Positions 1 to 64,000 of a DNA stretch of 64,000 bases are shown here, piece after piece. Within the stretch, counting starts at the first letter, position 1. Each line of letters begins with the position of its first letter. The translations under genes and the position numbers were made by a program. This DNA is from Candidatus Rifleibacteriota bacterium (GTDB lineage Bacteria; Muiribacteriota; Ozemobacteria; Ozemobacterales; Ozemobacteraceae). Under the pieces are notes generated by a model that was not told the DNA's origin, did no database searches, and worked only from the letters and a program-made list of their open reading frames with translations. The stretch spans positions 1 through 64,000 of the forward strand of contig JAAYVD010000160.1 of the NCBI GenBank assembly GCA_012517355.1, read 5' to 3'.

Positions 1-60
1 GGCCGCCCCGCCCCCCACGGATGGGGAAGTGGGCGGCCGGCGCCAGGATGGCGCCTCCCC
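1..60. repeat. Solitary copy of a 60-bp GC-rich repeat
   Basis: This stretch matches, with a few changes, the 60-bp unit found in tandem at about 3545-3686 (shared words include GCCCCCCACGGA, GGGGAAGTGGG and GCCGGCGCCAGGA). It sits at or before the start of the large helicase gene. It would be read in a different frame from the internal copies if the gene began at the GTG at 29. Confidence 0.7.
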
Positions 61-85
61 GGACCGGGGGGCGCGGCCGCCGGGA

Positions 86-3000
86 ATGGAGCATGGGTCC
101 GGGCCGTTCCTTCCCCTGCCCCCCGGCCTCGTGCCCGCCGGACCGCCGCCCGGGCCGGAAGGCCCGCCCGCCGCCGAGGCGCGGGACCACCCCCGCCTGC
201 TCGCCTGGAAGGCCCGCCTGCTCGACCTGACGCTGCGCAACCGGCTCCTCAACTTCCGGCCGTCGCGCGAACGGACCATCCCGCTCGCGCTCGACGATCT
301 GCCCGGGCTCGAGGACCTGGTGGCGGCCGGCCACGACCTGGTCCTCGAACCGCTGGTGGCCGGGTCGGCCGACGATCCGCGGGCGCCCGCCCTGGTGCGC
401 GAGCTGGGCGGGGAGGAGCAGTTCCGCCAGGAGTGCCGGCGGCTGCTGGCCCAGCGGCGGGTCCTGACCGGGCTGAACGAGGCGGACCTGGATCGCCGGG
501 TGCGGGCGGTGTTCCGGCAGGCCCGCGGCGAACTCGAGGAGACGGGTGCCTCGACGCTGTTCCTCGCCCTCGGCTTCCTGCGCTGGTTCGAGTCGGCCTC
601 CTCTGAAGAGGAGATGCTCGCCCCGATCCTGCTCTACCCCGTCGAGGTGGTCCGGCCCTCGCCGCGGGCGCGGCCGGTGATGCGCCTGCGCGACGACGAA
701 CCGCGGCTGAACGACACCCTGCTGGAGAAGCTGCGCCTGTCGTTCGGCCTCGATTTCTCGGATCTGCAGACCCTGCCGGTCGATGAGTCGGGGATCGACC
801 TGGGCCGGGTGCTGGCCACCCTGCGCTCGGTGACCGCGCGCCTCCCCCGGTTCGACGTGCTCGACCGGGCCGTGCTCAGCTTCTTTTCGTTTTCCAAGTT
901 CCTGATGTGGCGCGACCTGGATGCCCACCACGCCGACCTCGCCAGGCAGCCGCTGGTGCGGCACCTGATCGAGGGGACCCCGGCCACCGGCTTCGCCGGG
1001 CAGGAGTTCCTGGCCTCCGACCGGCTCGATGCGGCCTTCGAACCCGGCCGCCCGCCCCTGGTCCTCGACGCCGACGCCAGCCAGTTGCTCGCCATCGATG
1101 CCTGCCGCCGCGGGCACACCTTCGTGCTGCAGGGGCCACCGGGCACGGGGAAATCGCAGACCATCGCCAATCTCATCGCCACCAGCGTCGCCAGTGGCAA
1201 GCGCGTGCTGTTCGTTGCCGAGAAACGGGCCGCCCTCGACGTCGTGGCCCGCCGCCTGCGCCAGGCCGGGCTCGGCGATGCCTGCCTCGAACTTCACAGC
1301 AACCGGGCCAACAAACGGGAGGTGGCCGTCGAGCTGGCCCGGGTGCTCAACCTCGCTCCGGTTCCGCCCGCCCCGCCGGCCACCGCTCTCGCCCGCGAGG
1401 TGGGACTGGCCCGCGACGAATTGAACGGGTTCGTCTCCCTCGTGCATGACCCGACCCCCCTCGGCGAATCGCTGCACCTCACCGCCGCCCGGCTGGCCGA
1501 AGCGCCGCTGCATGCCCGCCCGCCTTTCGACCTTCCCGGCGCCCTGGCCTGGGATGACGCCCGCCGCGCGGAAGCCCGCCGCCTCGTCGGGGAGCTCGCG
1601 ACCGCGGCAGCCCGGTTCGATCCCCCCGGCCAGCACCCCTTCGGCCCCTGTCGCGTGACCACCTGGACCCCCGCCGAAGCGCGGGTTCGCGACGAGGAAC
1701 TGGCGGCCCTCCACGCCGCCGCCGGCACCCTGCGCACGGCCTCGGTGGACGTCGCCGGCCGGCTGGGCCTGGCCTGGGAACCCGATCTCGACGGCGTCGG
1801 CCGCCTGGCTCGGCTGCTGGAACTGCTCGGCGAAGGCGTTCCCCCGGGCGCCGCCGGCCTGCTGGCCGACCCCGCCCGACCGGCGGCCCTGGCCGCCCTC
1901 GACACCCTGATCGCCCTCACCGCCGAACGGGATTCGCGACTGGAGCGGTTCCGGGAATGGTTCGCCGACGGGGCCCTCGGCGCCGATCTGCCGGCCCTGC
2001 GCGGGGCCTTCTTCCAGAACCGCGAGGCGTTCGCCCTCGTCCGCTGGTGGAACCTGCGCGGTCCGCGCGCCGAGCTGGCCCGCTACGCGCGGCGTGACCT
2101 GTCCGACCTGCCCCGCCTGATCGACGAACTCGACAACGGGATCCGCCTGCAGGAGCTGGCCCGTGCCATCCAGGCCCAGGAGGCCGCCCTGCTCGCCGGC
2201 CACGGCGCGGCCCTGCGGGGCAGCCTCGGCGACCAACGGTCCCTGGCCGTCCTGGCCTGCTTCCTGCGCGACTGGCCCGCCGCCGTCCAGGGGTGGCCCC
2301 GGTCCGGTCGGCAGCCCCTCGGATCGAGCGACCCTGCGGGGCCCGCCGTGACTGCGGAGCCAGGTCGGCCGGTCGGCACGACGGCGCCTGGTGAACAGCA
2401 TGGGCCGACCGGGACAGGTGGGCCCGCCGCCGCCGACACCGCAGGGCCGGCTGGTTCCCCCGCGTCGGCATGGCGCGGGCCAACCCTCCCCCTGGAGGGC
2501 GAGGCTGGCCTGACGATCCGCCTCCTTCCCGCCGCCGAGGCGGCCGCGCTCGGTCGCTCGCTGGCCGCGGCCCGGGCGGCGTTCGAGGAGGCTTGGAACC
2601 GGGTGGTGGGAACCCTCGGCGTCCAGGTCGGGGAAGCCCTGGGCCTGGAAGACTCTCCCCATCCGGCCGGGGCGGTCAGGCCCGGCGCGGTGGCCGTCCT
2701 GGCCACCACCTGGCGGAACGCCCTTCCCGACCTGCGCGACTGGGCCCGCCTGGGGGAGGTCCGGGCCCGTGCCGAGGCCGCTGGTCTCGCCGACCTGGTG
2801 GCCAGGGTCTGGACGGGCGCGTTGCCGGTGTCCGGCCTGGGCGAGGCGTTCGAAAGGGGGTTCCGGCAGAACCGGTATGAACAGGCGTGCGCTCGCGAGC
2901 CCCGCCTGGCGCGATTCTCAGGGCAAGCCCACGCACAGGTGGTCGAACGGTTCCGGGCGGGCGACCGGGAACTGCTCGAACGGACGCGGCGTGAACTGGC

Positions 3001-5698
3001 CGACGCCCTGGCCGCCCGCCGTCCGCCTCCTGGCGTGATCGTGGGCGAATCCTCCGAGACCGGCATCCTGCAGCGGGAGGCTCGCAAACGGCGCGGCCAC
3101 CTGCCCATTCGGCGCTTGCTGGAGCGGATTCCCCGCCTCCTTGGGGTGTTGAAGCCCTGCCTGCTGATGAGCCCCCTGTCGATCGCCCAGTATCTTCCTC
3201 CCACCGGCGACCCCTTCGATCTCGTCATCTTCGACGAGGCTTCGCAGATCACCGTTCCCGACGCGGTCGGCGCCATCGCCCGGGGGCGGCAGGTGATCGT
3301 CGTCGGCGACAGCCGGCAGCTGCCACCCACCACCTTCTTCGCCACCGACCTCGACGCGGCCGAGGACGCCATGGGCCTCGCCGACCCCGATCAGGGGCTG
3401 ACCCGCGACCTCGAGAGCATTCTCGAGGAGGCCGCCGCCGCCAGCGTCCCCAGCCTGTGGCTGGCCTGGCACTACCGCAGTCGCGACGAACGGCTCATCG
3501 CCTTCAGCAACCGCCACTACTACGACAACCGCCTGCAGACCTTCCCCGCCCCCCACGGACGGGGTAGTGGGGGGCCGGCGCCAGGAGGGCGCGTCCCCGG
3601 CCCCCCCGCCCCCCACGGATGGGGAAGTGGGGGGCCGGCGCCAGGAGGGCGCGTCCCCGGCCCCCCCGCCCCCCACGGACGGGGAACTGCGCCCGCCGAG
3701 CCAGAGGGGGGTGCCTCTTCCCGCCCAGGAGACCCAGCCACGGATCTGGCTGCCCGTGGCGATGCTCCTTCTCCGCCCGTCGGCTCTCTTGCCGGCCGGC
3801 CTGCCGTCCTTTCGGGGCCCGGCACGGGCAGCGGGGTCCACCTCGTGCGGGTGCCGGGGGTCTTCGAACGGGGTGGCGCCCGGGTCAACCGGGCGGAGGC
3901 CCGGGCGGTGGCCGACCTCGTGGTGGCCCACCTGCGGGACGAAGGGCAACGGGGCCTGTCCCTCGGCGTGGTGACCTTCAACCAGCCGCAACAGGACCTC
4001 ATCGAGGACCTCCTGGACGAGGCGCGGACGGCCTTTCCCGAGATCGAGCCCTATTTCGGCGAGCGGGCGGAGGAACCGGTCTTTGTCAAGAATCTGGAGA
4101 ATGTACAAGGGGACGAACGCGACGTCATGCTCTTCTCGGTGACCTACGCCCCCGACCCCACCGGCTACCTGACCATGCATTTCGGGCCCCTCAACCGGGA
4201 CGGCGGGGAACGCCGGCTGAACGTCGCCATCACCCGCGCCCGCCGCCGGCTCGTGGTGTTCACCGCCCTCGGACCCGACCAGTTCGACCTCGGCCGCACC
4301 CGCGCCCTCGGGGTCCGCCACCTGCGCGACTTCCTGCGGTATGCCGCCGATCCCACCGCGGGAGGGGGGATCGCCGCGCCGGCCCCCGGCCCCGCGCCGG
4401 CCCCCCGCCCGGGTGCGGCCCCCGCTCCAGGAACCGCTGCGGCCGGCCCGGGGACGGGCCCGGCGACCAGCCCCTGGCCGCCGGAAGCCCCCCCCGCCGT
4501 CGCCACGCCGCCCCTGGCCGGGCAGCCGCCCCCGCTCTCGCCCCTGGTCGATCAGATCGCGGACTTCCTGCAGGCCGGGGGATGGCCCTCCCGGCGGGGC
4601 GTCGGCTTCTCCCGGTACCGCCTCGACCTCGAGGTCATGGACCCCGCCACGGGCGCCACCCTCCTGGGGATCGAAACCGACGGCCCCGCCTATGCCGCCG
4701 CCGCCACCGCCCGCGACCGCGACCGGCTGCGACCCGAGGTCATGGCCGGGCTCGGATGGCGCCTGCACCGGATCCACGTGCTCGACTGGCTGCACGACCG
4801 GGCGGGCGAGGAACGTCGCCTGCGCCTGGCCCTGGCGGACGCCGCCGCCGCCGGCCCCGTTCTCCGGGAACCCGGGGCGAACCACCAGTGGCGCCTTCCT
4901 GCCTCCCCCGAAGATCCGGTGGACCCTGCCGCGGGCGACCCCGCTCCGGCTGGCTCCCCTCCTTCGGGGAACGCCGTGGCCGGCCCCCACGACCCTGGCT
5001 CCCTTCCGGACGGCCCCGACGCAGGGCCGCCGCCGGCCGGAGCCACGGCCGCCGCGCCCCCGCCCCTGCCGCCGTCCGACCCTCCTTCCCCAGGCGGGTC
5101 CGCCCTGCCGGCCGCTCTTGCCCTGCCCCCCTACCACGAGTTTGCCGTCGAGCCGGTCGGCACCCCCGACCAGTTCGGCCGTCCCTCCCATCGGGCCGCC
5201 GTCGGGGCCCTGCTCCTCAGGGTGCTCCAGGTCGAGGCCCCCATCCACCTCGATCTGCTGGCCCGCCGGCTGACGGCCTGCTATGGGCTCAAACGGCCGG
5301 GGTCCCGCGCCCGGGAGGTGGTCCGCCAGCTCCTGCCCGCCGCCGCGGCCGCCGGGAACTGCCGCCTCCAGGCGGACTTCGTCTGGCCGGCCGGCGGGCC
5401 GCCCACCGCCGGCCCCGGGTTCCCCCTGCCCGCCCCCCGCGGCCCCACCGGGCCCGGCGAGGTTCGCGACCCCGCGCACATCCCGCCCGAGGAGTGGGCG
5501 GGGGCCGCCCTCCTGGTCCTGCGCAGCGCGGTGGGCATCCCGGCCGAACACCTCTGGCGCGAAACCGCCCGCCTGCTCGGGTTCCGCCGCTTCTCCCCCC
5601 GCCTGCAGCCCTGGGTCGAAGCCGGGGTGACCCTGCTGGAATCCCACAACCTCGTCCACCAGGAGAACGGCCGGCTGTCCGTCGGGCGACCCCGCTGA
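86..5698 (+). CDS. DUF4011/DUF3320-type superfamily 1 DNA/RNA helicase, very large
   Basis: A 1,870-residue protein. The order is an N-terminal DUF4011-like segment (LLDLTLRNRLLNF near residue 48), Walker A GPPGTGKSQT near 350, Walker B VIFDEAS near 1047, the C-terminal helicase block with VQGDERDV and NVAITRARRRL near 1380, a Vsr/REase-like segment (GIETDGPAYA) near 1529 and a DUF3320-like tail after about 1800. Such proteins are ATP-driven nucleic-acid translocases and are often found with defence or repair genes. Here the visible neighbour is only lysA. Proline/alanine-rich linkers near 750-810, 1155-1250, 1430-1490 and 1610-1680 make it longer than usual; the second holds a 60-bp tandem repeat. 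The frame stays open to the window edge. GTG at 29 and ATG at 86 are both possible starts. ATG 86 is preferred because the upstream part is repeat sequence. Confidence 0.85.
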   Translation: MEHGSGPFLPLPPGLVPAGPPPGPEGPPAAEARDHPRLLAWKARLLDLTLRNRLLNFRPSRERTIPLALDDLPGLEDLVAAGHDLVLEPLVAGSADDPRAPALVRELGGEEQFRQECRRLLAQRRVLTGLNEADLDRRVRAVFRQARGELEETGASTLFLALGFLRWFESASSEEEMLAPILLYPVEVVRPSPRARPVMRLRDDEPRLNDTLLEKLRLSFGLDFSDLQTLPVDESGIDLGRVLATLRSVTARLPRFDVLDRAVLSFFSFSKFLMWRDLDAHHADLARQPLVRHLIEGTPATGFAGQEFLASDRLDAAFEPGRPPLVLDADASQLLAIDACRRGHTFVLQGPPGTGKSQTIANLIATSVASGKRVLFVAEKRAALDVVARRLRQAGLGDACLELHSNRANKREVAVELARVLNLAPVPPAPPATALAREVGLARDELNGFVSLVHDPTPLGESLHLTAARLAEAPLHARPPFDLPGALAWDDARRAEARRLVGELATAAARFDPPGQHPFGPCRVTTWTPAEARVRDEELAALHAAAGTLRTASVDVAGRLGLAWEPDLDGVGRLARLLELLGEGVPPGAAGLLADPARPAALAALDTLIALTAERDSRLERFREWFADGALGADLPALRGAFFQNREAFALVRWWNLRGPRAELARYARRDLSDLPRLIDELDNGIRLQELARAIQAQEAALLAGHGAALRGSLGDQRSLAVLACFLRDWPAAVQGWPRSGRQPLGSSDPAGPAVTAEPGRPVGTTAPGEQHGPTGTGGPAAADTAGPAGSPASAWRGPTLPLEGEAGLTIRLLPAAEAAALGRSLAAARAAFEEAWNRVVGTLGVQVGEALGLEDSPHPAGAVRPGAVAVLATTWRNALPDLRDWARLGEVRARAEAAGLADLVARVWTGALPVSGLGEAFERGFRQNRYEQACAREPRLARFSGQAHAQVVERFRAGDRELLERTRRELADALAARRPPPGVIVGESSETGILQREARKRRGHLPIRRLLERIPRLLGVLKPCLLMSPLSIAQYLPPTGDPFDLVIFDEASQITVPDAVGAIARGRQVIVVGDSRQLPPTTFFATDLDAAEDAMGLADPDQGLTRDLESILEEAAAASVPSLWLAWHYRSRDERLIAFSNRHYYDNRLQTFPAPHGRGSGGPAPGGRVPGPPAPHGWGSGGPAPGGRVPGPPAPHGRGTAPAEPEGGASSRPGDPATDLAARGDAPSPPVGSLAGRPAVLSGPGTGSGVHLVRVPGVFERGGARVNRAEARAVADLVVAHLRDEGQRGLSLGVVTFNQPQQDLIEDLLDEARTAFPEIEPYFGERAEEPVFVKNLENVQGDERDVMLFSVTYAPDPTGYLTMHFGPLNRDGGERRLNVAITRARRRLVVFTALGPDQFDLGRTRALGVRHLRDFLRYAADPTAGGGIAAPAPGPAPAPRPGAAPAPGTAAAGPGTGPATSPWPPEAPPAVATPPLAGQPPPLSPLVDQIADFLQAGGWPSRRGVGFSRYRLDLEVMDPATGATLLGIETDGPAYAAAATARDRDRLRPEVMAGLGWRLHRIHVLDWLHDRAGEERRLRLALADAAAAGPVLREPGANHQWRLPASPEDPVDPAAGDPAPAGSPPSGNAVAGPHDPGSLPDGPDAGPPPAGATAAAPPPLPPSDPPSPGGSALPAALALPPYHEFAVEPVGTPDQFGRPSHRAAVGALLLRVLQVEAPIHLDLLARRLTACYGLKRPGSRAREVVRQLLPAAAAAGNCRLQADFVWPAGGPPTAGPGFPLPAPRGPTGPGEVRDPAHIPPEEWAGAALLVLRSAVGIPAEHLWRETARLLGFRRFSPRLQPWVEAGVTLLESHNLVHQENGRLSVGRPR
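3545..3686. repeat. 60-bp in-frame tandem repeat inside the helicase gene
   Basis: Two full units plus a partial third with a period of exactly 60 bp, nearly identical to each other. Each unit encodes 20 residues of the APHGRGSGGPAPGG type, so the reading frame is kept. The array lies between the two C-terminal helicase motif blocks, after NRLQTFP and before VHLVRVPG, where a loop is expected. A further copy is at 1-60. Confidence 0.9.
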
Positions 5699-5749
5699 CC
5701 TCCTCCCTCTTCCTTCGCCAGCGGCCTCCGCCGGCGCCCTCCCCCGGAA

Positions 5750-5778
5750 TTGTGGAAGAGGGGAAGTTGGGGTAGACT
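5750..5778 (+). promoter_or_regulatory. Possible sigma-70 promoter for lysA
   Basis: TTGTGG (5750-5755) and TAGACT (5773-5778) are separated by 17 bp, about 45 bp before the lysA start. The -35 match is weak, so this is tentative. Confidence 0.35.
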
Positions 5779-5822
5779 GCCGACCACCCATCCTGGCAAT
5801 CCGCCCTCGAGAGGTCTTCTGC

Positions 5823-7136
5823 ATGTCCCATCTCAGCCACCTGGAACAATACGAGATCCGCGACCGGAAGCTGTTCTTCGCCGGGGTCGACACCACCGGG
5901 CTGGCCCGGCAGTTCGGCACGCCGCTGTGGGTGCTCAGCGAAGACCTGGTGCGGGAAAAATGCCGCCGCTACGTAGGCTCGTTCGCCCGCCTGGGCGTGC
6001 CTGCCACGGTGGCCTACGCGGGCAAGGCGTTCCTGACCACGGGCTTCTGCGGCCTGCTGAAGAACGAAGGCATGGGGCTCGACGTCTGCTCCGGGGGCGA
6101 GCTGGCCACCGCGCGGGCGGCCGGCTTCCCGATGGACCGCGTGATCTTCCATGGCAACAACAAGACGGCCGAGGAGATCGAACAGGCCCTCGACGCCGGA
6201 GTGGCCCGGTTCGTCGTCGACAACCTGCACGAACTGCGCCTGCTGAACGACCTGGCCGGCCGCGCCCACCGCCGCCAGGCCGTCTTCTTCCGCGTCACGC
6301 CCGGCGTCAACACCCACACGCACTCCTTCGTCCAGACCGGCCACCTCGACACCAAGTTCGGGTTCGGCATCGAGAACGGCGCGGCCGAGGATGCCATCCG
6401 GCTGACCGCCTCGCTGCCCAACATCCGGCTGGTCGGGCTGCACTGCCACATCGGCTCGCAGCTGTTCGACCTGTCCTGCTTCCGGGCCGCGGTCGATATC
6501 GTTCTCGGGTTCCAGAACCGCCTCCGCGAGTTCTTCCCCGCCCACGACTGGGAACTGGACCTCGGCGGCGGGCTCGGCATCCGCTATACGAGCGAGGATT
6601 TCCCACCGCCCATCGAGTTGTATGTGGAAACCCTCGTGCAGGCGGTGCGCGCCAGGACCACCGCCCTCGGTCTGCCCATGCCGGCCCTGTGGATCGAGCC
6701 CGGCCGGTCGGTCGTCGCCCCCGCCGGCCTGACCCTCTACACCGTGGGGGCCGTCAAGCCCATTCCCGGCATCCGCACCTACGTCGCGGTCGACGGCTCG
6801 ATGGCCGACCACCCCCGCACCGCGCTCTACGGAGCGGTCTACTCGGCCGTCCTGGCCAACAAGGCCGATCGCCACCCGGTGGGCACCTTCGCCGTGGCGG
6901 GGAAGGCCTGCGAAAGCGGCGACATGATCATCCACCAGGCCCTGCTGGCCGACCCCGAGCCAGGTGACCTGCTCGCCGTCTTCTGCACCGGCGCCTACCA
7001 TTACTCCATGAGCTCGAACTACAACCGGCTGCGGCGGCCGGCCGTGGTCGGCCTGTCCGGGGGCGAAGCCCGCCTGCTGGTCCGGCGCGAAACCTACGAG
7101 GACCTTCTGCGCCACGACCTCGATCCGTATGCGTGA
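5823..7136 (+). CDS. lysA: Diaminopimelate decarboxylase
   Basis: A 437-residue PLP-dependent fold-type III decarboxylase converting meso-diaminopimelate to L-lysine, the last step of lysine synthesis. Visible family motifs are VAYAGKAF with the PLP lysine at 68, FHGNNKT, GLHCHIGSQL, DLGGGLGIRY, EPGRSVVAPAG, the KACESGD catalytic-cysteine segment and GAYHYSMSSNYN near the C-terminus. Length is normal for LysA. The ATG at 5823 follows GAGAGGTCTTCTGC, a moderate ribosome site. The stop overlaps the following Nudix gene by 8 bp, so the two are probably co-translated. Confidence 0.95.
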   Translation: MSHLSHLEQYEIRDRKLFFAGVDTTGLARQFGTPLWVLSEDLVREKCRRYVGSFARLGVPATVAYAGKAFLTTGFCGLLKNEGMGLDVCSGGELATARAAGFPMDRVIFHGNNKTAEEIEQALDAGVARFVVDNLHELRLLNDLAGRAHRRQAVFFRVTPGVNTHTHSFVQTGHLDTKFGFGIENGAAEDAIRLTASLPNIRLVGLHCHIGSQLFDLSCFRAAVDIVLGFQNRLREFFPAHDWELDLGGGLGIRYTSEDFPPPIELYVETLVQAVRARTTALGLPMPALWIEPGRSVVAPAGLTLYTVGAVKPIPGIRTYVAVDGSMADHPRTALYGAVYSAVLANKADRHPVGTFAVAGKACESGDMIIHQALLADPEPGDLLAVFCTGAYHYSMSSNYNRLRRPAVVGLSGGEARLLVRRETYEDLLRHDLDPYA

Positions 7137-7740
7137 GCGCACCGCACGGCAGGGAGCCGCGGGGCAGGGCCGCCGGCCGCTCGCGGCCGCCCCGGACGGA
7201 CCCTCGGTCACCACGGCCGATGGCCGCCGCCGGTTTCCCTGCTTCCCGGCCGCGGTCGTGGTGTTTCTGGTCAACGAGCGCGAGGAGTTCCTGCTGCTGG
7301 CCCATCCCGCCCGCCACGGTTGGGAGGTGATCAACGGAGGCCTCGACGCCGGTCTGACCATCCTCGACGGGGCCCTGAAGGAGACCCGCGAGGAGGCCGG
7401 GCCGCAGGTGAAGGCCCGGCCCATCGGGGTGGTCCACGCTTCCAGCTTCCATTACGACGAGAACGTCCGGTTCATGATCAGCGTCAGCTACGTGATGGCC
7501 TACGAAGGAGGCCCCATCGAGCCAGGCGACGACATGGCCGGCAGCCGGTTCCGCTGGGCCGGCCTGGCCGAACTCGAATCTGGCGCGATTCCCCTGCTTG
7601 TTCCCACCACCGGCCCCTGGCTGTTCCGCCGCGCCCTCGAGGTCTTCCGCCTCTGGCAGGATCGCCGCGACGACCCCCTGCAGCGCGATCTCACGACGCT
7701 CGTCCCCAACAAATACACCATCCGGAAGGATCGCGCCTGA
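7129..7740 (+). CDS. Nudix hydrolase-like protein with a degenerate Nudix box
   Basis: A 203-residue Nudix-fold protein. The box region near residue 78 reads GGLDAG...LKETREEAG. The metal-binding EE pair and the preceding E are kept, but the canonical Glu at box position 7 is Leu and the Arg at position 15 is Lys. Family members cleave nucleoside-diphosphate-linked substrates. The substrate here cannot be read from sequence, and activity may be altered. The first 35 residues are poorly conserved-looking and basic. The gene overlaps the end of lysA by 8 bp and is followed within 40 bp by the phosphatase gene, so lysA, this gene and possibly the next are one transcript. Confidence 0.8.
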   Translation: MRERTARQGAAGQGRRPLAAAPDGPSVTTADGRRRFPCFPAAVVVFLVNEREEFLLLAHPARHGWEVINGGLDAGLTILDGALKETREEAGPQVKARPIGVVHASSFHYDENVRFMISVSYVMAYEGGPIEPGDDMAGSRFRWAGLAELESGAIPLLVPTTGPWLFRRALEVFRLWQDRRDDPLQRDLTTLVPNKYTIRKDRA

Positions 7741-7777
7741 CCTTCTTTCCCGACCCGCTTTCCTGGAGCTCGTTCCC

Positions 7778-10612
7778 ATGAGCCTCTCCCGGGGATTTTC
7801 CGCTCTCACGGTCCTGCTGGTGATTCTTCTGCCGTGTGCCGGGCTGGCCCGTCTGTTTTCCGAAAGCCACCGCGAGGCGCAGGACCGGGGGCGGGCGGAA
7901 CAGGCCGCCGAGCTCGAACGGATCGTCTCCCACCTGGCCCGGCTGACCCAGCCCCGGTCCTTCTACCAGCAGTGGGCGGGTCGGCTCGTCCGATCCCTGC
8001 AGTGGGGCGGGGAGGTCGCCGACCTCCTGGCCTCCCAAACCCCCGAGGTCGCCCGGGTCTTCCTGTTCGACGGGGCGGGGAAACGCGTCGCCTATCCCGG
8101 TCTGCCCACCGACCTCAAACGGGTGTCCGAACGGTGCTTCCAGCTCATCCGCCGGATGGCCCGCCACCCCGGTTCCTCCGTCACCCCCCAGGAAGCCCGC
8201 TTGATCGAGGGTTTCCTGGGACGATCCGATTCGCTGGAGGACGTGGTCGGCAGCCCCGGAACCCTCGTCGCCCTGGGCGGGGTCGGCAACCTCCAGCTGG
8301 CGGGGGTTTTTCCCTTCCGGGACCGGCATCGCCGGCCCCTCTTTTTGCTGGTCGTGGTCGACCTGCAGAAGGTCCGGCGCCACGAGCTGGCCGCCGGGGC
8401 CTTGCGCAAGATCCAGGCCCTGGCCGGGCCCCGGTTCTCGTTCGGTTTCCTCGACCTGGAGGACGACACCCACCCCCTGCTCTCCTCCCCGGAAACCCCT
8501 CTTGAGCCTTTCGCGCAGGGCCTGGCGGAACAGCCGGGGCAGCGACCGTTCGTCCGCGCGGGTCGGCTGTTCGCCTCGCAGTTGCTGGACCGGCGGTTCC
8601 GGGTGTTCGGCACCTGTCCCGAGCCCGAGATTCCGCCGGGATTCGCCGCCATTCCCGGAAACTGGCTGCTGATCAGCCTGACGGCCGGTCTCCTGCTGGC
8701 CCTTGGCCAATGGGTCCTGCGCCGGTTCCTGGTTCCCATCCGGTTCCAGGTCGTCTTCCTCTTCGGCCTGGCCGCGTTCCTGAGCCTCGGAACCCTGCTG
8801 GGATTCGCCCGTGGCTACCGGGAAGCCACCGAATACGCCCTGGTCCAGGACCAGGTGACCCAGGCGCGGACCATTCTCGACCACCTCGATTCCCGGTTCG
8901 GGATGTTCCTGGGCCAGCGGGCGGCCCTCTACCAGGGAATCCTGCGGCGGGTCGCCCATCCCCGTGATCTGCCCCGGCTCAGCCGGGCGCTGGAGCCGTT
9001 CCGGCGCTTCCAAAACACCCTTTCCGTGTTCCTGGTCGATGCCTCCGGCACCCTCCATTTCCACCATCTGCCGGCGGTCCCGGGCGTGCTGACCCGGCTG
9101 GTGGGCCCTGGCCTCCTGCACGTGGTGAGCCGGGGGGCGGCCTTCGCCCTCCAGAAGTTCCACGAGGAGTTCTTCCCGGCCGATCTGGGCGCCCCGGGGG
9201 CCGGAGAGATGATGAATCTCGAGGAGGAGCTGGCCAAGGACGTCGGCCGGCAGTTCTTCCGGATCCGCGGCCGGCTCGACCTGTTCCGCCTGGAGAAGGC
9301 CAAGGTCTTCACCTTCGTGGCTTTCGCCTGCACCCCGGCCGGACGGGCGTTTGCCGCCCTCGTCCTGACCCACGAGAGGAACTCCCTCGAACGGGGATTC
9401 CTGCGGCAGTGTCTGCGGGATTGGCACGGGATGCTGGACCGGATGGGCGCCCGGGTGCTGGTGCTGCCCAAGGGCGAAGCCACCCGGGCCAAGCCATTGT
9501 CTCCGGTCCCGAGGTGGGAGACTGACCTGTTCCGCCTCCACGACCGGGTCGATTCGACCCAGTCCCTCCAATACCAGGTCGGGGCCTATCGCCGCTGCGC
9601 CCAGATCATGACCGGTCTTCCCGGCAGGAACCTCGAGGACTACCACCTCTTTTTCCTGACCCCGCTGGAACCGGTCCTGACCCGGTCCCAGGCCTTGGCG
9701 GACCGGTTCCTGGTCATGGCCCGGCTGCTCTTCCTCTTCGCGGTGATCCTGGGTTGGGTCTTCACGAACCTGCTGATGGGGCCCCTTCGCGCCCTGTCCC
9801 ATGCCATCGCCTGCCTTCGGGCGTCCCGGTTTTCGGAGAAAGTGGGCATCCCCACCGGCGATATCCTGGAGGAGATCGGGAAGGCGGTCACCTCCATCTT
9901 CGATGACATGCGGCAGCTCGCCTATGCCCAGGACATCCAGGCCAGCCTCCTGCCCGCAGGCCCTCTCGCCGCCGTAGATTGCTGGTGTCACGGCTGGACG
10001 CGGTCCGCCTCCGAGATCGGCGGGGAGATGTACGACCACCTGGAACTGCCGGATGGCCGCGTGGCCTTCGCCCTCGTCGCGGTGCCCGGGAACCGCCTCA
10101 GTTCGGCGTTCCTGCTGTCCATGGTCAAAATGGCGATCCATCTGCTCGCCGGGCGGTCTTCTCCCGGGCCGGGCGCGGTGCTCGCCGACATCCGGGACCG
10201 GCTGCTCCGCCGCACCGGCGACGACTCCGGGGTCATGATCCTGCTGGGGTGCTACGAACGGCCTTCGGGACGGCTGGCCGTCGCCGTGCAGGGGACCTTT
10301 CTGATGTTGGAGTTCCCCGGCGGGGGCCGGCTCCCCCTGCCCATGGAGCCAGGTCTGGCCGGCTCCGGCGACCTGGAACGGACCCTCCCCCCGGGAGGAT
10401 CCTTCCTGTGCGGCACCGGCCTGGATGTCGCGCCCGGGGCGGACCGCGATGCCGAGGAGCGACGGCAGGCCTGGCTCGCGGTGGCCGGCCTGCTGGCCCA
10501 AGCCCCGGACGGCGGCCCCGACCCCTTCGCCAGGCTCGATCCACGCCTGTTTCCCCCGCCCCCTTCGGGCAGTCAGACCCTCCTGGTGCTGGTCCGGAGA
10601 CCTTTGCCATGA
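7778..10612 (+). CDS. Membrane sensor protein with a degenerate SpoIIE/PP2C domain
   Basis: A 944-residue membrane protein. It has a transmembrane segment near residues 8-27, a large exported domain, a pair of helices near 295-343, a second exported domain, a helix near 645-668, a HAMP-like linker and a C-terminal SpoIIE-like region after about 720. In active family members the metal motifs are GGD(F/Y)(F/Y)D and GDVSGHG. Here they read GGEMYD and VAVPGNR, so key aspartates and the DVSGHG signature are lost and phosphatase activity is unlikely. It overlaps its paralogue by ATGA, so they are made together. It may act as a dominant partner or decoy (inference). The start at ATG 7778 gives a clean signal anchor after a GGAG site. 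Confidence 0.8.
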   Translation: MSLSRGFSALTVLLVILLPCAGLARLFSESHREAQDRGRAEQAAELERIVSHLARLTQPRSFYQQWAGRLVRSLQWGGEVADLLASQTPEVARVFLFDGAGKRVAYPGLPTDLKRVSERCFQLIRRMARHPGSSVTPQEARLIEGFLGRSDSLEDVVGSPGTLVALGGVGNLQLAGVFPFRDRHRRPLFLLVVVDLQKVRRHELAAGALRKIQALAGPRFSFGFLDLEDDTHPLLSSPETPLEPFAQGLAEQPGQRPFVRAGRLFASQLLDRRFRVFGTCPEPEIPPGFAAIPGNWLLISLTAGLLLALGQWVLRRFLVPIRFQVVFLFGLAAFLSLGTLLGFARGYREATEYALVQDQVTQARTILDHLDSRFGMFLGQRAALYQGILRRVAHPRDLPRLSRALEPFRRFQNTLSVFLVDASGTLHFHHLPAVPGVLTRLVGPGLLHVVSRGAAFALQKFHEEFFPADLGAPGAGEMMNLEEELAKDVGRQFFRIRGRLDLFRLEKAKVFTFVAFACTPAGRAFAALVLTHERNSLERGFLRQCLRDWHGMLDRMGARVLVLPKGEATRAKPLSPVPRWETDLFRLHDRVDSTQSLQYQVGAYRRCAQIMTGLPGRNLEDYHLFFLTPLEPVLTRSQALADRFLVMARLLFLFAVILGWVFTNLLMGPLRALSHAIACLRASRFSEKVGIPTGDILEEIGKAVTSIFDDMRQLAYAQDIQASLLPAGPLAAVDCWCHGWTRSASEIGGEMYDHLELPDGRVAFALVAVPGNRLSSAFLLSMVKMAIHLLAGRSSPGPGAVLADIRDRLLRRTGDDSGVMILLGCYERPSGRLAVAVQGTFLMLEFPGGGRLPLPMEPGLAGSGDLERTLPPGGSFLCGTGLDVAPGADRDAEERRQAWLAVAGLLAQAPDGGPDPFARLDPRLFPPPPSGSQTLLVLVRRPLP

Positions 10613-13600
10613 GGGAGAACCGCGCCTGGCTGGCCATCGTCCTCCTCCTGTGGGGCATCCCCTCCGTCCTGTTCTGGATGGGCGTGGAGGCCTGCCGCCA
10701 GGTCCTCCAGGACCGGGAAACCGAACGCCGGCGCGGGCATCTCGCGGAAACCCTGTCCCGGTTCGCCGCCGCCGCCGATTTCCGGACCTTCTTCCAGGCC
10801 CGCCTCAACCGCCTGTATGAGGGACTCGCCGGTTTGGAACCGGGCTCGCCCGCCTTCCAGGCCGAGCTCCGCCGCCGGGAGGCAGAGTTCCCGGCGGGTG
10901 CGGTCCAGACCTTCTTTTTCGGGGAGGACGGAACCTGCCGCCATCCCACCGGTTTTCCCGCGCAGCCCGACCTCGAGCGCTTCTTCCGGGCGGTTCACCA
11001 GCCGTGGACGTCCGGCTGGGCCCGCCAGCCGAGAGCATATCCGCTCCTGGGCGACCTCGTCCCCGAACCGACGGCGAGCGACCACCACCTCAGCCTCGCT
11101 CCGCAGGGAACCCTGTGCTTCTTCGGCGACTTCCCGGGCGCGCCCCGCTCCCGCCCCGATCACGGGCTGTACCGGTGGCGACCTGGAACCTCCGGCCGGT
11201 CGGGGGGCGGGTTCCTGGCCCTGGTCAACCGCTCCGTCGTCGCCGCCTCCTTCCTGCTCGACCGGGTTCGCCACGACCTCGCCGACCCCGGGGTTGCCCT
11301 GGGGTTCGCTTTCTCCTCCCCCCGCGAAGCGACCTCCCGACCCGCAGCCACGGCCCTGGCGGGCATCCCCCCTCTGATGGCCTCGGGCAGCTTCGCGGAA
11401 CTCCTGGAACGGTTCCGACGGGAACCGTCCACGGAATTCGCGCACGACGGCCTCCTGGTTGCCTCCCGGATCTTCGACCAGGACATCCTGCTGATCGCGG
11501 TGACCGCCCTGCCCGGGTGGTCGGCCCGGGTCTGGCTCCTGCTGGCCGGCCTGTACGGATTCCTGAGCTTCCGGTTCCTGGTCTTCCTGTTCCGGGCCAC
11601 GGACCCTGAATTCCGGGCTCCCGTCTCGCTGCGGCAGAAGTGGTATCTGGTGTTCGGGTTGGGGGTCATCTTCCCTCTCGCCCTGTCTTTCCTCCTGGGC
11701 AATCTGTACCTGGACCGGAAGCGGCAGGAACTCACCGGCCGTCATCGGGAAGAGGCCTTCCAGTTCCTGGACACGGTGGATCGGGGTTTCGAGGAATTCC
11801 TGGCCGGGCAGGAACGCTCCCTGCGCCAGGCCTGCCGGGAACCGGATCGCGCACGCCTGGATGACCTCCTGGACCGGTGGTATGCAGACGGCCAGTTGAA
11901 CGATTATTACCTGATCTCCTCGACCTCCCGGGTCCTCCGATGGAAGAACTCCCCCGGCCCGTCCGCCTTCCGGGAACTGGCGCAGCGTTCCATGGCGGAA
12001 CGGCGGGATATGCTTCGGGTCTGGTTTGCCAACGGGGGGCGGTTGAACCCGGATGAGGTGTTCCGGTTTTCGGGGCCAGACCCCGTCACCCTTTCCGCCG
12101 CCGACCTCTCCGATGACCAGCGGAACCTGGTGCAGCAGGGCCTGGTCCTGATCGCCGAAGAGATCATCAGCCAGGTGGACATCCGCCACGGTCTGCCTCC
12201 GACCCGGCCCCGGAAGCCGGGCGTCACCGTCGACAGCCTCCTGACCGGGGAATACCAGGGACTCCTGCAGGCCGCCCGCCATTTCCTGGGAATCCTCAAG
12301 TTCACCGACAATGCGGGAAACATGGATTATCACTTCATCGAGGTCATCAGGGGCCCCGACGGGAGGGGCTGGTATTTCCTGTTCACCTCGACCCCATCGG
12401 CCGATTTCGAGACCAGGTATCTGGAGGCCCTGTTTGCCTCGCCGGCGGCGGTCCGCCCAAGGTTCGGCGAACTCAAGGCGTTGACCTTCCCCAACCCCCT
12501 CGGCCGTGGCTTCCCCGACCTCCGGGAGGCGGAGTTCTATTTCCCGGTCCTCGAGCGGGCGCTGGCCGGTCATCCCACCGTCATTTCCACCCGGGAGGAG
12601 CGGGACGGCGGAGCCGTGCAGGTCATCGGCAAGCGGGGACAGTTCCTGCGCCAGCATTTCCTGATCCTGGAGACGCCGGTGACCTGGTTCGACCGGGAAA
12701 TGGCGGCCCACCGCCGCGAGGTCGTCCTGTATCTCGTCGGGTCCGCCCTGCTGTGTCTCCTTCTTTCCCGCCTCCTGACCGAAAAGCTGATGCGCCCCCT
12801 GGATGATGTCGCCGAGGGCCTCCGGGCCATCCGGCGCCAGGACTTCGCCTTCCGCGTCCCCGTTCCGGCGAGAGACGAACTCGGGCATCTCTGCCAGGCC
12901 GTCAACGACTCCATCGTGCACCTTCAGGAGATGGAGATAACTTCCGTCATCCAGGCGAACCTGTATCCCCGGCATCACGTGCAGGCAGGGCCATTCGGCG
13001 TCTCGGGGAAGAACCTCATGTTGCAGGCGGTCGGTGGCGACTTCTATGACTATCTCCCGCTGCCGGATGGCCGTTGGGGGATCGTCCTGGGCGACGTGTC
13101 CGGGCATGGCATCTCCGCCGCCCTGGTCACCGCCATGGCGAAAGCGGCCTTCACCATCCTCGTGCCTCAGTATCCAGACCGCCCCGACCGGGTTCTGGCC
13201 GATCTCAGCGATCAATTCTCCCGTCTCCTGAAACGGAAGATGATGATGACCTGCTTTCTCGGGGTCCTCGATCCGGCGCGGGAGAAGATCCTGGCCACCT
13301 GCGCGGGCCAGTGTTCCCCGCTTCTGGTCAGGCCGGACCGGTCGGCGGACTTCCTGAGCCTGCCGTCACTCCCGCTGGGGATGTCCAGGAAAGCCCGGTA
13401 CGTGACCCAGGAGATCGATCTGGCCGCCGCGGCCCTGGTCCTCTATTCCGACGGCCTGGTCGAGAAGACCAACGACCAGGACGAACCCATCGGCTACGAG
13501 CGGTTCGCGGCCCTCGTTCCGGAGGTCATGCCCCTGCCCACGGAAGTTCGCCTGGACCGCCTGATCCGGCAGGTCGAGGCGTTCGCTCCGTCCGTTCCCT

Positions 13601-13668
13601 GGGCTGACGACGTGACGGTGGTCATCGTCGCCAAGGACTCGCTGTTCCTCCCTCCCGGGCGGTCCTGA
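10609..13668 (+). CDS. HAMP-SpoIIE family serine/threonine phosphatase (intact)
   Basis: A 1,019-residue membrane protein with the same layout as the upstream gene: a helix near 5-25, an exported domain, two helices near 304-367, a second exported domain, a helix near 705-723, HAMP near 724-776 and a SpoIIE-type PPM phosphatase to the end. The catalytic motifs GGDFYDY (about 809), GDVSGHG, LYSDGLVE and WADDVTVV are intact. Such enzymes dephosphorylate STAS-domain anti-sigma-factor antagonists in partner-switching pathways. The ATG lies inside ATGA with the previous stop. A long stem-loop follows 24 bp after the stop. Confidence 0.9.
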   Translation: MRENRAWLAIVLLLWGIPSVLFWMGVEACRQVLQDRETERRRGHLAETLSRFAAAADFRTFFQARLNRLYEGLAGLEPGSPAFQAELRRREAEFPAGAVQTFFFGEDGTCRHPTGFPAQPDLERFFRAVHQPWTSGWARQPRAYPLLGDLVPEPTASDHHLSLAPQGTLCFFGDFPGAPRSRPDHGLYRWRPGTSGRSGGGFLALVNRSVVAASFLLDRVRHDLADPGVALGFAFSSPREATSRPAATALAGIPPLMASGSFAELLERFRREPSTEFAHDGLLVASRIFDQDILLIAVTALPGWSARVWLLLAGLYGFLSFRFLVFLFRATDPEFRAPVSLRQKWYLVFGLGVIFPLALSFLLGNLYLDRKRQELTGRHREEAFQFLDTVDRGFEEFLAGQERSLRQACREPDRARLDDLLDRWYADGQLNDYYLISSTSRVLRWKNSPGPSAFRELAQRSMAERRDMLRVWFANGGRLNPDEVFRFSGPDPVTLSAADLSDDQRNLVQQGLVLIAEEIISQVDIRHGLPPTRPRKPGVTVDSLLTGEYQGLLQAARHFLGILKFTDNAGNMDYHFIEVIRGPDGRGWYFLFTSTPSADFETRYLEALFASPAAVRPRFGELKALTFPNPLGRGFPDLREAEFYFPVLERALAGHPTVISTREERDGGAVQVIGKRGQFLRQHFLILETPVTWFDREMAAHRREVVLYLVGSALLCLLLSRLLTEKLMRPLDDVAEGLRAIRRQDFAFRVPVPARDELGHLCQAVNDSIVHLQEMEITSVIQANLYPRHHVQAGPFGVSGKNLMLQAVGGDFYDYLPLPDGRWGIVLGDVSGHGISAALVTAMAKAAFTILVPQYPDRPDRVLADLSDQFSRLLKRKMMMTCFLGVLDPAREKILATCAGQCSPLLVRPDRSADFLSLPSLPLGMSRKARYVTQEIDLAAAALVLYSDGLVEKTNDQDEPIGYERFAALVPEVMPLPTEVRLDRLIRQVEAFAPSVPWADDVTVVIVAKDSLFLPPGRS

Positions 13669-13692
13669 ACCGCGACAGACACGAGGCCGGAA

Positions 13693-13746
13693 GGGCCCCT
13701 TGGCCGGGCGCGTCCATCGGGGGTTTCGCGCCGGGCCAAGGGGCCC
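13693..13746. terminator. Long palindrome between convergent genes (likely bidirectional terminator)
   Basis: Two 20-bp arms (13693-13712 and 13727-13746) pair with a single mismatch around a 14-bp loop. It lies between the stops of convergent genes at 13668 and 13765. There is no T-tract. Its words CCCCTTGGC and GTTTCGCGCC resemble the 49-bp repeat seen at 18677 and 49252. Confidence 0.7.
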
Positions 13747-13764
13747 GCCCTCACCTCGGCAGGG

Positions 13765-15633
13765 TCATTGCCCGTTCCCGGACCGACCCTCCGGCACGGC
13801 CCGGGTCCTGGACAGGACGGGCTGTTCCTCGATGTAGACCGGAACCTGGTCCAGGGTCACCGAAACCTTGCCCCGCTTGACCGCGACCCGTTCGCTGGGG
13901 CAGGCGGTCAGCGGGTTCTTCACGTCCCGTCCGGCTTCGCAGGCCGGGACCGCCCGGGTGATCACCACCTCCCGGCCTTTCACCTGGTCGATCTCGATCG
14001 TGGCTTCCGAAGAGAGGTCGTTCCAGGCAACCCAGATGCCCCTGCCACGATTGGTGAATTTGTACAAGTGCACGCCGCCGTCCTGCCGCAGGGTCCGGAG
14101 ACTCTGCCACTGGCTTCCTTCCAGCACGCCGACCATCTTCCGGTAGGTGTAGTATCCCAGTTTCTTGACGCCGCGTCCCAGATCGCCCTCGCCCTGGCCT
14201 TCGTAGATGAGACCCGTGAACTCGAAATAACCGCCGTCACCCTTGAAGCCCTCGTTCAACCCGAAGGCGGGAAAGACCTTGGAAACACCGAGCGAGAGGG
14301 GATAGACAAACCGTTTGACCAGGTCGATGGCCTGCTGCTTTTCCGTCTGCGCGGCGGGATCATAGCCGGGAATGCCGGGGAAGGGGAGGGGATTGCCGCT
14401 GTAGGTCCCCATTTCCGTGATCCAGTAGCCGGCCGGGGGGGTGAGTCCCAGGGCGTCGACTTTCTCCCGGATGTGCTCGAGCACCTCCTTGACGCCCAGG
14501 TAATCGCCGGTGGCGTCGCCATACCAGTGGAGATCGAAGATGTCGAAGGGTTTGCCGCCCAGTTTGGCCAGGTCTTCCAGGATCGGCAGGAAGGTCCGGT
14601 CGAACCCCCCGAGATACGCGGCCGTCGGGGGTTGCCCCGTGGCTCCCCCGATCATGACCAGGGCGTTCGGATCGGCCTCCTTGATGGCCGTCGCGGTGAG
14701 ATACAGGAACCGGGCATAATCGGACCGGCCGCTGGGCGGCTCGTTATCCACCTGCCAGACACGGATGGGACTGCCCAGGCCTGGCATGTCCCCGGTCCCG
14801 TCGCCGTCATACCGCTCCACGACGGCTTTCACGAACGTCTGGTAGGCGGCCTCATCCTTGGGGAGATAGGACCCGGGGCTCACCGCATATTCCGTATACC
14901 GGCCCCCCTCGGCACGGGGACTGCCCAACGCGATGTTCCCCATCATGCGCATGGAGCGGGGGAAGGAGGCGATGAGGCGATCGAACCGGTCCCACTGGAA
15001 CTCATTGACGGCCAGGTTCGGCTGCACCAGGATCCAGAAGAAATACACCATGGGCCGGTCCCACTTCACCCCGATCTCCTTGGCAAAGGAGTAGGGATCG
15101 TCGGACCCGTATGGGAACGGCGGAACCACCGCGGCGGGGTGGAAACCGAAGGGGGAATTCTCCGGAATCTCCGGGTTCAGCTCGCCGATCGTCTGTTCCA
15201 GGGCGATCAGAGAGTCCTCGGCTCCCCGCGGCAGGATGAATCCGGTGGCGGAAGCGACGGCCCCCGCGATGTCGGAATGCTCATACCCGATGTCGATCCA
15301 CTTTTCCGCGATCTCCCGGGCCGACTGGAAGAACCGGAACTGGAGAGCGCTGCCCGCCGGGGCGGCCTTGGCCATCCGGAGATGGGAGTTGAACCTCTCG
15401 ACATCCCTCTGGAACTGGATGACGGCCGACCCGGCGGTCAGGCCGGCCGCGGTGGTTCCCCCCGGCTGGCCCGCCATCGTGGCGCCAGGGGTGGGCACGA
15501 TCTGACGGGTTCCCGGCCGCGACGGGGCTCCGGGCACCAGCAGCTCGGGCGGCAGATCCTGGGAACAGGCGGCCCCGCCGCCGACGACCAACCACAGCAC
15601 CAACAGCATCGAGAGGCGTTGGCCAGGCTTCAT
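13765..15633 (-). CDS. Exported glycoside hydrolase-like (clan GH-A) probable lipoprotein
   Basis: A 622-residue protein. The N-terminus has two basic residues, a hydrophobic core and a cysteine at 23 in GGAAC, a non-canonical lipobox. The body looks like a TIM-barrel glycosidase of the GH39/GH5-like type. WQVDNEP holds a candidate acid/base Glu near 297 and WITEMGTYSG a candidate nucleophile Glu near 407. FDLHWYGD lies between them. Substrate is unknown; plant or microbial polysaccharide fragments are likely for the clan. The ATG at 15633 is preceded by GGAGAAG; a longer in-frame start exists but would put a tail before the signal peptide. A possible ECF-type promoter overlaps the end of the upstream gene. 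Confidence 0.75.
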   Translation of the reverse strand: MKPGQRLSMLLVLWLVVGGGAACSQDLPPELLVPGAPSRPGTRQIVPTPGATMAGQPGGTTAAGLTAGSAVIQFQRDVERFNSHLRMAKAAPAGSALQFRFFQSAREIAEKWIDIGYEHSDIAGAVASATGFILPRGAEDSLIALEQTIGELNPEIPENSPFGFHPAAVVPPFPYGSDDPYSFAKEIGVKWDRPMVYFFWILVQPNLAVNEFQWDRFDRLIASFPRSMRMMGNIALGSPRAEGGRYTEYAVSPGSYLPKDEAAYQTFVKAVVERYDGDGTGDMPGLGSPIRVWQVDNEPPSGRSDYARFLYLTATAIKEADPNALVMIGGATGQPPTAAYLGGFDRTFLPILEDLAKLGGKPFDIFDLHWYGDATGDYLGVKEVLEHIREKVDALGLTPPAGYWITEMGTYSGNPLPFPGIPGYDPAAQTEKQQAIDLVKRFVYPLSLGVSKVFPAFGLNEGFKGDGGYFEFTGLIYEGQGEGDLGRGVKKLGYYTYRKMVGVLEGSQWQSLRTLRQDGGVHLYKFTNRGRGIWVAWNDLSSEATIEIDQVKGREVVITRAVPACEAGRDVKNPLTACPSERVAVKRGKVSVTLDQVPVYIEEQPVLSRTRAVPEGRSGNGQ

Positions 15634-15679
15634 GACTTCTCCTTCAACCGCGATTTTGTTGCATCCATACGTCATCCGG

Positions 15680-15704
15680 TAACGTCGGGGATCCCGATCA
15701 GGTT
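15680..15704 (-). promoter_or_regulatory. Weak ECF-type promoter before the lipoprotein gene
   Basis: On the minus strand an A-tract followed by AACC (15701-15704) is separated by 16 bp from CGTTA (15680-15684). The spacing and -10 match the three stronger copies near 20.2, 25.95 and 28.1 kb, but the T-tract and leading C are missing. The expected start site lies about 40 bp before the lipoprotein ATG. Confidence 0.4.
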
Positions 15705-18562
15705 TTTTTTCTTTGGACGACGATCAGCGTCATGTCGTCTTCCCGGGAGGGACCCCCGTGGTACTCCTGCAAGGTGGTCATGACCGTCACGAAGTCGCCT
15801 TCGGGGGTGTCCGCACGGCAGCTGCGGAACAGCTCCTCCAAAGGGTCATACCCGAACTGTTTCCCGGCGGGGCTCAGGATCTCGGGCAGGCCGTCGGTAT
15901 AGAAAAAGACCCGGTCGTTCGGGTGCAGGACCGTGGAAAACTCCCCGAACCGTTTCTGACCCCTGGCCTTCATCCGGGGGTTTCCCATTCCCAGAGGGAA
16001 GGAAGATGGAGGAGTCGCGATTTCCCCGCTGCCGTCATCCCTGGTGATGAACGGATGACAATGCCCGGCACTATGGAGGGACAATCGGCCGGTGGGCAGA
16101 TCGAGATAGGAAATGATCATGGTCAGCATCATCTCCCGGCCGACGGTGGCCCGGATCATCTCTTCCAGGCGTTCCAATGTGCCTTCCGGCGGGACACCCC
16201 GTTTCGAGCTGTCCCAGACGATCGCCTTGGCCATGGCCATGAGCAGGGCCGACCGGACGCCGTGGCCGGAGACGTCACCGATGACGACGCAGGCCGTCTG
16301 CTCGCCCACCGGGAAATAATCGAAGTAATCCCCGCCCAGTTCGGAAAAGGTGAGGCACCGCCCATAGATTTCGAATCCCGGAAGCGCGAGGGCCTTCCCC
16401 GGGGAAAGCATGGTCTGGAGGGCCTGGGCGGTCGCCAGTTCCCGCAACCCCTCGATCATCTGGTTGAAGGTCTGGGAGATCTGCCCGAGTTCATCGTTGG
16501 AAACCCGGGGAACGACGTAGGAAAAGTCCCGGGTCTCGATGGCGGCGACACCGTTGCTCAGGTGCTTCATGGGCACGAGAAGGCTGCGGGCGAAGGCGAA
16601 GGCCACCGCCAGGGCGGTGATGAAGAAGAACAAGGCGAACATCCCCAGCCGGAATCGCAGGTCGAAAATCTGGTCGGCGATGCTCCGGGTCGGGAACGAG
16701 GCGATCAGGAAGAACCCGCTGAGGTTCTTTCCTGGAAGCCCCACGGACAGGAAGGACTCCCCCCCTTCCTCGAATGCGCCGCTGATCAGCGAACGTGCCG
16801 ATCGCAACCGGGAACAGCATTCCCGGACCCACGGCTGAAAATAGATCCCGGCCGGCCAGCACATCTGGGGGGTGGTTTCGTGAATCCCCAATACCCGGAA
16901 GGGGCGGGCGGAGGAATCGCTGCCGAAGATGCCGCGCAGGTAGTCGAGGCTGAAGGCGTCGGCCCGCCACGTCATCGCGAGGGCATACTCGGCGAGGCCC
17001 TGGTCATTCCGGAGAAAATCGACGAACAGGAACTGGGCCATCCCGCCCACCGAAAACAATTGGATTTCCCCGACCCGCTTCAGGACCAGGCCCGAAAGGA
17101 AGCTTCCGAAATATCGCTCCATGCCGGACCCGGGTTGGTCCTGGAACGGTACACCGAACTGGCGAAGCTGGTTGTGGTTCATCAATCCTTTGTACAGAAT
17201 GGAAGCCAGCAGGCCGTATTCCGACCTTCCTTCGCCTCCCCGGAGGGAGCTGAAGACCTTTCGCCCTTCCTGGTCCACGATGACCGCATCCTGGAAATTC
17301 AGGTCCTTGAATCCCTCGAGAATCCTGGCGCCGACGGTCCCCGGATCCCGCTGTCCCGGGGGGTAGGTGGCGTGGAGACGCCGAAGCAGTCGGGCAAAGG
17401 CCCGTGGGAGATTGTCGTCCACGAGCTGCAGGTAATCCCCCATCTGCTGAACGATCTGGTTCTTGAGGTTCTGCTGCTTCTCGAGGAGGAATTCGTAACT
17501 GGTGAAACCGAGGACGATCAACGGAAGGCCGGAGGAAAACATGAATAGACCGACGAGTTTCCACCGGATGGAGATGAACATCGGCGTTTCGCGCACGATG
17601 ACCAGGAAGCTGCCAGCGCCCAGGACCAACCCCAGGAGGAGAAGGCCTGCCGAAAAGGCCTGGCGAAGTCCCTGGGGAAGCCGGGTCTGGGCAAGATCCG
17701 TCCATCCCCAGAAAAACAGGCCTGCCGGGCCGGGGCGGACGACGACCAGGTTCTGATCATCGCCATGAATGGCCGCCAGGCTTTCCTCATATTGGCGGAC
17801 CGCCTCTCCCAGGCAGTTTCTGATGCCGGGGGGGACAGGATCCCTGTCGGGGCGGTTGGGGTCGTAGATTCCGAAAAGAAGGCCGGGGGAACGCGCATTG
17901 AGCGAGGCGAGGATCTCCCGGATGCAGGCCAGTCCGTCGAGCCTGCCGGTCTTGATGAAACAGAACAGCCCGAACCGGGGGGTGACGTGGTGGAAGAAGA
18001 TGGGGACCTCCGGCAGGTCGCTGGCCGGGGAGACTTCGCGCAGGAACGACTGGTTGAGGATCTGGCCCAGGGTGATCTTTTCCCCCAGGAACCGCTGGAT
18101 GTCCTCGCTCCGCTCCTGGAAAAAGGCATCCAGGATGGCGACGGATTCACGGAAGCCGGGCATTTTCAAACCGAGGTAGAGGTGCCGGAGAATCTCCTGA
18201 CGGACTTCCCCTTCCACGGGATGGAAGAGGGCATCGCCGCTGCTGGCCACCAGATGGAAGGAAAACACCCCGGGAAACCGCCGGGAAAAGTCTTCTTCGA
18301 CCTGCTGCAAGGCGGGAACCGGGTCGGTGGCCAGCTCCACTTTCGCCCCGGCCTTCTCGAGGGTGTCATACAGCCATGCCCCCCGTTGGGCCTGTCGCTG
18401 CAAGGATTCCAACCGTTCGGTCAGTTTCTCCTGGGAGATGGTTCGATGGTTGGTCCGGCTCAGAGCCTCGTATTTTTCCAGGCCAAGCTCGGCCACGAAC
18501 AGCGGAAAAACGCAGAACACCAGCCAAAACGACACCCAGATGCCGAATTTCCGTATTCTCAT
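15698..18562 (-). CDS. HAMP-SpoIIE family serine/threonine phosphatase
   Basis: A 954-residue membrane phosphatase with the same architecture as the pair at 7.8-13.7 kb: an N-terminal helix near 6-26, an exported domain, a double helix in the middle (around LLLLGLVLGAG and GLFMFSSGLPLI), a second exported domain, a last helix (FFFITALAVAFAF), HAMP and a C-terminal SpoIIE domain. Catalytic motifs GGDYFDYF, GDVSGHG, FYTDGLPE and EDDMTLIV are intact. The probable target is a phosphorylated STAS protein; one candidate is encoded at 30.3 kb (inference). ATG 18562 follows GGGGAtgtc and starts directly before the signal anchor; the upstream in-frame extension is repeat-rich and rejected. Confidence 0.9.
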   Translation of the reverse strand: MRIRKFGIWVSFWLVFCVFPLFVAELGLEKYEALSRTNHRTISQEKLTERLESLQRQAQRGAWLYDTLEKAGAKVELATDPVPALQQVEEDFSRRFPGVFSFHLVASSGDALFHPVEGEVRQEILRHLYLGLKMPGFRESVAILDAFFQERSEDIQRFLGEKITLGQILNQSFLREVSPASDLPEVPIFFHHVTPRFGLFCFIKTGRLDGLACIREILASLNARSPGLLFGIYDPNRPDRDPVPPGIRNCLGEAVRQYEESLAAIHGDDQNLVVVRPGPAGLFFWGWTDLAQTRLPQGLRQAFSAGLLLLGLVLGAGSFLVIVRETPMFISIRWKLVGLFMFSSGLPLIVLGFTSYEFLLEKQQNLKNQIVQQMGDYLQLVDDNLPRAFARLLRRLHATYPPGQRDPGTVGARILEGFKDLNFQDAVIVDQEGRKVFSSLRGGEGRSEYGLLASILYKGLMNHNQLRQFGVPFQDQPGSGMERYFGSFLSGLVLKRVGEIQLFSVGGMAQFLFVDFLRNDQGLAEYALAMTWRADAFSLDYLRGIFGSDSSARPFRVLGIHETTPQMCWPAGIYFQPWVRECCSRLRSARSLISGAFEEGGESFLSVGLPGKNLSGFFLIASFPTRSIADQIFDLRFRLGMFALFFFITALAVAFAFARSLLVPMKHLSNGVAAIETRDFSYVVPRVSNDELGQISQTFNQMIEGLRELATAQALQTMLSPGKALALPGFEIYGRCLTFSELGGDYFDYFPVGEQTACVVIGDVSGHGVRSALLMAMAKAIVWDSSKRGVPPEGTLERLEEMIRATVGREMMLTMIISYLDLPTGRLSLHSAGHCHPFITRDDGSGEIATPPSSFPLGMGNPRMKARGQKRFGEFSTVLHPNDRVFFYTDGLPEILSPAGKQFGYDPLEELFRSCRADTPEGDFVTVMTTLQEYHGGPSREDDMTLIVVQRKKT

Positions 18563-18676
18563 GACATCCCCGTTGGTATGGTCATTTGCGCTCTCTGAGC
18601 CTCCCGGCGTGGTCAAACGGCCGGCCTCCGTTCCCCCCGGGGTGCCGACCGGCACGAGGTCGGCCATACCCCTTTG

Positions 18677-18725
18677 CCGCTACGGAGGGCGGCGCGAAAC
18701 GGCAGTTTCGCGCACCGCAAAGGGG
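18677..18725 (-). repeat. Dispersed 49-bp palindromic repeat, copy 1
   Basis: Read on the minus strand it is CCCCTTTGC, 16 bp, then GTTTCGCGCCGCC and TCCGTAGCGG. The same order and spacing recur at 49252-49300. The copy also contains nested inverted repeats: GCGCGAAAC/GTTTCGCGC (18692-18713) inside CCCCTTTGC/GCAAAGGGG (18669-18725). It lies in the 286-bp gap between two minus-strand genes, downstream of the EF-hand gene. Confidence 0.75.
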
Positions 18726-18771
18726 CCGCCCGGTTCCTGATCAGGCCCCGCAAAGGGGGCGCGCCCTTCGT

Positions 18772-18792
18772 GGCCGGCGGAGTTCGCCGGCC
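18772..18792. terminator. Perfect 8-bp hairpin downstream of the EF-hand gene
   Basis: GGCCGGCG and CGCCGGCC pair around a 5-base loop, 57 bp past the stop of the minus-strand EF-hand gene. No T-tract follows, so a terminator role is only probable. Confidence 0.4.
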
Positions 18793-18848
18793 GCCGTCAG
18801 GGCGACTTTCGAACCGCATGTCTCCTGGCTGGCCGCCGTCGCTCCGGC

Positions 18849-19916
18849 TTACCAGAGCAGGTCCCGGTCCATACCTTCTCCGCCCCCCCGCCTGAGGGCA
18901 TCCGGCACGGAGTGGTCCGGTCCTCCCGGCGTCGTGAGGAGCGAGCGGAATCCGCGTCGGGAGCCGGGGTTGCCCGGTTCCCCGGCGCCCCGGGGAGAGG
19001 AGGCCGTCAGGCCGGAAGTCTGGGCGGACGCCACCCCTCCCGACGGGGACTCTTCAACCGGGACCGGCAACGGTGTCTGGTTGATCACGATGTCGGCGGC
19101 TGCTTGACCAAGAACATCCCTGAGATATCCGGTGTATTCCTCCTGGGTCAAAGCTTCGTCATCATTCTCGTTGGCCATCAGGAAGATGGCCTGGACCATC
19201 GGGGGGAGTCGTTCCACCTGTTGGCGCTGTGGGTGCGGCAAACGGACGAGCCCGGCGTTCAGGGCGAACATCCGCTTGTCGATCATCGGGTTGACGAAGG
19301 GCTGCATCGTCTGGATCTCCCCGGGATCCAGGCGACCGTCCCCCTGGGTATCGAATGCGGCAAGGAAATCCAGAAGGGCTTCGGGAGGCCGTAACGGGGC
19401 GATCTCCCCCGCTTCGATGGAGCCGTCCTGGTTGCGATCGAGGCTGGCAACGAACTGCTGAACCCTGGCCTGGTTGAAGGCCCTCTGTTTGTCCCGCAGG
19501 CCCTTGCGGAACTCCCCTGTCGATACGGCCCCGTCAGCGTCCGTATCCCAGGCCGAAAAAACCGCTTTCATCCGGGTGTCCCTGATGTTGGCCAGCTCCT
19601 CGGCTGACAGGCGAAGATCGCGGTTGGCATTGTTGTTGGACCAGACCAGGATCGCCAGATTGAAAAAATCGATATCGGGTCGCCCAGTAGGAGGCGGCCT
19701 CCCTCCTGGAGGTCCTCCAGCCGGTCCGGGGCCACCCAGACCCGGACCTCCCTGGGGCGGCCACCCCGGAGGAGGGGATGGAGGGGAGGAGAAACCCCAC
19801 GGATTCTGGTGAGAGGGAGGCGCCACCGGAGGCCCACCCTGGGCAAAGCCGCTGTCGGCCAGGCCAAGCCAGCAGACCACTCCTCCCAACACCCCGAGCA
19901 GAGCGAGACGTTTCAT
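18849..19916 (-). CDS. Secreted EF-hand calcium-binding protein
   Basis: A 355-residue protein with a Sec signal peptide (cleavage probably at FAQ, residue 23-24), a Gly/Pro-rich segment to about residue 80 and several EF-hand loops: DTDADGAVSTGE, DRNQDGSIEAGE, DTQGDGRLDPGE and a weaker NENDDEALTQEE. It therefore likely binds calcium outside the cytoplasm. The region from the last EF-hand (TGYLRDVLG...PLPVP) and the extreme C-terminus DRDLLW match the paralogue at 29.0 kb, which ends DRELLW. It is divergent from the ECF sigma operon. ATG 19916 follows GGAGGG with good spacing. Confidence 0.85.
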   Translation of the reverse strand: MKRLALLGVLGGVVCWLGLADSGFAQGGPPVAPPSHQNPWGFSSPPSPPPGWPPQGGPGLGGPGPAGGPPGGRPPPTGRPDIDFFNLAILVWSNNNANRDLRLSAEELANIRDTRMKAVFSAWDTDADGAVSTGEFRKGLRDKQRAFNQARVQQFVASLDRNQDGSIEAGEIAPLRPPEALLDFLAAFDTQGDGRLDPGEIQTMQPFVNPMIDKRMFALNAGLVRLPHPQRQQVERLPPMVQAIFLMANENDDEALTQEEYTGYLRDVLGQAAADIVINQTPLPVPVEESPSGGVASAQTSGLTASSPRGAGEPGNPGSRRGFRSLLTTPGGPDHSVPDALRRGGGEGMDRDLLW

Positions 19917-20182
19917 GGCTGGCTTTTCCCTCCTCATCCGTTCGGGGCATTCTACCATGGCGGCCCGGTCCGGGCGGGCAGGAATGGGGCCGGTTCCTGG
20001 AAATGCCTGACCTCCAGGACGATGGAGCGGCCAAAGGAGGCTTGGCCGACTCCTTGCCAACCTGCCCAGATCCAGGCTGGCGGGGCACACCTCCCAGTCC
20101 ATTCACGGGCAAAGGTCTCCTGCAAAGATCGGGCCTTTTCCTCGCCTTTTTCCAGGGTTTTTGCTACTTTGGCACGGGAGAG

Positions 20183-20214
20183 TTTTTTCAACCTCGGGGG
20201 AACGGGCGCCGTTA
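20183..20214 (+). promoter_or_regulatory. ECF-type promoter of the sigma factor operon
   Basis: A T-tract and CAACC (-35, ending at 20193) are separated by 16 bp from CGTTA (-10, 20210-20214). AAC in the -35 and CGT in the -10 are typical of ECF sigma promoters. Identical spacing occurs at 25943-25974 and 28091-28123, which suggests the sigma factor drives its own operon. Confidence 0.7.
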
Positions 20215-20271
20215 CAGGGGAATACAAGCCTGAGTGATTGGCGGCGGAAAGCGGATTTTCCAGGAGACGAT

Positions 20272-20823
20272 ATGGTGGCAGCCCACGAGTTTGCCTCACT
20301 CACCGACGACCAACTGATCCAACAGGTCCAGGCTGGAAGGAGCAAGGCGTTTGGAGAGCTGGTGCAACGGTATCTGCGTTTCTGCCAGGCGTATTTCTTT
20401 CGCAAGGTGTTTGACAAGGAGGCGGCCCGCGATCTGTCCCAGGAGGCGTTCATCTCGGCCTTCAATGCCATCCAGAGATTCGAACCCGGCAGCAATTTCA
20501 AAGGATGGCTGATGACCATCTGCCGCAACAAGTTTCTCGATTATCTTCGCTCCGTCAGACGGCGGGAAACCCCCGTCGAACACGTGGAAGCCCACACCCC
20601 GGGGATCGAAAACACCATTCTGCGGTCGACCACCATCGCCGAGGGTCTGAAACTGCTCGACCCCCTTCAGCAGGAGGTCGTGGCCATGAAATACATGGGC
20701 GACATGAGCTGCCAGGAGATCGCCAAGGCCCTCGAAATTCCGGAAGGAACGGTCAAGAGTTTCCTGTTCGGGGCCCGGAAGCGGCTGTACGAATACTTCC
20801 AGGGCAAGGAGGTTGAAGGATGA
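20272..20823 (+). CDS. ECF-family RNA polymerase sigma factor
   Basis: A 183-residue sigma-70-family protein of ECF size. Region 2 is seen in FGELVQRYLRFCQ through DLSQEAFISAFNAI and GWLMTICRNKFLDYLR. Region 4 is LDPLQQEVVAMKYM followed by the helix-turn-helix SCQEIAKALEIPEGTVKS. ATG 20272 is chosen over an earlier in-frame ATG at 20161 because AGGAGA stands just before it and the putative promoter lies between the two. The stop overlaps the anti-sigma gene by ATGA, the usual arrangement for a sigma/anti-sigma pair. The upstream ECF-type promoter implies autoregulation. Confidence 0.93.
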   Translation: MVAAHEFASLTDDQLIQQVQAGRSKAFGELVQRYLRFCQAYFFRKVFDKEAARDLSQEAFISAFNAIQRFEPGSNFKGWLMTICRNKFLDYLRSVRRRETPVEHVEAHTPGIENTILRSTTIAEGLKLLDPLQQEVVAMKYMGDMSCQEIAKALEIPEGTVKSFLFGARKRLYEYFQGKEVEG

Positions 20824-21932
20824 CCACCCTCTCCCGTGAATGCGAACGATTCCAGCAGTCGGTCATGAGTGCCGACACCGGTGCGGAGAAGCCCGATCCG
20901 ACCCATGCCAGGATGTGCGCCACCTGCGCCGAATTCCTGCGGCGGTATGAAAGCTTCGAAGGGAAGTTGAAGGCCGAGTTCGACCCCTCTGACTATCAAC
21001 CTCTCCCCCTGGCGAAGAACCCCTGGGAATCCCCCTCGCCGGCCAGCCGGGAAGAATCCGGCCCATCGTGGTGGGACACCTGGCTCGCCTTCCTGACCCC
21101 CCCCCGGCTCGCCGTCGCCATGGCGGCCGTGCTGGGAGTCCTGGTCCTCCTGCCGGTCTGGTGGCGAAGAGGTCCCCTGCCCGGGTCCGGGGCGGAGACG
21201 TCCTATCTCGCCGAACACGAAACGGCGATGCTTGCCGCCCTCGAGTCGGGAACCGGGACCGTCACCTGGCAGGGCCGCCCCCTGGAACCCGGTTCCGCCA
21301 AAGGGATTCCGCTCGGGGATCCTCTCCGCATCGCCGGGGAAGCGGTTCTCACCCTTCCCAAAGGGGTCCGGGTCACCGGATCAGACGCGGAGCTGCGCCT
21401 GTGCCGCGCCGGGGTGGAACTGGCCCGGGGCCGCCTGGAGGTCTCGGTGACCCCGACCCCCTCTCCTTTCCGCGTGCGAACACCCACCGCCGAGATCAGC
21501 GTCCTGGGCACCATGTTCACCGTTACGGTCGCCAACGACGGGACGACCGCGGTGGCGGTGGCCTCGGGAAAGGTCCGCGTCGCCCCGCTGACCGGGGCCG
21601 AAGGTGAGCGGGCGCTGGCTCCCGGGGAATCCTTCGTTGTGGCAGGGCAGGCCGGCTCAACCCCGGCGACCGCCACTCCTCCGGTGCCGGTGACTTCCGG
21701 ACTGCCCGCCTCGCCTCCGTCCGGAGCGTCCTTGGCCCCCGTCCTGTCGCCAGCCACCCCGGCTATTACCGCTACCCCCGCTTTCACCGCCACCCCGTCC
21801 GCCCTCACCACCGCCACGGCCGCCCAGGTCGGGTCTCCGGCGCCGGCGGCGGTGGCATCTGATGTGGTTCCCCTCGAGCCCACCACCCTGTCCTCTCCCC
21901 TGGATGACCTGAACAAGCCGTCTTCCCACTGA
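20820..21932 (+). CDS. Zinc-finger anti-sigma factor with FecR domain
   Basis: A 370-residue protein. Residues 29-36 hold H-x3-C-x2-C (HARMCATC), the ZAS motif of anti-sigma factors that bind ECF sigma factors. A single transmembrane helix (about 96-113) follows. The exported part has a FecR-type segment (RTPTAEISVLGTMFTV, VAVASGKVRV) and a long Thr/Ala/Pro-rich tail. It probably holds the cognate sigma factor at the membrane until an envelope signal arrives. A run of nine C at about 21097-21105, just before the helix, could slip. It is translationally coupled to the sigma gene. Confidence 0.85.
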   Translation: MTTLSRECERFQQSVMSADTGAEKPDPTHARMCATCAEFLRRYESFEGKLKAEFDPSDYQPLPLAKNPWESPSPASREESGPSWWDTWLAFLTPPRLAVAMAAVLGVLVLLPVWWRRGPLPGSGAETSYLAEHETAMLAALESGTGTVTWQGRPLEPGSAKGIPLGDPLRIAGEAVLTLPKGVRVTGSDAELRLCRAGVELARGRLEVSVTPTPSPFRVRTPTAEISVLGTMFTVTVANDGTTAVAVASGKVRVAPLTGAEGERALAPGESFVVAGQAGSTPATATPPVPVTSGLPASPPSGASLAPVLSPATPAITATPAFTATPSALTTATAAQVGSPAPAAVASDVVPLEPTTLSSPLDDLNKPSSH

Positions 21933-22033
21933 TCATGAACGGTGTTGTCGATGTGGACCACGGTTCCCGGGCGGCATCAGGCGCGATTCCGTCGGGTCGG
22001 GCCGTGGTCGATCTTCCATCAGGAGGAAGCGAA

Positions 22034-22570
22034 ATGCCGAACCGACGCCTGCCGCGGGGCCGGGGTCTGGCCCTGATTCTTTCCCGATCCTTCCTGTGGC
22101 TGTGGCTTGCCCTGTCCAGCCTCCCTCTTTCGGCCCAGATCCCCCTCGAGGATGAATACCGGGAATGGAATCAGGTCATCGCGGAAGCGAAGACGATGGC
22201 CCAGGACCTGACGAAAGCCTATCAGGCCGCCGCGGCGGGGTCCGGGAAAGACCGGGGCCAGGCCGGATTCTTCGACCCCACCCTGCTGGACCTGGAGGCG
22301 AGGTTGAAACAGAAAGACCTCAAATCCCGGCTGCTCTATTCCCCGCGCTTCCCCCCGGAACACCGGGCGGTTCTCGACGGGTATCTCCAGGAGATGGCGC
22401 GTTGCCAGGCCGCGCGCAACGCGTTGCAGCCTCCGCTTCCGTCTTCCCCCGATGCCCCGCCCCAGGCGTCCGGCACCACCACCCCGACGGGCGTGGACCC
22501 TGCCCGGGAACTCCCCAAACCCGCCCCGCCCCGTCCTCGGGAATCCGCTGCGCCGGCCGGTCCTGAATGA
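22034..22570 (+). CDS. Exported protein of unknown function in the ECF operon
   Basis: A 178-residue protein with a signal peptide (hydrophobic core LWLWLALSSLPLS, cleavage probably after SAQ), a helical charged middle (residues about 38-115) and a Pro/Ala-rich C-terminus. No family is recognised. ATG 22034 is preceded by AGGAGGAAGCG, a strong ribosome site, so the longer in-frame start at 21935 is rejected. It lies between the anti-sigma gene and the pilin-like genes and is probably part of the same transcript. Confidence 0.7.
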   Translation: MPNRRLPRGRGLALILSRSFLWLWLALSSLPLSAQIPLEDEYREWNQVIAEAKTMAQDLTKAYQAAAAGSGKDRGQAGFFDPTLLDLEARLKQKDLKSRLLYSPRFPPEHRAVLDGYLQEMARCQAARNALQPPLPSSPDAPPQASGTTTPTGVDPARELPKPAPPRPRESAAPAGPE

Positions 22571-22607
22571 CCCCCCGCCCGGCGAAACAGGTTCCGCCCC
22601 CGAACCC

Positions 22608-24692
22608 ATGAGATCCCGCCGTGGCTCATTGCTCGTTCTGGTCCTGACGATGGTCTTCGTCGGGGCGGTCCTGGTCATCAGCCTGTTCGATGTGCTCCGG
22701 GAACGGTATTTCCAGACCTACCGGATGATCGACGACCGTATGGCCGAGCACCTGTGCCAGTCGCTTCTGGAGATCTCGAACTACGAACTGCAAAAGGCTT
22801 TGCTGGATGCAGGGGACATCCGCCGGAAGATCCAGACCCTCGCCCTCCCCTGTGGGACCGAGGACGTGCTGGTGTGGAGCGAGGCCGCCTCGTTCCAGGA
22901 CTCCCTGTCGAAGGCGATGGACAACTACCTGGCCACGTTTTCCGAAGGCGAGACCCGCACGATGTCGGTCAAGGTGCGGGCGGTCCATCTGTGGCTGACC
23001 GACGTGAAGGTTCTGGGCAGGAAAGGCCCGGGCTACCAGTGGAGCGATCCTGGCGAACGGATCGGAACCTTTTCCTTCCACCTGGAGATCTCGGTGAACG
23101 CGGTTCGCAAGAAGCTGGTGGCCAACCGCGCCTTCCAGATCGTGAACCATCTCCCCGGTCCACTTGGCCGTTTCACCCTGTTCGTGAAGGACGCTTCCGG
23201 CGAGAACTACAATCTCCTCGACAACGACTCCGACGGCACCCCGGTGTCCGACCGGTCGCCCCTCGTCTGCTACCACGGGACTTCCGACCAGCTCGACAAA
23301 AACGGGTTTGTGTTCCTCGGGGGGGATGACCCGCTCACGTTGCGGTTGACCCAGGGCTACGGCAACCGGCGCACCGGCGAGTATTTCCATTTCCTGGCCC
23401 AGGGTCAGGACTATGACCCCGATTTCTATGCCGGGAAGGTTTTCACCCCGCCGTCGGCCGATGCGGGAGGCGTTCCCTGGGTTTCCTATCTTGGTCTGAT
23501 CGAGGCCGCCGGCGTGCCGTTTCCCGTCGACCTGAAGGTGGATGAGAAGTATTTCGGGTTCTATTCGACCAGCCCGAAAGGGTGGAGCGTGAATCTTCTC
23601 AACGCCCTCGATTCCTTCTTTCTCGGTCAGAACATGGATACGAAATCGAGCCTTCTTCATCTGGAGGGGGCCTTCCAGCATCCCCGGACGGGAGCTGACG
23701 GAAGAACCCCGACCTGGGTGCTGGGAAACGTCCGGCGGCTCTACGCCATCATCCGGTTGCTGAAGTTCGACAGTCTTCCCGCCGACGGGGTCCTGGGCGC
23801 GGTGGCGGTCATGAAAAGCCCGGTCGAGCCCGCCACGGACCCCGATTTCTGGAACGTGGTGAACGCGGGTCTTCCGACCACGGTGTCGGAGGCGGGGGCC
23901 GGATCCTTCACCGTGAGCAAGCCCTTCCAGGAGGAAGGGTTTTCCGACATCTTCGCTTCGGCGCAACGCTATCTCGCCAACGCGTCCACTTTGGTCATGA
24001 CCGGCTCGGAACTGGGAGAACCCTTCAACGAATTCCTGCGCGGGTATTTCCAGGACCGTTCCGACCTGGCCGGGAAGGTCGCCATCGACGAGGGCAGGAA
24101 GATGGTGCTGCAGTTCGCCGGTGGGGCACAGGCGGGGCGGAGCGGGGAGGCCTTTTCCGGGGATCTTTCCCGGATTCCGCCCGACCTGCTCGAATACAAG
24201 GCTCTTCTGGCGATCACCCGGGACCGCTTCCTGAAACGGTATGCCTCTGGCAACAAGCTGGCGTTGCGGGTCCCGGTCCTGGTGACCGACGAAGAGGACA
24301 CCCTGTCGCTTCCCTCCTTGGAAGTTGCGGAAGGAACCATGGGCACCCTCTTTTTCGCCAAGGACATCGCTCTCGACGGCCTCACCAGCAAAACCAACGC
24401 CCTCGATGCCCAGGGCAACCTGAACTTCTGCTCCCTTGGCGGAGACATCACCCTGGCGTCCACCCAGGAATACCAGGCGAATTTCCTCGCCCTCGACGGT
24501 ACCCTGCGACCCGCTGGGGTGTGGAACATCTGGGGGAACGCCTGCGTTGGCAAGCTGCCCGCCGCCGCGCTGGAACGGGGTGGCCGCCTGGAGTATAACC
24601 CGTTCGACAATCCCGAGTCCCCATCCTACGGATTGTTCGACGGTCTGTATCTGAGCGACCGCTACCATGCGTATTCCCTGTCGTCGGAATGA
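22608..24692 (+). CDS. Large PilX/GspK-like pseudopilin
   Basis: A 694-residue protein. The N-terminus MRSRRGSLLVLVLTMVFVGA is a short basic leader, a glycine and a hydrophobic helix, as in type IV pilin-like proteins. The usual Glu at mature position 5 is absent, as in GspK-type tip pseudopilins. The rest is a large exported domain with no recognised family. Start ATG 22608 gives the prepilin leader directly; upstream in-frame ATGs would bury it. Two further prepilin-like genes follow with a 4-bp gap and a 4-bp overlap, so the three probably form the minor part of one pilus or pseudopilus. Confidence 0.7.
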   Translation: MRSRRGSLLVLVLTMVFVGAVLVISLFDVLRERYFQTYRMIDDRMAEHLCQSLLEISNYELQKALLDAGDIRRKIQTLALPCGTEDVLVWSEAASFQDSLSKAMDNYLATFSEGETRTMSVKVRAVHLWLTDVKVLGRKGPGYQWSDPGERIGTFSFHLEISVNAVRKKLVANRAFQIVNHLPGPLGRFTLFVKDASGENYNLLDNDSDGTPVSDRSPLVCYHGTSDQLDKNGFVFLGGDDPLTLRLTQGYGNRRTGEYFHFLAQGQDYDPDFYAGKVFTPPSADAGGVPWVSYLGLIEAAGVPFPVDLKVDEKYFGFYSTSPKGWSVNLLNALDSFFLGQNMDTKSSLLHLEGAFQHPRTGADGRTPTWVLGNVRRLYAIIRLLKFDSLPADGVLGAVAVMKSPVEPATDPDFWNVVNAGLPTTVSEAGAGSFTVSKPFQEEGFSDIFASAQRYLANASTLVMTGSELGEPFNEFLRGYFQDRSDLAGKVAIDEGRKMVLQFAGGAQAGRSGEAFSGDLSRIPPDLLEYKALLAITRDRFLKRYASGNKLALRVPVLVTDEEDTLSLPSLEVAEGTMGTLFFAKDIALDGLTSKTNALDAQGNLNFCSLGGDITLASTQEYQANFLALDGTLRPAGVWNIWGNACVGKLPAAALERGGRLEYNPFDNPESPSYGLFDGLYLSDRYHAYSLSSE

Positions 24693-24696
24693 GACC

Positions 24697-25182
24697 ATGA
24701 ACCCCCGGAACCACCGTACCCTCTCGGGGATGACCTTTCTGGAATTGAGCATCGGAGCTTTCCTGCTCGCCTTGGTCCTGCTGCCCCTGCTCTCCCATTA
24801 CGCCAGCGCCCGCCGCAGCTTCGGCACGATCGCCGGGCGCCATGCCGCCATGAACGCGGCGGACGAGATCCTGCAGCAGGTGTTCATCATCCCCGTGGCT
24901 GACCTGGTCTCCGTTACCGACCTGGACATCCCGGCGTCGGCCACCCGTTTCCTTCTCGATCCCCGGAATGTATCGACCACGATGTTCTGCCAGGAGGTGC
25001 CGCCGCCGTTCTCCCGGAAACTGACCATTGTCCGGGATGCGAACAAGCCCCTGGCCGAAGCCATCATCAGGATCTCCTGGTCCGATTCCCCACGGGACGT
25101 CTACATCGAACGGGTGTTCCTGCACGATCTCACCTGGAGCACCTGGCTGCCCGATACATACGGCACGGGAACGAAGCCATGA
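24697..25182 (+). CDS. Prepilin-type N-terminal methylation protein (minor pseudopilin)
   Basis: A 161-residue protein with a prepilin peptidase site G^MTFLEL near residue 11: glycine, then a hydrophobic helix with Glu at mature position 5. This is the signature of type IV pilins and type II secretion pseudopilins. It starts 4 bp after the preceding gene and overlaps the next one by ATGA. The small globular part has no identified family; a GspI/PilV-like role is the closest guess from position and size. Confidence 0.8.
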   Translation: MNPRNHRTLSGMTFLELSIGAFLLALVLLPLLSHYASARRSFGTIAGRHAAMNAADEILQQVFIIPVADLVSVTDLDIPASATRFLLDPRNVSTTMFCQEVPPPFSRKLTIVRDANKPLAEAIIRISWSDSPRDVYIERVFLHDLTWSTWLPDTYGTGTKP

Positions 25183-25778
25183 GTCATCGACGCCGTGGCC
25201 TGACCGTGACCGAACTTCTGGTGGTCCTCGCCCTGCTGGGCGTTTTGACCCTGGGCCTCTTTCACGTCTCCCGCAGTTTTTTCCGGCAGTATTTCCAGAT
25301 CGAGAATTCCCTCACCCTCATGTCAGAGGCCGGGATCTTTTTCAGCCGGCTCGGCCAGGATGTCCTGACGGCCACCGGAGACCCCGCCGCCTGCCAGGAT
25401 CTCTTCCGGTTGCAGGTGTCTGCCACCGACTCCTGGACCCTGACCTTCGAGCGCTATGCGGAGGGGAAGATCGCCACGGTGACCTATTCGCAAAAGGGCA
25501 ACGAGATCGTGCGCGAATGTCAAGGGCAGACCCAGGCCTTCACGTTTTCCGGATCCGTGGTCCTGCACCGTCTCGAACCCGAGCTGTTCGACCCGTCACC
25601 CGGGGAGATCGCTCCCCGTGTCTGGCTCAATGTGATCATGACGGTCACCACCGACTCTCCCGGCCAACTGGTCCCCGGCAAGGGCATCAGGTTCAGCCGT
25701 CTGTTCTTCCCCACCTTCTTCAATCGGCGCTTGAACAGTTCCTGGATCGACAACAGCCGGTTCACGATCGGACCCTGA
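25179..25778 (+). CDS. Prepilin-type N-terminal methylation protein (GspJ/PilW-like)
   Basis: A 199-residue protein with the leader MSHRRRG, cleavage G^LTVTELLVVLALLGVL and Glu at mature position 5. Size and position after the GspI-like gene suggest a GspJ/PilW-type minor pseudopilin, but only the N-terminal signature is clear. It is the last gene of the apparent sigma/anti-sigma/pseudopilin operon. The 250-bp gap that follows contains the next ECF-type promoter. Confidence 0.8.
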   Translation: MSHRRRGLTVTELLVVLALLGVLTLGLFHVSRSFFRQYFQIENSLTLMSEAGIFFSRLGQDVLTATGDPAACQDLFRLQVSATDSWTLTFERYAEGKIATVTYSQKGNEIVRECQGQTQAFTFSGSVVLHRLEPELFDPSPGEIAPRVWLNVIMTVTTDSPGQLVPGKGIRFSRLFFPTFFNRRLNSSWIDNSRFTIGP

Positions 25779-25942
25779 CCCTTCCTGCTCCTGACCCGAG
25801 CCGCCTCCGGCCCCTGCAGTATGCTCCGTGGACGATCTGCTCCGCCTCCGCCCTTTTCGCTCCGGGACGGCCTTCCCCAGCTTCGGGCCGTTCTCTTTCC
25901 CTGATGACGACGGTTCCCGTGATGGCGATGGTTTCCGGAAAG

Positions 25943-25974
25943 ATTTTTCAACCGCCTCCCCGGGAGGGCCGTAA
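25943..25974 (+). promoter_or_regulatory. ECF-type promoter, copy 2
   Basis: A T-tract and CAACC (ending 25953), 16 bp, then CGTAA (25970-25974), about 55 bp before the exported-protein gene at 26030. Same layout as the promoter of the sigma operon. Confidence 0.65.
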
Positions 25975-26029
25975 TGAATGGCCGAGAAGTCCGGCTGAAC
26001 AAAACCACTTCATCAGAAGGAGAACGCAT

Positions 26030-26986
26030 ATGAGTCACCCTCACCGCCTGGTCTCCGTCCTCATTGGCCTGATGCTGGTCGCGGGGGCCACCTTCGGGGC
26101 CGACCCGGTCGACGATCTGATGAACTCCTCGTCGGGGACGGAAGCATCCTCCGCCACAGCAATCGCCTCTCCCAGCGGGACCGTCTCCTCCTCGGGGACT
26201 TCGGATATCGGCGACGGCCTGACTCCGGCGGAAAGAGGCAACGCCATGAGGGAACTGGCCGCCGTGTATGAGACCCTGACCGACGAACAGAAGGCGTCGC
26301 TGTTCACCAATACGCTCCGCATGTTCAACCGGGATCGCGTCTTTTTCCTGCGGCTGTGCGCCACCGGCCGCTTCGCCCACGCCCGAAACATCATCGAAAA
26401 GTGGCTCGGGATCCTCTCTTCCCAGATGGGAAAGGATTTCTTCGCCTCTCTGGGCTACGGCGCGGAGGATGTCAGAAAGGCCCTCGAGGAGGCCTACACG
26501 CTGTTGAATTCCCAGGCGAATGGTGATGACACGGCCTCGTCCGCCACGAGCATCATGGCTTCGGCCACCATCATGCTCTACCAGGAGGAACTGGGAATCT
26601 ATGAAGCGGAGAAGGCCGCCGCCGAAGCCGCCACCCCCGGCAGTCTCGAACAGTTCAACCACCTGCAGGCCATGGGGGATCTGGCCTTTCGCTGGATGAC
26701 CATCACCACCAGGGACGCCACCGCCGCCAAGGCGCTGAAGAGCCTCGGGTATACCATGCCGGCCGATGCCCGGAACGCCCTCGATACCGCCATCAAGACG
26801 CAGGTTGACCAGATCCTGACGGATGCCGCCGCCCAGACCCTGACCGGCCAGGTCCTGGACGATTTCGAAGCCTGGGCCAAGAAGAACCCGTATGTCGTGA
26901 ACTTCTGTGTCAAAACCTACGGCGCCGGATTCTGGGCAAAGTTCGATGCCCTTCAGAGTTCCCTGCGCGAAGGTTCATCCAACTGA
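26030..26986 (+). CDS. Exported protein of unknown function, putative ECF target
   Basis: A 318-residue protein with a signal peptide (LIGLMLVAGATFGA, cleavage near residue 24), a Ser/Thr-rich stretch and an otherwise helical body with no recognised domain. It has one isolated cysteine in the N-terminal half and one near the C-terminus. ATG 26030 follows AGAAGGAGAA, a strong ribosome site. An ECF-type promoter lies about 55 bp upstream and a perfect 13-bp hairpin follows the stop, so it is probably a single-gene transcript. An abundant structural or cell-surface role is possible but unproven. Confidence 0.8.
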   Translation: MSHPHRLVSVLIGLMLVAGATFGADPVDDLMNSSSGTEASSATAIASPSGTVSSSGTSDIGDGLTPAERGNAMRELAAVYETLTDEQKASLFTNTLRMFNRDRVFFLRLCATGRFAHARNIIEKWLGILSSQMGKDFFASLGYGAEDVRKALEEAYTLLNSQANGDDTASSATSIMASATIMLYQEELGIYEAEKAAAEAATPGSLEQFNHLQAMGDLAFRWMTITTRDATAAKALKSLGYTMPADARNALDTAIKTQVDQILTDAAAQTLTGQVLDDFEAWAKKNPYVVNFCVKTYGAGFWAKFDALQSSLREGSSN

Positions 26987-26998
26987 GATTGGCTCGAG

Positions 26999-27032
26999 GC
27001 AACCGGCCCGGGCCCCAAGCCGGGCCGGTTGC
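26999..27032 (+). terminator. Perfect 13-bp stem-loop
   Basis: Arms 26999-27011 and 27020-27032 pair perfectly around an 8-base loop, 13 bp after the stop of the preceding gene. No T-run follows. Confidence 0.65.
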
Positions 27033-27118
27033 CATGACGGAAGGGCTCCCCAGGGAGTTTCCCCTGGCCTGGCCCGCCCCGGTGACTTGATGCCGTTGAG
27101 GCAGTCGAGGGAGGAGAC

Positions 27119-27838
27119 ATGCGAAAAATGTTCATGGGGGTGATCCTGATGGTTGGAATGGGCTCGGGGTGCTGGGCGGACCTGGCGGAGGCGGAACGGG
27201 CCATGATGCGCTACGATTTCGCCACCGCCCGGAGCATCCTCCTGCCCATGGCCGAGGCGGGAGACCCTCGGGCCCAGGTCCTTCTCGCCGACGTGGCCAG
27301 CCTGAACTACCCGGGGGACCCCGTCGAGGTGGAGAAATGGCTGCGGAAAGCCGCCGCGCAAGGGGATGCCGAGGGCCAGAGGCGGTTGTCCATCTTCCTC
27401 GGGAGATCCAAATCCTCGGAGGCCCTCGAATGGCTGGAGCGTTCGGCCGCCCAAGGCAATGCCTCCGCCCTGACCGATCTTGGCGTGAAACTGACGTATG
27501 GCGAGGACTGCCCGATCGATTTCCAGAAAGCCGCCCGATGCTTCGCCCAGGCTGCCGCCACCGGTGACGGCATCGCCCAGGCCTGGTATGGGGATTGCTT
27601 CCGCCTCGGCCAGGGGGTGCCCCCCGACGATGAGCGGGCGTATTTCTGGCTGAAACTGGCGGTCGACCGCGATGAGCGGGTCCGGGGAAAGGATTGGGAG
27701 CGGGACCTTGGGCGCATCGCCAGCCGTCTTTCCCAGTCCCAACGGGACCGCCTGGACAAGGAAGTCAGCGAGTGGCAGCCCTCTTCCTCTGCCCCCCCGC
27801 CTGATACCGACCCAGCCTCCTCCCCCAGCCGGAAGTAG
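27119..27838 (+). CDS. Exported Sel1-repeat (TPR-like) protein
   Basis: A 239-residue protein. A signal peptide (core FMGVILMVGMGSG) is followed by Sel1-type helical repeats: AEAGDPRAQVLLADVA, KAAAQGDAEGQRRLS, RSAAQGNASALTDLG and AAATGDGIAQAWYGD, ending in ERAYFWLKLAV. Such repeats mediate protein-protein contacts, often in the periplasm. The C-terminus is Ser/Pro-rich. No ECF-type promoter was seen before it. A 10-bp perfect hairpin lies about 130 bp after the stop. Confidence 0.85.
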   Translation: MRKMFMGVILMVGMGSGCWADLAEAERAMMRYDFATARSILLPMAEAGDPRAQVLLADVASLNYPGDPVEVEKWLRKAAAQGDAEGQRRLSIFLGRSKSSEALEWLERSAAQGNASALTDLGVKLTYGEDCPIDFQKAARCFAQAAATGDGIAQAWYGDCFRLGQGVPPDDERAYFWLKLAVDRDERVRGKDWERDLGRIASRLSQSQRDRLDKEVSEWQPSSSAPPPDTDPASSPSRK

Positions 27839-27965
27839 CAAAGCGGGGGGGCCGGATGCCCGCGCCCTCACCACCAGAGTTGCCACTTCCGGCTTCCCTT
27901 GCCGCGCCATTCCGTCAGTGAGGTGGGTTCCTTGTCTGAGACGGGTTCCCGAACCCGCCAAAGTT

Positions 27966-27988
27966 CCCCCGGGATGCCATCCCGGGGG
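27966..27988 (+). terminator. Perfect 10-bp hairpin with 3-base loop
   Basis: CCCCCGGGAT and ATCCCGGGGG pair around GCC, between the Sel1 gene and the next promoter. No T-tract; a terminator role is probable from position. Confidence 0.45.
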
Positions 27989-28090
27989 CGGTCAGGCGAT
28001 GTCAGGAACATCCCCTCGGGTGACCGCCGCTGACATGGGCCATCAGAGCGGCCCGAAGCCCTTTTCCAGGCTGGAAGATTTTTTTCTGAT

Positions 28091-28123
28091 TTTTTTTCAA
28101 CCGGGCCTGGAAGGGCGTCGTTA
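28091..28123 (+). promoter_or_regulatory. ECF-type promoter, copy 3
   Basis: A long T-tract and CAACC (28098-28102), 16 bp, then CGTTA (28119-28123). It rules out the earliest in-frame start (28123) of the gene that follows. Confidence 0.7.
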
Positions 28124-28224
28124 TGTTGGGCGGAACTCAACGCTACGGAGGTGCGGTCATGCAAACCCGTCAGCAACCTCAGAGCCCACACGGCGACAAA
28201 AAAATCAGCATGGAGGTGACCCCG

Positions 28225-28878
28225 ATGTCTCTCCCGAAGCGCGCGGATTTCCTGAAGGTGCTCGCCCTGGCGATGATGTGCCTTCTCCTGACCGGTGCCT
28301 GCGCCTGGGCGGGCCCGTTCGACGACGAGACGATCACCGTGGCCGATGTGGCGGGGGCCTCCGCCGCCGGGGCCGGGCACAAGGCGCTCGGTTCATCCTC
28401 CTCCCGGAGCGCACAGAGTGGCGCAACCGTGTGCGGAACCCTCAAGGATCCTGACGGGACCGTTTTGCGGAAGAGTCTTCGGGTGTATCTCTGGAACAAG
28501 GAACGGGCCTTCGAGATCACCACGGATTCCGGTTCCTTCCAGGTGCAGGGGATCCCCGCCGGCGAGTATTGGATGGACCTGTTCGTCGTGGGTGGCCGCG
28601 GTGGTGCTTCGGCGAGGATCGCCAAGTTCTATACGAAGTTCGAGAGGGGGACGCAGGAGTTGGACTTCGTGCTGCCCAAGGACAATGCCGCGGACCAGCG
28701 GGGGCGGGTCGAGAAAGCCACCGCAGGGGGAGAAAATCCGACGGCGGCCTCCCATTCCCGCGAGAAGAACAAATCGGCGGTTGCCGATGAGCCCACCCAG
28801 AAGACCGGTTCGACGGGGTTCCTGAAGAAGGGTGACGAACTGGGCCGGTCCATCGGCGCCAATCCCTACGAGTGGTGA
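28225..28878 (+). CDS. Exported protein with a carboxypeptidase-regulatory-like beta domain, putative ECF target
   Basis: A 217-residue protein. A signal peptide (MSLPKRAD, core LALAMMCLLLTG, cleavage near AWA) precedes a small beta-sandwich of the CarboxypepD_reg/SpaA-like kind (GTLKDPDGTVL...TTDSGSFQVQGIPAGEYWMDL). The C-terminal half is Lys/Glu-rich and probably disordered. Two starts have good ribosome sites. ATG 28159 (GGAGGTG) would add 22 residues before the signal. ATG 28225 (GGAGGTGA) places the basic residues right at the signal core and is preferred. An ECF-type promoter lies about 100 bp upstream. Confidence 0.75.
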   Translation: MSLPKRADFLKVLALAMMCLLLTGACAWAGPFDDETITVADVAGASAAGAGHKALGSSSSRSAQSGATVCGTLKDPDGTVLRKSLRVYLWNKERAFEITTDSGSFQVQGIPAGEYWMDLFVVGGRGGASARIAKFYTKFERGTQELDFVLPKDNAADQRGRVEKATAGGENPTAASHSREKNKSAVADEPTQKTGSTGFLKKGDELGRSIGANPYEW

Positions 28879-28927
28879 AGAAGGCCTGCACCGATCAACC
28901 AGGGGTGTTTCGAGGGAAGGTAGGCGG

Positions 28928-28964
28928 AAGGGGCTTGTCCGGGCGCAAGACGGAAGGCCCCTTT
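28928..28964 (+). terminator. Probable terminator
   Basis: AAGGGGC (28928-28934) pairs with GCCCCTT (28957-28963) with an additional TTG/CAA pairing inside; a short T-run ends the right arm. It lies 50 bp after the stop of the preceding gene. Confidence 0.4.
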
Positions 28965-29038
28965 GCCCATTCCCGCCCCTTCGGGTATCATGGCCTGGGC
29001 TCCGGTCTCGGTCCCAAATCCTTCTGTCGGGGTGAACC

Positions 29039-30265
29039 ATGAAGCGTGCCGTGATGCTCCTGGCCTGCTGGGCGATGGTTTCGCCCGCCGCCGTTGGGCA
29101 ACCATTTCCCCCGGGGTCGCCCGGTCGATCGGGTCCGGGGGCCACCTTTCAACAGATGGAGGGTCGACCGACCGGTCCGGGGCGTGAGGACCCGGCGGTC
29201 ATCGAGGAGCGGATCCGGGTGTTCCTGGAAAAGAACAAGGAAAAAGGCTGCCGGGGCGAAAAGGACCACCTGGGGCGGACCCAGGTGTTCGATGCCGAGG
29301 GCCGAAACATCACGTTCCAGGTGATCGGCAATGGGCCTTCGGGTTTCCCACCCAGGGAGGGGCGGGGGGGCGGTCCGGGCTTCCCGGGTTCCCCGGGTTC
29401 CCCGGGTTCCCCGAACCCCCAGGGCGATCGCTCGGCGGTGGGGCCTTTTGGCACCCTGCTCATGACCACCCTGGAGGAGTTTTCCCGCCTGGATACGGAC
29501 AAGGATTCCTCTCTCTCAACGGAGGAATTGGCGAGTGCTTCCGGGGAGGCCCTCCGGAAGATGCTTCAAGACCACGATGGGGATGGCAACAAGTGCCTTT
29601 CCCTGGCCGAGCTTTGCCGGGGTCTCCGGGCCAGCGAGAAGGAGGTCCACTCGGCGTTTTTCCAGCGAATCGTTGCCAAGCTCGATGTCAACGGCGATGG
29701 CAGGATCGAGGCCAAGGAGCTCGATGACCGCCCCCCCTCCCCGGAGATCCTGGAAAGCCTGGCCGCCATCGATGCCGACGCGGATGGCTCGCTGTCGCCC
29801 GCGGAACTGGAAGTCCTGAAGGGGTATGTCAACCTGGTCCTGCAGAAGCAGAGATTCACCCTGGATGCCCAGTTGGTGGGAAAACCCTGGGATCAGGTGA
29901 ACCAGCTTCCCCACAAGGCCAGGAATACGTTCTTCCTGGCCGATGCGAACCAGGACCGGAATCTGACCTCCGAAGAATTTCGGGGGTATCTCGTCGATAC
30001 CCTCGGGGAAATCCCCGGCAACATCGTTTTCAAGCAGCTTCCCTTGCCGGCACCCTCCCCGAATGGTCCCTTCACCAGGCTGGCGGAAAGGTGCCGGCAA
30101 CAGGCTGGCGCGGCCGCAGGCCAGCCGGTGATTGGCGGCCGCCCCACCGGTCAGCCATCCCCGGGAAATGTCCCGGCGCCCAATCTCCCTGGGAGGAACC
30201 CGGAAACCGCTCAGGAAAAGGCCCTGCAACGGCTCATCGGGAACGACCGCGAACTCCTCTGGTGA
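29039..30265 (+). CDS. Secreted EF-hand calcium-binding protein, paralogue of the 18.8-kb gene
   Basis: A 408-residue protein with a signal peptide (core AVMLLACWAMV, cleavage near AVG-Q), a Gly/Pro segment with a short GSPGSP repeat (nt 29395-29415) and up to five EF-hand loops: DTDKDSSLSTEE, DHDGDGNKCLSLAE (irregular), DVNGDGRIEAKE, DADADGSLSPAE and DANQDRNLTSEE. The block after the last loop (FRGYLVDTLGEIPGNIV...PLPAP) and the terminal DRELLW match the paralogue at 18849-19916. The two genes flank the ECF region, and both probably act outside the cytoplasm. A hairpin starts directly after the stop. Confidence 0.85.
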   Translation: MKRAVMLLACWAMVSPAAVGQPFPPGSPGRSGPGATFQQMEGRPTGPGREDPAVIEERIRVFLEKNKEKGCRGEKDHLGRTQVFDAEGRNITFQVIGNGPSGFPPREGRGGGPGFPGSPGSPGSPNPQGDRSAVGPFGTLLMTTLEEFSRLDTDKDSSLSTEELASASGEALRKMLQDHDGDGNKCLSLAELCRGLRASEKEVHSAFFQRIVAKLDVNGDGRIEAKELDDRPPSPEILESLAAIDADADGSLSPAELEVLKGYVNLVLQKQRFTLDAQLVGKPWDQVNQLPHKARNTFFLADANQDRNLTSEEFRGYLVDTLGEIPGNIVFKQLPLPAPSPNGPFTRLAERCRQQAGAAAGQPVIGGRPTGQPSPGNVPAPNLPGRNPETAQEKALQRLIGNDRELLW

Positions 30266-30286
30266 CCCCTGACCGAGCGTCAGGGG
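30266..30286. terminator. Hairpin between convergent genes
   Basis: CCCCTGAC (30266-30273) and GTCAGGGG (30279-30286) pair perfectly around a 5-base loop, right after the EF-hand stop and before the stop of the convergent STAS gene. Confidence 0.6.
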
Positions 30287-30307
30287 GAATGAGCCCCTGC
30301 TATCGGG

Positions 30308-30646
30308 TCACCCCAGAACGATCCGGGCTTCCGAGGAGGTCACGATTCTCGGCACGAGGGCCAGGAGGCCGGCGGCTTCGAAGGTCCGTCGTTGCAGCAC
30401 GCTCAGGTCGGCGAACCACAGGTCCGTCCCCTTTTCGGCGGCCAGTTCGATGGTCTCGATCAACCGGGCGAGGCCGGTGGAATTGACGATCGGACAATCC
30501 ACGAACGACAGGACGAGGGTGCCACGCCCCAGCGAGGCCTGTTCCTCGACCTTGCGCTTGATCGCTTCCCCGTAGGCTTTGTCGATGTACCCCTTCGGGA
30601 CCAGCAACACACCCTTGGCCAGGATTTCCAACCGGATTTCCGACAT
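30308..30646 (-). CDS. STAS-domain protein (anti-sigma-factor antagonist type)
   Basis: A 112-residue single STAS domain. It has the SpoIIAA-like order of strand, helix and the segment CPIVNSTGLARLIE, where the Ser in NSTG is the usual phosphorylation site. In partner switching such proteins are phosphorylated by an anti-sigma kinase and dephosphorylated by SpoIIE-type phosphatases. Three of the latter are encoded at 7.8-18.6 kb, but the pairing is inference. ATG 30646 is preceded by GAGGAAAA; it starts 11 bp after the stop of the HEAT-repeat gene, so the two are co-transcribed. Confidence 0.85.
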   Translation of the reverse strand: MSEIRLEILAKGVLLVPKGYIDKAYGEAIKRKVEEQASLGRGTLVLSFVDCPIVNSTGLARLIETIELAAEKGTDLWFADLSVLQRRTFEAAGLLALVPRIVTSSEARIVLG

Positions 30647-30657
30647 GCGCTTTTCCT

Positions 30658-32841
30658 CTACCTTTCGAATGCCGCCGTTCCCGAGGCCTCGATCCATCGC
30701 TGGAAGTCGAGCATGGGTACGCCGTAGACCTTGACCTTGCAAGGGGTTCCGACCAGGCGGACCGGTTCCCCCTTCTTCCGCGGGGGGAACCCGCCCGGAC
30801 ACATGATGCGAAACTTCCCTGCCCCGGTTTGCACCACCAAGGATTTCCGGTCTTTGGCCATGGACAGCAGGGTGCCGGACACCTCGACCGGGCCGGTGGC
30901 GATCGCCGGTTCGACGGGGGCCGCCATCCTCACCTGGGCGGGCGGATGGTCGGTGGGCGCCGCCCCGAACATCAGCCGGCCGATCAGCAGCAGGAAGATC
31001 GTCGCCGCGAGAACCACGCCGATGGAGCGGGCGTTCTGCACCAGGACGGCCCCTGCCGCCAGGGCGACCTCCTTCCAGGCCGGCTCGGGCGCTGTGGCGG
31101 GGGCAGGGCGGTTGATGGTCTTGACGATTTTCGCCAGGGATTCCACTCCCGGTTGTGCCGCCGGCGGGCGGGGAACCACCGCTTCCAGGATCTCGGGGAG
31201 CGGAAGGAGGGGAAATGTTGCCAGGAGGCGGAGGGATTCGTAGACGGACTTCACCAGTTCGGAGGTGACGATCTTGCCATCCTGGCGATGGGATTGCTTC
31301 AGGATCAGTTCGTTCAGGAGGGCGGACGACGGGTTGTTGACCAGGAACAGCTCGATCGTCTCGCGGATTTCCTTGTGCAGCTTCTGGTCGAGCTTTTCCA
31401 GGAGGAGCGGCACCACCAGTTCGGTTTCCATGAGGAAGGCGAGTTTCATGCCCTCCTGTTGCATCCGCAGTTCCGGGGCAAACAGCAGGAGCCTCAGCTC
31501 GCGCAGCAGATCACGGGGGTCGATCGATTCCGCCAGCATCAGGCCTCGCAGGCGGACCCGGGCGTCGTCGTGCCGCAGCAGTTTCTGCAGATGGAGGAGG
31601 AGAAGCTCCTGATTCCTCTTGCGGAGCTCCTCGACGGCTTCGATCACCGTTTCCGGGTTGGTGGAATCCAGCTTCCTCACCAGGGAATCGGGATCCGGAG
31701 CGGGGGAGGGCCGAGGAGGGGCGGACGGGGCGGGGCTGGAGGCCGGGGCTGGGCTGGAGGCTGGCGCGGGGCTGGAGGAGGGCGCCGGGCTGGAGGCCGG
31801 GGTTGCGGTGGCCGCCCCCGTCGGGGTGCTGGGGGCGGTGGCCGGTGGTGGACCCGGGGCAACCGCCCCTTCTTCCCCCGGGGGTTGCCTGCCTCGCTCC
31901 GCCAGCCGGCGTTGCTTGTCCCGGACCATCCCGTCGAGTTGTTCCGCTGGACTTCGCTCGGGGGGAACGAGGCCGGCCAGCTGGGCGGCCTTGAGGATCG
32001 AAACGGCCAGATCCTGCAGGAAGGTGGCCCGGTTTCCCCTGATCCGGGTGGCCAGCATGCAGATCTGGATGGCCATCTCGGGATCAGGATTGGTGATGGC
32101 CAACAGTCCCGCGAGTTCCAGGGCTTCCCGGTCCGTCTCGTACAGCAGCAGCCTGAGAACGGCCAGCGCGATCTGGTTGAAATCGAAGGTGAAGGCGGTG
32201 TGCAACGCCATGATCCGCTCTTCCGGGTTGTCGGAGGCCAGCGACTCGCGCAGCAGCCGCCCGGCCTCCTCCGGTACGAGTCGTTCCAAGGCCTTCAGGG
32301 TTTCGAGCCGGACGCGGGGATCGGGGCTTTTCAACATTTCCGGCAGATACCCGATGAGGCTCTGGGGATCCTTGGCGATGATGATGCCCAACGCCAGCGA
32401 ACGGACGGCATTCCAGGGATGGTTCAGGAACGGCAGCAGGCCGGGGACGTCCGTCTTCTCCGTCCACCCCCGGGCTCTCTCGAGAAGCCCGCACAGGATC
32501 TGGGGATCCTGTTCCCGGGGTAACCAGTCGCGGATCAGGCTTTGTTCGGCGGGTCCCAGTCCCTGCTGGGGGAGGCCCCGCAGCAGGTTCCACCGGTCGG
32601 CGCGCCCCTTTTCCCAGGCGTGGGCATCGAGGGTGGCCTCCCCGCCTGGGGGAGGCTCCAGAATCTGTTGCAGCAGGCGCTGGGTTTCCCCGTCCGTCTC
32701 CAGTTCCCACAAACGATGGATCTGCTCGCGGCGGGTTTCCGAAAGGTCATGCCCGGTCACCAGGTCCAGGGCGGCCAGACGACGGCGGCTCACCGAAGGC
32801 GAGGCGAGTTCCCGGATCAGGATTTCCTGGTATTCCTGCAT
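30658..32841 (-). CDS. HEAT-repeat protein with a C-terminal membrane helix
   Basis: A 727-residue protein. The N-terminal half is made of HEAT-like helical repeats (for example PFLNHPWNAVRSLALGII, MLKSPDPRVRLETLKALERL and LASDNPEERIMALHTAF). A Pro/Ala/Ser linker near residues 345-390 includes repeated SSPAP units. A second helical repeat block follows, then one transmembrane helix (GVVLAATIFLLLIGRLMF) and a short C-terminal domain (LVVQTGAGKFRIMCPGG...VKVYGVP). It is probably a scaffold at the inner membrane. ATG 32841 follows CAGGAA; upstream in-frame starts lie in repeat sequence. Co-transcribed with the STAS gene. Confidence 0.75.
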   Translation of the reverse strand: MQEYQEILIRELASPSVSRRRLAALDLVTGHDLSETRREQIHRLWELETDGETQRLLQQILEPPPGGEATLDAHAWEKGRADRWNLLRGLPQQGLGPAEQSLIRDWLPREQDPQILCGLLERARGWTEKTDVPGLLPFLNHPWNAVRSLALGIIIAKDPQSLIGYLPEMLKSPDPRVRLETLKALERLVPEEAGRLLRESLASDNPEERIMALHTAFTFDFNQIALAVLRLLLYETDREALELAGLLAITNPDPEMAIQICMLATRIRGNRATFLQDLAVSILKAAQLAGLVPPERSPAEQLDGMVRDKQRRLAERGRQPPGEEGAVAPGPPPATAPSTPTGAATATPASSPAPSSSPAPASSPAPASSPAPSAPPRPSPAPDPDSLVRKLDSTNPETVIEAVEELRKRNQELLLLHLQKLLRHDDARVRLRGLMLAESIDPRDLLRELRLLLFAPELRMQQEGMKLAFLMETELVVPLLLEKLDQKLHKEIRETIELFLVNNPSSALLNELILKQSHRQDGKIVTSELVKSVYESLRLLATFPLLPLPEILEAVVPRPPAAQPGVESLAKIVKTINRPAPATAPEPAWKEVALAAGAVLVQNARSIGVVLAATIFLLLIGRLMFGAAPTDHPPAQVRMAAPVEPAIATGPVEVSGTLLSMAKDRKSLVVQTGAGKFRIMCPGGFPPRKKGEPVRLVGTPCKVKVYGVPMLDFQRWIEASGTAAFER

Positions 32842-32943
32842 GCGTTCCTGGCTGTTCGACGTTCTCCCGCCGACCCTGGCAGCGGGGAGGGGCGGGGGAA
32901 AGTATAACACTCCCATGCGCCTCTGGCCGAAGTGGTTTCCCCC

Positions 32944-33240
32944 CTTCTCCTGTTCCTCTTTCCTGGAATCCTCTTTCTCGCTCATTTGTCTTCGGAATGC
33001 GTTATTCCTCAGGCAAGATCCGTGTTCTTCCTCTATTGGTGGTGCCCCGCTCGCCCCTTCCCCAGTTTCTCCCTTTCTCCTGTTCTTTTTTCCTGAAATC
33101 CTCTTTCTCGCTCATTTGTCTTCGGAATGCGTTATTCCTCAGGCAAGATCCGTGTTCTTCCTCTATTGGTGGTTCCCCGCTCGCTCCTTCCCCAGTCTCT
33201 CCCCTTCTCCTGTTCCTCTTCCCTGAAATCCTCATTCCTC
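32944..33240. repeat. 130-bp tandem repeat (two full units and a partial third)
   Basis: CTCTTTCTCGCTCATTTG starts at 32971 and again at 33101, and TGTTCCTCTT-type words recur at 32951, 33081 and 33211, giving a period of 130 bp. Units are over 90 percent identical by eye. Each contains GGAATGCG...TTATTCC and a GATCCGTGTTC...TTGGTGGT segment. Base use is more T-rich on this strand than the neighbouring genes. It fills the gap upstream of the HEAT gene and downstream of the protease gene. No coding role is supported. Confidence 0.85.
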
Positions 33241-33270
33241 TTTCCCGCTCCCTTCCAGATCCACCAATGA

Positions 33271-33301
33271 AAAGCCCCCAGGCCGCTAGGGGCCCGGGGG
33301 C
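33271..33301 (-). terminator. Intrinsic terminator of the clostripain-like gene
   Basis: On the minus strand GCCCCCGGGCC and GGCCTGGGGGC form an 11-bp stem with one wobble around a 6-base loop, followed by TTTTC. It lies 28 bp after the stop. Confidence 0.75.
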
Positions 33302-33328
33302 GCAGGAAAACGGGATCGTGAAGGCGGT

Positions 33329-34675
33329 TTACTTCGCCTTCAGTTCGGTGATGAGGTTCTGCACGCTCGCCTGCAGACCGGCGTCGGTGCTCCCCTCCGA
33401 GAAGAGGGCGAAGTTCAGCTTGCCGATCAGGTGGTTGCTGATCTCGCGGTTGTTGGCGTTGGCGGTCGCCACATAGGAGATGAGGCTGCTCAGGTCGCCG
33501 TTGGCGGCGTCGGCGGCGATGGTGCTGGTGCTCTTCTTGAAGAAGTCCTGCACCATCTCGTCCCACATCCCGTCCTTGGCGAAGGCCAGCTTCAGATATT
33601 CGGTCGAGAAGCTGTAGGAGTAGGCGGGGAAGAAGATCGCGACGCCGTTGGCGTTCTTCATGCTGTAGCCGTTGTTGCCGCTGGCCACCACGGCCTCCTT
33701 GAGGGCGGCCTCGACCTTGGCGATGGCGTTCTTCAGGCCGGCGTCGTCGATGCCCTTCAGCAGGCTGACGAAGTGGGCGAGGTCGATGTTGTCGGAGATG
33801 TAGAAGCTCTGCACGTTGCTGAGGGCGGTCTTGAACTGGGCGCCGAAGTTGCCGGCGATGGCGGCCTTGGCGAACCCGTCGATGGCGTCCTTGAGGGCGC
33901 CGAGCTTGGCGCAGGCGACGGCGCTCTGGGTGCAGTCTTCGGTGCCCTGGGAGCCGCCGCTGTAGGAGGCGGTGTAGGCCTTGACCCAGTGCTGGACGAA
34001 GGCTTCGGGGGCCATGCCCTTGGTGAGGCCCTTCAGGATCTGGTCGTAGGGATAGCCCTCACCGGGCTCGGTTTCTTCAGAACCCACGCAGTAGTCACAG
34101 GTGTCCTTGACCGCGTAGAAGACTTCCATCATCGCCATCAGGCAGGCGTCGAAGCCGAGCACGTCGAGGTTCTTGCCCAGGCCCTTCTTGATCTCGGCGG
34201 TGGCCAGCCCGAGCTGTTCGGTGGTGATGTGGTTGCCGGTCGAATCGTCGTAGGAGATGCCCTTGATGACGGCGGGGCCCTTTTTGTCCCAGCCCGAGCC
34301 GTGGTTCCAGATGATGACCGCGTAGTGCTTGGCGGGGTAGGCCTTGGCGACCTCGAGGGTCATCTTGGCGAAATACTTGTAATCGCCCATGTCGACTTCG
34401 CCGAGGTCCTTGATCTTCTTGACGTTGCCCTTCTCGATGTAGTTGAGGGTGGCGGGGCCGCGCTCGCGGTCGATCAGGGAGACGATGTTCAGGAAGTCGT
34501 TGCTGCCGACCTTGGCCATCTCGTTCTGATCGCCGACCCCGAACGAGTCGAGGTTGTTGTCGGCGTTCAGGAAGACGAACCAGGTCCACTCCTTCACCGC
34601 GGGGGCGGCGGCGGAAACGGGGGCCACGATACAGGCCGCGAACAGGACCAGAACAAGGATGCGCACATACTTCAT
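33329..34675 (-). CDS. Clostripain-family (C11) cysteine peptidase, secreted
   Basis: A 448-residue protein with a signal peptide (core ILVLVLFAACIVAPVSA). The C11 signature is clear: WTWFVFLNADNNLD, the catalytic His at 125 in WNHGSGW and the catalytic Cys at 178 in GFDACLMAMME. Family members cleave after basic residues, often after self-processing. The C-terminal 230 residues are a helical and beta domain typical of the longer bacterial members. A TTGACA-type promoter lies upstream and an intrinsic terminator downstream, so it is a single-gene unit. The substrate is unknown. Confidence 0.9.
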   Translation of the reverse strand: MKYVRILVLVLFAACIVAPVSAAAPAVKEWTWFVFLNADNNLDSFGVGDQNEMAKVGSNDFLNIVSLIDRERGPATLNYIEKGNVKKIKDLGEVDMGDYKYFAKMTLEVAKAYPAKHYAVIIWNHGSGWDKKGPAVIKGISYDDSTGNHITTEQLGLATAEIKKGLGKNLDVLGFDACLMAMMEVFYAVKDTCDYCVGSEETEPGEGYPYDQILKGLTKGMAPEAFVQHWVKAYTASYSGGSQGTEDCTQSAVACAKLGALKDAIDGFAKAAIAGNFGAQFKTALSNVQSFYISDNIDLAHFVSLLKGIDDAGLKNAIAKVEAALKEAVVASGNNGYSMKNANGVAIFFPAYSYSFSTEYLKLAFAKDGMWDEMVQDFFKKSTSTIAADAANGDLSSLISYVATANANNREISNHLIGKLNFALFSEGSTDAGLQASVQNLITELKAK

Positions 34676-34733
34676 GGCTACTTCATACTCCTCGGATACT
34701 TATATACTTATTCTGGAACGAGCCAGTGATTCC

Positions 34734-34762
34734 ATTTTCCCTCCCGCGGGGGTACATGTCAA
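34734..34762 (-). promoter_or_regulatory. Sigma-70 promoter of the peptidase gene
   Basis: On the minus strand TTGACA (34757-34762), a 17-bp spacer and GAAAAT (34734-34739). The -35 is a perfect match and the -10 matches at 4 of 6 positions. An AT-rich TATATAAG stretch lies between it and the start codon. Confidence 0.55.
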
Positions 34763-35182
34763 GAGGGGCGCCGTCCTGCCCGCCGGTTCGCCCGGCCATG
34801 GGAACCCCTTCCCAGATGAGGCTTCCCGGCGATCGGCCATCGCCGGCGCGAGGAACCCGTGCCGGGCGTTGCACGAACTATGCAGGGCGGCCCTTGTCGA
34901 AACCGTATTCCGACCGGATTTCCCCGTGGGCGCCGGCGATTGGGAAGAAGTGATCCGGGAGGAGGGAAGGCCCGCTCCTTCCTCCATAACGATTGGCGGG
35001 GGTCAGGCGGGCCGCGGGTGGAGGGTTTCCTGCTGGCCCCGGAGACCGTCCGCGTAACGGGTGCGGACGACGGGCCAGCCCCTTGGTTGGGCCCCCTCGA
35101 GGCGAAGATTCTGCGCCGGAACCGGGGGCTACCATCGGAAATTGCATTCCCACCATCCGCCGGATACACTGTACCCATCGGT
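34763..35182. other. 420-bp gap without recognised content
   Basis: Between the divergent peptidase promoter and the flavin-binding protein gene nothing convincing was found. Reading frames here lack ribosome sites and family motifs. TTGCAT-17 bp-TACACT near 35143-35171 could be a weak promoter for the gene that follows. Confidence 0.4.
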
Positions 35183-35599
35183 ATGGAACTTTCGCCGGCA
35201 ATCCTCAAGACGGTCAAGATGACGGATTTCACGGCCCTGATCACCCTGCGGCCGGACGGGTCGCCCCATCTGGTCGGAGCCTGGAACCTCCTGCCAATCG
35301 ACCCGCGCACCCTGATCCTGTCAGGGGAACGGTATGTCGAAACCCGCCGGAACCTGGCCCGTGACCCCCGCGTCTGGATCCTGGTGGCCAGCCGGGAAAT
35401 GAACGCCGGGTACCGCCTGGCGGGTACCGCTCTCGAATCACACGATCCGGCCGATATCGATCTGGTGCGCCGCTACTGGCCGAGGTGCTCCTTTGCCATC
35501 CGCATCACCATCGACCGGGTGGAAGACCTCGCCTATTGGAGGAACCTCGTTCCTCCCACCCACAAACAGGCCGGCCCTGGCCCGGCCACCCCGCCGTGA
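35183..35599 (+). CDS. Pyridoxamine 5'-phosphate oxidase-like FMN-binding protein
   Basis: A 138-residue split-barrel protein. MTDFTALITLRPDGSPHLVGAWNL is followed by SGERYVETRRNLARDPRVWILV, the pattern of small PNPOx-like or flavin-reductase-like proteins that bind FMN or F420. The precise reaction is not readable. ATG 35183 has no strong ribosome site; it was chosen because family similarity starts just after it and upstream sequence looks non-coding. The HD-GYP gene begins 7 bp after the stop, implying one transcript. Confidence 0.75.
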   Translation: MELSPAILKTVKMTDFTALITLRPDGSPHLVGAWNLLPIDPRTLILSGERYVETRRNLARDPRVWILVASREMNAGYRLAGTALESHDPADIDLVRRYWPRCSFAIRITIDRVEDLAYWRNLVPPTHKQAGPGPATPP

Positions 35600-35606
35600 G
35601 GAGCCA

Positions 35607-37583
35607 ATGACCGAACCCGCTGCCGCCACCGGTCATCTCCACCTGTTCATCTCCGAGCAGATCACCCGCGAACCCTTCTTCGCCGACCTCCAGAGTCTCG
35701 GGTATCCCATCGTTCCGTTCGACCCGGCCCATCGCGGGTGGGACGACGCTTCGGTCACGGCGGGAGTCTACCTCCTCCACGAACAGTTCCTCCTGCAGGA
35801 TTTCGGCGGCCTCCTCGAAGTCTTCCTGCGCGCCCCCGAGAACCGGCCGGTCATCATCCTGGGCGAGATCCTCACCCAGGACTACCTGCAGACGGTCTTT
35901 GCCGACCGACCCTTTTCCTACCTGGCCAAACCCGTCGGACTCAAGCAGCTGTCCGACACCCTGCGGCGCTGCACATTGGAAGCCCAGAGCAGCCTGGCCA
36001 TGCTGGAGATCAAAAAACAGCTCGACCGCGCCCAGGGGGAGATCAAGGATCTGCGCGCCATCGGCATGGCCCTCAGTGCCGAGCGCGACATCTCCCACCT
36101 CCTCGAGATGATCCTGACCAAGAGCCGGCAGATCGCCGAGGCCGACGCCGCCAGCCTCTACCTGGTCGAACCCAATCGCCAGCTGCGGTTCCGGTTGACC
36201 CAGAACGCCTCGCTCAACTGGCAGATGAGCCAGAACCAGCTGATTCCCATCAACGACCGGAGCCTCGCGGGCTACGTGGCCCTCACCGCGCAACCCCTGA
36301 ACCTGCTCGACGTGCACTTCCTGCCCCCCACCTACCCCTTCACCTTCAACCGCACCTTCGACAACAAGTCCGGGTACCGCACCAAGTCCATGGTCGTCGT
36401 GCCCGTCAAGAACCCCGCCGGCGAGGTCCTGGGCGTCATCCAGCTGATCAACAAGCGCAGCGACTTCGAGACCCACAAGCCCGGGGTGCCTCTCGACGAG
36501 AAGGTCATCCTCCCCTTCCACCGGGGGGATCTCGACCTCGTCCAGAGTCTCGCGTCCCAGGCCGCCATCGCCCTCGAGAACACCCGCCTCTACGACGAGA
36601 TCAAGAACCTCTTCGAGGGGTTCGTCAAAGCCTCGGTGGTGGCCATCGAAGCCCGTGACCCGACCACCAGCGGTCATTCCGAGCGGGTCGCCGCCCTCAC
36701 CACCACCTTCGCCCGCATCCTGGCCGACCTCGGGGAAGGGCCGTTCGCCGGCATCCGGTTCGACGAGAAGGCCCTCACCGAGATCCGTTATGCCTCGCTG
36801 CTGCACGATTTCGGGAAGGTCGGGGTTCGCGAGGAGGTGCTGGTCAAGGCCAGGAAGCTGTTCCCGTATGAACTCGAGAACCTTCGCTACCGGTTCCGCT
36901 ACCTGCGCAAGGCCCTGGAGGCGGATTTCTGGCACGACTGCTACGACCAGCTGCGCGACCGGGGCCGCGAAGCCTTCGACCTGATGCTGCCCGCCCTGGA
37001 AGCCACCTATCAGGGGCGACTGGCCGAGGTCGAGGACATCCTGCAGTTCCTGCTGCAGGCCAACGAACCCACGGTCATGGAGGAGGGGAACTTCCATCGC
37101 CTGCTCGACATCGCCGGCCGGGAACTGACCACCCGCGCGGGCGAGCAGATCCCCTACCTGTCCCAACGCGAGGCCCAGGTGTTGTCGATCCGCAAGGGGT
37201 CGCTTTCCGAAGCCGAACGGACCGAGATCGAGTCGCACGTCACCCACACCTTCAACTTCCTCTCGCGCATCCCCTGGACCCGCGAATTGCGGCGCGTTCC
37301 CGAGATCGCCTACGCGCACCACGAGAAGCTCAACGGCCGGGGGTATCCCAACCACCTCACCTCCGCGCAGATTCCCCTCGAGTCGCGCCTGATGACCATC
37401 AGCGACATTTTCGACGCCCTCACCGCCCGCGACCGCCCGTACAAGAAGGCCATCCCCTACGAGCGCGCCTTCGACATCATGTACCACGAGGTGAATCAGG
37501 GGCTCCTCTCCAAGGAACTCCTCGACATCTTCATCCAGGCGCGCGTCTACAAGGTCATCGAATCGCAACCGGGCCAGTGGTAG
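35607..37583 (+). CDS. GAF and HD-GYP domain protein (probable cyclic di-GMP phosphodiesterase)
   Basis: A 658-residue soluble protein. Residues 1-125 look like a receiver-type fold without an obvious phospho-Asp context. A coiled coil leads to a GAF domain (about 150-330, ADAASLYLVEPNRQL). The HD-GYP domain begins near 335: HSERV (357), LLHDFGKVG (about 399) and HHEKLNGRGYP (about 571). HD-GYP enzymes hydrolyse cyclic di-GMP. The distance from HD to GYP is roughly 115 residues longer than in canonical members because a helical insert follows VLVKARKLFP. ATG 35607 follows GTGAGGAG. A GGCCGG/CCGGCC hairpin (37597-37612) follows the stop. Confidence 0.85.
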   Translation: MTEPAAATGHLHLFISEQITREPFFADLQSLGYPIVPFDPAHRGWDDASVTAGVYLLHEQFLLQDFGGLLEVFLRAPENRPVIILGEILTQDYLQTVFADRPFSYLAKPVGLKQLSDTLRRCTLEAQSSLAMLEIKKQLDRAQGEIKDLRAIGMALSAERDISHLLEMILTKSRQIAEADAASLYLVEPNRQLRFRLTQNASLNWQMSQNQLIPINDRSLAGYVALTAQPLNLLDVHFLPPTYPFTFNRTFDNKSGYRTKSMVVVPVKNPAGEVLGVIQLINKRSDFETHKPGVPLDEKVILPFHRGDLDLVQSLASQAAIALENTRLYDEIKNLFEGFVKASVVAIEARDPTTSGHSERVAALTTTFARILADLGEGPFAGIRFDEKALTEIRYASLLHDFGKVGVREEVLVKARKLFPYELENLRYRFRYLRKALEADFWHDCYDQLRDRGREAFDLMLPALEATYQGRLAEVEDILQFLLQANEPTVMEEGNFHRLLDIAGRELTTRAGEQIPYLSQREAQVLSIRKGSLSEAERTEIESHVTHTFNFLSRIPWTRELRRVPEIAYAHHEKLNGRGYPNHLTSAQIPLESRLMTISDIFDALTARDRPYKKAIPYERAFDIMYHEVNQGLLSKELLDIFIQARVYKVIESQPGQW

Positions 37584-37673
37584 TCACGTGGTGACTGGCC
37601 GGCGGACCGGCCCACCGCCCCCGTTCTCCTTCCCCCGTCCGGCAGCCCCGGGGATGATATACTTCCCGTGCCT

Positions 37674-38237
37674 ATGAGTCCCGACTCTGCGTTGATCGTT
37701 TTCGGCATCGCCGCCGCCCTCGGCTGCGATGCGTTCGCCGTCGGTCTGGCCGTCGGCACCCGCGACCCCGACCGCCGCCAGCGGTTCCGGTTGTGGTTCC
37801 ACTTCGGGTTGTTCCAGTTCCTGATGACGATGGGAGGGTGGTACCTGGGCCGCTCGGTCATTGTCTACATCGCCGCCTGGGACCACTGGATCGCCTTCGG
37901 CCTGCTTGCCTTCATCGCTCTGCGCATGCTGCGCGAAAGCCTGGCTCGCGAGGCTGACGGGGAGGACACCCCCGCCCGCTCCGACCCCACCCGCGGGTGG
38001 CCGCTCGTCGCCCTGTCCTTTGCCACCAGCTTCGATGCCCTCGGGGTCGGTTTCGGCATGAGCATGGCCACCTCGAGTCTCGTCTGGGAATCGGTCGTCA
38101 TCGGCCTCGTCGCTGCCGCCATGACCTGGTCCGGCCTGTTCCTGGGCAAGCGGTTGTCGCTGGCCTTCGGCAAGCGGGTCGAGACCGTCGGGGCGATCAT
38201 CCTCCTCGGCATCGCCTTCAAGCTGCTCGAGATCTGA
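37674..38237 (+). CDS. mntP: Manganese efflux pump
   Basis: A 187-residue inner-membrane protein with six predicted helices. The MntP hallmarks are DAFAVGLAVG in helix 1 and ATSFDALGVGFG in the fourth helix region, carrying the acidic residues needed for Mn(II) export. GTG 37668 is an alternative start two codons earlier. A TATACT element at 37658-37663 would put transcription almost at the start codon, so the mRNA may be leaderless. No room exists for a yybP-ykoY riboswitch in the 84-bp gap. Confidence 0.9.
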   Translation: MSPDSALIVFGIAAALGCDAFAVGLAVGTRDPDRRQRFRLWFHFGLFQFLMTMGGWYLGRSVIVYIAAWDHWIAFGLLAFIALRMLRESLAREADGEDTPARSDPTRGWPLVALSFATSFDALGVGFGMSMATSSLVWESVVIGLVAAAMTWSGLFLGKRLSLAFGKRVETVGAIILLGIAFKLLEI

Positions 38238-38292
38238 TCGTGGGGGGAACCGAGTCTGCCCGCCCGGTCCCTGCTGGCCCCGTCGTCACCGG

Positions 38293-40053
38293 ATGAGCCG
38301 GGCCGCCCTGGTCTTTCCCCCGCAGTGGGACCCCCGGCAGCCCCCGCTGGGGCTGGCCGTCCTCGCCGGCTCGCTGCGGGCGGCCGGGGCGGACGTGCGG
38401 GTGTTCGACCTGAATCTCGCCCTCTACCAACGCCTGCTGACCCCCGCCGTGCCGGGCGGAATCGAAGAGATCCTCAAACACCGGTTGCTCGATCCGGCCG
38501 GCCTGGCCGATCCCCCGGCCTACCTGCGAACCAGCGAGGAGCTCCAGAGGATCTTCGACAGCCGGCTCGATCCAGACGGTCTCTCCCGTCTGTTCTGGGA
38601 CACCGCCGGCGGGCCGTGGTCACCCGCCTCCGCGCGGGACTGGCAGGCGGTATTGACCGGCCGCGAGACCCCCCCCGCGGTGCGGCACCTCGCTCCGGAG
38701 ATCACCTCGCTTCTCGATTGGAACCCTGACCTGATCGGGCTTTCCGTCATCGCCGACACGCAGCTTGGCGCGGCCCTGGCGCTGGCCGGCCGCCTCCGCC
38801 GGGCCCGGCCCGGGGTCCGGTTGGTCATCGGCGGAGACGCCCTGACCTACCGTCGGAGTCTGTTGCCCGCTCTCCCATGGCTGCGGGAATGGGTCGACGT
38901 GATCGGCCTGGGTGACGGGGAACCGCTGCTGGAAGCCCTGGCCACCCTCCCTGCCGCCCCGACCGTGTGCCCGGTGTCTTCCACAACAGGGCCGGGCGCC
39001 TCCGGACCGGCCCTGGCCGTCCTGGCGACGAACCCTGGCCCACCCTCTTCCAGCCAGCCTTCCCCCCGCCCGGTTCCCCCCGGGCCACTTCCCAATGGCC
39101 TGGCCTGGGGGGCTGATGGGGCTCCTGCCATGGGGCCCACCGTCCTTCCCGACCTGGGGCGGCTGCCGCCGCCCGCTTTCGATGCCCTGCCCCTGGCGGA
39201 TTACCTGACTCCGCACCTGGTGATGCCCCTCGAGACCGCCCGCGGCTGTCCCTGGGGCCGGTGCGCCTTCTGCATCCACCCGGTGCGGGCGCCCACCGGC
39301 CGGCCGCTCTACCGCCCCACGCCCCTGGATGTCGTGGCAGCGCACGTCCGGAGCCTGTTCGAGGCCGGGCACCGCCGGTTCTTCGTGGTCGACGAGGCGG
39401 TGCCGCCGCCCCGCCTGCGCGCCCTGGCCGACCTGTTCGCCGCTTTGCCGGGGCCTGTCTCCTGGATCGCCTACACCCGCCTCGACGCCGGCCACGACCG
39501 TGCGGGCTTCGACCGTGCCCGGGCCTCTGGGTGCCGCAAGCTGTTCATCGGCGTGGAGACCGGTTCCGACCGGTTGCTGGCCCGCTTCCACAAGGGGGTG
39601 GATGCCGCCCGCTCCCGGCGCGTCCTGCTCGATGCAGCCGCGGCCGGCCTGGCGGTGCACTTCTTCCTGATGACCGGGTTTCCCGGCGAGGAGGCGGCCG
39701 ACCGCCAGGCCACCATCGACCTGCTGGCCGACGTCTGGCCGGCTTTCGACCCGTTCGGGATCTCCTACGACCTGTTTCTCCTGAGCGGGGAACGGGATAC
39801 CGACCTGCTGGCCGACCCCACCGCCTTCGGCTGGGAAGGGCCCACCCCCTGCCCGCACCAGGAACTGGCCTGGCAGTTTCCCGTGGCGGCCGGGCCGGCC
39901 GCGGCGGCTGCCTGGTCCGACTTCCGGCGGCGGCTGGACGACCTGGCCGACCGCGTCTGCGGCCCGGCCTGGGGCCTGCGCCACGCCGCCCTCGCCCAGG
40001 ACTCCCTCCACCTCCTCCTGCTGGAAGCGCACTCCAGCCCCCCGGCCGGCTGA
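38293..40053 (+). CDS. B12-binding-domain radical SAM protein
   Basis: A 586-residue protein. The N-terminal 230 residues look like a cobalamin-binding Rossmann domain (LVFPPQWDPRQPPLGLAVLAG, DLIGLSVIADTQ, VIGGDALTYR, DVIGLGDGE). After a Pro/Ser-rich insert (about 235-285) comes a radical SAM core with CPWGRCAFC at about 318-326, a C-x4-C-x2-C spacing, then KLFIGVETGSDRLL and FFLMTGFPGE. The GGDA motif lacks the usual DxHxxG cobalamin-ligand motif, as in many base-off members. The reaction is unknown; methylation or ring rearrangement is typical of the group. No partner gene is visible. Confidence 0.85.
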   Translation: MSRAALVFPPQWDPRQPPLGLAVLAGSLRAAGADVRVFDLNLALYQRLLTPAVPGGIEEILKHRLLDPAGLADPPAYLRTSEELQRIFDSRLDPDGLSRLFWDTAGGPWSPASARDWQAVLTGRETPPAVRHLAPEITSLLDWNPDLIGLSVIADTQLGAALALAGRLRRARPGVRLVIGGDALTYRRSLLPALPWLREWVDVIGLGDGEPLLEALATLPAAPTVCPVSSTTGPGASGPALAVLATNPGPPSSSQPSPRPVPPGPLPNGLAWGADGAPAMGPTVLPDLGRLPPPAFDALPLADYLTPHLVMPLETARGCPWGRCAFCIHPVRAPTGRPLYRPTPLDVVAAHVRSLFEAGHRRFFVVDEAVPPPRLRALADLFAALPGPVSWIAYTRLDAGHDRAGFDRARASGCRKLFIGVETGSDRLLARFHKGVDAARSRRVLLDAAAAGLAVHFFLMTGFPGEEAADRQATIDLLADVWPAFDPFGISYDLFLLSGERDTDLLADPTAFGWEGPTPCPHQELAWQFPVAAGPAAAAAWSDFRRRLDDLADRVCGPAWGLRHAALAQDSLHLLLLEAHSSPPAG

Positions 40054-40074
40054 TCTGCCCCGTCAGGAGAAGAA

Positions 40075-40103
40075 AGCGGCCGGGGCGCGAGGCCCCGGCC
40101 GCT
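40075..40103 (-). terminator. Intrinsic terminator of the rrf2-ferredoxin-hcp operon
   Basis: A perfect 12-bp stem (AGCGGCCGGGGC with its complement) around a 5-base loop. On the minus strand it is followed by a T-rich TTCTTCTCC run. It lies 20 bp after the hcp stop and also separates the convergent radical SAM gene. Confidence 0.8.
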
Positions 40104-40122
40104 GGACGACGGCTGGCGGGAA

Positions 40123-41796
40123 TTACATGGCGGCGACGGCCGCATGCCCGGGCAGGATGGCCTGCAGGTCGTTCTTCACGGTGGTGATCGGCTTGATCGC
40201 GAACTTTTCGACCAGCACGTTGAGGACGTTGGGGGTGAGGAAGGCCGGCAGGGAGGGCCCGAGCCGGATGTTCTTGATGCCCAGCGAGAGCAGGGTCAGC
40301 AGGATGCAGACGGCCTTCTGCTCGTACCACGACAGCACCATCGACAGGGGCAGGCTGTTGACGTCGGTGTTGAACGCCTTGGCCAGGGCGACCGCGATCT
40401 GGACGGCGGAATAGGCGTCGTTGCACTGGCCGACGTCGAGCAGGCGCGGGATGCCGCCGATGTCGCCGAACTCGAGCTTGTTGAAGCGGTATTTGCCGCA
40501 GGCCAGGGTCAGAATCACGCAGTCCTTGGGCACGGCCTGGGCGAATTCGGTGTAGTAGTTGCGACCCGACTTGGCGCCGTCGCAGCCGCCGATCAGGAAG
40601 AAGTGCTTGATGGCCCCCTTCTTCACGCCTTCGATGACCTGGCCCGCGACGCTCATCACCGTGTTGCGGGCGAACCCGCCCATGATGAACTTCTCGGGTT
40701 CGTCGGCGGGGAAGCCGGGGGCGGCCAGGGCGGCCTCGATGACGGGGGCGAAGTTGCCGTCGGCGATGTGTCTCACGCCCGGCCAGGCGACCAGCCCGGT
40801 GGTGAAGATCCGGGCCTTGTAGGTGTCGCGCGGGCGCTGGATGCAGTTGGTGGTCATCAGGATGGCGCCGGGGAAGGCGTCGAACTCCTTGGCCTGGTCC
40901 TGCCAGGCGCCGCCGTAGTTGCCCACCAGGTGCGGGAACTTCTTCAGTTCGGGGTAGGCGTTGCAGGGGATCATCTCGCCGTGCGTGTAGACGTTGATGC
41001 CCTTGCCCGCGGTCTGCTGCAGCAGGGCGTGCAGGTCCTTCAGGTCATGGCCCGACACCAGGATGGCCTTGCCCTTCTTCGCGGTGATGCGGATCTTCGT
41101 CGGCTCTGGGTGGCCGTAGGTCTTGGTGTTGCCGGCGTCGAGCAGTTCCATGGCCTTCAGGTTGACCTGGCCGCACTCCATGTTGGCGGCGAACAGTTCC
41201 TCGACCGTCTGCTTGTCCTGCGTCAGCAGGTTGAGGGCCTTGTGGAAGAAGGCGTAGACGCTGTCGTCCTCCTGGCCCAGGATCAGGGCGTGGTCGGCGT
41301 AGGCGGCGGTGCCTTTGAGGCCGTAGGTCAGCAGTTCCATCAGGCCGGCAAGGTCGTCGCCGAACTGCTTCTTGCGGGCCTCGATGCCGACCTCGGCGCC
41401 CTGTTTCTCGAGGGCCAGCAGGTCGGTGGCGGGGGTGAACAGGGCAGGGCCCTTGGTCGATTCGACGGTCTTGCCGGCCTTGATGGCGGCCTTCTCATAC
41501 AGGGCCTTGGCGGTCTCGCGGGTCTTGACGGCGGCCTGGATCAGCCCGTTCAGCCGCTCGGGATCGAAGTTGACGTTGGTGATGGTGGTGAACAGGTTCT
41601 CGGTCACCGCCCGGTCGACCTGGGCGTCGCGGGCGCCCAGCTGGCGGGCCCGGTGGGCATACTGGGCGATGCCCTTGGTGACGTGCAGCAGGATGTCCTG
41701 CAGATAGGCGGTGCGGGCGTCTTTGCCGCACACCCCTGCTTGCGTGCACCCCTTGCCCTGCGCGGTCTGCTCACACTGATAACAGAACATACCCAT
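40123..41796 (-). CDS. hcp: Hybrid cluster protein (hydroxylamine reductase / NO reductase)
   Basis: A 557-residue cytoplasmic protein. The N-terminal C-x2-C-x8-C-x5-C (residues 5, 8, 17, 23) binds the cubane cluster. Later motifs such as GHDLKDLHALL, THGEMIPCNAYPELKKF, TTNCIQRP, FLIGGCDGAKSGRNYYTEFA and ACGKYRFNK supply ligands of the hybrid Fe-S-O cluster. Hcp reduces nitric oxide or hydroxylamine and protects against nitrosative stress. Length is that of the shorter anaerobe-type proteins. GGAGG precedes ATG 41796. It is the last gene of an operon with an Rrf2 regulator and a ferredoxin. Confidence 0.95.
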   Translation of the reverse strand: MGMFCYQCEQTAQGKGCTQAGVCGKDARTAYLQDILLHVTKGIAQYAHRARQLGARDAQVDRAVTENLFTTITNVNFDPERLNGLIQAAVKTRETAKALYEKAAIKAGKTVESTKGPALFTPATDLLALEKQGAEVGIEARKKQFGDDLAGLMELLTYGLKGTAAYADHALILGQEDDSVYAFFHKALNLLTQDKQTVEELFAANMECGQVNLKAMELLDAGNTKTYGHPEPTKIRITAKKGKAILVSGHDLKDLHALLQQTAGKGINVYTHGEMIPCNAYPELKKFPHLVGNYGGAWQDQAKEFDAFPGAILMTTNCIQRPRDTYKARIFTTGLVAWPGVRHIADGNFAPVIEAALAAPGFPADEPEKFIMGGFARNTVMSVAGQVIEGVKKGAIKHFFLIGGCDGAKSGRNYYTEFAQAVPKDCVILTLACGKYRFNKLEFGDIGGIPRLLDVGQCNDAYSAVQIAVALAKAFNTDVNSLPLSMVLSWYEQKAVCILLTLLSLGIKNIRLGPSLPAFLTPNVLNVLVEKFAIKPITTVKNDLQAILPGHAAVAAM

Positions 41797-41833
41797 GGTT
41801 GGAATCCTCCTTTGATGTGTTGATGCCATATGT

Positions 41834-41849
41834 CGGGGGCTTGCCCCCG
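41834..41849 (-). other. Small hairpin between the ferredoxin and hcp genes
   Basis: CGGGGGC and GCCCCCG are separated by TT, 26 bp after the ferredoxin gene end and 38 bp before hcp. It could adjust relative expression or protect mRNA ends; function unknown. Confidence 0.4.
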
Positions 41850-41874
41850 GTACTGCCGTGGACGTTCGATTCGG

Positions 41875-42660
41875 TCAATCGACGGGTTCCTGCGAAACGA
41901 TGCCGCCCTGGATGCCGATCACGTGCACCTCCAACGGGGTGTCCACCCCGGCGGCGGCCCGGGCCTCCCGGACCAGGTGGGTCAGGCCCCCGCAGCAGGG
42001 GACCTCCATGCGCAGGATGGTGACCTTGCGTGGCCGGGCCTGCTGGAAGATGGCGGCCATCTTCTCGGCATAATAGGCGGCGTCGTCGAGTTTCGGGCAG
42101 GCCACCAATACCGCCCGCCCCACCAGGTAGCGGGTGTGGAGATCGGGGACGGCGAAGGGGACGCAGTCGGCGCAGAGCACCAGGTCGGCGCCTTGCAGGA
42201 ACGGGGCGTGGGGCGGGACCAGCATCAGCTGGACCGGCCAGTGCGACAGTTTCGAGGGGGGCGGGCTGCCGAAGGTCCGTCCCGCCGGCCCCTGCCGTTC
42301 CCCTGCCGCCGTGGCGGGCGCCAGGTTCCGCAGCGCACTGCCCGGACACCCGCCGCCGGCATGGCCGTGACCCGGCTCGGCGGCCGGGGGATGGCCGTGG
42401 CCGGCCATGGGGGGGCGGCCGATCCGGCGCAGGTGCTCGTCGACGGCCTTGTCGTCGAAGCCGGGGGCCTCGCGCTCCACCACCTTCAGGGCGCCCTGGG
42501 GGCATTCCCCCAGGCAGGCCCCCAGGCCGTCGCAGTAGACCTCGCTGACCAGGCGGGCCTTCCCGTCGATGATCTGCAGGGCCCCTTCCTTGCAACCCGG
42601 GACGCACCGGCCGCAGCCGTTGCACTTCGTTTCGTCGATCTCGATGATCTGGCGCTTCAT
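41875..42660 (-). CDS. Hcp-associated 4Fe-4S ferredoxin-like protein
   Basis: A 261-residue protein. A typical cluster motif CNGCGRCVPGC (residues 13-23) is followed by a second one, CDGLGACLGECP, in which the second cysteine is replaced by Leu; this form is common in ferredoxins next to hcp. A His/Gly-rich linker follows. The C-terminal domain has LCADC, ACPKLDD and PCCGG cysteine motifs that may bind another cluster. It probably delivers electrons to Hcp. GAGGAGA precedes ATG 42660. It lies between rrf2 and hcp on the same strand. Confidence 0.85.
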   Translation of the reverse strand: MKRQIIEIDETKCNGCGRCVPGCKEGALQIIDGKARLVSEVYCDGLGACLGECPQGALKVVEREAPGFDDKAVDEHLRRIGRPPMAGHGHPPAAEPGHGHAGGGCPGSALRNLAPATAAGERQGPAGRTFGSPPPSKLSHWPVQLMLVPPHAPFLQGADLVLCADCVPFAVPDLHTRYLVGRAVLVACPKLDDAAYYAEKMAAIFQQARPRKVTILRMEVPCCGGLTHLVREARAAAGVDTPLEVHVIGIQGGIVSQEPVD

Positions 42661-42771
42661 GTCTTCTCCTCTGTCTTGTCTGCGGCCTGCCGTCGATGGC
42701 TTGTCCGTTTCCGGGCACCCGCCCCCGGGGGCGGCCGCCACCGGTCCCGGGCCGTCTTCACCGGGCCTGGC

Positions 42772-43215
42772 TCAGGAGGCCCGGGGCCGGGTCCCCGGCC
42801 GCTTGCCCGCGGTCAGGGGAAGGTCGGCCAGGGTCAGCCGTCCCAGGAATTCCTGCACCTGCCGGTTGACCTGGCCGATGAACCGGCCCAGTTCGCAGCC
42901 GGCCTGCCCGCAGACCGGGGTGCCGAACAGGCAGGTGCGGGGGACGACCGCCCCCTCGATCACCTGGAAGATCTCGGCGAAGGTGATCTCGTTGAGCGGA
43001 CGGGCCACCCGGTAGCCGCCCGTCGGCCCCCGGCTCGCGGTCACCAGGCCCACCTTCCGAAGCCGCTGCAACACCTTGGACAGGTGGGCCTCGGAGGCCT
43101 GCAGGCGGTGGGCGATCTCCTTCAGGGGAACCTCTTCCCCAGACTGTGCCGACAGCTCGATCATGGCGTGGAAGGCCAGGTTCGCCGCATCCGAGAACTT
43201 CACGAATTCCGACAT
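42772..43215 (-). CDS. Rrf2-family Fe-S transcription regulator
   Basis: A 147-residue winged-helix protein of the Rrf2 family (MSEFVKFSDAANLAFHAM, PLKEIAHRLQASEAHLSKVLQRL, TASRGPTGGYRVARP). Three cysteines in C-x6-C-x4-C near 100-112 are in the position of the Fe-S ligands of NsrR/IscR-type members, so it probably senses NO or redox state. Position at the head of the ferredoxin-hcp operon and the palindromes over its promoter suggest that it controls itself and hcp. ATG 43215 follows AGGAG at a 9-base spacing. Confidence 0.88.
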   Translation of the reverse strand: MSEFVKFSDAANLAFHAMIELSAQSGEEVPLKEIAHRLQASEAHLSKVLQRLRKVGLVTASRGPTGGYRVARPLNEITFAEIFQVIEGAVVPRTCLFGTPVCGQAGCELGRFIGQVNRQVQEFLGRLTLADLPLTAGKRPGTRPRAS

Positions 43216-43248
43216 CCGGGTCACGCTCCTGCGGTTAAAAATGGTTAA

Positions 43249-43285
43249 CTGGTAATAGAATACCAGAATATGCGAATTCTGGCAA
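43249..43285 (-). promoter_or_regulatory. Promoter and overlapping palindromic operators of the rrf2-hcp operon
   Basis: On the minus strand TTGCCA (43280-43285), 17 bp, TATTCT (43257-43262). Two perfect inverted repeats overlap it: CTGGTA-6-TACCAG (43249-43266) and CCAGAAT-6-ATTCTGG (43263-43282). They share CCAG and cover the -10 and spacer, as expected for an autorepressor site. Confidence 0.75.
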
Positions 43286-43633
43286 GCCGTTTTTTCCCAT
43301 CCATCGAAAACCGACGTCCTTGCCCTGCTGGGTGCCCGCAGGCCTGGTGATCGGAATGGCCTTGCGGGTGGTGGCGTGGGGGATCGGATCGAGCTTCAGG
43401 AAGGAAACCGGGTTCCCGTAATCATCGGGTGACGTGTTGTTGGGGGATTCCCTTTCATTCGCTCGGCCGGTTCGCCCCACGGAAGGTCGGCGACGACGGA
43501 CCAACCGTTCCCCACTTTCTTGGGGGTGAGTCCGGAGGGGCCTCTCCGGACCCTCGACAGGAGCCATGGGGGAGCCGTTGGCGCGGAACGGGTTGGTAGA
43601 CACCCTGGCGATGGGAATGCTACGGTGTTTCCG
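43286..43633. other. 348-bp gap upstream of the PIG-L gene
   Basis: No supported gene. Divergent promoters must lie here; TTGGTA with a poorly placed TGCTAC near 43594-43622 is the only weak candidate for the plus strand. Confidence 0.4.
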
Positions 43634-44590
43634 ATGTCCCCCCACCGTTTGCCCCTCCCTTCAAACTCTCCCGGCAGCACCGGATTGTCAGCCCCCCGCC
43701 TCTGGGTGGGGGTGTTCCGGTCACTCCAGTTCTTGCTCTTGCTGGGTATGCTCTTGGGATGGAGCCCGCCGGCCGGGGCGGAAAGAATTCTCATCGTCGC
43801 TCCTCATCCGGATGATGAGACGATCTCCCTCGGCGGATGGGTGGCAGATCAAGTGGCCTCGGGGAGCGAAGTGTGGGCGGTGGTTGTCACGGACGGCGCG
43901 AGATTTCCACGCGCCATCCGGGCGCGATCCGTGAAACCCACCCTGCTGTTCCGCCCCCATGACTTTCGCAAGTTGGGCCGGCGACGCCGGCTGGAGGCGT
44001 CCTGTGCCCTGAAGAACCTGGGCGTTCCAGCCGAACACCGGATCTTTCTCGGATATCCTTCCGGGGCCATGGCTGCCATCTATCAGACCCCCCGGTGGGA
44101 TACCCTGGTGACCTGCCGGGCACTGGGACAGCGGTACGGGGTGGCCGAGTGGGGGGGAAAGCGCCAAACCCATCCGTTCTCCCGTCGGGCCCTGGTTGGG
44201 GATATCGATCGATTACTGGACCTTGCCAAGCCCGACCTGATCGTTTTGCCGGTCGCCTTCGATTCCAATGTCGATCACCAGGCCGTGAGCCGGCTGTTCA
44301 TCGAGCGAATGCAGTTCCACCAGGTGCCGGCACGACAGATGGGCTATCTGGTCCACCTCGGTTCCCGCAAGGTTTTTCCAAGACCGTTCGGCTATCAACC
44401 AGAAGGAGAATTGCTGGACCCGCCCCGCACTCCTCCGGCGGTCCGCTATTACCCTTCCCGGGCCGGCCTGGCGGCCAAGGAAAAAGCGATCCGCTGCCAT
44501 CGTTCCCAACTGGGCCTGCGTGACGGATTTCTCTTGAGTTTCATTCGCCGGGTGGAGTTGTGGTGGCCGGGTGGCAAAACCACCCGGTGA
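43634..44590 (+). CDS. PIG-L/LmbE-family deacetylase, exported or membrane-anchored
   Basis: A 318-residue protein. A hydrophobic segment near 30-48 (LQFLLLLGMLLGW) acts as signal or anchor. The LmbE signature ILIVAPHPDDE follows directly; its His and Asp bind zinc. A later NVDHQAV supplies the third ligand region. Family members remove acetyl groups from N-acetyl sugars or conjugates. The substrate here is unknown. The start at ATG 43634 leaves a normal distance to the hydrophobic core. An 8-bp hairpin (44567-44587) overlaps the stop codon. Confidence 0.85.
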   Translation: MSPHRLPLPSNSPGSTGLSAPRLWVGVFRSLQFLLLLGMLLGWSPPAGAERILIVAPHPDDETISLGGWVADQVASGSEVWAVVVTDGARFPRAIRARSVKPTLLFRPHDFRKLGRRRRLEASCALKNLGVPAEHRIFLGYPSGAMAAIYQTPRWDTLVTCRALGQRYGVAEWGGKRQTHPFSRRALVGDIDRLLDLAKPDLIVLPVAFDSNVDHQAVSRLFIERMQFHQVPARQMGYLVHLGSRKVFPRPFGYQPEGELLDPPRTPPAVRYYPSRAGLAAKEKAIRCHRSQLGLRDGFLLSFIRRVELWWPGGKTTR

Positions 44591-44966
44591 AACCTGGCCC
44601 GATCATGGGACGGCGGCGATCCGGCCCCACCAAGCGCCCCGCACATCGCGGGCCTCGGCGACGGCGGGCGCGGTTCCTGACCGCGCATAGCCGACCGCCC
44701 GTCTCTTTCCGTGGCAGGTTTGATGAAGAAATACTCTTCCCCGGTCGAGATCTGGGTGAGCGTCATCCGGCCGCGGTTGGCCAGGAGGCCGTCGACGCTG
44801 CTCTCCAGGCCATCGGGAAGGGCATCCAACGGAAGGTCGGGGCGTGGAGAGGCTGCCCCGGCGGTCATGGGCCGATCACGGCGGCTCCGCCTTGCAGAGG
44901 GGACGGAACCGATTTTTGACAGGACCCAAGCCCCGGGGTAGGATGAAAAAAACTGAGGGAGGATGC
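44591..44966. other. 376-bp gap, possible coding remnant
   Basis: No intact gene is supported. A minus-strand stretch (about 44700-44840) translates to a peptide with protein-like composition (LPDGLESSVDGLLANRG, LTQISTGEEYFFIKPATE), but has no clear start or family. It may be a gene remnant. Confidence 0.35.
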
Positions 44967-47756
44967 ATGATCGCAGGGCGCCGGGCGGGGCACTCCCATT
45001 GGCTCCTGGTGTTCGCCGGGGGAATCCTCGTGCTCCTGGGCCTGCTCTGGGAGGAGGTCCTCACCCACCAGGAGGGGCATTACCACCCCTGGGCGAGGCC
45101 CGCGGCCCAGGGGCCGGCGGTGGCCAACACCCGGGGACGAACGCGGATCCTCGTCCTCAACTCCTATCATTTCGGGTATTCCTGGTCGGACAACGAGATG
45201 TCAGGGATCCTCGAGACCCTGCATCGCCTGGCTCCCTCGGTCGATCCCGTCGTCGAATGCCTCGATTGCAAGCGTTTTCCCGACATGGGGCATTTCCCCC
45301 AGCTCCAGAACCTGTTCCGCCGCAAATACACCACCCAGGGGATCCCGCTCGTCATCGCCGCCGACAACCCCGCCTTCGAGTTCGCCCTTGGCCGTCGCCA
45401 GGACCTGTTCCCCGACGTTCCCATCGTCTTCTGCGGCATCAACGGCTACGACCCTGGCCGGATCGCCAGCCTGACCGGGGTGACCGGGGTCGCCGAGATC
45501 CTCGACGCGGCCGGCACCCTCGACCTCGCCCTCCGGCTCCACCCGGGGACCCGCGAGGTGGTCATCTTCCACGACCATTCCCTTACCGGCATGTCCTCCC
45601 GCCGCGAAGTCGAGGAACAACTGCGCCCGTGGGCCGGCAAGGTGCATCTCCGCTTCCTCGAGCCCATGCCGTTGCGCGACCTGCTGCGGACCCTGGAACG
45701 GCTGACCCCTGGCACCATCGTCCTGGCCCTTTCCTACAGCATGGACCGCAACGGCGCCATCCTCGACCACGACCGGGTGGCCGAGCTGCTCGCGCAGCAT
45801 TGCCCGGTTCCGGTCTACTCGATGCACGAGGAGCGGGTGGGCCACGGAGTGGTCGGCGGCCACGTCATGGGAGGATACAGCCAAGGGCGGCGGGCGGCCG
45901 AGCTGGCCGTGGAGATCCTCAAGGGAGCGGCCCCCGCCAGCCTGCCCGTCGACCGGACGGGTCCCTCCTCCTGGCAGTTCGATTTCCTGCAGCTCCAGCG
46001 GTTCGGCCTGTCCCCTTCCCGGCTCCCCGCCGGCAGCATCGTACTGAACCAGCCCAGTTCGTTTTTCGATGAGCACCGGGGCCTGGTGCTGACCACCTTC
46101 GCCCTCCTGTCGATGATCACCCTCGGCGTTCTCGTCCTGATGCTCAACGTCACCCGTCGCCAGCTCGCCGAGGAGGCGCAGGAAGTGTCGGAACACCGCT
46201 TCCGACGGTTGTTCGAGACCGCCGTCGACCTGATCCTGGTGCTCGGCCCCGACGGCCGCGTCATCCAGGCCAACCCGCGCGCCGGGGAGATCCTCGGCAT
46301 CGACCCCGCCGCCCTGGCCGGCCGGTTCCTCGGGGATCTCCTGCCCGCCGGGACATCGCCGGCGGTGATGGCCCGGATCAACGAAACCCCCGCCCTCGGC
46401 CGGGTGATCCTGGAAACCACCTTCCCCGGCCCGGCCGGGAACGGCACCCCCGTCGAATTGATCTGCTCCCCTCTCGCCGTCGAGACCGGGCCCGCCATCC
46501 TCTGCACCGCCCGCGACCTCACCGAGCGTCGGCGGGCCGAAACCCGGCAGCGGAAACTGCAGGACGATCTGAACCAGGCCCAGAAGATGGAATCGATCGG
46601 CTTCCTGGCCGGGGGCATCGCCCACGACTTCAACAACATCCTGACCAGCATCCTCGGCTACGCCGAACTGGCCAACAAGCAGCTGCCCGAAGGTTCACCC
46701 GGCCACCGGTTCCTGGCTTCCATCAAGACGGCGGGGGAAAAAGCGGCCCTCCTCACCCGCCAGTTGCTCGCCTTCAGCCGCAAACAGGCCCTCCAGGTCC
46801 GCGCCCTCGACCTGCGCGAGGTCATCCAGGGCATGGCCGGCATCCTCAAACGCCTGCTGCGGGAGGACATCGATCTGCAGGTGCGGGAAGGGAACCCGGT
46901 GCCCCCCGTGCTGGCCGACCGCAGCCAGGTCGAACAGATCCTGATGAACCTCGTGGTCAACGCCCGCGACGCCATGCCCGACGGCGGCAAGGTGTTCATC
47001 GAGATCGGAACCGCGGTCATCACCGATCCCCTCGTCCGGCACCACCAGTTCGAGCGGACGGGGGAGTTCGTGGTGATGGCGGTCAGCGACACCGGCGTCG
47101 GCATCCCTCCACAGATCCGCGGCCGCATCTTCGAGCCCTTCTTCACGACCAAGGAGGTGGGGAAGGGGACTGGCCTGGGTCTGGCCACCGTCTATGGCAT
47201 CGTCAAGCAACATGCCGGGCACATCTACTTCTACAGCGAAGTCGGCCAGGGAACCACCTTCAAGATCTACCTCCCCGTCGCCCTCGAAACCGCCGTGGCA
47301 GACGCCGCCGCCCCCGCGGCCGCCCCGCCGCTGCCCGCCTCGGCCGGCGCAGCGACGGGCGCCCCGAACCAGGAAACCATCCTGGTGGTCGACGACGACC
47401 CGGCCCTGGCGGAACTGGTGCGAGACACCCTCGCCCCCCTCGGCTACACCCTGCTCGTCACCTCGTCCGCCACTGAAGCCATGGAGATCGGTGTCCGGCA
47501 CCCCGGTCCCATCCACGTGTTGCTCACCGACGTCATCATGCCGGGCATCAACGGCCGCAAGCTGGCCGAGGCGGTGCGCGCCGCCCGGCCGGAAGTGAAG
47601 GTGGTCTTCATGTCGGGATACAGCGACGACATCATCGCCTACCACGGCATCCTCGACCCCGGAGTCGAGCTGGTCCACAAGCCGATCTCCCCCACCGAGC
47701 TGGCCGGGCGCCTGCGGACCATCCTCGACCGCCGCTCCGGGGGTGGGCCCGCCTAG
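44967..47756 (+). CDS. Hybrid sensor histidine kinase with periplasmic binding-protein-like sensor
   Basis: A 929-residue protein. A helix near 11-30 and another near 372-396 bracket an exported domain like ABC-transporter substrate-binding proteins ([18 protein letters not shown]). Next come a PAS domain (about 408-512), HisKA with phospho-His near 553 ([11 protein letters not shown]), HATPase motifs ([32 protein letters not shown]) and a C-terminal receiver (VVDDDPA; phospho-Asp near 855 in LLTDVIMPG). It detects an exported small ligand and phosphorylates its own receiver; no separate response regulator is adjacent. ATG 44967 follows GGGAGGA. Confidence 0.9.
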
Positions 47757-47890
47757 TCCTTTGTCACCGTCGTGTTTGCACCCGACTGAGGTTGGGGGTT
47801 TCCGCCCAGCTGTCGATGGCCCACCACTTCATCATTCACGTTCGATCGTGACAGAGGAATAGTCCCCTGTCCCGTTCGACGTCGGGGGTT

Positions 47891-47913
47891 GGTCCGCCCG
47901 GATGACGCGGACC
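47891..47913 (-). terminator. Hairpin after the secreted-protein gene
   Basis: GGTCCGC and GCGGACC pair perfectly around 9 bases, 7 bp beyond the stop of the minus-strand gene. The remaining gap to the convergent kinase gene (47757-47890) holds nothing recognised. Confidence 0.45.
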
Positions 47914-47919
47914 GCCGGG

Positions 47920-49077
47920 TCACTCCCCCGCCGCGGCGTCCTCGCCTTCGTCCACCTCTTCGTCGGAGTCGGCCTCGTCGCCCGTGGCCGGCTGGGTGGG
48001 GGCCCCATCGGCGGGGCTGACACCGGCGGGGCCGCCGGCATCAGGGGCCGCCGACCCCGGACCGGGGCCGCCTTCCGGTTCCCCCTGCGGTTCGCCCGCC
48101 CCGCCCAGCGGCGAGGGGAAGGCCTCCGCGAGGCCCTTGGCCGAGGCCTGCAGCTCGGCGAAGTTCACTTTCATCCCCACCTCGGCCACCGGGCCTTCGG
48201 CCTTCAGGGTGATGGCGTTGAGCACCTTGAGGGCATCGGGAGGCATCCCGGCCCCGTTCACCTTGATGGAGGCGAGCAGTCCCTGCAGGGTCTCGGCGAT
48301 CCGACCGGCGCTCTCCGGCTTGTCGGTGCCCAGCGAAACCTTCACCTCGAGGTCGGTGCCCAGGTCGACGGCCATCAACACCTCGCTCATCGCGCCGAAC
48401 GCGGCGAACGGGGTGCCCGAGGCGTTTCTCGCCATCTGGTCCTGCAGGGAAGGGGGCAGCGCGACGGCGCCCCAGTAGCCCGCGTCGGTCTTGACCCGCT
48501 GCAGCAGTCTCCCCATGACGGGGTCGTCCTTGGCCCCCTTCTCCTTTCCCGCCTTGACGGCGAGAACCTTGCGCAGCCAGGTCTCGTTGCCGACCGCCAG
48601 CGTGTCGGGAGCCAGGAACAGCCCGAAATCCGGCTTGCCCTCGGCCCGGATCGCGGTCAGGCCTTCGAATTTCTCGATCTTCCCGTCGATCTTGAACGCC
48701 TCGTCCTTTTCCAGGCCGGCCACGATGGTCGCCTCCTGGAAGGTGCCGCGGAAGATGGCCAGTCCGTCGGTGGGGGGCTGCCCATCGGGGCCGGGGCCGG
48801 GCATCAGGAGCACGACCTCTTTCAGGTCCTTGAGGGGGTCGAACTGCAGGGTCCTGGCCAGGTCGTCGAGCGCCTTGGCCTCGCCACCCGCGGCCCGCGA
48901 GGCGGCCAGCCGCTCTTCGACCAGTTTCTTCATGTCGGGCACGGCCAGGATCCTGGCCACGTTGATCGCCCCGATCGCCATCCCGCCGGACGGGAGGAGG
49001 CTGATCAGGTCCTGGGCCAGGGCGAGGGCGGGAAGCAGGAAAACGATCAGGGCGGACAACAGGACCAGCTTTTTCAC
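47920..49077 (-). CDS. Exported protein of unknown function, GTG start
   Basis: A 385-residue protein. Signal peptide KKLVLLSALIVFLLPALALA is followed by a two-lobed body (LISLLPSGGMAIGAINVARIL, FKIDGKIEKFEGLTAIRAE, LAVGNETWLRKVLAVKAGK) reminiscent of DUF3352-like proteins, and an acidic, Gly/Pro-rich tail from about residue 320. Function unknown. GTG 49077 is chosen because GGAGGAGA precedes it and the signal peptide begins at once. A perfect TTGACA lies about 65 bp upstream. Confidence 0.8.
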   Translation of the reverse strand: MKKLVLLSALIVFLLPALALAQDLISLLPSGGMAIGAINVARILAVPDMKKLVEERLAASRAAGGEAKALDDLARTLQFDPLKDLKEVVLLMPGPGPDGQPPTDGLAIFRGTFQEATIVAGLEKDEAFKIDGKIEKFEGLTAIRAEGKPDFGLFLAPDTLAVGNETWLRKVLAVKAGKEKGAKDDPVMGRLLQRVKTDAGYWGAVALPPSLQDQMARNASGTPFAAFGAMSEVLMAVDLGTDLEVKVSLGTDKPESAGRIAETLQGLLASIKVNGAGMPPDALKVLNAITLKAEGPVAEVGMKVNFAELQASAKGLAEAFPSPLGGAGEPQGEPEGGPGPGSAAPDAGGPAGVSPADGAPTQPATGDEADSDEEVDEGEDAAAGE

Positions 49078-49116
49078 GGGATCTCCTCCTTCGTCGATGG
49101 GCAGGTGCCCCTGCGG

Positions 49117-49145
49117 TACTAATGCAATGGCCGCCGCCGTGTCAA
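49117..49145 (-). promoter_or_regulatory. Possible sigma-70 promoter of the secreted-protein gene
   Basis: Minus-strand TTGACA (49140-49145) with a poor -10 (TTAGTA, 49117-49122) at 17 bp. Confidence 0.4.
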
Positions 49146-49251
49146 CCGTGCCAACGCCCGGGCGGTCCGGCGGATTGACCTGCCGCCAGGGGGAATCAGG
49201 GCGCCTCGACGACGCAAGGATCGTGAGGACGGCGGGAGCGCGGCCGGCCGG

Positions 49252-49300
49252 CCCCTTTGCCGGGCTCGACACCAGCGTTTCGCGCCGCCATCCGTGGCGG
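49252..49300 (+). repeat. Dispersed 49-bp repeat, copy 2
   Basis: CCCCTTTGC, 16 unrelated bases, GTTTCGCGCCGCC and TCCGTGGCGG: the conserved 9-bp and 24-bp blocks match copy 1 (18677-18725) at 31 of 33 positions with identical spacing. It lies in the gap downstream of the next minus-strand gene. Confidence 0.75.
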
Positions 49301-49390
49301 GAACGGGGAAGCCCTCCCGGCTTCGGGTCGGTCGGGTGGCCAGGAGCCAGGCGCACCGGGCAACGGCGGGTCGGGGAGGTATCGCCTCGG

Positions 49391-49927
49391 TCAAGCCTGG
49401 AGCCGGCGAATCACCTGGGAAGCAATCAGGCAGAGGGCGCCCAGGCCGCCCAGCAGGACGAGCTCCCCGATGGGGGAGCGGATGTTCAGCAGGTCGATGA
49501 TCCGCAACGCTCCGCGGGAATACTTCCGTTCCCGGGCGGCTTCGGCCAGGATTGGTATGGTATCGACGGTGCCGTGGAACGTGCAAAAGACCGTTCCGCT
49601 TGGGTCAAGGCGATACTCCGGGGTGCTGGCCAGAGGGTCCCTGACGACGAAGGCCCCCGGGACCAGGCGTTCCATGACCCCCGGATACCCCCGCGTCGTC
49701 CCGAAGGTGAAGACCGGCCCCGGGCAGGCCACCGGTTGCTTCAGGTAGTCACCGCGCCGCAGTTCGCCCTGGAGGGTTGGCGAGTCGACCGGGAGGGGGG
49801 TTGTGGAATCCATGGCATACATTTCCGCCGCCCCCTGCAGGACCCGCAGGTTGCTCATGCAGATATTCTGCGTCTGCTTGCTGGCCGTCGCCGGTTCTGC
49901 CAGACCGGCCAGCATCATCAGCAGCAT
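49391..49927 (-). CDS. Exported, membrane-anchored protein of unknown function
   Basis: A 178-residue form with a hydrophobic N-terminus (MLLMMLAGLAEPATA), a segment NICMSNLRVLQGAAEMYAMD that resembles the helix of pilin-like proteins processed into small exported domains, a YLKQPVACPG motif and a C-terminal transmembrane helix (LVLLGGLGALCLIASQVI). No family is assigned. The start is uncertain: ATG 50101 would give 236 residues and starts 16 bp after the preceding gene, but would leave a 55-residue tail before the signal core. Last gene of the operon with the M16-like gene. Confidence 0.6.
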   Translation of the reverse strand: MLLMMLAGLAEPATASKQTQNICMSNLRVLQGAAEMYAMDSTTPLPVDSPTLQGELRRGDYLKQPVACPGPVFTFGTTRGYPGVMERLVPGAFVVRDPLASTPEYRLDPSGTVFCTFHGTVDTIPILAEAARERKYSRGALRIIDLLNIRSPIGELVLLGGLGALCLIASQVIRRLQA

Positions 49928-50117
49928 GGCCGCCAGGCAGGGCCGAGGGGCGCCCTTCCGTCCGCCCGCCCGGCCCGGAACCTGGTTGGCGCTTGGGGTC
50001 TTGGAGCAACCGTCACCCCTGGGCGCCCTCGGCCGGGCTTGGTCTCGAGCCTGAAGGATGCCTGGAAAAAGGGCGGGTTGCCGGCCCTGGCGGCTGGCCA
50101 TTCCGGTGCCGCCGGGT

Positions 50118-52721
50118 CTACTTCGGGGTGCCGGTGAGGATGACCGGATTCCTGAAGGTGCGCTGGGCGGCGGCCTTGACCTGGTCGATGGTCACGTCTT
50201 TGTACAAGGCCTCGATCTCGTCGAAGAAGGACTCGCCGACCCCGGCGCCCAGGAAGCTGACCAGGAACTTCGCCTGGTCGGCCGACCGTTCCATGGTGCG
50301 GGCGAAGTAGAGCCGGCTGGTGGCCTGGGCGCTCTGGATGTTTTCCTGGGACACGTTGACCTGGGGCAGCCCATTCAGGAGCTTCTGCAGCGCCGCCCGG
50401 GCCTCGGGCAGCTTTTCCCTGGCGCAACGCAGGCCGCAGAACACCCATCCGGCCTCGCCGAGGGTGGTGTACATGAGGTTGCTGACCTCGTCGGCCAGGC
50501 CCTTGTCGATCAGCTCGCGTTGGATCAGGCCGTTGCGGCTCCAGGACAGCAGGTGGAAGATCACCAGGTTGGCCACGAAGTCGGCCCGGGTTTCGGGTTT
50601 GTCCCAGTTGGAGGCCACCGGCGGCATGCGGTAACCGAAGGCCAGCCAGCCCGAGCCGGTCTGGTCCTCGACCGTCAGGTCGATGGATTCCGGCGCGGCG
50701 AGGGGGCCGACGAAGGCGGGTGGGAGGTGGGGGGACGCCGGCACGGGCGCGGCTGGCAGCTCGCCGAGGAGGCGGGCGGCCTGGCTGGCGACCTCGTCGG
50801 GGTCGAAGTTGCCGACGATGACGCAGGACAGGTTGCCCGGCACCATCCAGGTGGCGTGGTATTTTTTGAGGTCGCCGAGGGTCAGGCCGGTCAGGCCGGT
50901 GGTCGAGGAGAGCAGATTGGGGAGGGCATCGGCGGGGAAGGCCTTCTGCATGAACCCGAGGAACAGGTGGGCCCCCGGAAAGGCGAGCTGGTCTTCCACT
51001 TCCTGGGCCAGGCGGGTGCGGGCGCTTTCGAACAAGGGCGGGTTCAGCGGCGGGTCGGCCACCAGGCGGGTGGCGATTTCCAGGAGTTTCCGCAGCTGGT
51101 TCTTCTCGGCGAACCCCCCGATGAACAGACCGTTGGGGCCGGCCTCGACGGTCAGATCGCCGCCGATGAGATCGAGCTGGCGGCTGAAGGCCCGCTTGCC
51201 GGTCTTCGGGGAGTAGGCCTCGCTGAGCATTTCGGCGAGAAGGTTGGCATGGCCGGTCTTGCCGTCGGGCCCGGGGCCGGTGCGGGCGAAGAACGAGACG
51301 GCGGCCACCTCGCTGCCGGCGTAGGGTTTGACCAGCAACCGAAGGCCGTTGGGCAGGGTGGTCATGCGGGAGGTCGAGGCGGTCTTGAGCTGGCAGGTGA
51401 GGGGATGGGCCACCTGCATGACGACGGGGTTGCCGCCGAAGATGGCGCGGGCCGCGCGGGCCATGTCGGGGGGGGTGACCCGGTGCAGGGCGGGCAGCAG
51501 CCCCTGGGCCAGCGTGTAGCTGCGGGCCAGTTCGGCCTGTCCGAGCTGGAAGGCGAGGTTGAGGCGCCGTTCGGTCAGGGTGTTCTCGTGGGTCTCCCGG
51601 ATGGTGACCAGCCGGTCGAGGCCGTCCCCGCGGGGTGGCTGCAGATACAGGGTGGACAGGTGGGTGAGCAGGGCCGAGAGGGTGCGGTCGACCTCGGGGT
51701 CGGAGCTTTCGAAGCCGATGGTGAACAGACCCTTGCCGGGCAGTGGCCGGTAATGAACCTGCAGGCGGCGCAGGGAAGGGTACTGGCCGGCGAAGTCCCG
51801 TTCGAGCCAGGCATCGTTCGCCCCGCCGAGGGCCATGTCCCACAGCGTGGCCGCCGCCATGTCGGGGTCTTCGAGGCCGGGGGCCTCGAAGGCCACCAGC
51901 ACCTGGCTGCTCTTGATATCGAGGAATTCGACCTCCTCGCGCCGCTTCGTTTCGAGTGGCTGGCGGTCGACCGGCTTCGCTTCGGGCAGGGGAAGGGCGG
52001 TCAGGGAGCCGAAGGTGTCCATCGACTCCTTGAAGACCTTGGCGGGATCGACGTCACCGACCACGACCAGGACGGCGTTGTTGGGGACGAAGGCCTGGCC
52101 CAGGAACTCCTGGACCTGCGGCAGGGTGACCCGGCCGACGTCGTTCTCGTCGGGCCAGATCGCGCTGGCGATGGGGGTGCCGGGGAACAGGTGCTGGATG
52201 GCCCGCCGTTCCAGGTACCCGGTGGCCAGGGGGAAGCTGCGGGCGTCCCGCATCCGGCGGAGGACCTGCTGGCGGGCGGTGTCGAGGTTGGCCTCGGACG
52301 GCCGCAGTTCGAACCCGATCGCCCGCAGGGTCTGCAGCACGTCGGTCAGGGCGTCCCGGCCGGCCTCGATGGCCACGGCGGTGCCGGCGAACCCGCTGCT
52401 GGTGGTGATCCGGCCGCCGGCCTGCTCGAGCCGGGCCACCAGGTCGAACCGGCTGCCCCGGGCGGTGTCGGCCGTCTCGAGAAGCGATTCGGCCAGGTGG
52501 GCGAGCGAGGGGTGGCGGGGGCAGGAGGAGGTCCAGCCCACATCGACCAGGAGGGTGGCCGCCAGGATGGGCAGGCTCCGGTCCTCCACCGCGATGACCC
52601 GCAGGCCGTTGGGCAGGATGGCCTTTTCGGGGGGCGACTTCACCAGGGCCTCGGCACCGGGGGCGAGGGCGGCGAGGGTGATGACGGTGAGCAGGCAGAG
52701 GGCTCGGATGGGCAGGCGCAT
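50118..52721 (-). CDS. M16-family (insulinase-like) protein lacking the zinc motif
   Basis: An 867-residue exported protein with signal peptide (core ALCLLTVITLAALA) and two M16 halves (AILPNGLRVIAVEDRSLPI and TTLPNGLRLLVKPYAGSEV). Active M16 enzymes need HxxEH in one half. Here the N-terminal half reads HLAES at 75-79, replacing the second zinc His with Ser, and the C-terminal half reads HANLLAEML, so neither half is complete. It is probably a non-catalytic subunit or chaperone-like partner; no active M16 gene is in the window. AGGAGGA precedes ATG 52721. Co-oriented with the genes on both sides. Confidence 0.85.
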   Translation of the reverse strand: MRLPIRALCLLTVITLAALAPGAEALVKSPPEKAILPNGLRVIAVEDRSLPILAATLLVDVGWTSSCPRHPSLAHLAESLLETADTARGSRFDLVARLEQAGGRITTSSGFAGTAVAIEAGRDALTDVLQTLRAIGFELRPSEANLDTARQQVLRRMRDARSFPLATGYLERRAIQHLFPGTPIASAIWPDENDVGRVTLPQVQEFLGQAFVPNNAVLVVVGDVDPAKVFKESMDTFGSLTALPLPEAKPVDRQPLETKRREEVEFLDIKSSQVLVAFEAPGLEDPDMAAATLWDMALGGANDAWLERDFAGQYPSLRRLQVHYRPLPGKGLFTIGFESSDPEVDRTLSALLTHLSTLYLQPPRGDGLDRLVTIRETHENTLTERRLNLAFQLGQAELARSYTLAQGLLPALHRVTPPDMARAARAIFGGNPVVMQVAHPLTCQLKTASTSRMTTLPNGLRLLVKPYAGSEVAAVSFFARTGPGPDGKTGHANLLAEMLSEAYSPKTGKRAFSRQLDLIGGDLTVEAGPNGLFIGGFAEKNQLRKLLEIATRLVADPPLNPPLFESARTRLAQEVEDQLAFPGAHLFLGFMQKAFPADALPNLLSSTTGLTGLTLGDLKKYHATWMVPGNLSCVIVGNFDPDEVASQAARLLGELPAAPVPASPHLPPAFVGPLAAPESIDLTVEDQTGSGWLAFGYRMPPVASNWDKPETRADFVANLVIFHLLSWSRNGLIQRELIDKGLADEVSNLMYTTLGEAGWVFCGLRCAREKLPEARAALQKLLNGLPQVNVSQENIQSAQATSRLYFARTMERSADQAKFLVSFLGAGVGESFFDEIEALYKDVTIDQVKAAAQRTFRNPVILTGTPK

Positions 52722-52789
52722 GGGATCCTCCTCAGGGTCGGGGAACTGGGGGTCGGTCGGGGAACGGGCGGGGCCGGCTCACGGTCGGG

Positions 52790-53146
52790 TCATCCCTTCC
52801 GGAAGACGATGCGGCCGGAGTCGATCTCCCGCACCACGAAACTGCTTCTACGGATGGACACCATCTTGTAGTTGTCGGGCCCGTAGATTTCCGGGCGGTA
52901 GCCCATCTTGACGGCATACTCCCGGCGGGCCATGGTCAGGTAGGCCAGGATCTCGGTCGAGGGGTTGTTCTCGAGCCTCTTGTACTCCCGCTCGTCCAGT
53001 TCGACGACCAGGACGTACTCCTCCTGCCGGTCGGTGGTGATGGTCAGTTCGAGCCGGTAGTCCTTCGGCAGGGAAAACAAGGCGGGCCGGGTGAGCAGCA
53101 CCAGCAGCCCCACCAGCAGCCCAAGGCCCCACCAGCGTTTTCTCAT
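52790..53146 (-). CDS. Small membrane-anchored or exported protein of unknown function
   Basis: A 118-residue protein with an N-terminal helix (WWGLGLLVGLLVLL) and a charged C-terminal domain (LELTITTDRQEEYVLVVEL, FVVREIDSGRIVF). Not recognised. It lies 68 bp before the M16-like gene and just behind a good sigma-70 promoter, so it probably heads that operon. The ribosome site is weak. Confidence 0.7.
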   Translation of the reverse strand: MRKRWWGLGLLVGLLVLLTRPALFSLPKDYRLELTITTDRQEEYVLVVELDEREYKRLENNPSTEILAYLTMARREYAVKMGYRPEIYGPDNYKMVSIRRSSFVVREIDSGRIVFRKG

Positions 53147-53191
53147 AAAGGGTATCCGGGGCCCGGCCTGACGCCCGCCCCTCCGCGTGGG

Positions 53192-53220
53192 ATCTTACCC
53201 CGGGCCCGGGCCCCTGTCAA
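53192..53220 (-). promoter_or_regulatory. Sigma-70 promoter of the M16-like operon
   Basis: Minus-strand TTGACA (53215-53220), 17 bp, TAAGAT (53192-53197), about 46 bp before the start codon of the small membrane protein gene. Confidence 0.65.
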
Positions 53221-53573
53221 CCGGGCCCGACCTTCCCCAGCCATCCACCCAGCGGCCGAAGCTTTGCTGATGAACAGGGATTTCCGCAGGCCTCACCCCC
53301 ATCAGTCTGTCAGACCGAAGTATCCCGGAAAACCTCTTCAGAACTCAGGGTGATGATTGCTGGGCCGCCTCCATACGGGGCGGCGAAGTCCCCGGGGAGG
53401 CCATGAGAGGGCCTTCCGGCGGCCAAGGCCGGGGTTTCGCTCCGACGCGGTTCGAAGGGGTACGAAAGCTCTCCGGAGGCGAATCCGTCACGTCTCCTCG
53501 CAGATCCGGGGGGCGGCCCGTGGCCGCCGGGGCGATGGCGGGGGGGGGGGCGGATCCCGCCAGGGCCGGCAGG
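53221..53573. other. 353-bp gap with an 11-G run
   Basis: No gene supported. It contains a run of eleven G at 53540-53550, close to the 3' end of the next minus-strand gene, which is prone to slippage or sequencing error but lies outside coding sequence. Confidence 0.5.
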
Positions 53574-54512
53574 TCAGGGGGCGGCCGGGGTCTCTCCGAT
53601 CCAGAAGCGGTTGATCAGGCAGTCGTGGTCGGACAGCCGTTCCTTCACCCCGGTGGTCCAGGCGACGCCGAAGGTCACCGGTCCCGCCACGAACAGGTAG
53701 TCGATCTTGCTCTCCTTCGATCCCTTGACAGCCTGCGTGGTGACCAGGCCGGCCGAGGCATCCTTCATCTCCTTGGCCAGGGCCTTGATACCGCCGCTGG
53801 TCGGACGCAGGTTGAAGTCGCCCGCGAGCACCACCGGCTCCTTCGAGGCCTTGACCAGCGCGAGGATCTGCTCGATCTGGCGCGGGGACTCGGTGCTGTT
53901 GGTGCTCAGGTGGCAGACGAGGAAACGCAGTCTCCGGCCCTGGCCCAGGTCGATCAGGGTTTCCAGGCACCCGCGCTGCTCGCTGGCGTCGGAGATCCGC
54001 CACAGCTTGTGGTTCTGCGACCAGACGATGGGATGGCGCGACAGGACCGCGTTGCCCTGCGAGGTGACGAGGCCCCACCCGCGCTCGGTGTTCTCGGCGT
54101 AGACGTGGTGGAAGTCGAGGCGGTTGGCCAGGTATTTCGCCTGGTCGATGAACTTGGCGCGGGCGTCGTGCTTCGAGATCTCGCTGATGCCGACGACGTC
54201 GACCTCTTCGCGGCGGAGGAGGGCGGCGATTGCCTTCAGGTTCTTCAGCTTGGCGATCTCGTTCAGGCCGCCGACCTTGACCCCACGGCCGTGCGCGATG
54301 TTATACGAGGCGATGCGCAGGGGGAACCCCGTCGGCGCCATGGCGGCGGGCGCGGCCGCGGCGTCTCCCGCGCCCCCGGCGGTGTCGGCACTGTTCCCCA
54401 CCACGACTGGCTGGTCGTCGAAGGACAGTCCGGCACGGGCCGAGCCCGGAAAGACCGCCCACGCGGCCGCCAGCAACACGAACAGGGGCAACAGACGACG
54501 GGAATGGTTCAT
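53574..54512 (-). CDS. Exported endonuclease/exonuclease/phosphatase-family protein
   Basis: A 312-residue protein with a signal peptide (core LLPLFVLLAAAWAVF, cleavage after ARA) and an EEP domain: ASYNIAHG, a catalytic GISEIS segment with the metal Glu, LAGDFNLRP, KIDYLFV and the terminal LSDHDCLI with the catalytic His. EEP members are metal-dependent phosphodiesterases acting on DNA, phosphoinositides or sphingolipids. Export suggests an extracellular nuclease or phospholipase; the substrate cannot be decided. GGAGGT precedes ATG 54512. It is the last host gene before the integrated element. Confidence 0.85.
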   Translation of the reverse strand: MNHSRRLLPLFVLLAAAWAVFPGSARAGLSFDDQPVVVGNSADTAGGAGDAAAAPAAMAPTGFPLRIASYNIAHGRGVKVGGLNEIAKLKNLKAIAALLRREEVDVVGISEISKHDARAKFIDQAKYLANRLDFHHVYAENTERGWGLVTSQGNAVLSRHPIVWSQNHKLWRISDASEQRGCLETLIDLGQGRRLRFLVCHLSTNSTESPRQIEQILALVKASKEPVVLAGDFNLRPTSGGIKALAKEMKDASAGLVTTQAVKGSKESKIDYLFVAGPVTFGVAWTTGVKERLSDHDCLINRFWIGETPAAP

Positions 54513-54826
54513 GGCGCACCTCCGACATCCATATTACCATTCCCGTGGCCAAAGGTTTCTCCTGACCGGGGGCGCCGGAGGCGCCGGGGGCGAACGGAAA
54601 CCTTGGAAATGCTGTCAGAGAGGGAGGGACTCCGCTCCTTCCGACCACCTCGCCGGGGCCACAGGCCCCTTGACCCCTTTTTCGGCCTGCCGTACGCTCC
54701 GCTCTAAGCAATAAACGTGCAAAGACGGCTATACACCCAGCGAACCCAGCACGTAGAGCGGACCTCCGAGGAAACTCCCTGCTATAGACGGTTTCGACCA
54801 GGCGCAACCCTGCGAAAACATAGCGG

Positions 54827-54899
54827 TTGTCTACTTTCCCTTGGTCGTTTTTGTCTATTGCAATCTACCCATTCTGTGGGGTAACATTCCGGGGTAACA
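54827..54899 (+). repeat. Direct repeats before the integrase gene
   Basis: TTGTCTA at 54827 and 54851, and GGGGTAACA at 54878-54886 and 54891-54899 (13 bp apart). Short direct repeats just upstream of an integrase are candidates for arm-type integrase or excisionase sites, or for autoregulation. Confidence 0.45.
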
Positions 54900-54932
54900 G
54901 GAAAACACCCCGCCCCGGAAGGAGACCCCCGC

Positions 54933-56138
54933 ATGGCCCTCTCTGACACCGCGATCCGCATGGCAAAACCCCGCGCCCGCCCCGTGAAGATGTTCGACGC
55001 CGACGGCCTGTTCCTGCTCCTGAGACCCACCGGCGCCCGCTGGTGGCGGTTCCGCTACCGCTTCGGGGGAGGGGAAAAGCTCCTGAGCCTGGGCACCTAC
55101 CCCGAGGTGTCCCTGAAGGAAGCCCGGAGCCGGCGCGATGAGGCCCGCCGCGTGCTGGCCGCCGGCATCGACCCCTCGGCGGCGCGGAAGGCTGACAAGG
55201 CCGCCCGGGAGACCGCTGGCCGCGACTCGTTCCAGGCCCTCGCGGAGGAGTGGCTGGCCCGCCGCCGGGCAAAGATCGTTCCCGCGCACGCGGCAATCAT
55301 CCGGCGTCGGTTTGACCGGGATCTGTTCCCGGCCTTCGGAGCGAAGCCCATTACCGACCTCGCCCCAAAGGAAATCTTGGCGGCCGTCCGTCGGATCGAG
55401 GCCCGTGGCGCCCCATCGTGCGCCACCAGGGCCTTGTGGACCATCTCTCAGGTTTGCCGGTATGCCGTGCAGGAGGGCCGTCTGGGGTCCGATCCCTGCC
55501 GCGACCTCCGCGGCGCCATCGACCCCCCCGAGCGCCAGCACTTCGCGGCGATCACCGACCCGAAGGCCCTGGGCCGGCTGCTGCGGGCCCTGGAGACCTA
55601 CGACGGCACCCCGACGGTCAAGACCGCCCTCCGGCTGGCCCCGCTGCTGGTCGTTCGGCCCGGGGAACTTGTCAGGATGGAATGGGGCGAGGTCAACCTG
55701 GACACATGCGAGTGGCGGTATCTGGTGACCAAGACCCGGACCCTGCATGTTGTCCCCCTATGCCGGCGGGCCGTTGAGCTTCTGCGGGAGATTCACCCCC
55801 TGACCGGCGGGGGGAAATATGTTTTCCCCAACGCCCGGACTCCCGATAAGCCCATGACGCGGGAAGCCCTCCGGGGCGCCCTGGCCGACCTCGGGTTCGG
55901 CGGCGCCGCGACCACCCACGGGTGGCGGGCCGTCTTCCGAACGCTGGGGGATGAAGTCTTGGGGTTCCGGCCGGAACTTCTGGAGCATCAACTTGCTCAT
56001 GCCGTGCGGGGCCCGCTGGGCCGAGCATACGACCGGACCACGTTCCTGCCCGAGCGGAAAGATATGATGGAACGGTGGGCCCAATACCTTTCGGAACTCG
56101 CGGCCGGCGAAACCCGCCGGGCCTCCAACGTAGCCTAG
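54933..56138 (+). CDS. P4-type tyrosine recombinase / integrase
   Basis: A 401-residue integrase with an N-terminal DUF4102 arm-binding domain (DADGLFLLLRPTGARWWRFRYR, LGTYPEVSLKEAR), a core-binding domain and a catalytic domain. The conserved residues are present: Arg in LVVRPGELVRMEW, Lys in TKTRTLHVVP, His-x-x-Arg in HGWRAVFRT, His in LEHQLAH and the nucleophile Tyr in AYDRTTFLPER. It directs site-specific integration of the element. AAGGAGA precedes ATG 54933. Confidence 0.95.
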   Translation: MALSDTAIRMAKPRARPVKMFDADGLFLLLRPTGARWWRFRYRFGGGEKLLSLGTYPEVSLKEARSRRDEARRVLAAGIDPSAARKADKAARETAGRDSFQALAEEWLARRRAKIVPAHAAIIRRRFDRDLFPAFGAKPITDLAPKEILAAVRRIEARGAPSCATRALWTISQVCRYAVQEGRLGSDPCRDLRGAIDPPERQHFAAITDPKALGRLLRALETYDGTPTVKTALRLAPLLVVRPGELVRMEWGEVNLDTCEWRYLVTKTRTLHVVPLCRRAVELLREIHPLTGGGKYVFPNARTPDKPMTREALRGALADLGFGGAATTHGWRAVFRTLGDEVLGFRPELLEHQLAHAVRGPLGRAYDRTTFLPERKDMMERWAQYLSELAAGETRRASNVA

Positions 56139-56150
56139 AACGGAGGAGTT

Positions 56151-56690
56151 ATGAAGGGGACCAACAAACAAAAAAAGTTCGACATCCGCACCCCCGAAGG
56201 CCGGGCCGCGTTCCTCGTACGACTCCAAGGGATTGCCGAGGAGGCCGACAAGGACCGCCGCCGGAAGGGCCCACGGAGGAGTGTGGGCGGGGAGATCATC
56301 TGGTGCCTGGCGGGGTGCTTGCAGCGCGGCGAACCGATCCCCGACGACCTCCGGGCCAAGTTCCTGGCCGCCGTGAACCGCTGCAACATCTACCTGCACA
56401 GGTTTGCCGAGAAGCCGGGCGGGGCGTTCCTGACCTCCTGGGACGACGCCTTCGGAGCGCCCTACAAGGGCATCCACGTTGAGCGCTGGCTTGAGGAACT
56501 GCGGTTTCAGAACGAGGCGAACCGGCACGCCGCCCGGACGCCCGCCAAGCGGGAGGAGGGCCGCCAACGGCCTGCCAAGCCCTACGGCAAGGCCCGCCGG
56601 GATCTGCCGACGACGCCCGAAGCACTGGCCGAACGCGAGTCCATCAGCATAGGAAGAGCAAAGCGAATCCTCTACCAACGGAAGAAGTAG
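56151..56690 (+). CDS. Element-encoded protein of unknown function
   Basis: A 179-residue basic protein with no recognised domain. It begins 12 bp after the integrase stop with GGAGGAG before ATG 56151. The C-terminal end (TPEALAERESISIGRAKRIL) looks like a helix-turn-helix piece. An intrinsic terminator follows, so it is probably co-transcribed with the integrase. Confidence 0.65.
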   Translation: MKGTNKQKKFDIRTPEGRAAFLVRLQGIAEEADKDRRRKGPRRSVGGEIIWCLAGCLQRGEPIPDDLRAKFLAAVNRCNIYLHRFAEKPGGAFLTSWDDAFGAPYKGIHVERWLEELRFQNEANRHAARTPAKREEGRQRPAKPYGKARRDLPTTPEALAERESISIGRAKRILYQRKK

Positions 56691-56706
56691 ACCCCGTGCT
56701 GATTTC

Positions 56707-56735
56707 CCGCCCCCGAGTGGGGCGGTTTTCTTTTT
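56707..56735 (+). terminator. Intrinsic terminator
   Basis: CCGCCCC and GGGGCGG around CGAGT, followed by TTTTCTTTTT. It ends the integrase transcript. A further dyad, TTCCCGGA/TCCGGGAA (56734-56762), overlaps its T-run and may be a regulatory site for the AlpA-like gene. Confidence 0.85.
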
Positions 56736-56830
56736 CCCGGAAATCACCCCTTTTTCCGGGAATAGATGGTATGCGGGCTTGTGGCTATGTTTGTCTCGAC
56801 GCGCGCGATTTCCGACACCGAGGTTTCACG

Positions 56831-57055
56831 ATGGACATTCAGCCGACTGCCCTCCTTCGGATCAAGCAATTTTCCAGGAACCCTGTCCCCTACGGGGTTT
56901 CGACCATCTGGAAGATGGTCCGGGAAGGCCGCTTCCCGCCCCCCATCAGGCTTTCCAGCCGGACCACCGTCTGGCGGGGGGCCGACATCCTGGCCTGGCT
57001 GGCCGAGAAGGCCGGCAACCCCGCCCTCGCGGCCGCCCCAGCCCCGAAGCCCTGA
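56831..57055 (+). CDS. AlpA-family helix-turn-helix regulator
   Basis: A 74-residue MerR-like/AlpA protein: LRIKQFSRNPVPYGVSTIWKM followed by GRFPPPIRLSSRTTVWRGADILAWL. AlpA proteins regulate integrase or excision in P4-like elements. The start at ATG 56831 fits the family; longer in-frame starts upstream are not supported. It opens the replication block. Confidence 0.8.
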   Translation: MDIQPTALLRIKQFSRNPVPYGVSTIWKMVREGRFPPPIRLSSRTTVWRGADILAWLAEKAGNPALAAAPAPKP

Positions 57056-57067
57056 CGGGAGCCGACC

Positions 57068-58705
57068 ATGCCGGAAAACAAAACGGGCCGCCTGCCGGCG
57101 ACCCTGCAAAACTCACAGAACCAGTCTACCACGCGCGGGGCGGGCCTGCAAGCCCTCCTGGCCAATGAGCCGGGCCTGCCGGCCGACGACCTGGCGGCGA
57201 TCCGTTCCCAGGTCGAGGCCGGCCGCCTGGAGCCCCCCACCCCCACCCGGCCGCTCATGCCCTGGGAGTCGGTCGGCCGGTTCCTGGACACCGACCCCGG
57301 CCCCGTTGACTGGCTATTCCGCGACATGATCCCCGCGGGGGTCGTCAGCGCCCTGGTGGCCAAGGGCGGAAGCGGGAAGTCGTTCCTTCTCATCCAGATT
57401 GCCGCCGCCGCCGCGACCGGGGAGCCGTTTGGGCCGTTCATCCCCGGCAAACCCCGCCGCGTGCTGCTCCTGGCGGGGGAAGACCCGACCGACGTGTTGC
57501 ACCGCCGGATCCGCGCGGCCGCCGTCGGCATGAAGCTGGCCGGCCCTGGCGTCGCGGGAACTGGCGTAGAGCCCGTCCTGCGGGCGAACTTCGCGGCCGT
57601 CTCCCTGGTCGGGGAAGACCGTGTCCTGATCGGCCGCGACCCGGCGGGGAACCCCGCCACCTCCCCCACCTTCGCCTGGCTGTCGGAAAGCCTGGGGGCC
57701 ATGGCCGCCGCGGGGAAGCCCGTTGACCTGCTCCTCGTCGATCCCATGGCGCGGTTCTTCGGTCTGGACGAGAACGACAACGGCCACGCTACCGCGTTCA
57801 TCGCCTGCCTGGAAGAACTCGCCAAGAAGCACGCTTTGACCGTCCTGTTTGCCCACCACGTCGCCAAAGGCGCCGGCAAAGACGGGTCCGACCTAACCGG
57901 CCGGGGGGCCTCTGCCATCGGGGACGGCTGCCGGTTCGTGATGAGCCTGTCCGACCTCAAAGATGCCGACATCCGGCAATTCGGGATCGACCAGGCCGAC
58001 CGGTATGCCTACGTCTGCCTCCAGACGCCCAAGGTCAACCACGCCGCCCGAGCGGGGAAAGACCTGTACTTCCGGCGGGGCCGGCACGGCATCCTGGAGC
58101 CGGTCGAGCTCGACACGGGAATCCGGTTGCGCCAGGCCGACGCCCTGGCCGACATCCTGGCCGAGGATGGTCCGATCCCCGAGCGGGCCCTGCTGAAGGG
58201 CGAGGGCAAGGACGCCAAGACCATCAGGAAGGCCCTGCGTGATGCCTTCCCGCGCCTTTCGATGGCCCTGGAACTTCCCCTGGTCGTGACCGTTGGTGTC
58301 GAAGCGGGGAAAATAGTCCGAACCGAGGAACCGGCCGCCAACGGGAAGGTTTCCACCGTTTTGCGTAACCCCTGCATTGAAGCCAAAAAAACAGCGGGAA
58401 ACAACGGGAAACAGCCTGTAGAGCCCAAGGGAACAACGGGAAGCAACGGGAAGAAAAACCTTCCCGCTGAGGAATCCTGTGTTGAAGCGGAAAAGATGGC
58501 AGCGGGACGAAACCACGGGAAAAACGCCGATCCCGCTGAGATTTTTCCCGCTGTTTTTTCCTGTGCTGATGCGGGTTTGCGGGCCAAAAAACCCCAGCGG
58601 GAAAATTCCACCCCTACGGGGGGGGAAAAACCGTCCCGCTGTTTTTCCACCCCCCCTTCGGGTTTGGGGTCCGGCGATCCCGCAAGGAGGTCGAACGATG
58701 CCTGA
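57068..58705 (+). CDS. RepA-like AAA ATPase (probable replicative helicase or origin-binding ATPase)
   Basis: A 545-residue protein. The RecA-like core has Walker A AKGGSGKS (98-105), LLAGEDPTDVL, Walker B VDLLLVDPM and FAHHVAKG, as in AAA_25 RepA proteins of plasmids and phages. The C-terminal 130 residues are low-complexity with isolated Cys. Their coding DNA contains a dense array of CA(A/G)CGGGAA words. The 3' end overlaps the primase gene by 8 bp, matching a replication module. AlpA precedes it by 12 bp. Confidence 0.85.
   Translation: MPENKTGRLPATLQNSQNQSTTRGAGLQALLANEPGLPADDLAAIRSQVEAGRLEPPTPTRPLMPWESVGRFLDTDPGPVDWLFRDMIPAGVVSALVAKGGSGKSFLLIQIAAAAATGEPFGPFIPGKPRRVLLLAGEDPTDVLHRRIRAAAVGMKLAGPGVAGTGVEPVLRANFAAVSLVGEDRVLIGRDPAGNPATSPTFAWLSESLGAMAAAGKPVDLLLVDPMARFFGLDENDNGHATAFIACLEELAKKHALTVLFAHHVAKGAGKDGSDLTGRGASAIGDGCRFVMSLSDLKDADIRQFGIDQADRYAYVCLQTPKVNHAARAGKDLYFRRGRHGILEPVELDTGIRLRQADALADILAEDGPIPERALLKGEGKDAKTIRKALRDAFPRLSMALELPLVVTVGVEAGKIVRTEEPAANGKVSTVLRNPCIEAKKTAGNNGKQPVEPKGTTGSNGKKNLPAEESCVEAEKMAAGRNHGKNADPAEIFPAVFSCADAGLRAKKPQRENSTPTGGEKPSRCFSTPPSGLGSGDPARRSNDA
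58339..58641. repeat. Iteron-like array, candidate origin of the element
   Basis: About twelve copies of CA(A/G)CGGGAA or its complement TTCCCG(C/T)TG, a few with one change: plus-strand at 58339, 58392, 58402, 58434, 58444, 58500, 58513 and 58595; complement at 58461, 58530, 58545 and 58633. They lie in the 3' end of the RepA-like gene, directly before the primase gene, with T-rich stretches between them. Confidence 0.65.
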
Positions 58706-59795
58706 CCTGCTCGACCTGCTCCGCAATGCTGGACTATCCCCCGCCCGGCATGGCGCCCGGGAATGGTCCGCTCCATGCCCCCGCTGCGGCGGCCGGGATC
58801 GGTTCCGCCTGTGGCCCGACCGTGGCCGCTGGTACTGCCGGGCCTGCGACCGGGCCGGCGATGCCGTCGACCTGCTCCGACTCCTCGACCCCGCACTGAC
58901 CTACCCGGCCGCCTGCCGGGCCCTGGGGATCGAGCCCCGCCCAATGGGAGCCCGCCGCCGCCCCGCCGGCACCCTGACCTGGACCCCCCGGGAGGAGGAG
59001 AGCCCCGCCCCGTTCTGGTGGTATGCCGCCGGCCGGTTCGTGGCCGAGGCCCACGACGCTCTGATGCAGAACCACGAACGCCTGGCGTGGTTGCGCGAGG
59101 CCCGGGGCCTGACCCCCGAGACCGCCCGCCGGGCCCGCCTGGGCTGGCACTCCCGCGACCGCCGCCCCCCCCGCGAGGAGTGGGGCCTGGAGCCGGCCGC
59201 CGATCGCCCCCGGGGCCTGTGGCTTCCGGCCGGTCTGGTCCTCCCGACCATGAACGGGTTCGGTTCCGTGGTCCGCCTGGCGATCCGCCGCCCCGAGGGG
59301 GCGCCACGATACCTGACCGTCGAGGGCGGGAACCAAACGCCCCTGGTGGCCGGCGATGGAACCGCCGGGGCCGTCGTGATCGAGAGTGCCCTCGACGCCC
59401 TGCTGATCGCCCAGGAGGCCGGCGACCTGGTGAAAGCCGTCGCCCTTGGGTCCGCGGTCGGGCGGCCCGACCTGGGAGCCCACAAGCTGCTGACCGATGG
59501 GCGCCTGGTCCTGGTCGCCCTCGACGCCGACCGGGCGGGGGCCGCCGCCTGGGCGTTCTGGCGCGAGACCTACCCCCGGGCGATCCGCTGGCCCACCCCG
59601 CGGGGGAAGGACCCCGCCGACGCTTGGCAGGCCGGGCTGTCAATCCGGGCCTGGGTGGTCTCGGGGCTGCGGGCCGCGGCGGGCATTCCCTCCGGGCCGG
59701 CCGTGGACGAGGAACGCGCCGCCATCCTGGAGTATGACGCCGGGTTACCCCGCGAGGAAGCGGAGCGCCTGGCGCTGGGAGGTGACAACCCATGA
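58698..59795 (+). CDS. Zinc-finger/TOPRIM DNA primase
   Basis: A 365-residue primase. The N-terminal zinc finger has Cys at 27, 30, 47 and 50 (CPRC ... CRAC). The TOPRIM part has VVIESALDALL and LVALDADRAG, the Glu and Asp that bind metal. It makes primers for replication of the element. The GGAGGT ribosome site lies inside the end of the RepA-like gene; the two overlap by 8 bp. Its own stop lies in an ATGA overlap with a doubtful small frame. Confidence 0.9.
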   Translation: MPDLLDLLRNAGLSPARHGAREWSAPCPRCGGRDRFRLWPDRGRWYCRACDRAGDAVDLLRLLDPALTYPAACRALGIEPRPMGARRRPAGTLTWTPREEESPAPFWWYAAGRFVAEAHDALMQNHERLAWLREARGLTPETARRARLGWHSRDRRPPREEWGLEPAADRPRGLWLPAGLVLPTMNGFGSVVRLAIRRPEGAPRYLTVEGGNQTPLVAGDGTAGAVVIESALDALLIAQEAGDLVKAVALGSAVGRPDLGAHKLLTDGRLVLVALDADRAGAAAWAFWRETYPRAIRWPTPRGKDPADAWQAGLSIRAWVVSGLRAAAGIPSGPAVDEERAAILEYDAGLPREEAERLALGGDNP

Positions 59796-60181
59796 CCAGC
59801 AACCGCAGGCCCGGTGCCGATCCCCGGCCGATCGGGGGCGATGAGAATATGATGTTCCACCAACTTTCCGCCAACCATGCGGGTTTCGCGACGGCCGTGA
59901 CGGCCTGTAATGGCAGTTTTTCAGCCGGCCTTGGTCGACTGCCCGGAAAGCCGCATGAGGAGCGGGTCATAGCCGACCGCCGTCAACGAGAGACGATGAC
60001 GCAGCAAACCAGCATGGGGCCAGCGGCTGCGGCAAAGAACCGTCGCAAACCTGCATCGGCACGGCGTTTACGGGTCCTTCCTCCAGTGGGAACGCCACAG
60101 GGGTCTGGCGGCCTTGCGTTTTCTCTACACGCAAGAATTTTCAAACTCGGATTTCCCATTCCCGGGCTGAACCAGAGGTGA
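59792..60181 (+). CDS. Doubtful small gene after the primase
   Basis: A 129-residue frame that starts in the ATGA of the primase stop. Composition is mixed and there is no known domain or internal regularity; base use at third positions is less GC-biased than in the neighbours. It might be a short real gene, a decayed gene or a non-coding stretch of almost 400 bp. Confidence 0.35.
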   Translation: MTSNRRPGADPRPIGGDENMMFHQLSANHAGFATAVTACNGSFSAGLGRLPGKPHEERVIADRRQRETMTQQTSMGPAAAAKNRRKPASARRLRVLPPVGTPQGSGGLAFSLHARIFKLGFPIPGLNQR

Positions 60182-60188
60182 AACCACG

Positions 60189-60725
60189 ATGAAAACCCGC
60201 GCCAGTACTGAATCCTCCAAGGTGGGAAAAGACCTCCCCGCCGGTTTCCCCCACGCGCTCACCCGGGAAGACCTGGCCGCCGCCCTCGGGGTCACAGTCC
60301 GGACCGTCACCAACTGGAAGCAGGAGGCCCTTCCCCGTTCGAAGGACGGAACCTACGACCTGCCGGCCGTCATCACCTGGCTGGTCGAGCGGGAAGCTTC
60401 CCGGCGGGCGAAGGCCCCGGCCCGGCAGGAGGCGGATGACTCCCTGGCCGAGTATCGACGCCAGAAAACCCGCCTGGTGCGGCTCAGGTTCCTCCGCGAG
60501 AAGGGCAAGCTGCTTCCGAAGGCGGAGATGGTGAAGGCCTTCACCGATCGGGCCTTCGAGATTGGGCGGGCCCTCTTGCAACTGGGGCGCCGGTTCTCGG
60601 CGCGGGTGGCGGCGAAAAGCGGGAAAACGCTCCGGGAGGTTGAGGAGATCCATGAGGCAGAGGCCCGGAAGCTTCTGGAGGACTACGCCCGGCCGATCTA
60701 TATCGACGAAAACGCCCCCATCTGA
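60189..60725 (+). CDS. Nu1-like terminase small subunit or related packaging protein
   Basis: A 178-residue protein. The N-terminal winged helix-turn-helix (LTREDLAAALGVTVRTVTNWKQEALP...DLPAVITWLVERE) is followed by a coiled coil (YRRQKTRLVRLRFLREKGKLLP) and a helical C-terminus, as in lambda Nu1-type small terminases that recognise packaging sites. Large terminase is not in the window. GAGGTGAAA precedes ATG 60189. Confidence 0.7.
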   Translation: MKTRASTESSKVGKDLPAGFPHALTREDLAAALGVTVRTVTNWKQEALPRSKDGTYDLPAVITWLVEREASRRAKAPARQEADDSLAEYRRQKTRLVRLRFLREKGKLLPKAEMVKAFTDRAFEIGRALLQLGRRFSARVAAKSGKTLREVEEIHEAEARKLLEDYARPIYIDENAPI

Positions 60726-60785
60726 TTCCTGTTCTCGCCCGCGTGCTGACGCGGGTAGCCCTGGACACCGAAAGGACATCAAACC

Positions 60786-61094
60786 ATGAAGAACCCCCGT
60801 TCCGCCGGCCGGCTGCGCGTGCCGCCGTGCCGCGTCCTGGTCGGCACCCCCGAGCAGCGCATCCGGCGCCTGGTCGGCGCCCGGATCACCCCCGCCGGGC
60901 GGGCCCTCGAGCTTGGCCGCCACCTCCTCGAGGAGGCCCTCTTGAACCCGCCGGCCGACCTGCTCAAGGATGACGCGTTCGAGCCATTCCACGCCGACCT
61001 CCGGCGGGCCCAGGCCGCGATCGAGGCCGGCGCCCTGCTGGTGTCGGACCTCGGCGAACAGGTCGCGGCGATTGAGGAGGCCGAGATCCGATGA
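60786..61094 (+). CDS. Small element protein of unknown function
   Basis: A 102-residue, mostly helical protein with a basic N-terminus (RSAGRLRVPPCRVLV) and a helical C-terminus (AQAAIEAGALLVSDLGEQVAAIEE). Not recognised. Its stop overlaps the next start by ATGA. A 7-bp hairpin (60738-60755) lies in the gap before it. Confidence 0.55.
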   Translation: MKNPRSAGRLRVPPCRVLVGTPEQRIRRLVGARITPAGRALELGRHLLEEALLNPPADLLKDDAFEPFHADLRRAQAAIEAGALLVSDLGEQVAAIEEAEIR

Positions 61095-61714
61095 CCTGGG
61101 TCAACCGAACGAAAGAGCCCCCGCCCACGCCGGCGCCCGAGCCGGTCCGCATCACCCCCGCCGCCCGGCCTGACTGGGTCGGCAAGTTCGAAAACTGGAT
61201 TGGAGGAACCACCATGCCCACCCCCGCCCACGTTTGTGTCGTCAACGCCGAGAAGTTCGAGCGGGCCAAAGTCCGCTTCACCGACGCCATCCTGAACGAG
61301 CCCCTGGTCCGGGTCTTCCTCTGGCACGGTGTTGGCGTCAAAATCCGCTGCCATGGCTGCGGTATCTCGCTTTCCCGCGGCGCGTCCCTCAAGGTTGCCG
61401 GCGGCACCGGCTCCTGGTGCTCGAAATGCGCGGACCCCGAAACGCTGGTCGTCGCGTTCGCCAACGGGAGCCGCGCCGAGGGAGTCTTATCGGAGATTGA
61501 CGCCGGCCTGGCCCACGCCCTCCATGGGCGGCGCGATGCTCTGGTCAAGCTGATCGACATGGAGCAGGTCCGCCCCGAGATTGAAGCCCTGCGGCAGCAC
61601 GCGGCGGAGACCACGAAGAAGATGCACGCCGACCACCTGGCGGCCGTCCGGGCCGAAGAGAAGCTGCGCGCCGAACAGGAAACCGCCGCGATGGAAGGGA
61701 AGGTGGCCCTGTGA
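61091..61714 (+). CDS. Element protein with a zinc-ribbon-like CxxC pair
   Basis: A 207-residue protein. CHGC and CSKC, 25 residues apart (about 96-128), could bind zinc. The C-terminal half is a charged helix. Two starts compete: ATG 61091 in ATGA overlap with the preceding stop, and ATG 61214 preceded by a strong GGAGGAACC site. Function unknown. Confidence 0.6.
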   Translation: MTWVNRTKEPPPTPAPEPVRITPAARPDWVGKFENWIGGTTMPTPAHVCVVNAEKFERAKVRFTDAILNEPLVRVFLWHGVGVKIRCHGCGISLSRGASLKVAGGTGSWCSKCADPETLVVAFANGSRAEGVLSEIDAGLAHALHGRRDALVKLIDMEQVRPEIEALRQHAAETTKKMHADHLAAVRAEEKLRAEQETAAMEGKVAL

Positions 61715-62133
61715 ACCTGGAAATCCTCGAAGCCGCCCGCCTGGGCACCCCCCGCCCGCTTCTTCTGCGCGTGGTCCGTGCCGAGCACATCCCCGGCGAC
61801 CGCCCCCACACCATCCGCGTGGTGCCGACCACCGCGACCATCCGGGGGGAGGTTGTCGGGTGGGTTCGCACCCTCCGGCATTCCACCGGCCTGGCGCCCC
61901 GGGAAATCACCTTCCTGATCGGGGCCCACCCCGGCGGGCTCGAAGTGCTCAATTCGGAAAACGAACCTGCCGGCCTGCCGCCCACCGCCCGATCTCGAGT
62001 CCTGACCGCCTGGCGCGCCATGCCCCCGGCGCCGGCACCGACCCACCCCCCGACCACCACACCGACCCCCGCGACGGCGCCCGCCGCCGTCAAGCCCACC
62101 AAGCCGGCCCCCAAGGGCCGGAAAGCCAAGTAG
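61711..62133 (+). CDS. Element protein of unknown function, GTG start
   Basis: A 140-residue protein. The start GTG lies in a GTGA overlap with the preceding stop. The N-terminal 100 residues form a compact-looking domain (LRVVRAEHIPGDRPHTIRV, EITFLIGAHPGGLEVL); the tail is Pro/Thr/Ala-rich with a basic end. No family recognised. Confidence 0.55.
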   Translation: MNLEILEAARLGTPRPLLLRVVRAEHIPGDRPHTIRVVPTTATIRGEVVGWVRTLRHSTGLAPREITFLIGAHPGGLEVLNSENEPAGLPPTARSRVLTAWRAMPPAPAPTHPPTTTPTPATAPAAVKPTKPAPKGRKAK

Positions 62134-62145
62134 GAGACCATCATC

Positions 62146-62970
62146 ATGGAAAAGACCGAGATCACCGTTTCCGTCTCGAAATGGCACCCCTGGCTCGCCG
62201 TTCAGGGAGAACCGGGGTTCTACATCCCGCCCGGAATCCCCCTGCGCGTTCCTGACCTGGAGCGCGGCGGGTCAAAGATTGTCGGGGCCCGCCTCGCCGA
62301 TCTGGAGGTGAGCGCCCTGGGGAAGACCTGGCGCCATGCCTTCGCCTTCGGGCTCCTGGACCCCCAGACCCCCGAGGGCCCATCCCCGCTCGCGGTTGTG
62401 TGCAACCCGCTGGACGACAGCACCGAGGTGCCGGAGGTTTTGAAGTCCTTCGAGGCCCTCAAGACCATTCGGGACGCCGTGTGCCGGTTGGCCCAGACGA
62501 TCCCCGGCGGGTATCACGCGGCTGCGGGGGTCAAGCCCGCGCCCGAAGGGAAGCCCACCAAGCCCGGACCCGCGAAGGCCCCGACCTCCGGCACCGCCCC
62601 GACCTTCCCGCCCGCCGCTGCGGCGATCCGCCCGACCACCCCGCCGGCGCCCGTCCCCCCCGCCGTGACCTTCGAGGGCCTGGTCGATGAACTGGTCAAG
62701 GCCGGCTCCCCTCGCGGGGCAGCGGTCACTCGGGTCGTGTCGGAGCGCCCCGACCTGCACGAGCAATTCCTCGCCCGGATCAACCCCGGCGCCACCCTGG
62801 CCCGTCCTGCGGAGCGGATGGCCCCGCCGATCCCCGCCGGGATGACCTTCGAGGGCGAGGTTGAGAAGCTGGTCAAGGCCGGCCGGAAACGCTCCGATGC
62901 CATCGCGGCCGTGGTCTCCAGTCACCCCGACCTGCACCAGCAGTACCTGGAGCGGATCAACAGCCGATAG
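62146..62970 (+). CDS. Element protein with a duplicated 38-residue C-terminal motif
   Basis: A 274-residue protein. After a folded N-terminal part and a Pro/Ala linker, two helical copies occur near 182-219 and 236-273: FEGLVDELVKAG...SERPDLHEQFLARIN and FEGEVEKLVKAG...SSHPDLHQQYLERIN. Such motifs are seen at the ends of phage proteins and may mediate assembly contacts (inference). AGGAGA precedes ATG 62146. Confidence 0.6.
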   Translation: MEKTEITVSVSKWHPWLAVQGEPGFYIPPGIPLRVPDLERGGSKIVGARLADLEVSALGKTWRHAFAFGLLDPQTPEGPSPLAVVCNPLDDSTEVPEVLKSFEALKTIRDAVCRLAQTIPGGYHAAAGVKPAPEGKPTKPGPAKAPTSGTAPTFPPAAAAIRPTTPPAPVPPAVTFEGLVDELVKAGSPRGAAVTRVVSERPDLHEQFLARINPGATLARPAERMAPPIPAGMTFEGEVEKLVKAGRKRSDAIAAVVSSHPDLHQQYLERINSR

Positions 62971-63199
62971 CACCCAACGCGCGGCCGGGCGGGGCACCCG
63001 ACGGTTAGGGAGGGCCGACCCCCTCCTGTGGCGGCGGGCCTTTGCTCCCTTTCACGCGCGACTGTGCCCAGGGCCGCCCACCTGGGCCCGCCCTTCCTCC
63101 GGCTGGCGGCCGGATGACCTGGCGCCAAGACGCCCACCACCGATCCGGCCGGGGGTTCCGCCAAGCCCCCGGCCTTCCCTCATCCGAAAGGAGCCCCCC

Positions 63200-63559
63200 G
63201 TGAAACACCCCGAGAAGACGATCGTCAACCCGCCCCTGGCGACCCGCCTCACCCAGCGGGAGGGCCGCCTTGCCAACCGCCTGTCCCGCGATGGCTGGTC
63301 CATCCGCATCCTCGCCTACCACGCCGACGGCGGCCGCTACCTGCTGGCCCGGAAGGGTTACCTCCGCCGGTCCTACCGCCTGGTGGCCATCGACGACCTG
63401 GCCGCCGGCGCCGATGCCGCCCCGGTTCTGGCGACCGAGGAACGCCGGTTCCCGCCTGCCCGGCGGCGGCGCCCCGCGGTCACCGTTCACAGTCGGATGA
63501 CCCCGACCGCCCCCCGCCGGAAGATCCTTCTGGCCGCCCCGGCCGAGACCCGGAACTGA
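63200..63559 (+). CDS. Small basic element protein, GTG start
   Basis: A 119-residue basic protein (ATRLTQREGRLANRLSRDGW, YLRRSYRLVAIDDL). Not recognised. AAAGGAG precedes GTG 63200. The 229-bp gap before it (62971-63199) holds GC-rich sequence with no supported gene. Its stop shares one base with the next start. Confidence 0.5.
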   Translation: MKHPEKTIVNPPLATRLTQREGRLANRLSRDGWSIRILAYHADGGRYLLARKGYLRRSYRLVAIDDLAAGADAAPVLATEERRFPPARRRRPAVTVHSRMTPTAPRRKILLAAPAETRN

Positions 63560-63858
63560 TGGCCGCCCCGCACCTGGTCCGTCTGCTGGCATCCATCAAG
63601 GTCGGTCTCCTGCCCGATCCGTTCAACGGCAAGCTGGCCGAGCACTTCCCGGCCGACATGCTCCGACTGGCTGACCAGGCCGTGCCGATCCTGTTCCCTG
63701 GCCGAGTGCTGGCCACCGGCCCCTGGGAGGCCCGGCACGCTAACGGTCGGCGGTGCGGGCACCGGCACACCGAGCGGGGGAAGGCCGCTGCCTGTGCCGC
63801 CCGCCTGGGCGATGGGTGGTCGGTGCAGATGGCGACGGTCGCGGCGCGGGAACCCTGA
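63559..63858 (+). CDS. Small element protein of unknown function
   Basis: A 99-residue protein starting in a TGATG overlap. Cys/His residues in RRCGHRHTERGKAAAC might bind metal. Not recognised. After it (63859-64000) nothing can be assigned before the window edge. Confidence 0.45.
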   Translation: MAAPHLVRLLASIKVGLLPDPFNGKLAEHFPADMLRLADQAVPILFPGRVLATGPWEARHANGRRCGHRHTERGKAAACAARLGDGWSVQMATVAAREP

Positions 63859-64000
63859 CCCGGCGCGGCTCTCGAGAGCCTGACGACTGCGGAACCGCCT
63901 TGGAAGCTGGTTTTCAAGGTTCTCCCGCGCGAGGGATTCCACAGGGGTTATGATCCCGCGCCCCGCCTCTACAAGCGGCCGGAAATTTCAGGGTTAAAGT

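Follow-up and report, generated by a model that had tools for sequence, protein, structure and literature searches.

Gene organization and predicted promoter sites

The window, the entire stretch of DNA that was analysed, covers positions 1-64000 of contig C61 (110,649 bp) within a 7.1-Mb assembly. It contains genes for an ECF sigma factor, a membrane anti-sigma factor and pilin-like and exported proteins together with predicted promoter sites, with operon limits and start codons read by eye:

20162..20170, plus strand: TGCTACTTT, candidate extended -10 of a putative housekeeping promoter for basal sigma expression
20183..20214, plus strand: P1, predicted ECF promoter of the sigma operon, TTTTTTCAACC-N16-CGTTA, with -35 box TTCAACC (20187-20193) and -10 box CGTTA (20210-20214)
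20272..20823, plus strand: ECF sigma factor (Sigma70_r2 5.7e-16; Sigma70_r4_2 3.5e-12)
20820..21932, plus strand: membrane anti-sigma factor (FecR 8.4e-11) with Hx3Cx2C motif (HARMCATC) and one transmembrane segment
22034..22570, plus strand: small exported protein of the sigma operon, with signal peptide
22608..24692, plus strand: PilX-like pilin-related protein
24697..25182, plus strand: PilV-like prepilin
25179..25778, plus strand: PilW-like prepilin (N_methyl 3.3e-5; TIGR02532)
25943..25974, plus strand: P2, predicted ECF promoter, TTTTTCAACC-N16-CGTAA
26030..26986, plus strand: exported protein, predicted P2 target
27119..27838, plus strand: exported Sel1-repeat protein (Sel1 1.8e-17), with a paralogue in the P4 operon
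28091..28123, plus strand: P3, predicted ECF promoter, T-tract CAACC-N16-CGTTA
28225..28878, plus strand: small exported protein, predicted P3 target, with ribosome site GGAGGTG and signal peptide
C61:85431, outside the window: P4, candidate promoter with one mismatch to the motif, between genes, ahead of the gene for a small exported protein (L044:2589) and that for a Sel1-repeat protein

The sigma factor, a protein of 183 amino acids composed of regions 2 and 4 only, scores above the cut-off of TIGR02937. The start codon of the anti-sigma gene overlaps the end of the sigma gene, which places both in the same predicted operon, and the FecR domain constitutes the outer part of the anti-sigma factor. 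A family search against Pfam and NCBIfam gave no match for the small exported protein 22034..22570.

Paralogous exported EF-hand proteins with 36% identity are encoded on either side of the sigma locus (18849-19916, minus strand; 29039-30265, plus strand), while positions 7598-18565 harbour a row of several large membrane proteins, at least one of which possesses HAMP and SpoIIE phosphatase domains and the others of which look alike. A repeated intergenic sequence (GTGCCGACCGGCACGAGGTCGGCC-like; 18590-18760 and L044:6740-7100) apparently returns as a series of copies at a later point of the contig; a short repeated segment, visible as repeated peptide strings in the translations of open reading frames, is located between two genes at 32985-33330.

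The pattern TTTTTCAACC-N16-CGTWA has three exact matches in the window, 20184-20214, 25944-25974 and 28093-28123, all on the plus strand, so that the T-tract with CAACC, the spacer of 16 bp and the CGTTA or CGTAA box, as previously described from the sequence alone, are reproduced exactly at all three sites, which are, however, clustered and not scattered as that description had it. The looser pattern CAACC-N15-17-CGTWA retrieves the same three sites in the window, with 0.17 expected in dinucleotide shuffles and none of 100 shuffles reaching three; three exact sites would fall within 8 kb by chance with a probability of about 1e-6, a rough figure computed after the sites had been seen. The spacers of the three sites, which agree at 1-8 of 16 positions, are unrelated, and thus the sites are not duplicated DNA. 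When P1-P4 are compared, essentially nothing but the two boxes aligns, and as spacers and flanks are unalignable, the likeness of the boxes points to selection on both of them and not to recent duplication. All four sites are intergenic, 56-128 bp upstream of start codons and on the same strand as the gene, and face genes for regulatory or exported proteins.

Distribution of the motif in the genome

Pattern searches over the 7.1-Mb assembly, with the reversed pattern as control, gave three exact copies of the T-tract motif, one copy with one mismatch (C61:85431) and five with two, while with up to three mismatches the 87 matches, compared with 75 for the reversed control, correspond to background. 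CAACC-N13-19-CGTWA matches 12 times, less often than its reversed control (55), with a spacer of 16 in only five of the matches, namely the three window sites, C61:85436 and C103:3343. The latter was rejected as a promoter site, as it falls within an open frame interpreted as cas1. Since degenerate matches occur at the frequency of the control, the regulon recognisable by its motif comes down to four promoters on one 110-kb contig. The genome-wide scan proposed in the sequence-only reading consequently yielded matches placed as promoters, but the enrichment is confined to four sites, all on C61, and the regulon is smaller and more local than had been expected.

The short form TTCAAC-N17-CGTNA is also present in genes, from which it could be argued that the sites reflect chance or codon bias (TTC AAC reads Phe-Asn) in a GC-rich genome. 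The 13 other matches in the genome are all located in open frames, with codon periodicity clear at most of them (three are less clear) and lacking at P1-P4. As the four sites are intergenic and clustered, have the T-tract in common and reappear at corresponding positions in other genera, an origin by chance or codon bias is extremely improbable. Sigma-54 and FliA promoters were rejected on sequence.

Predicted target genes and a weak additional site

Besides its own predicted target gene, P2 probably also serves the Sel1-repeat gene 27119..27838. A domain of the P2 target is found again in larger exported proteins elsewhere in the family (L208-L211, L213), whose genes adjoin FecR-type genes in another genus and, in the genome of the window, a second gene for an Hx3Cx2C anti-sigma factor (C98). 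Downstream of P3, 28225, which is preceded by a good ribosome site and followed by a signal peptide, is the likely start codon, not 28123.

A further site and the gene behind it were considered:

13765..15633, minus strand: glycosidase-like lipoprotein
15680..15704, minus strand: weak candidate site AACC-N16-CGTTA, upstream of the lipoprotein gene

The string exists as had been described when it was proposed as the fourth site, with the right spacing, but it reads AAAAAAAACC where P1 has TTTTTTCAACC, has neither TTC nor a T-tract, and takes its AACC from the last codons at the 3' end of gene 15698-18565, which leaves its role as a promoter unproven. C61:85431 outside the window is the better candidate for a fourth site. 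The lipoprotein and the P2 target share a stretch (E 5e-6), and a homologue of the lipoprotein in genome G021 is encoded directly upstream of another ECF/anti-sigma pair.

Related boxes beside sigma homologues in other genera

The closest homologue of the sigma factor, with 44% identity, is encoded in a genome of another genus (G003), where it adjoins counterparts of PilX, PilV and PilW in an order differing from the window. The PilX-like protein matches the equivalently placed G003 protein weakly (E 1e-4), the PilV-like prepilin matches a G003 gene over its N-terminal segment (E 0.006) and the PilW-like prepilin has its counterpart at E 4e-6. As with P1 and P2, boxes are found upstream of the homologous sigma gene (TTCAACT-N16-CGTCA) as well as of the exported gene that follows PilW (TTCAACT-N16-CGTTA; L080:7499), and two of the 29 motif matches in G003 are no more than 1 kb from the sigma homologue, where 0.002 would be expected by a rough, post hoc estimate. 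Counting against the promoter reading, the -10 box before the G003 sigma gene (L080:8400-8434) ends only 6 bases from the likely ATG, so that either another start or a leaderless mRNA, which is possible, would be needed. In G007 and G014, two genomes of a third genus, the box is similarly close to the start of the sigma gene, with AGT in place of CGT, a substitution that also counts against the promoter reading.

Other sites in G007 and G014 show the CGT box: TTTTCAAC-N17-CGTT or TTCAAC-N17-CGTT precedes genes for exported proteins that are divergent to the sigma homologue, and the same boxes stand before orthologous secreted peptidase-like genes elsewhere. In these two genomes, eight of 17 matches are non-coding and face a gene, compared with none or one of 14 for the reversed pattern. 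Homologues of a clostripain-family (C11) peptidase gene of the window (33329-34675, minus strand) directly follow the motif-bearing exported genes beside the sigma homologues of G007 and G014; no motif was found upstream of the window gene itself. A first footprint search based on AACC had failed in the relatives because TTCAAC is followed there by T, A or G. As the set of 15 sites was chosen by pattern, the invariance of TTCAAC and CGT within it is by construction. Further points against the promoter reading are that two homologues of the same clade (G001, G010) have no such motif upstream and that, in the tree of the wider clade with its eight members, no supported branch unites the four motif-bearing sigma factors.

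Among 31 ECF genes, TCAAC-N17-[CA]GT is located only upstream of the window sigma gene and three near homologues. This distribution bears on the question whether P1-P4 serve another ECF factor, with the local sigma factor merely being a target, as 22 matches to ECF-type sigma factors were obtained in the genome and AAC/CGT boxes are common to many ECF groups (PMC8103513). With the motif tied to the sigma locus and to the closest homologues in other genera, and absent upstream of 27 other ECF genes, assignment to another factor is unlikely. Less likely still is a function of P1-P4 as operators for a classical transcription factor or as RNA elements of the 5' leader: while the T-tract and the strict conservation are readable as a binding site, the half-sites are asymmetric and spaced as in ECF promoters, and the leaders fold no better than shuffles (z -0.5 to 0.6), have no Rfam match and are mutually unrelated.

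A model of the regulatory circuit

Our assignment of P1-P4 as promoters of the ECF sigma factor 20272-20823, its own operon included, is highly likely, and builds on the sites, their uniqueness, their promoter position, their conservation across three genera and the domains computed here; recognition by the local sigma factor, like the signal release, operon limits and basal promoter considered below, we infer. AAC/CGT boxes, a co-encoded anti-sigma factor and autoregulation are hallmarks of ECF systems (PMC8103513), whose promoters require a rigid spacer (PMC6411747), and Hx3Cx2C is found in about half of the membrane-bound anti-sigma factors of the ECF class (PMC7406223). The locus combines a sigma factor restricted to regions 2 and 4, an anti-sigma factor in the same operon, and AAC -35 and CGT -10 boxes at fixed spacing, and by these hallmarks the circuit fits an autoregulated ECF factor.

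The anti-sigma factor (20820-21932) would hold the sigma factor at the membrane via its Hx3Cx2C domain, while its FecR domain may monitor the outside of the cell, an envelope signal presumably freeing the sigma factor. Polymerase with the sigma factor would then read TTTTTTCAACC as -35 and CGTWA as -10, 16 bp apart (17 from TTCAAC). P1 is predicted to drive its own operon, encoding the sigma factor, the anti-sigma factor, an exported protein and three pilin-like proteins; further targets would be two adjacent units for exported proteins within the window, plus one operon at a distance of 57 kb.

Basal sigma factor probably comes from a housekeeping promoter of its own. TGCTA is found upstream of five of the eight sigma genes of the clade, as opposed to one of 23 other ECF genes, with the box located 68-110 bp upstream of the matched sigma sequence (window; L081, L082, L083, L084) and four of the five fitting the extended -10 TGnTAnnnT, which suggests a basal promoter distinct from P1.

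Very probably, the locus thus represents an ordinary autoregulated ECF/anti-sigma system whose compact regulon comprises pilin-like and exported proteins. The self-regulated regulon of envelope and exported proteins initially proposed gains support from the uniqueness of the motif, its promoter position and its conservation in two other genera. Only tentatively can the sigma factor be viewed as a regulator devoted to a pilin-like apparatus for export or at the surface, together with its cargo; it would then sense the outer surface through the FecR domain and control the three pilin-like proteins and the recurrent exported partner proteins. A limited literature search found no description of an ECF/FecR pair governing a pilin-like apparatus.

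Comparison with known systems

With the Bacillus factors SigW, SigM and SigY and their RsiW-type anti-sigma factors, the system has in common the two-domain sigma factor, the co-encoded membrane Hx3Cx2C anti-sigma factor, an AAC/CGT-type promoter with fixed spacer and the predicted autoregulation. The sites may resemble SigW-type promoters. The best NCBIfam equivalog matches of the window sigma factor include all three families, but with scores far below the cut-offs (SigY 97/194, SigM 83/190, SigW 80/209), and the system differs from this type by the FecR domain on the anti-sigma factor, by its four promoters for pilin-like and exported proteins and by TTCAACC-N16-CGTWA with an upstream T-tract.

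The outer FecR domain on the anti-sigma factor is shared with FecI/FecR, from which the system departs by its Hx3Cx2C anti-sigma domain and by the predicted autoregulation, which is absent from FecI-like factors (PMC8103513). The anti-sigma factor matches the Pfam FecR domain alone, reaching 16 bits with the FecR equivalog model (cut-off 385), and a Pfam and NCBIfam search of the P1-P4 genes found no FecA-like TonB-dependent receptor. The analysis provides a concrete, testable list of promoters and targets for an ECF/anti-sigma pair that none of the named ECF families takes in at its cut-off, and ties otherwise unknown exported proteins to ECF signalling, with a promoter kept in three genera while the target sets differ, being local in two and partly dispersed in the third.
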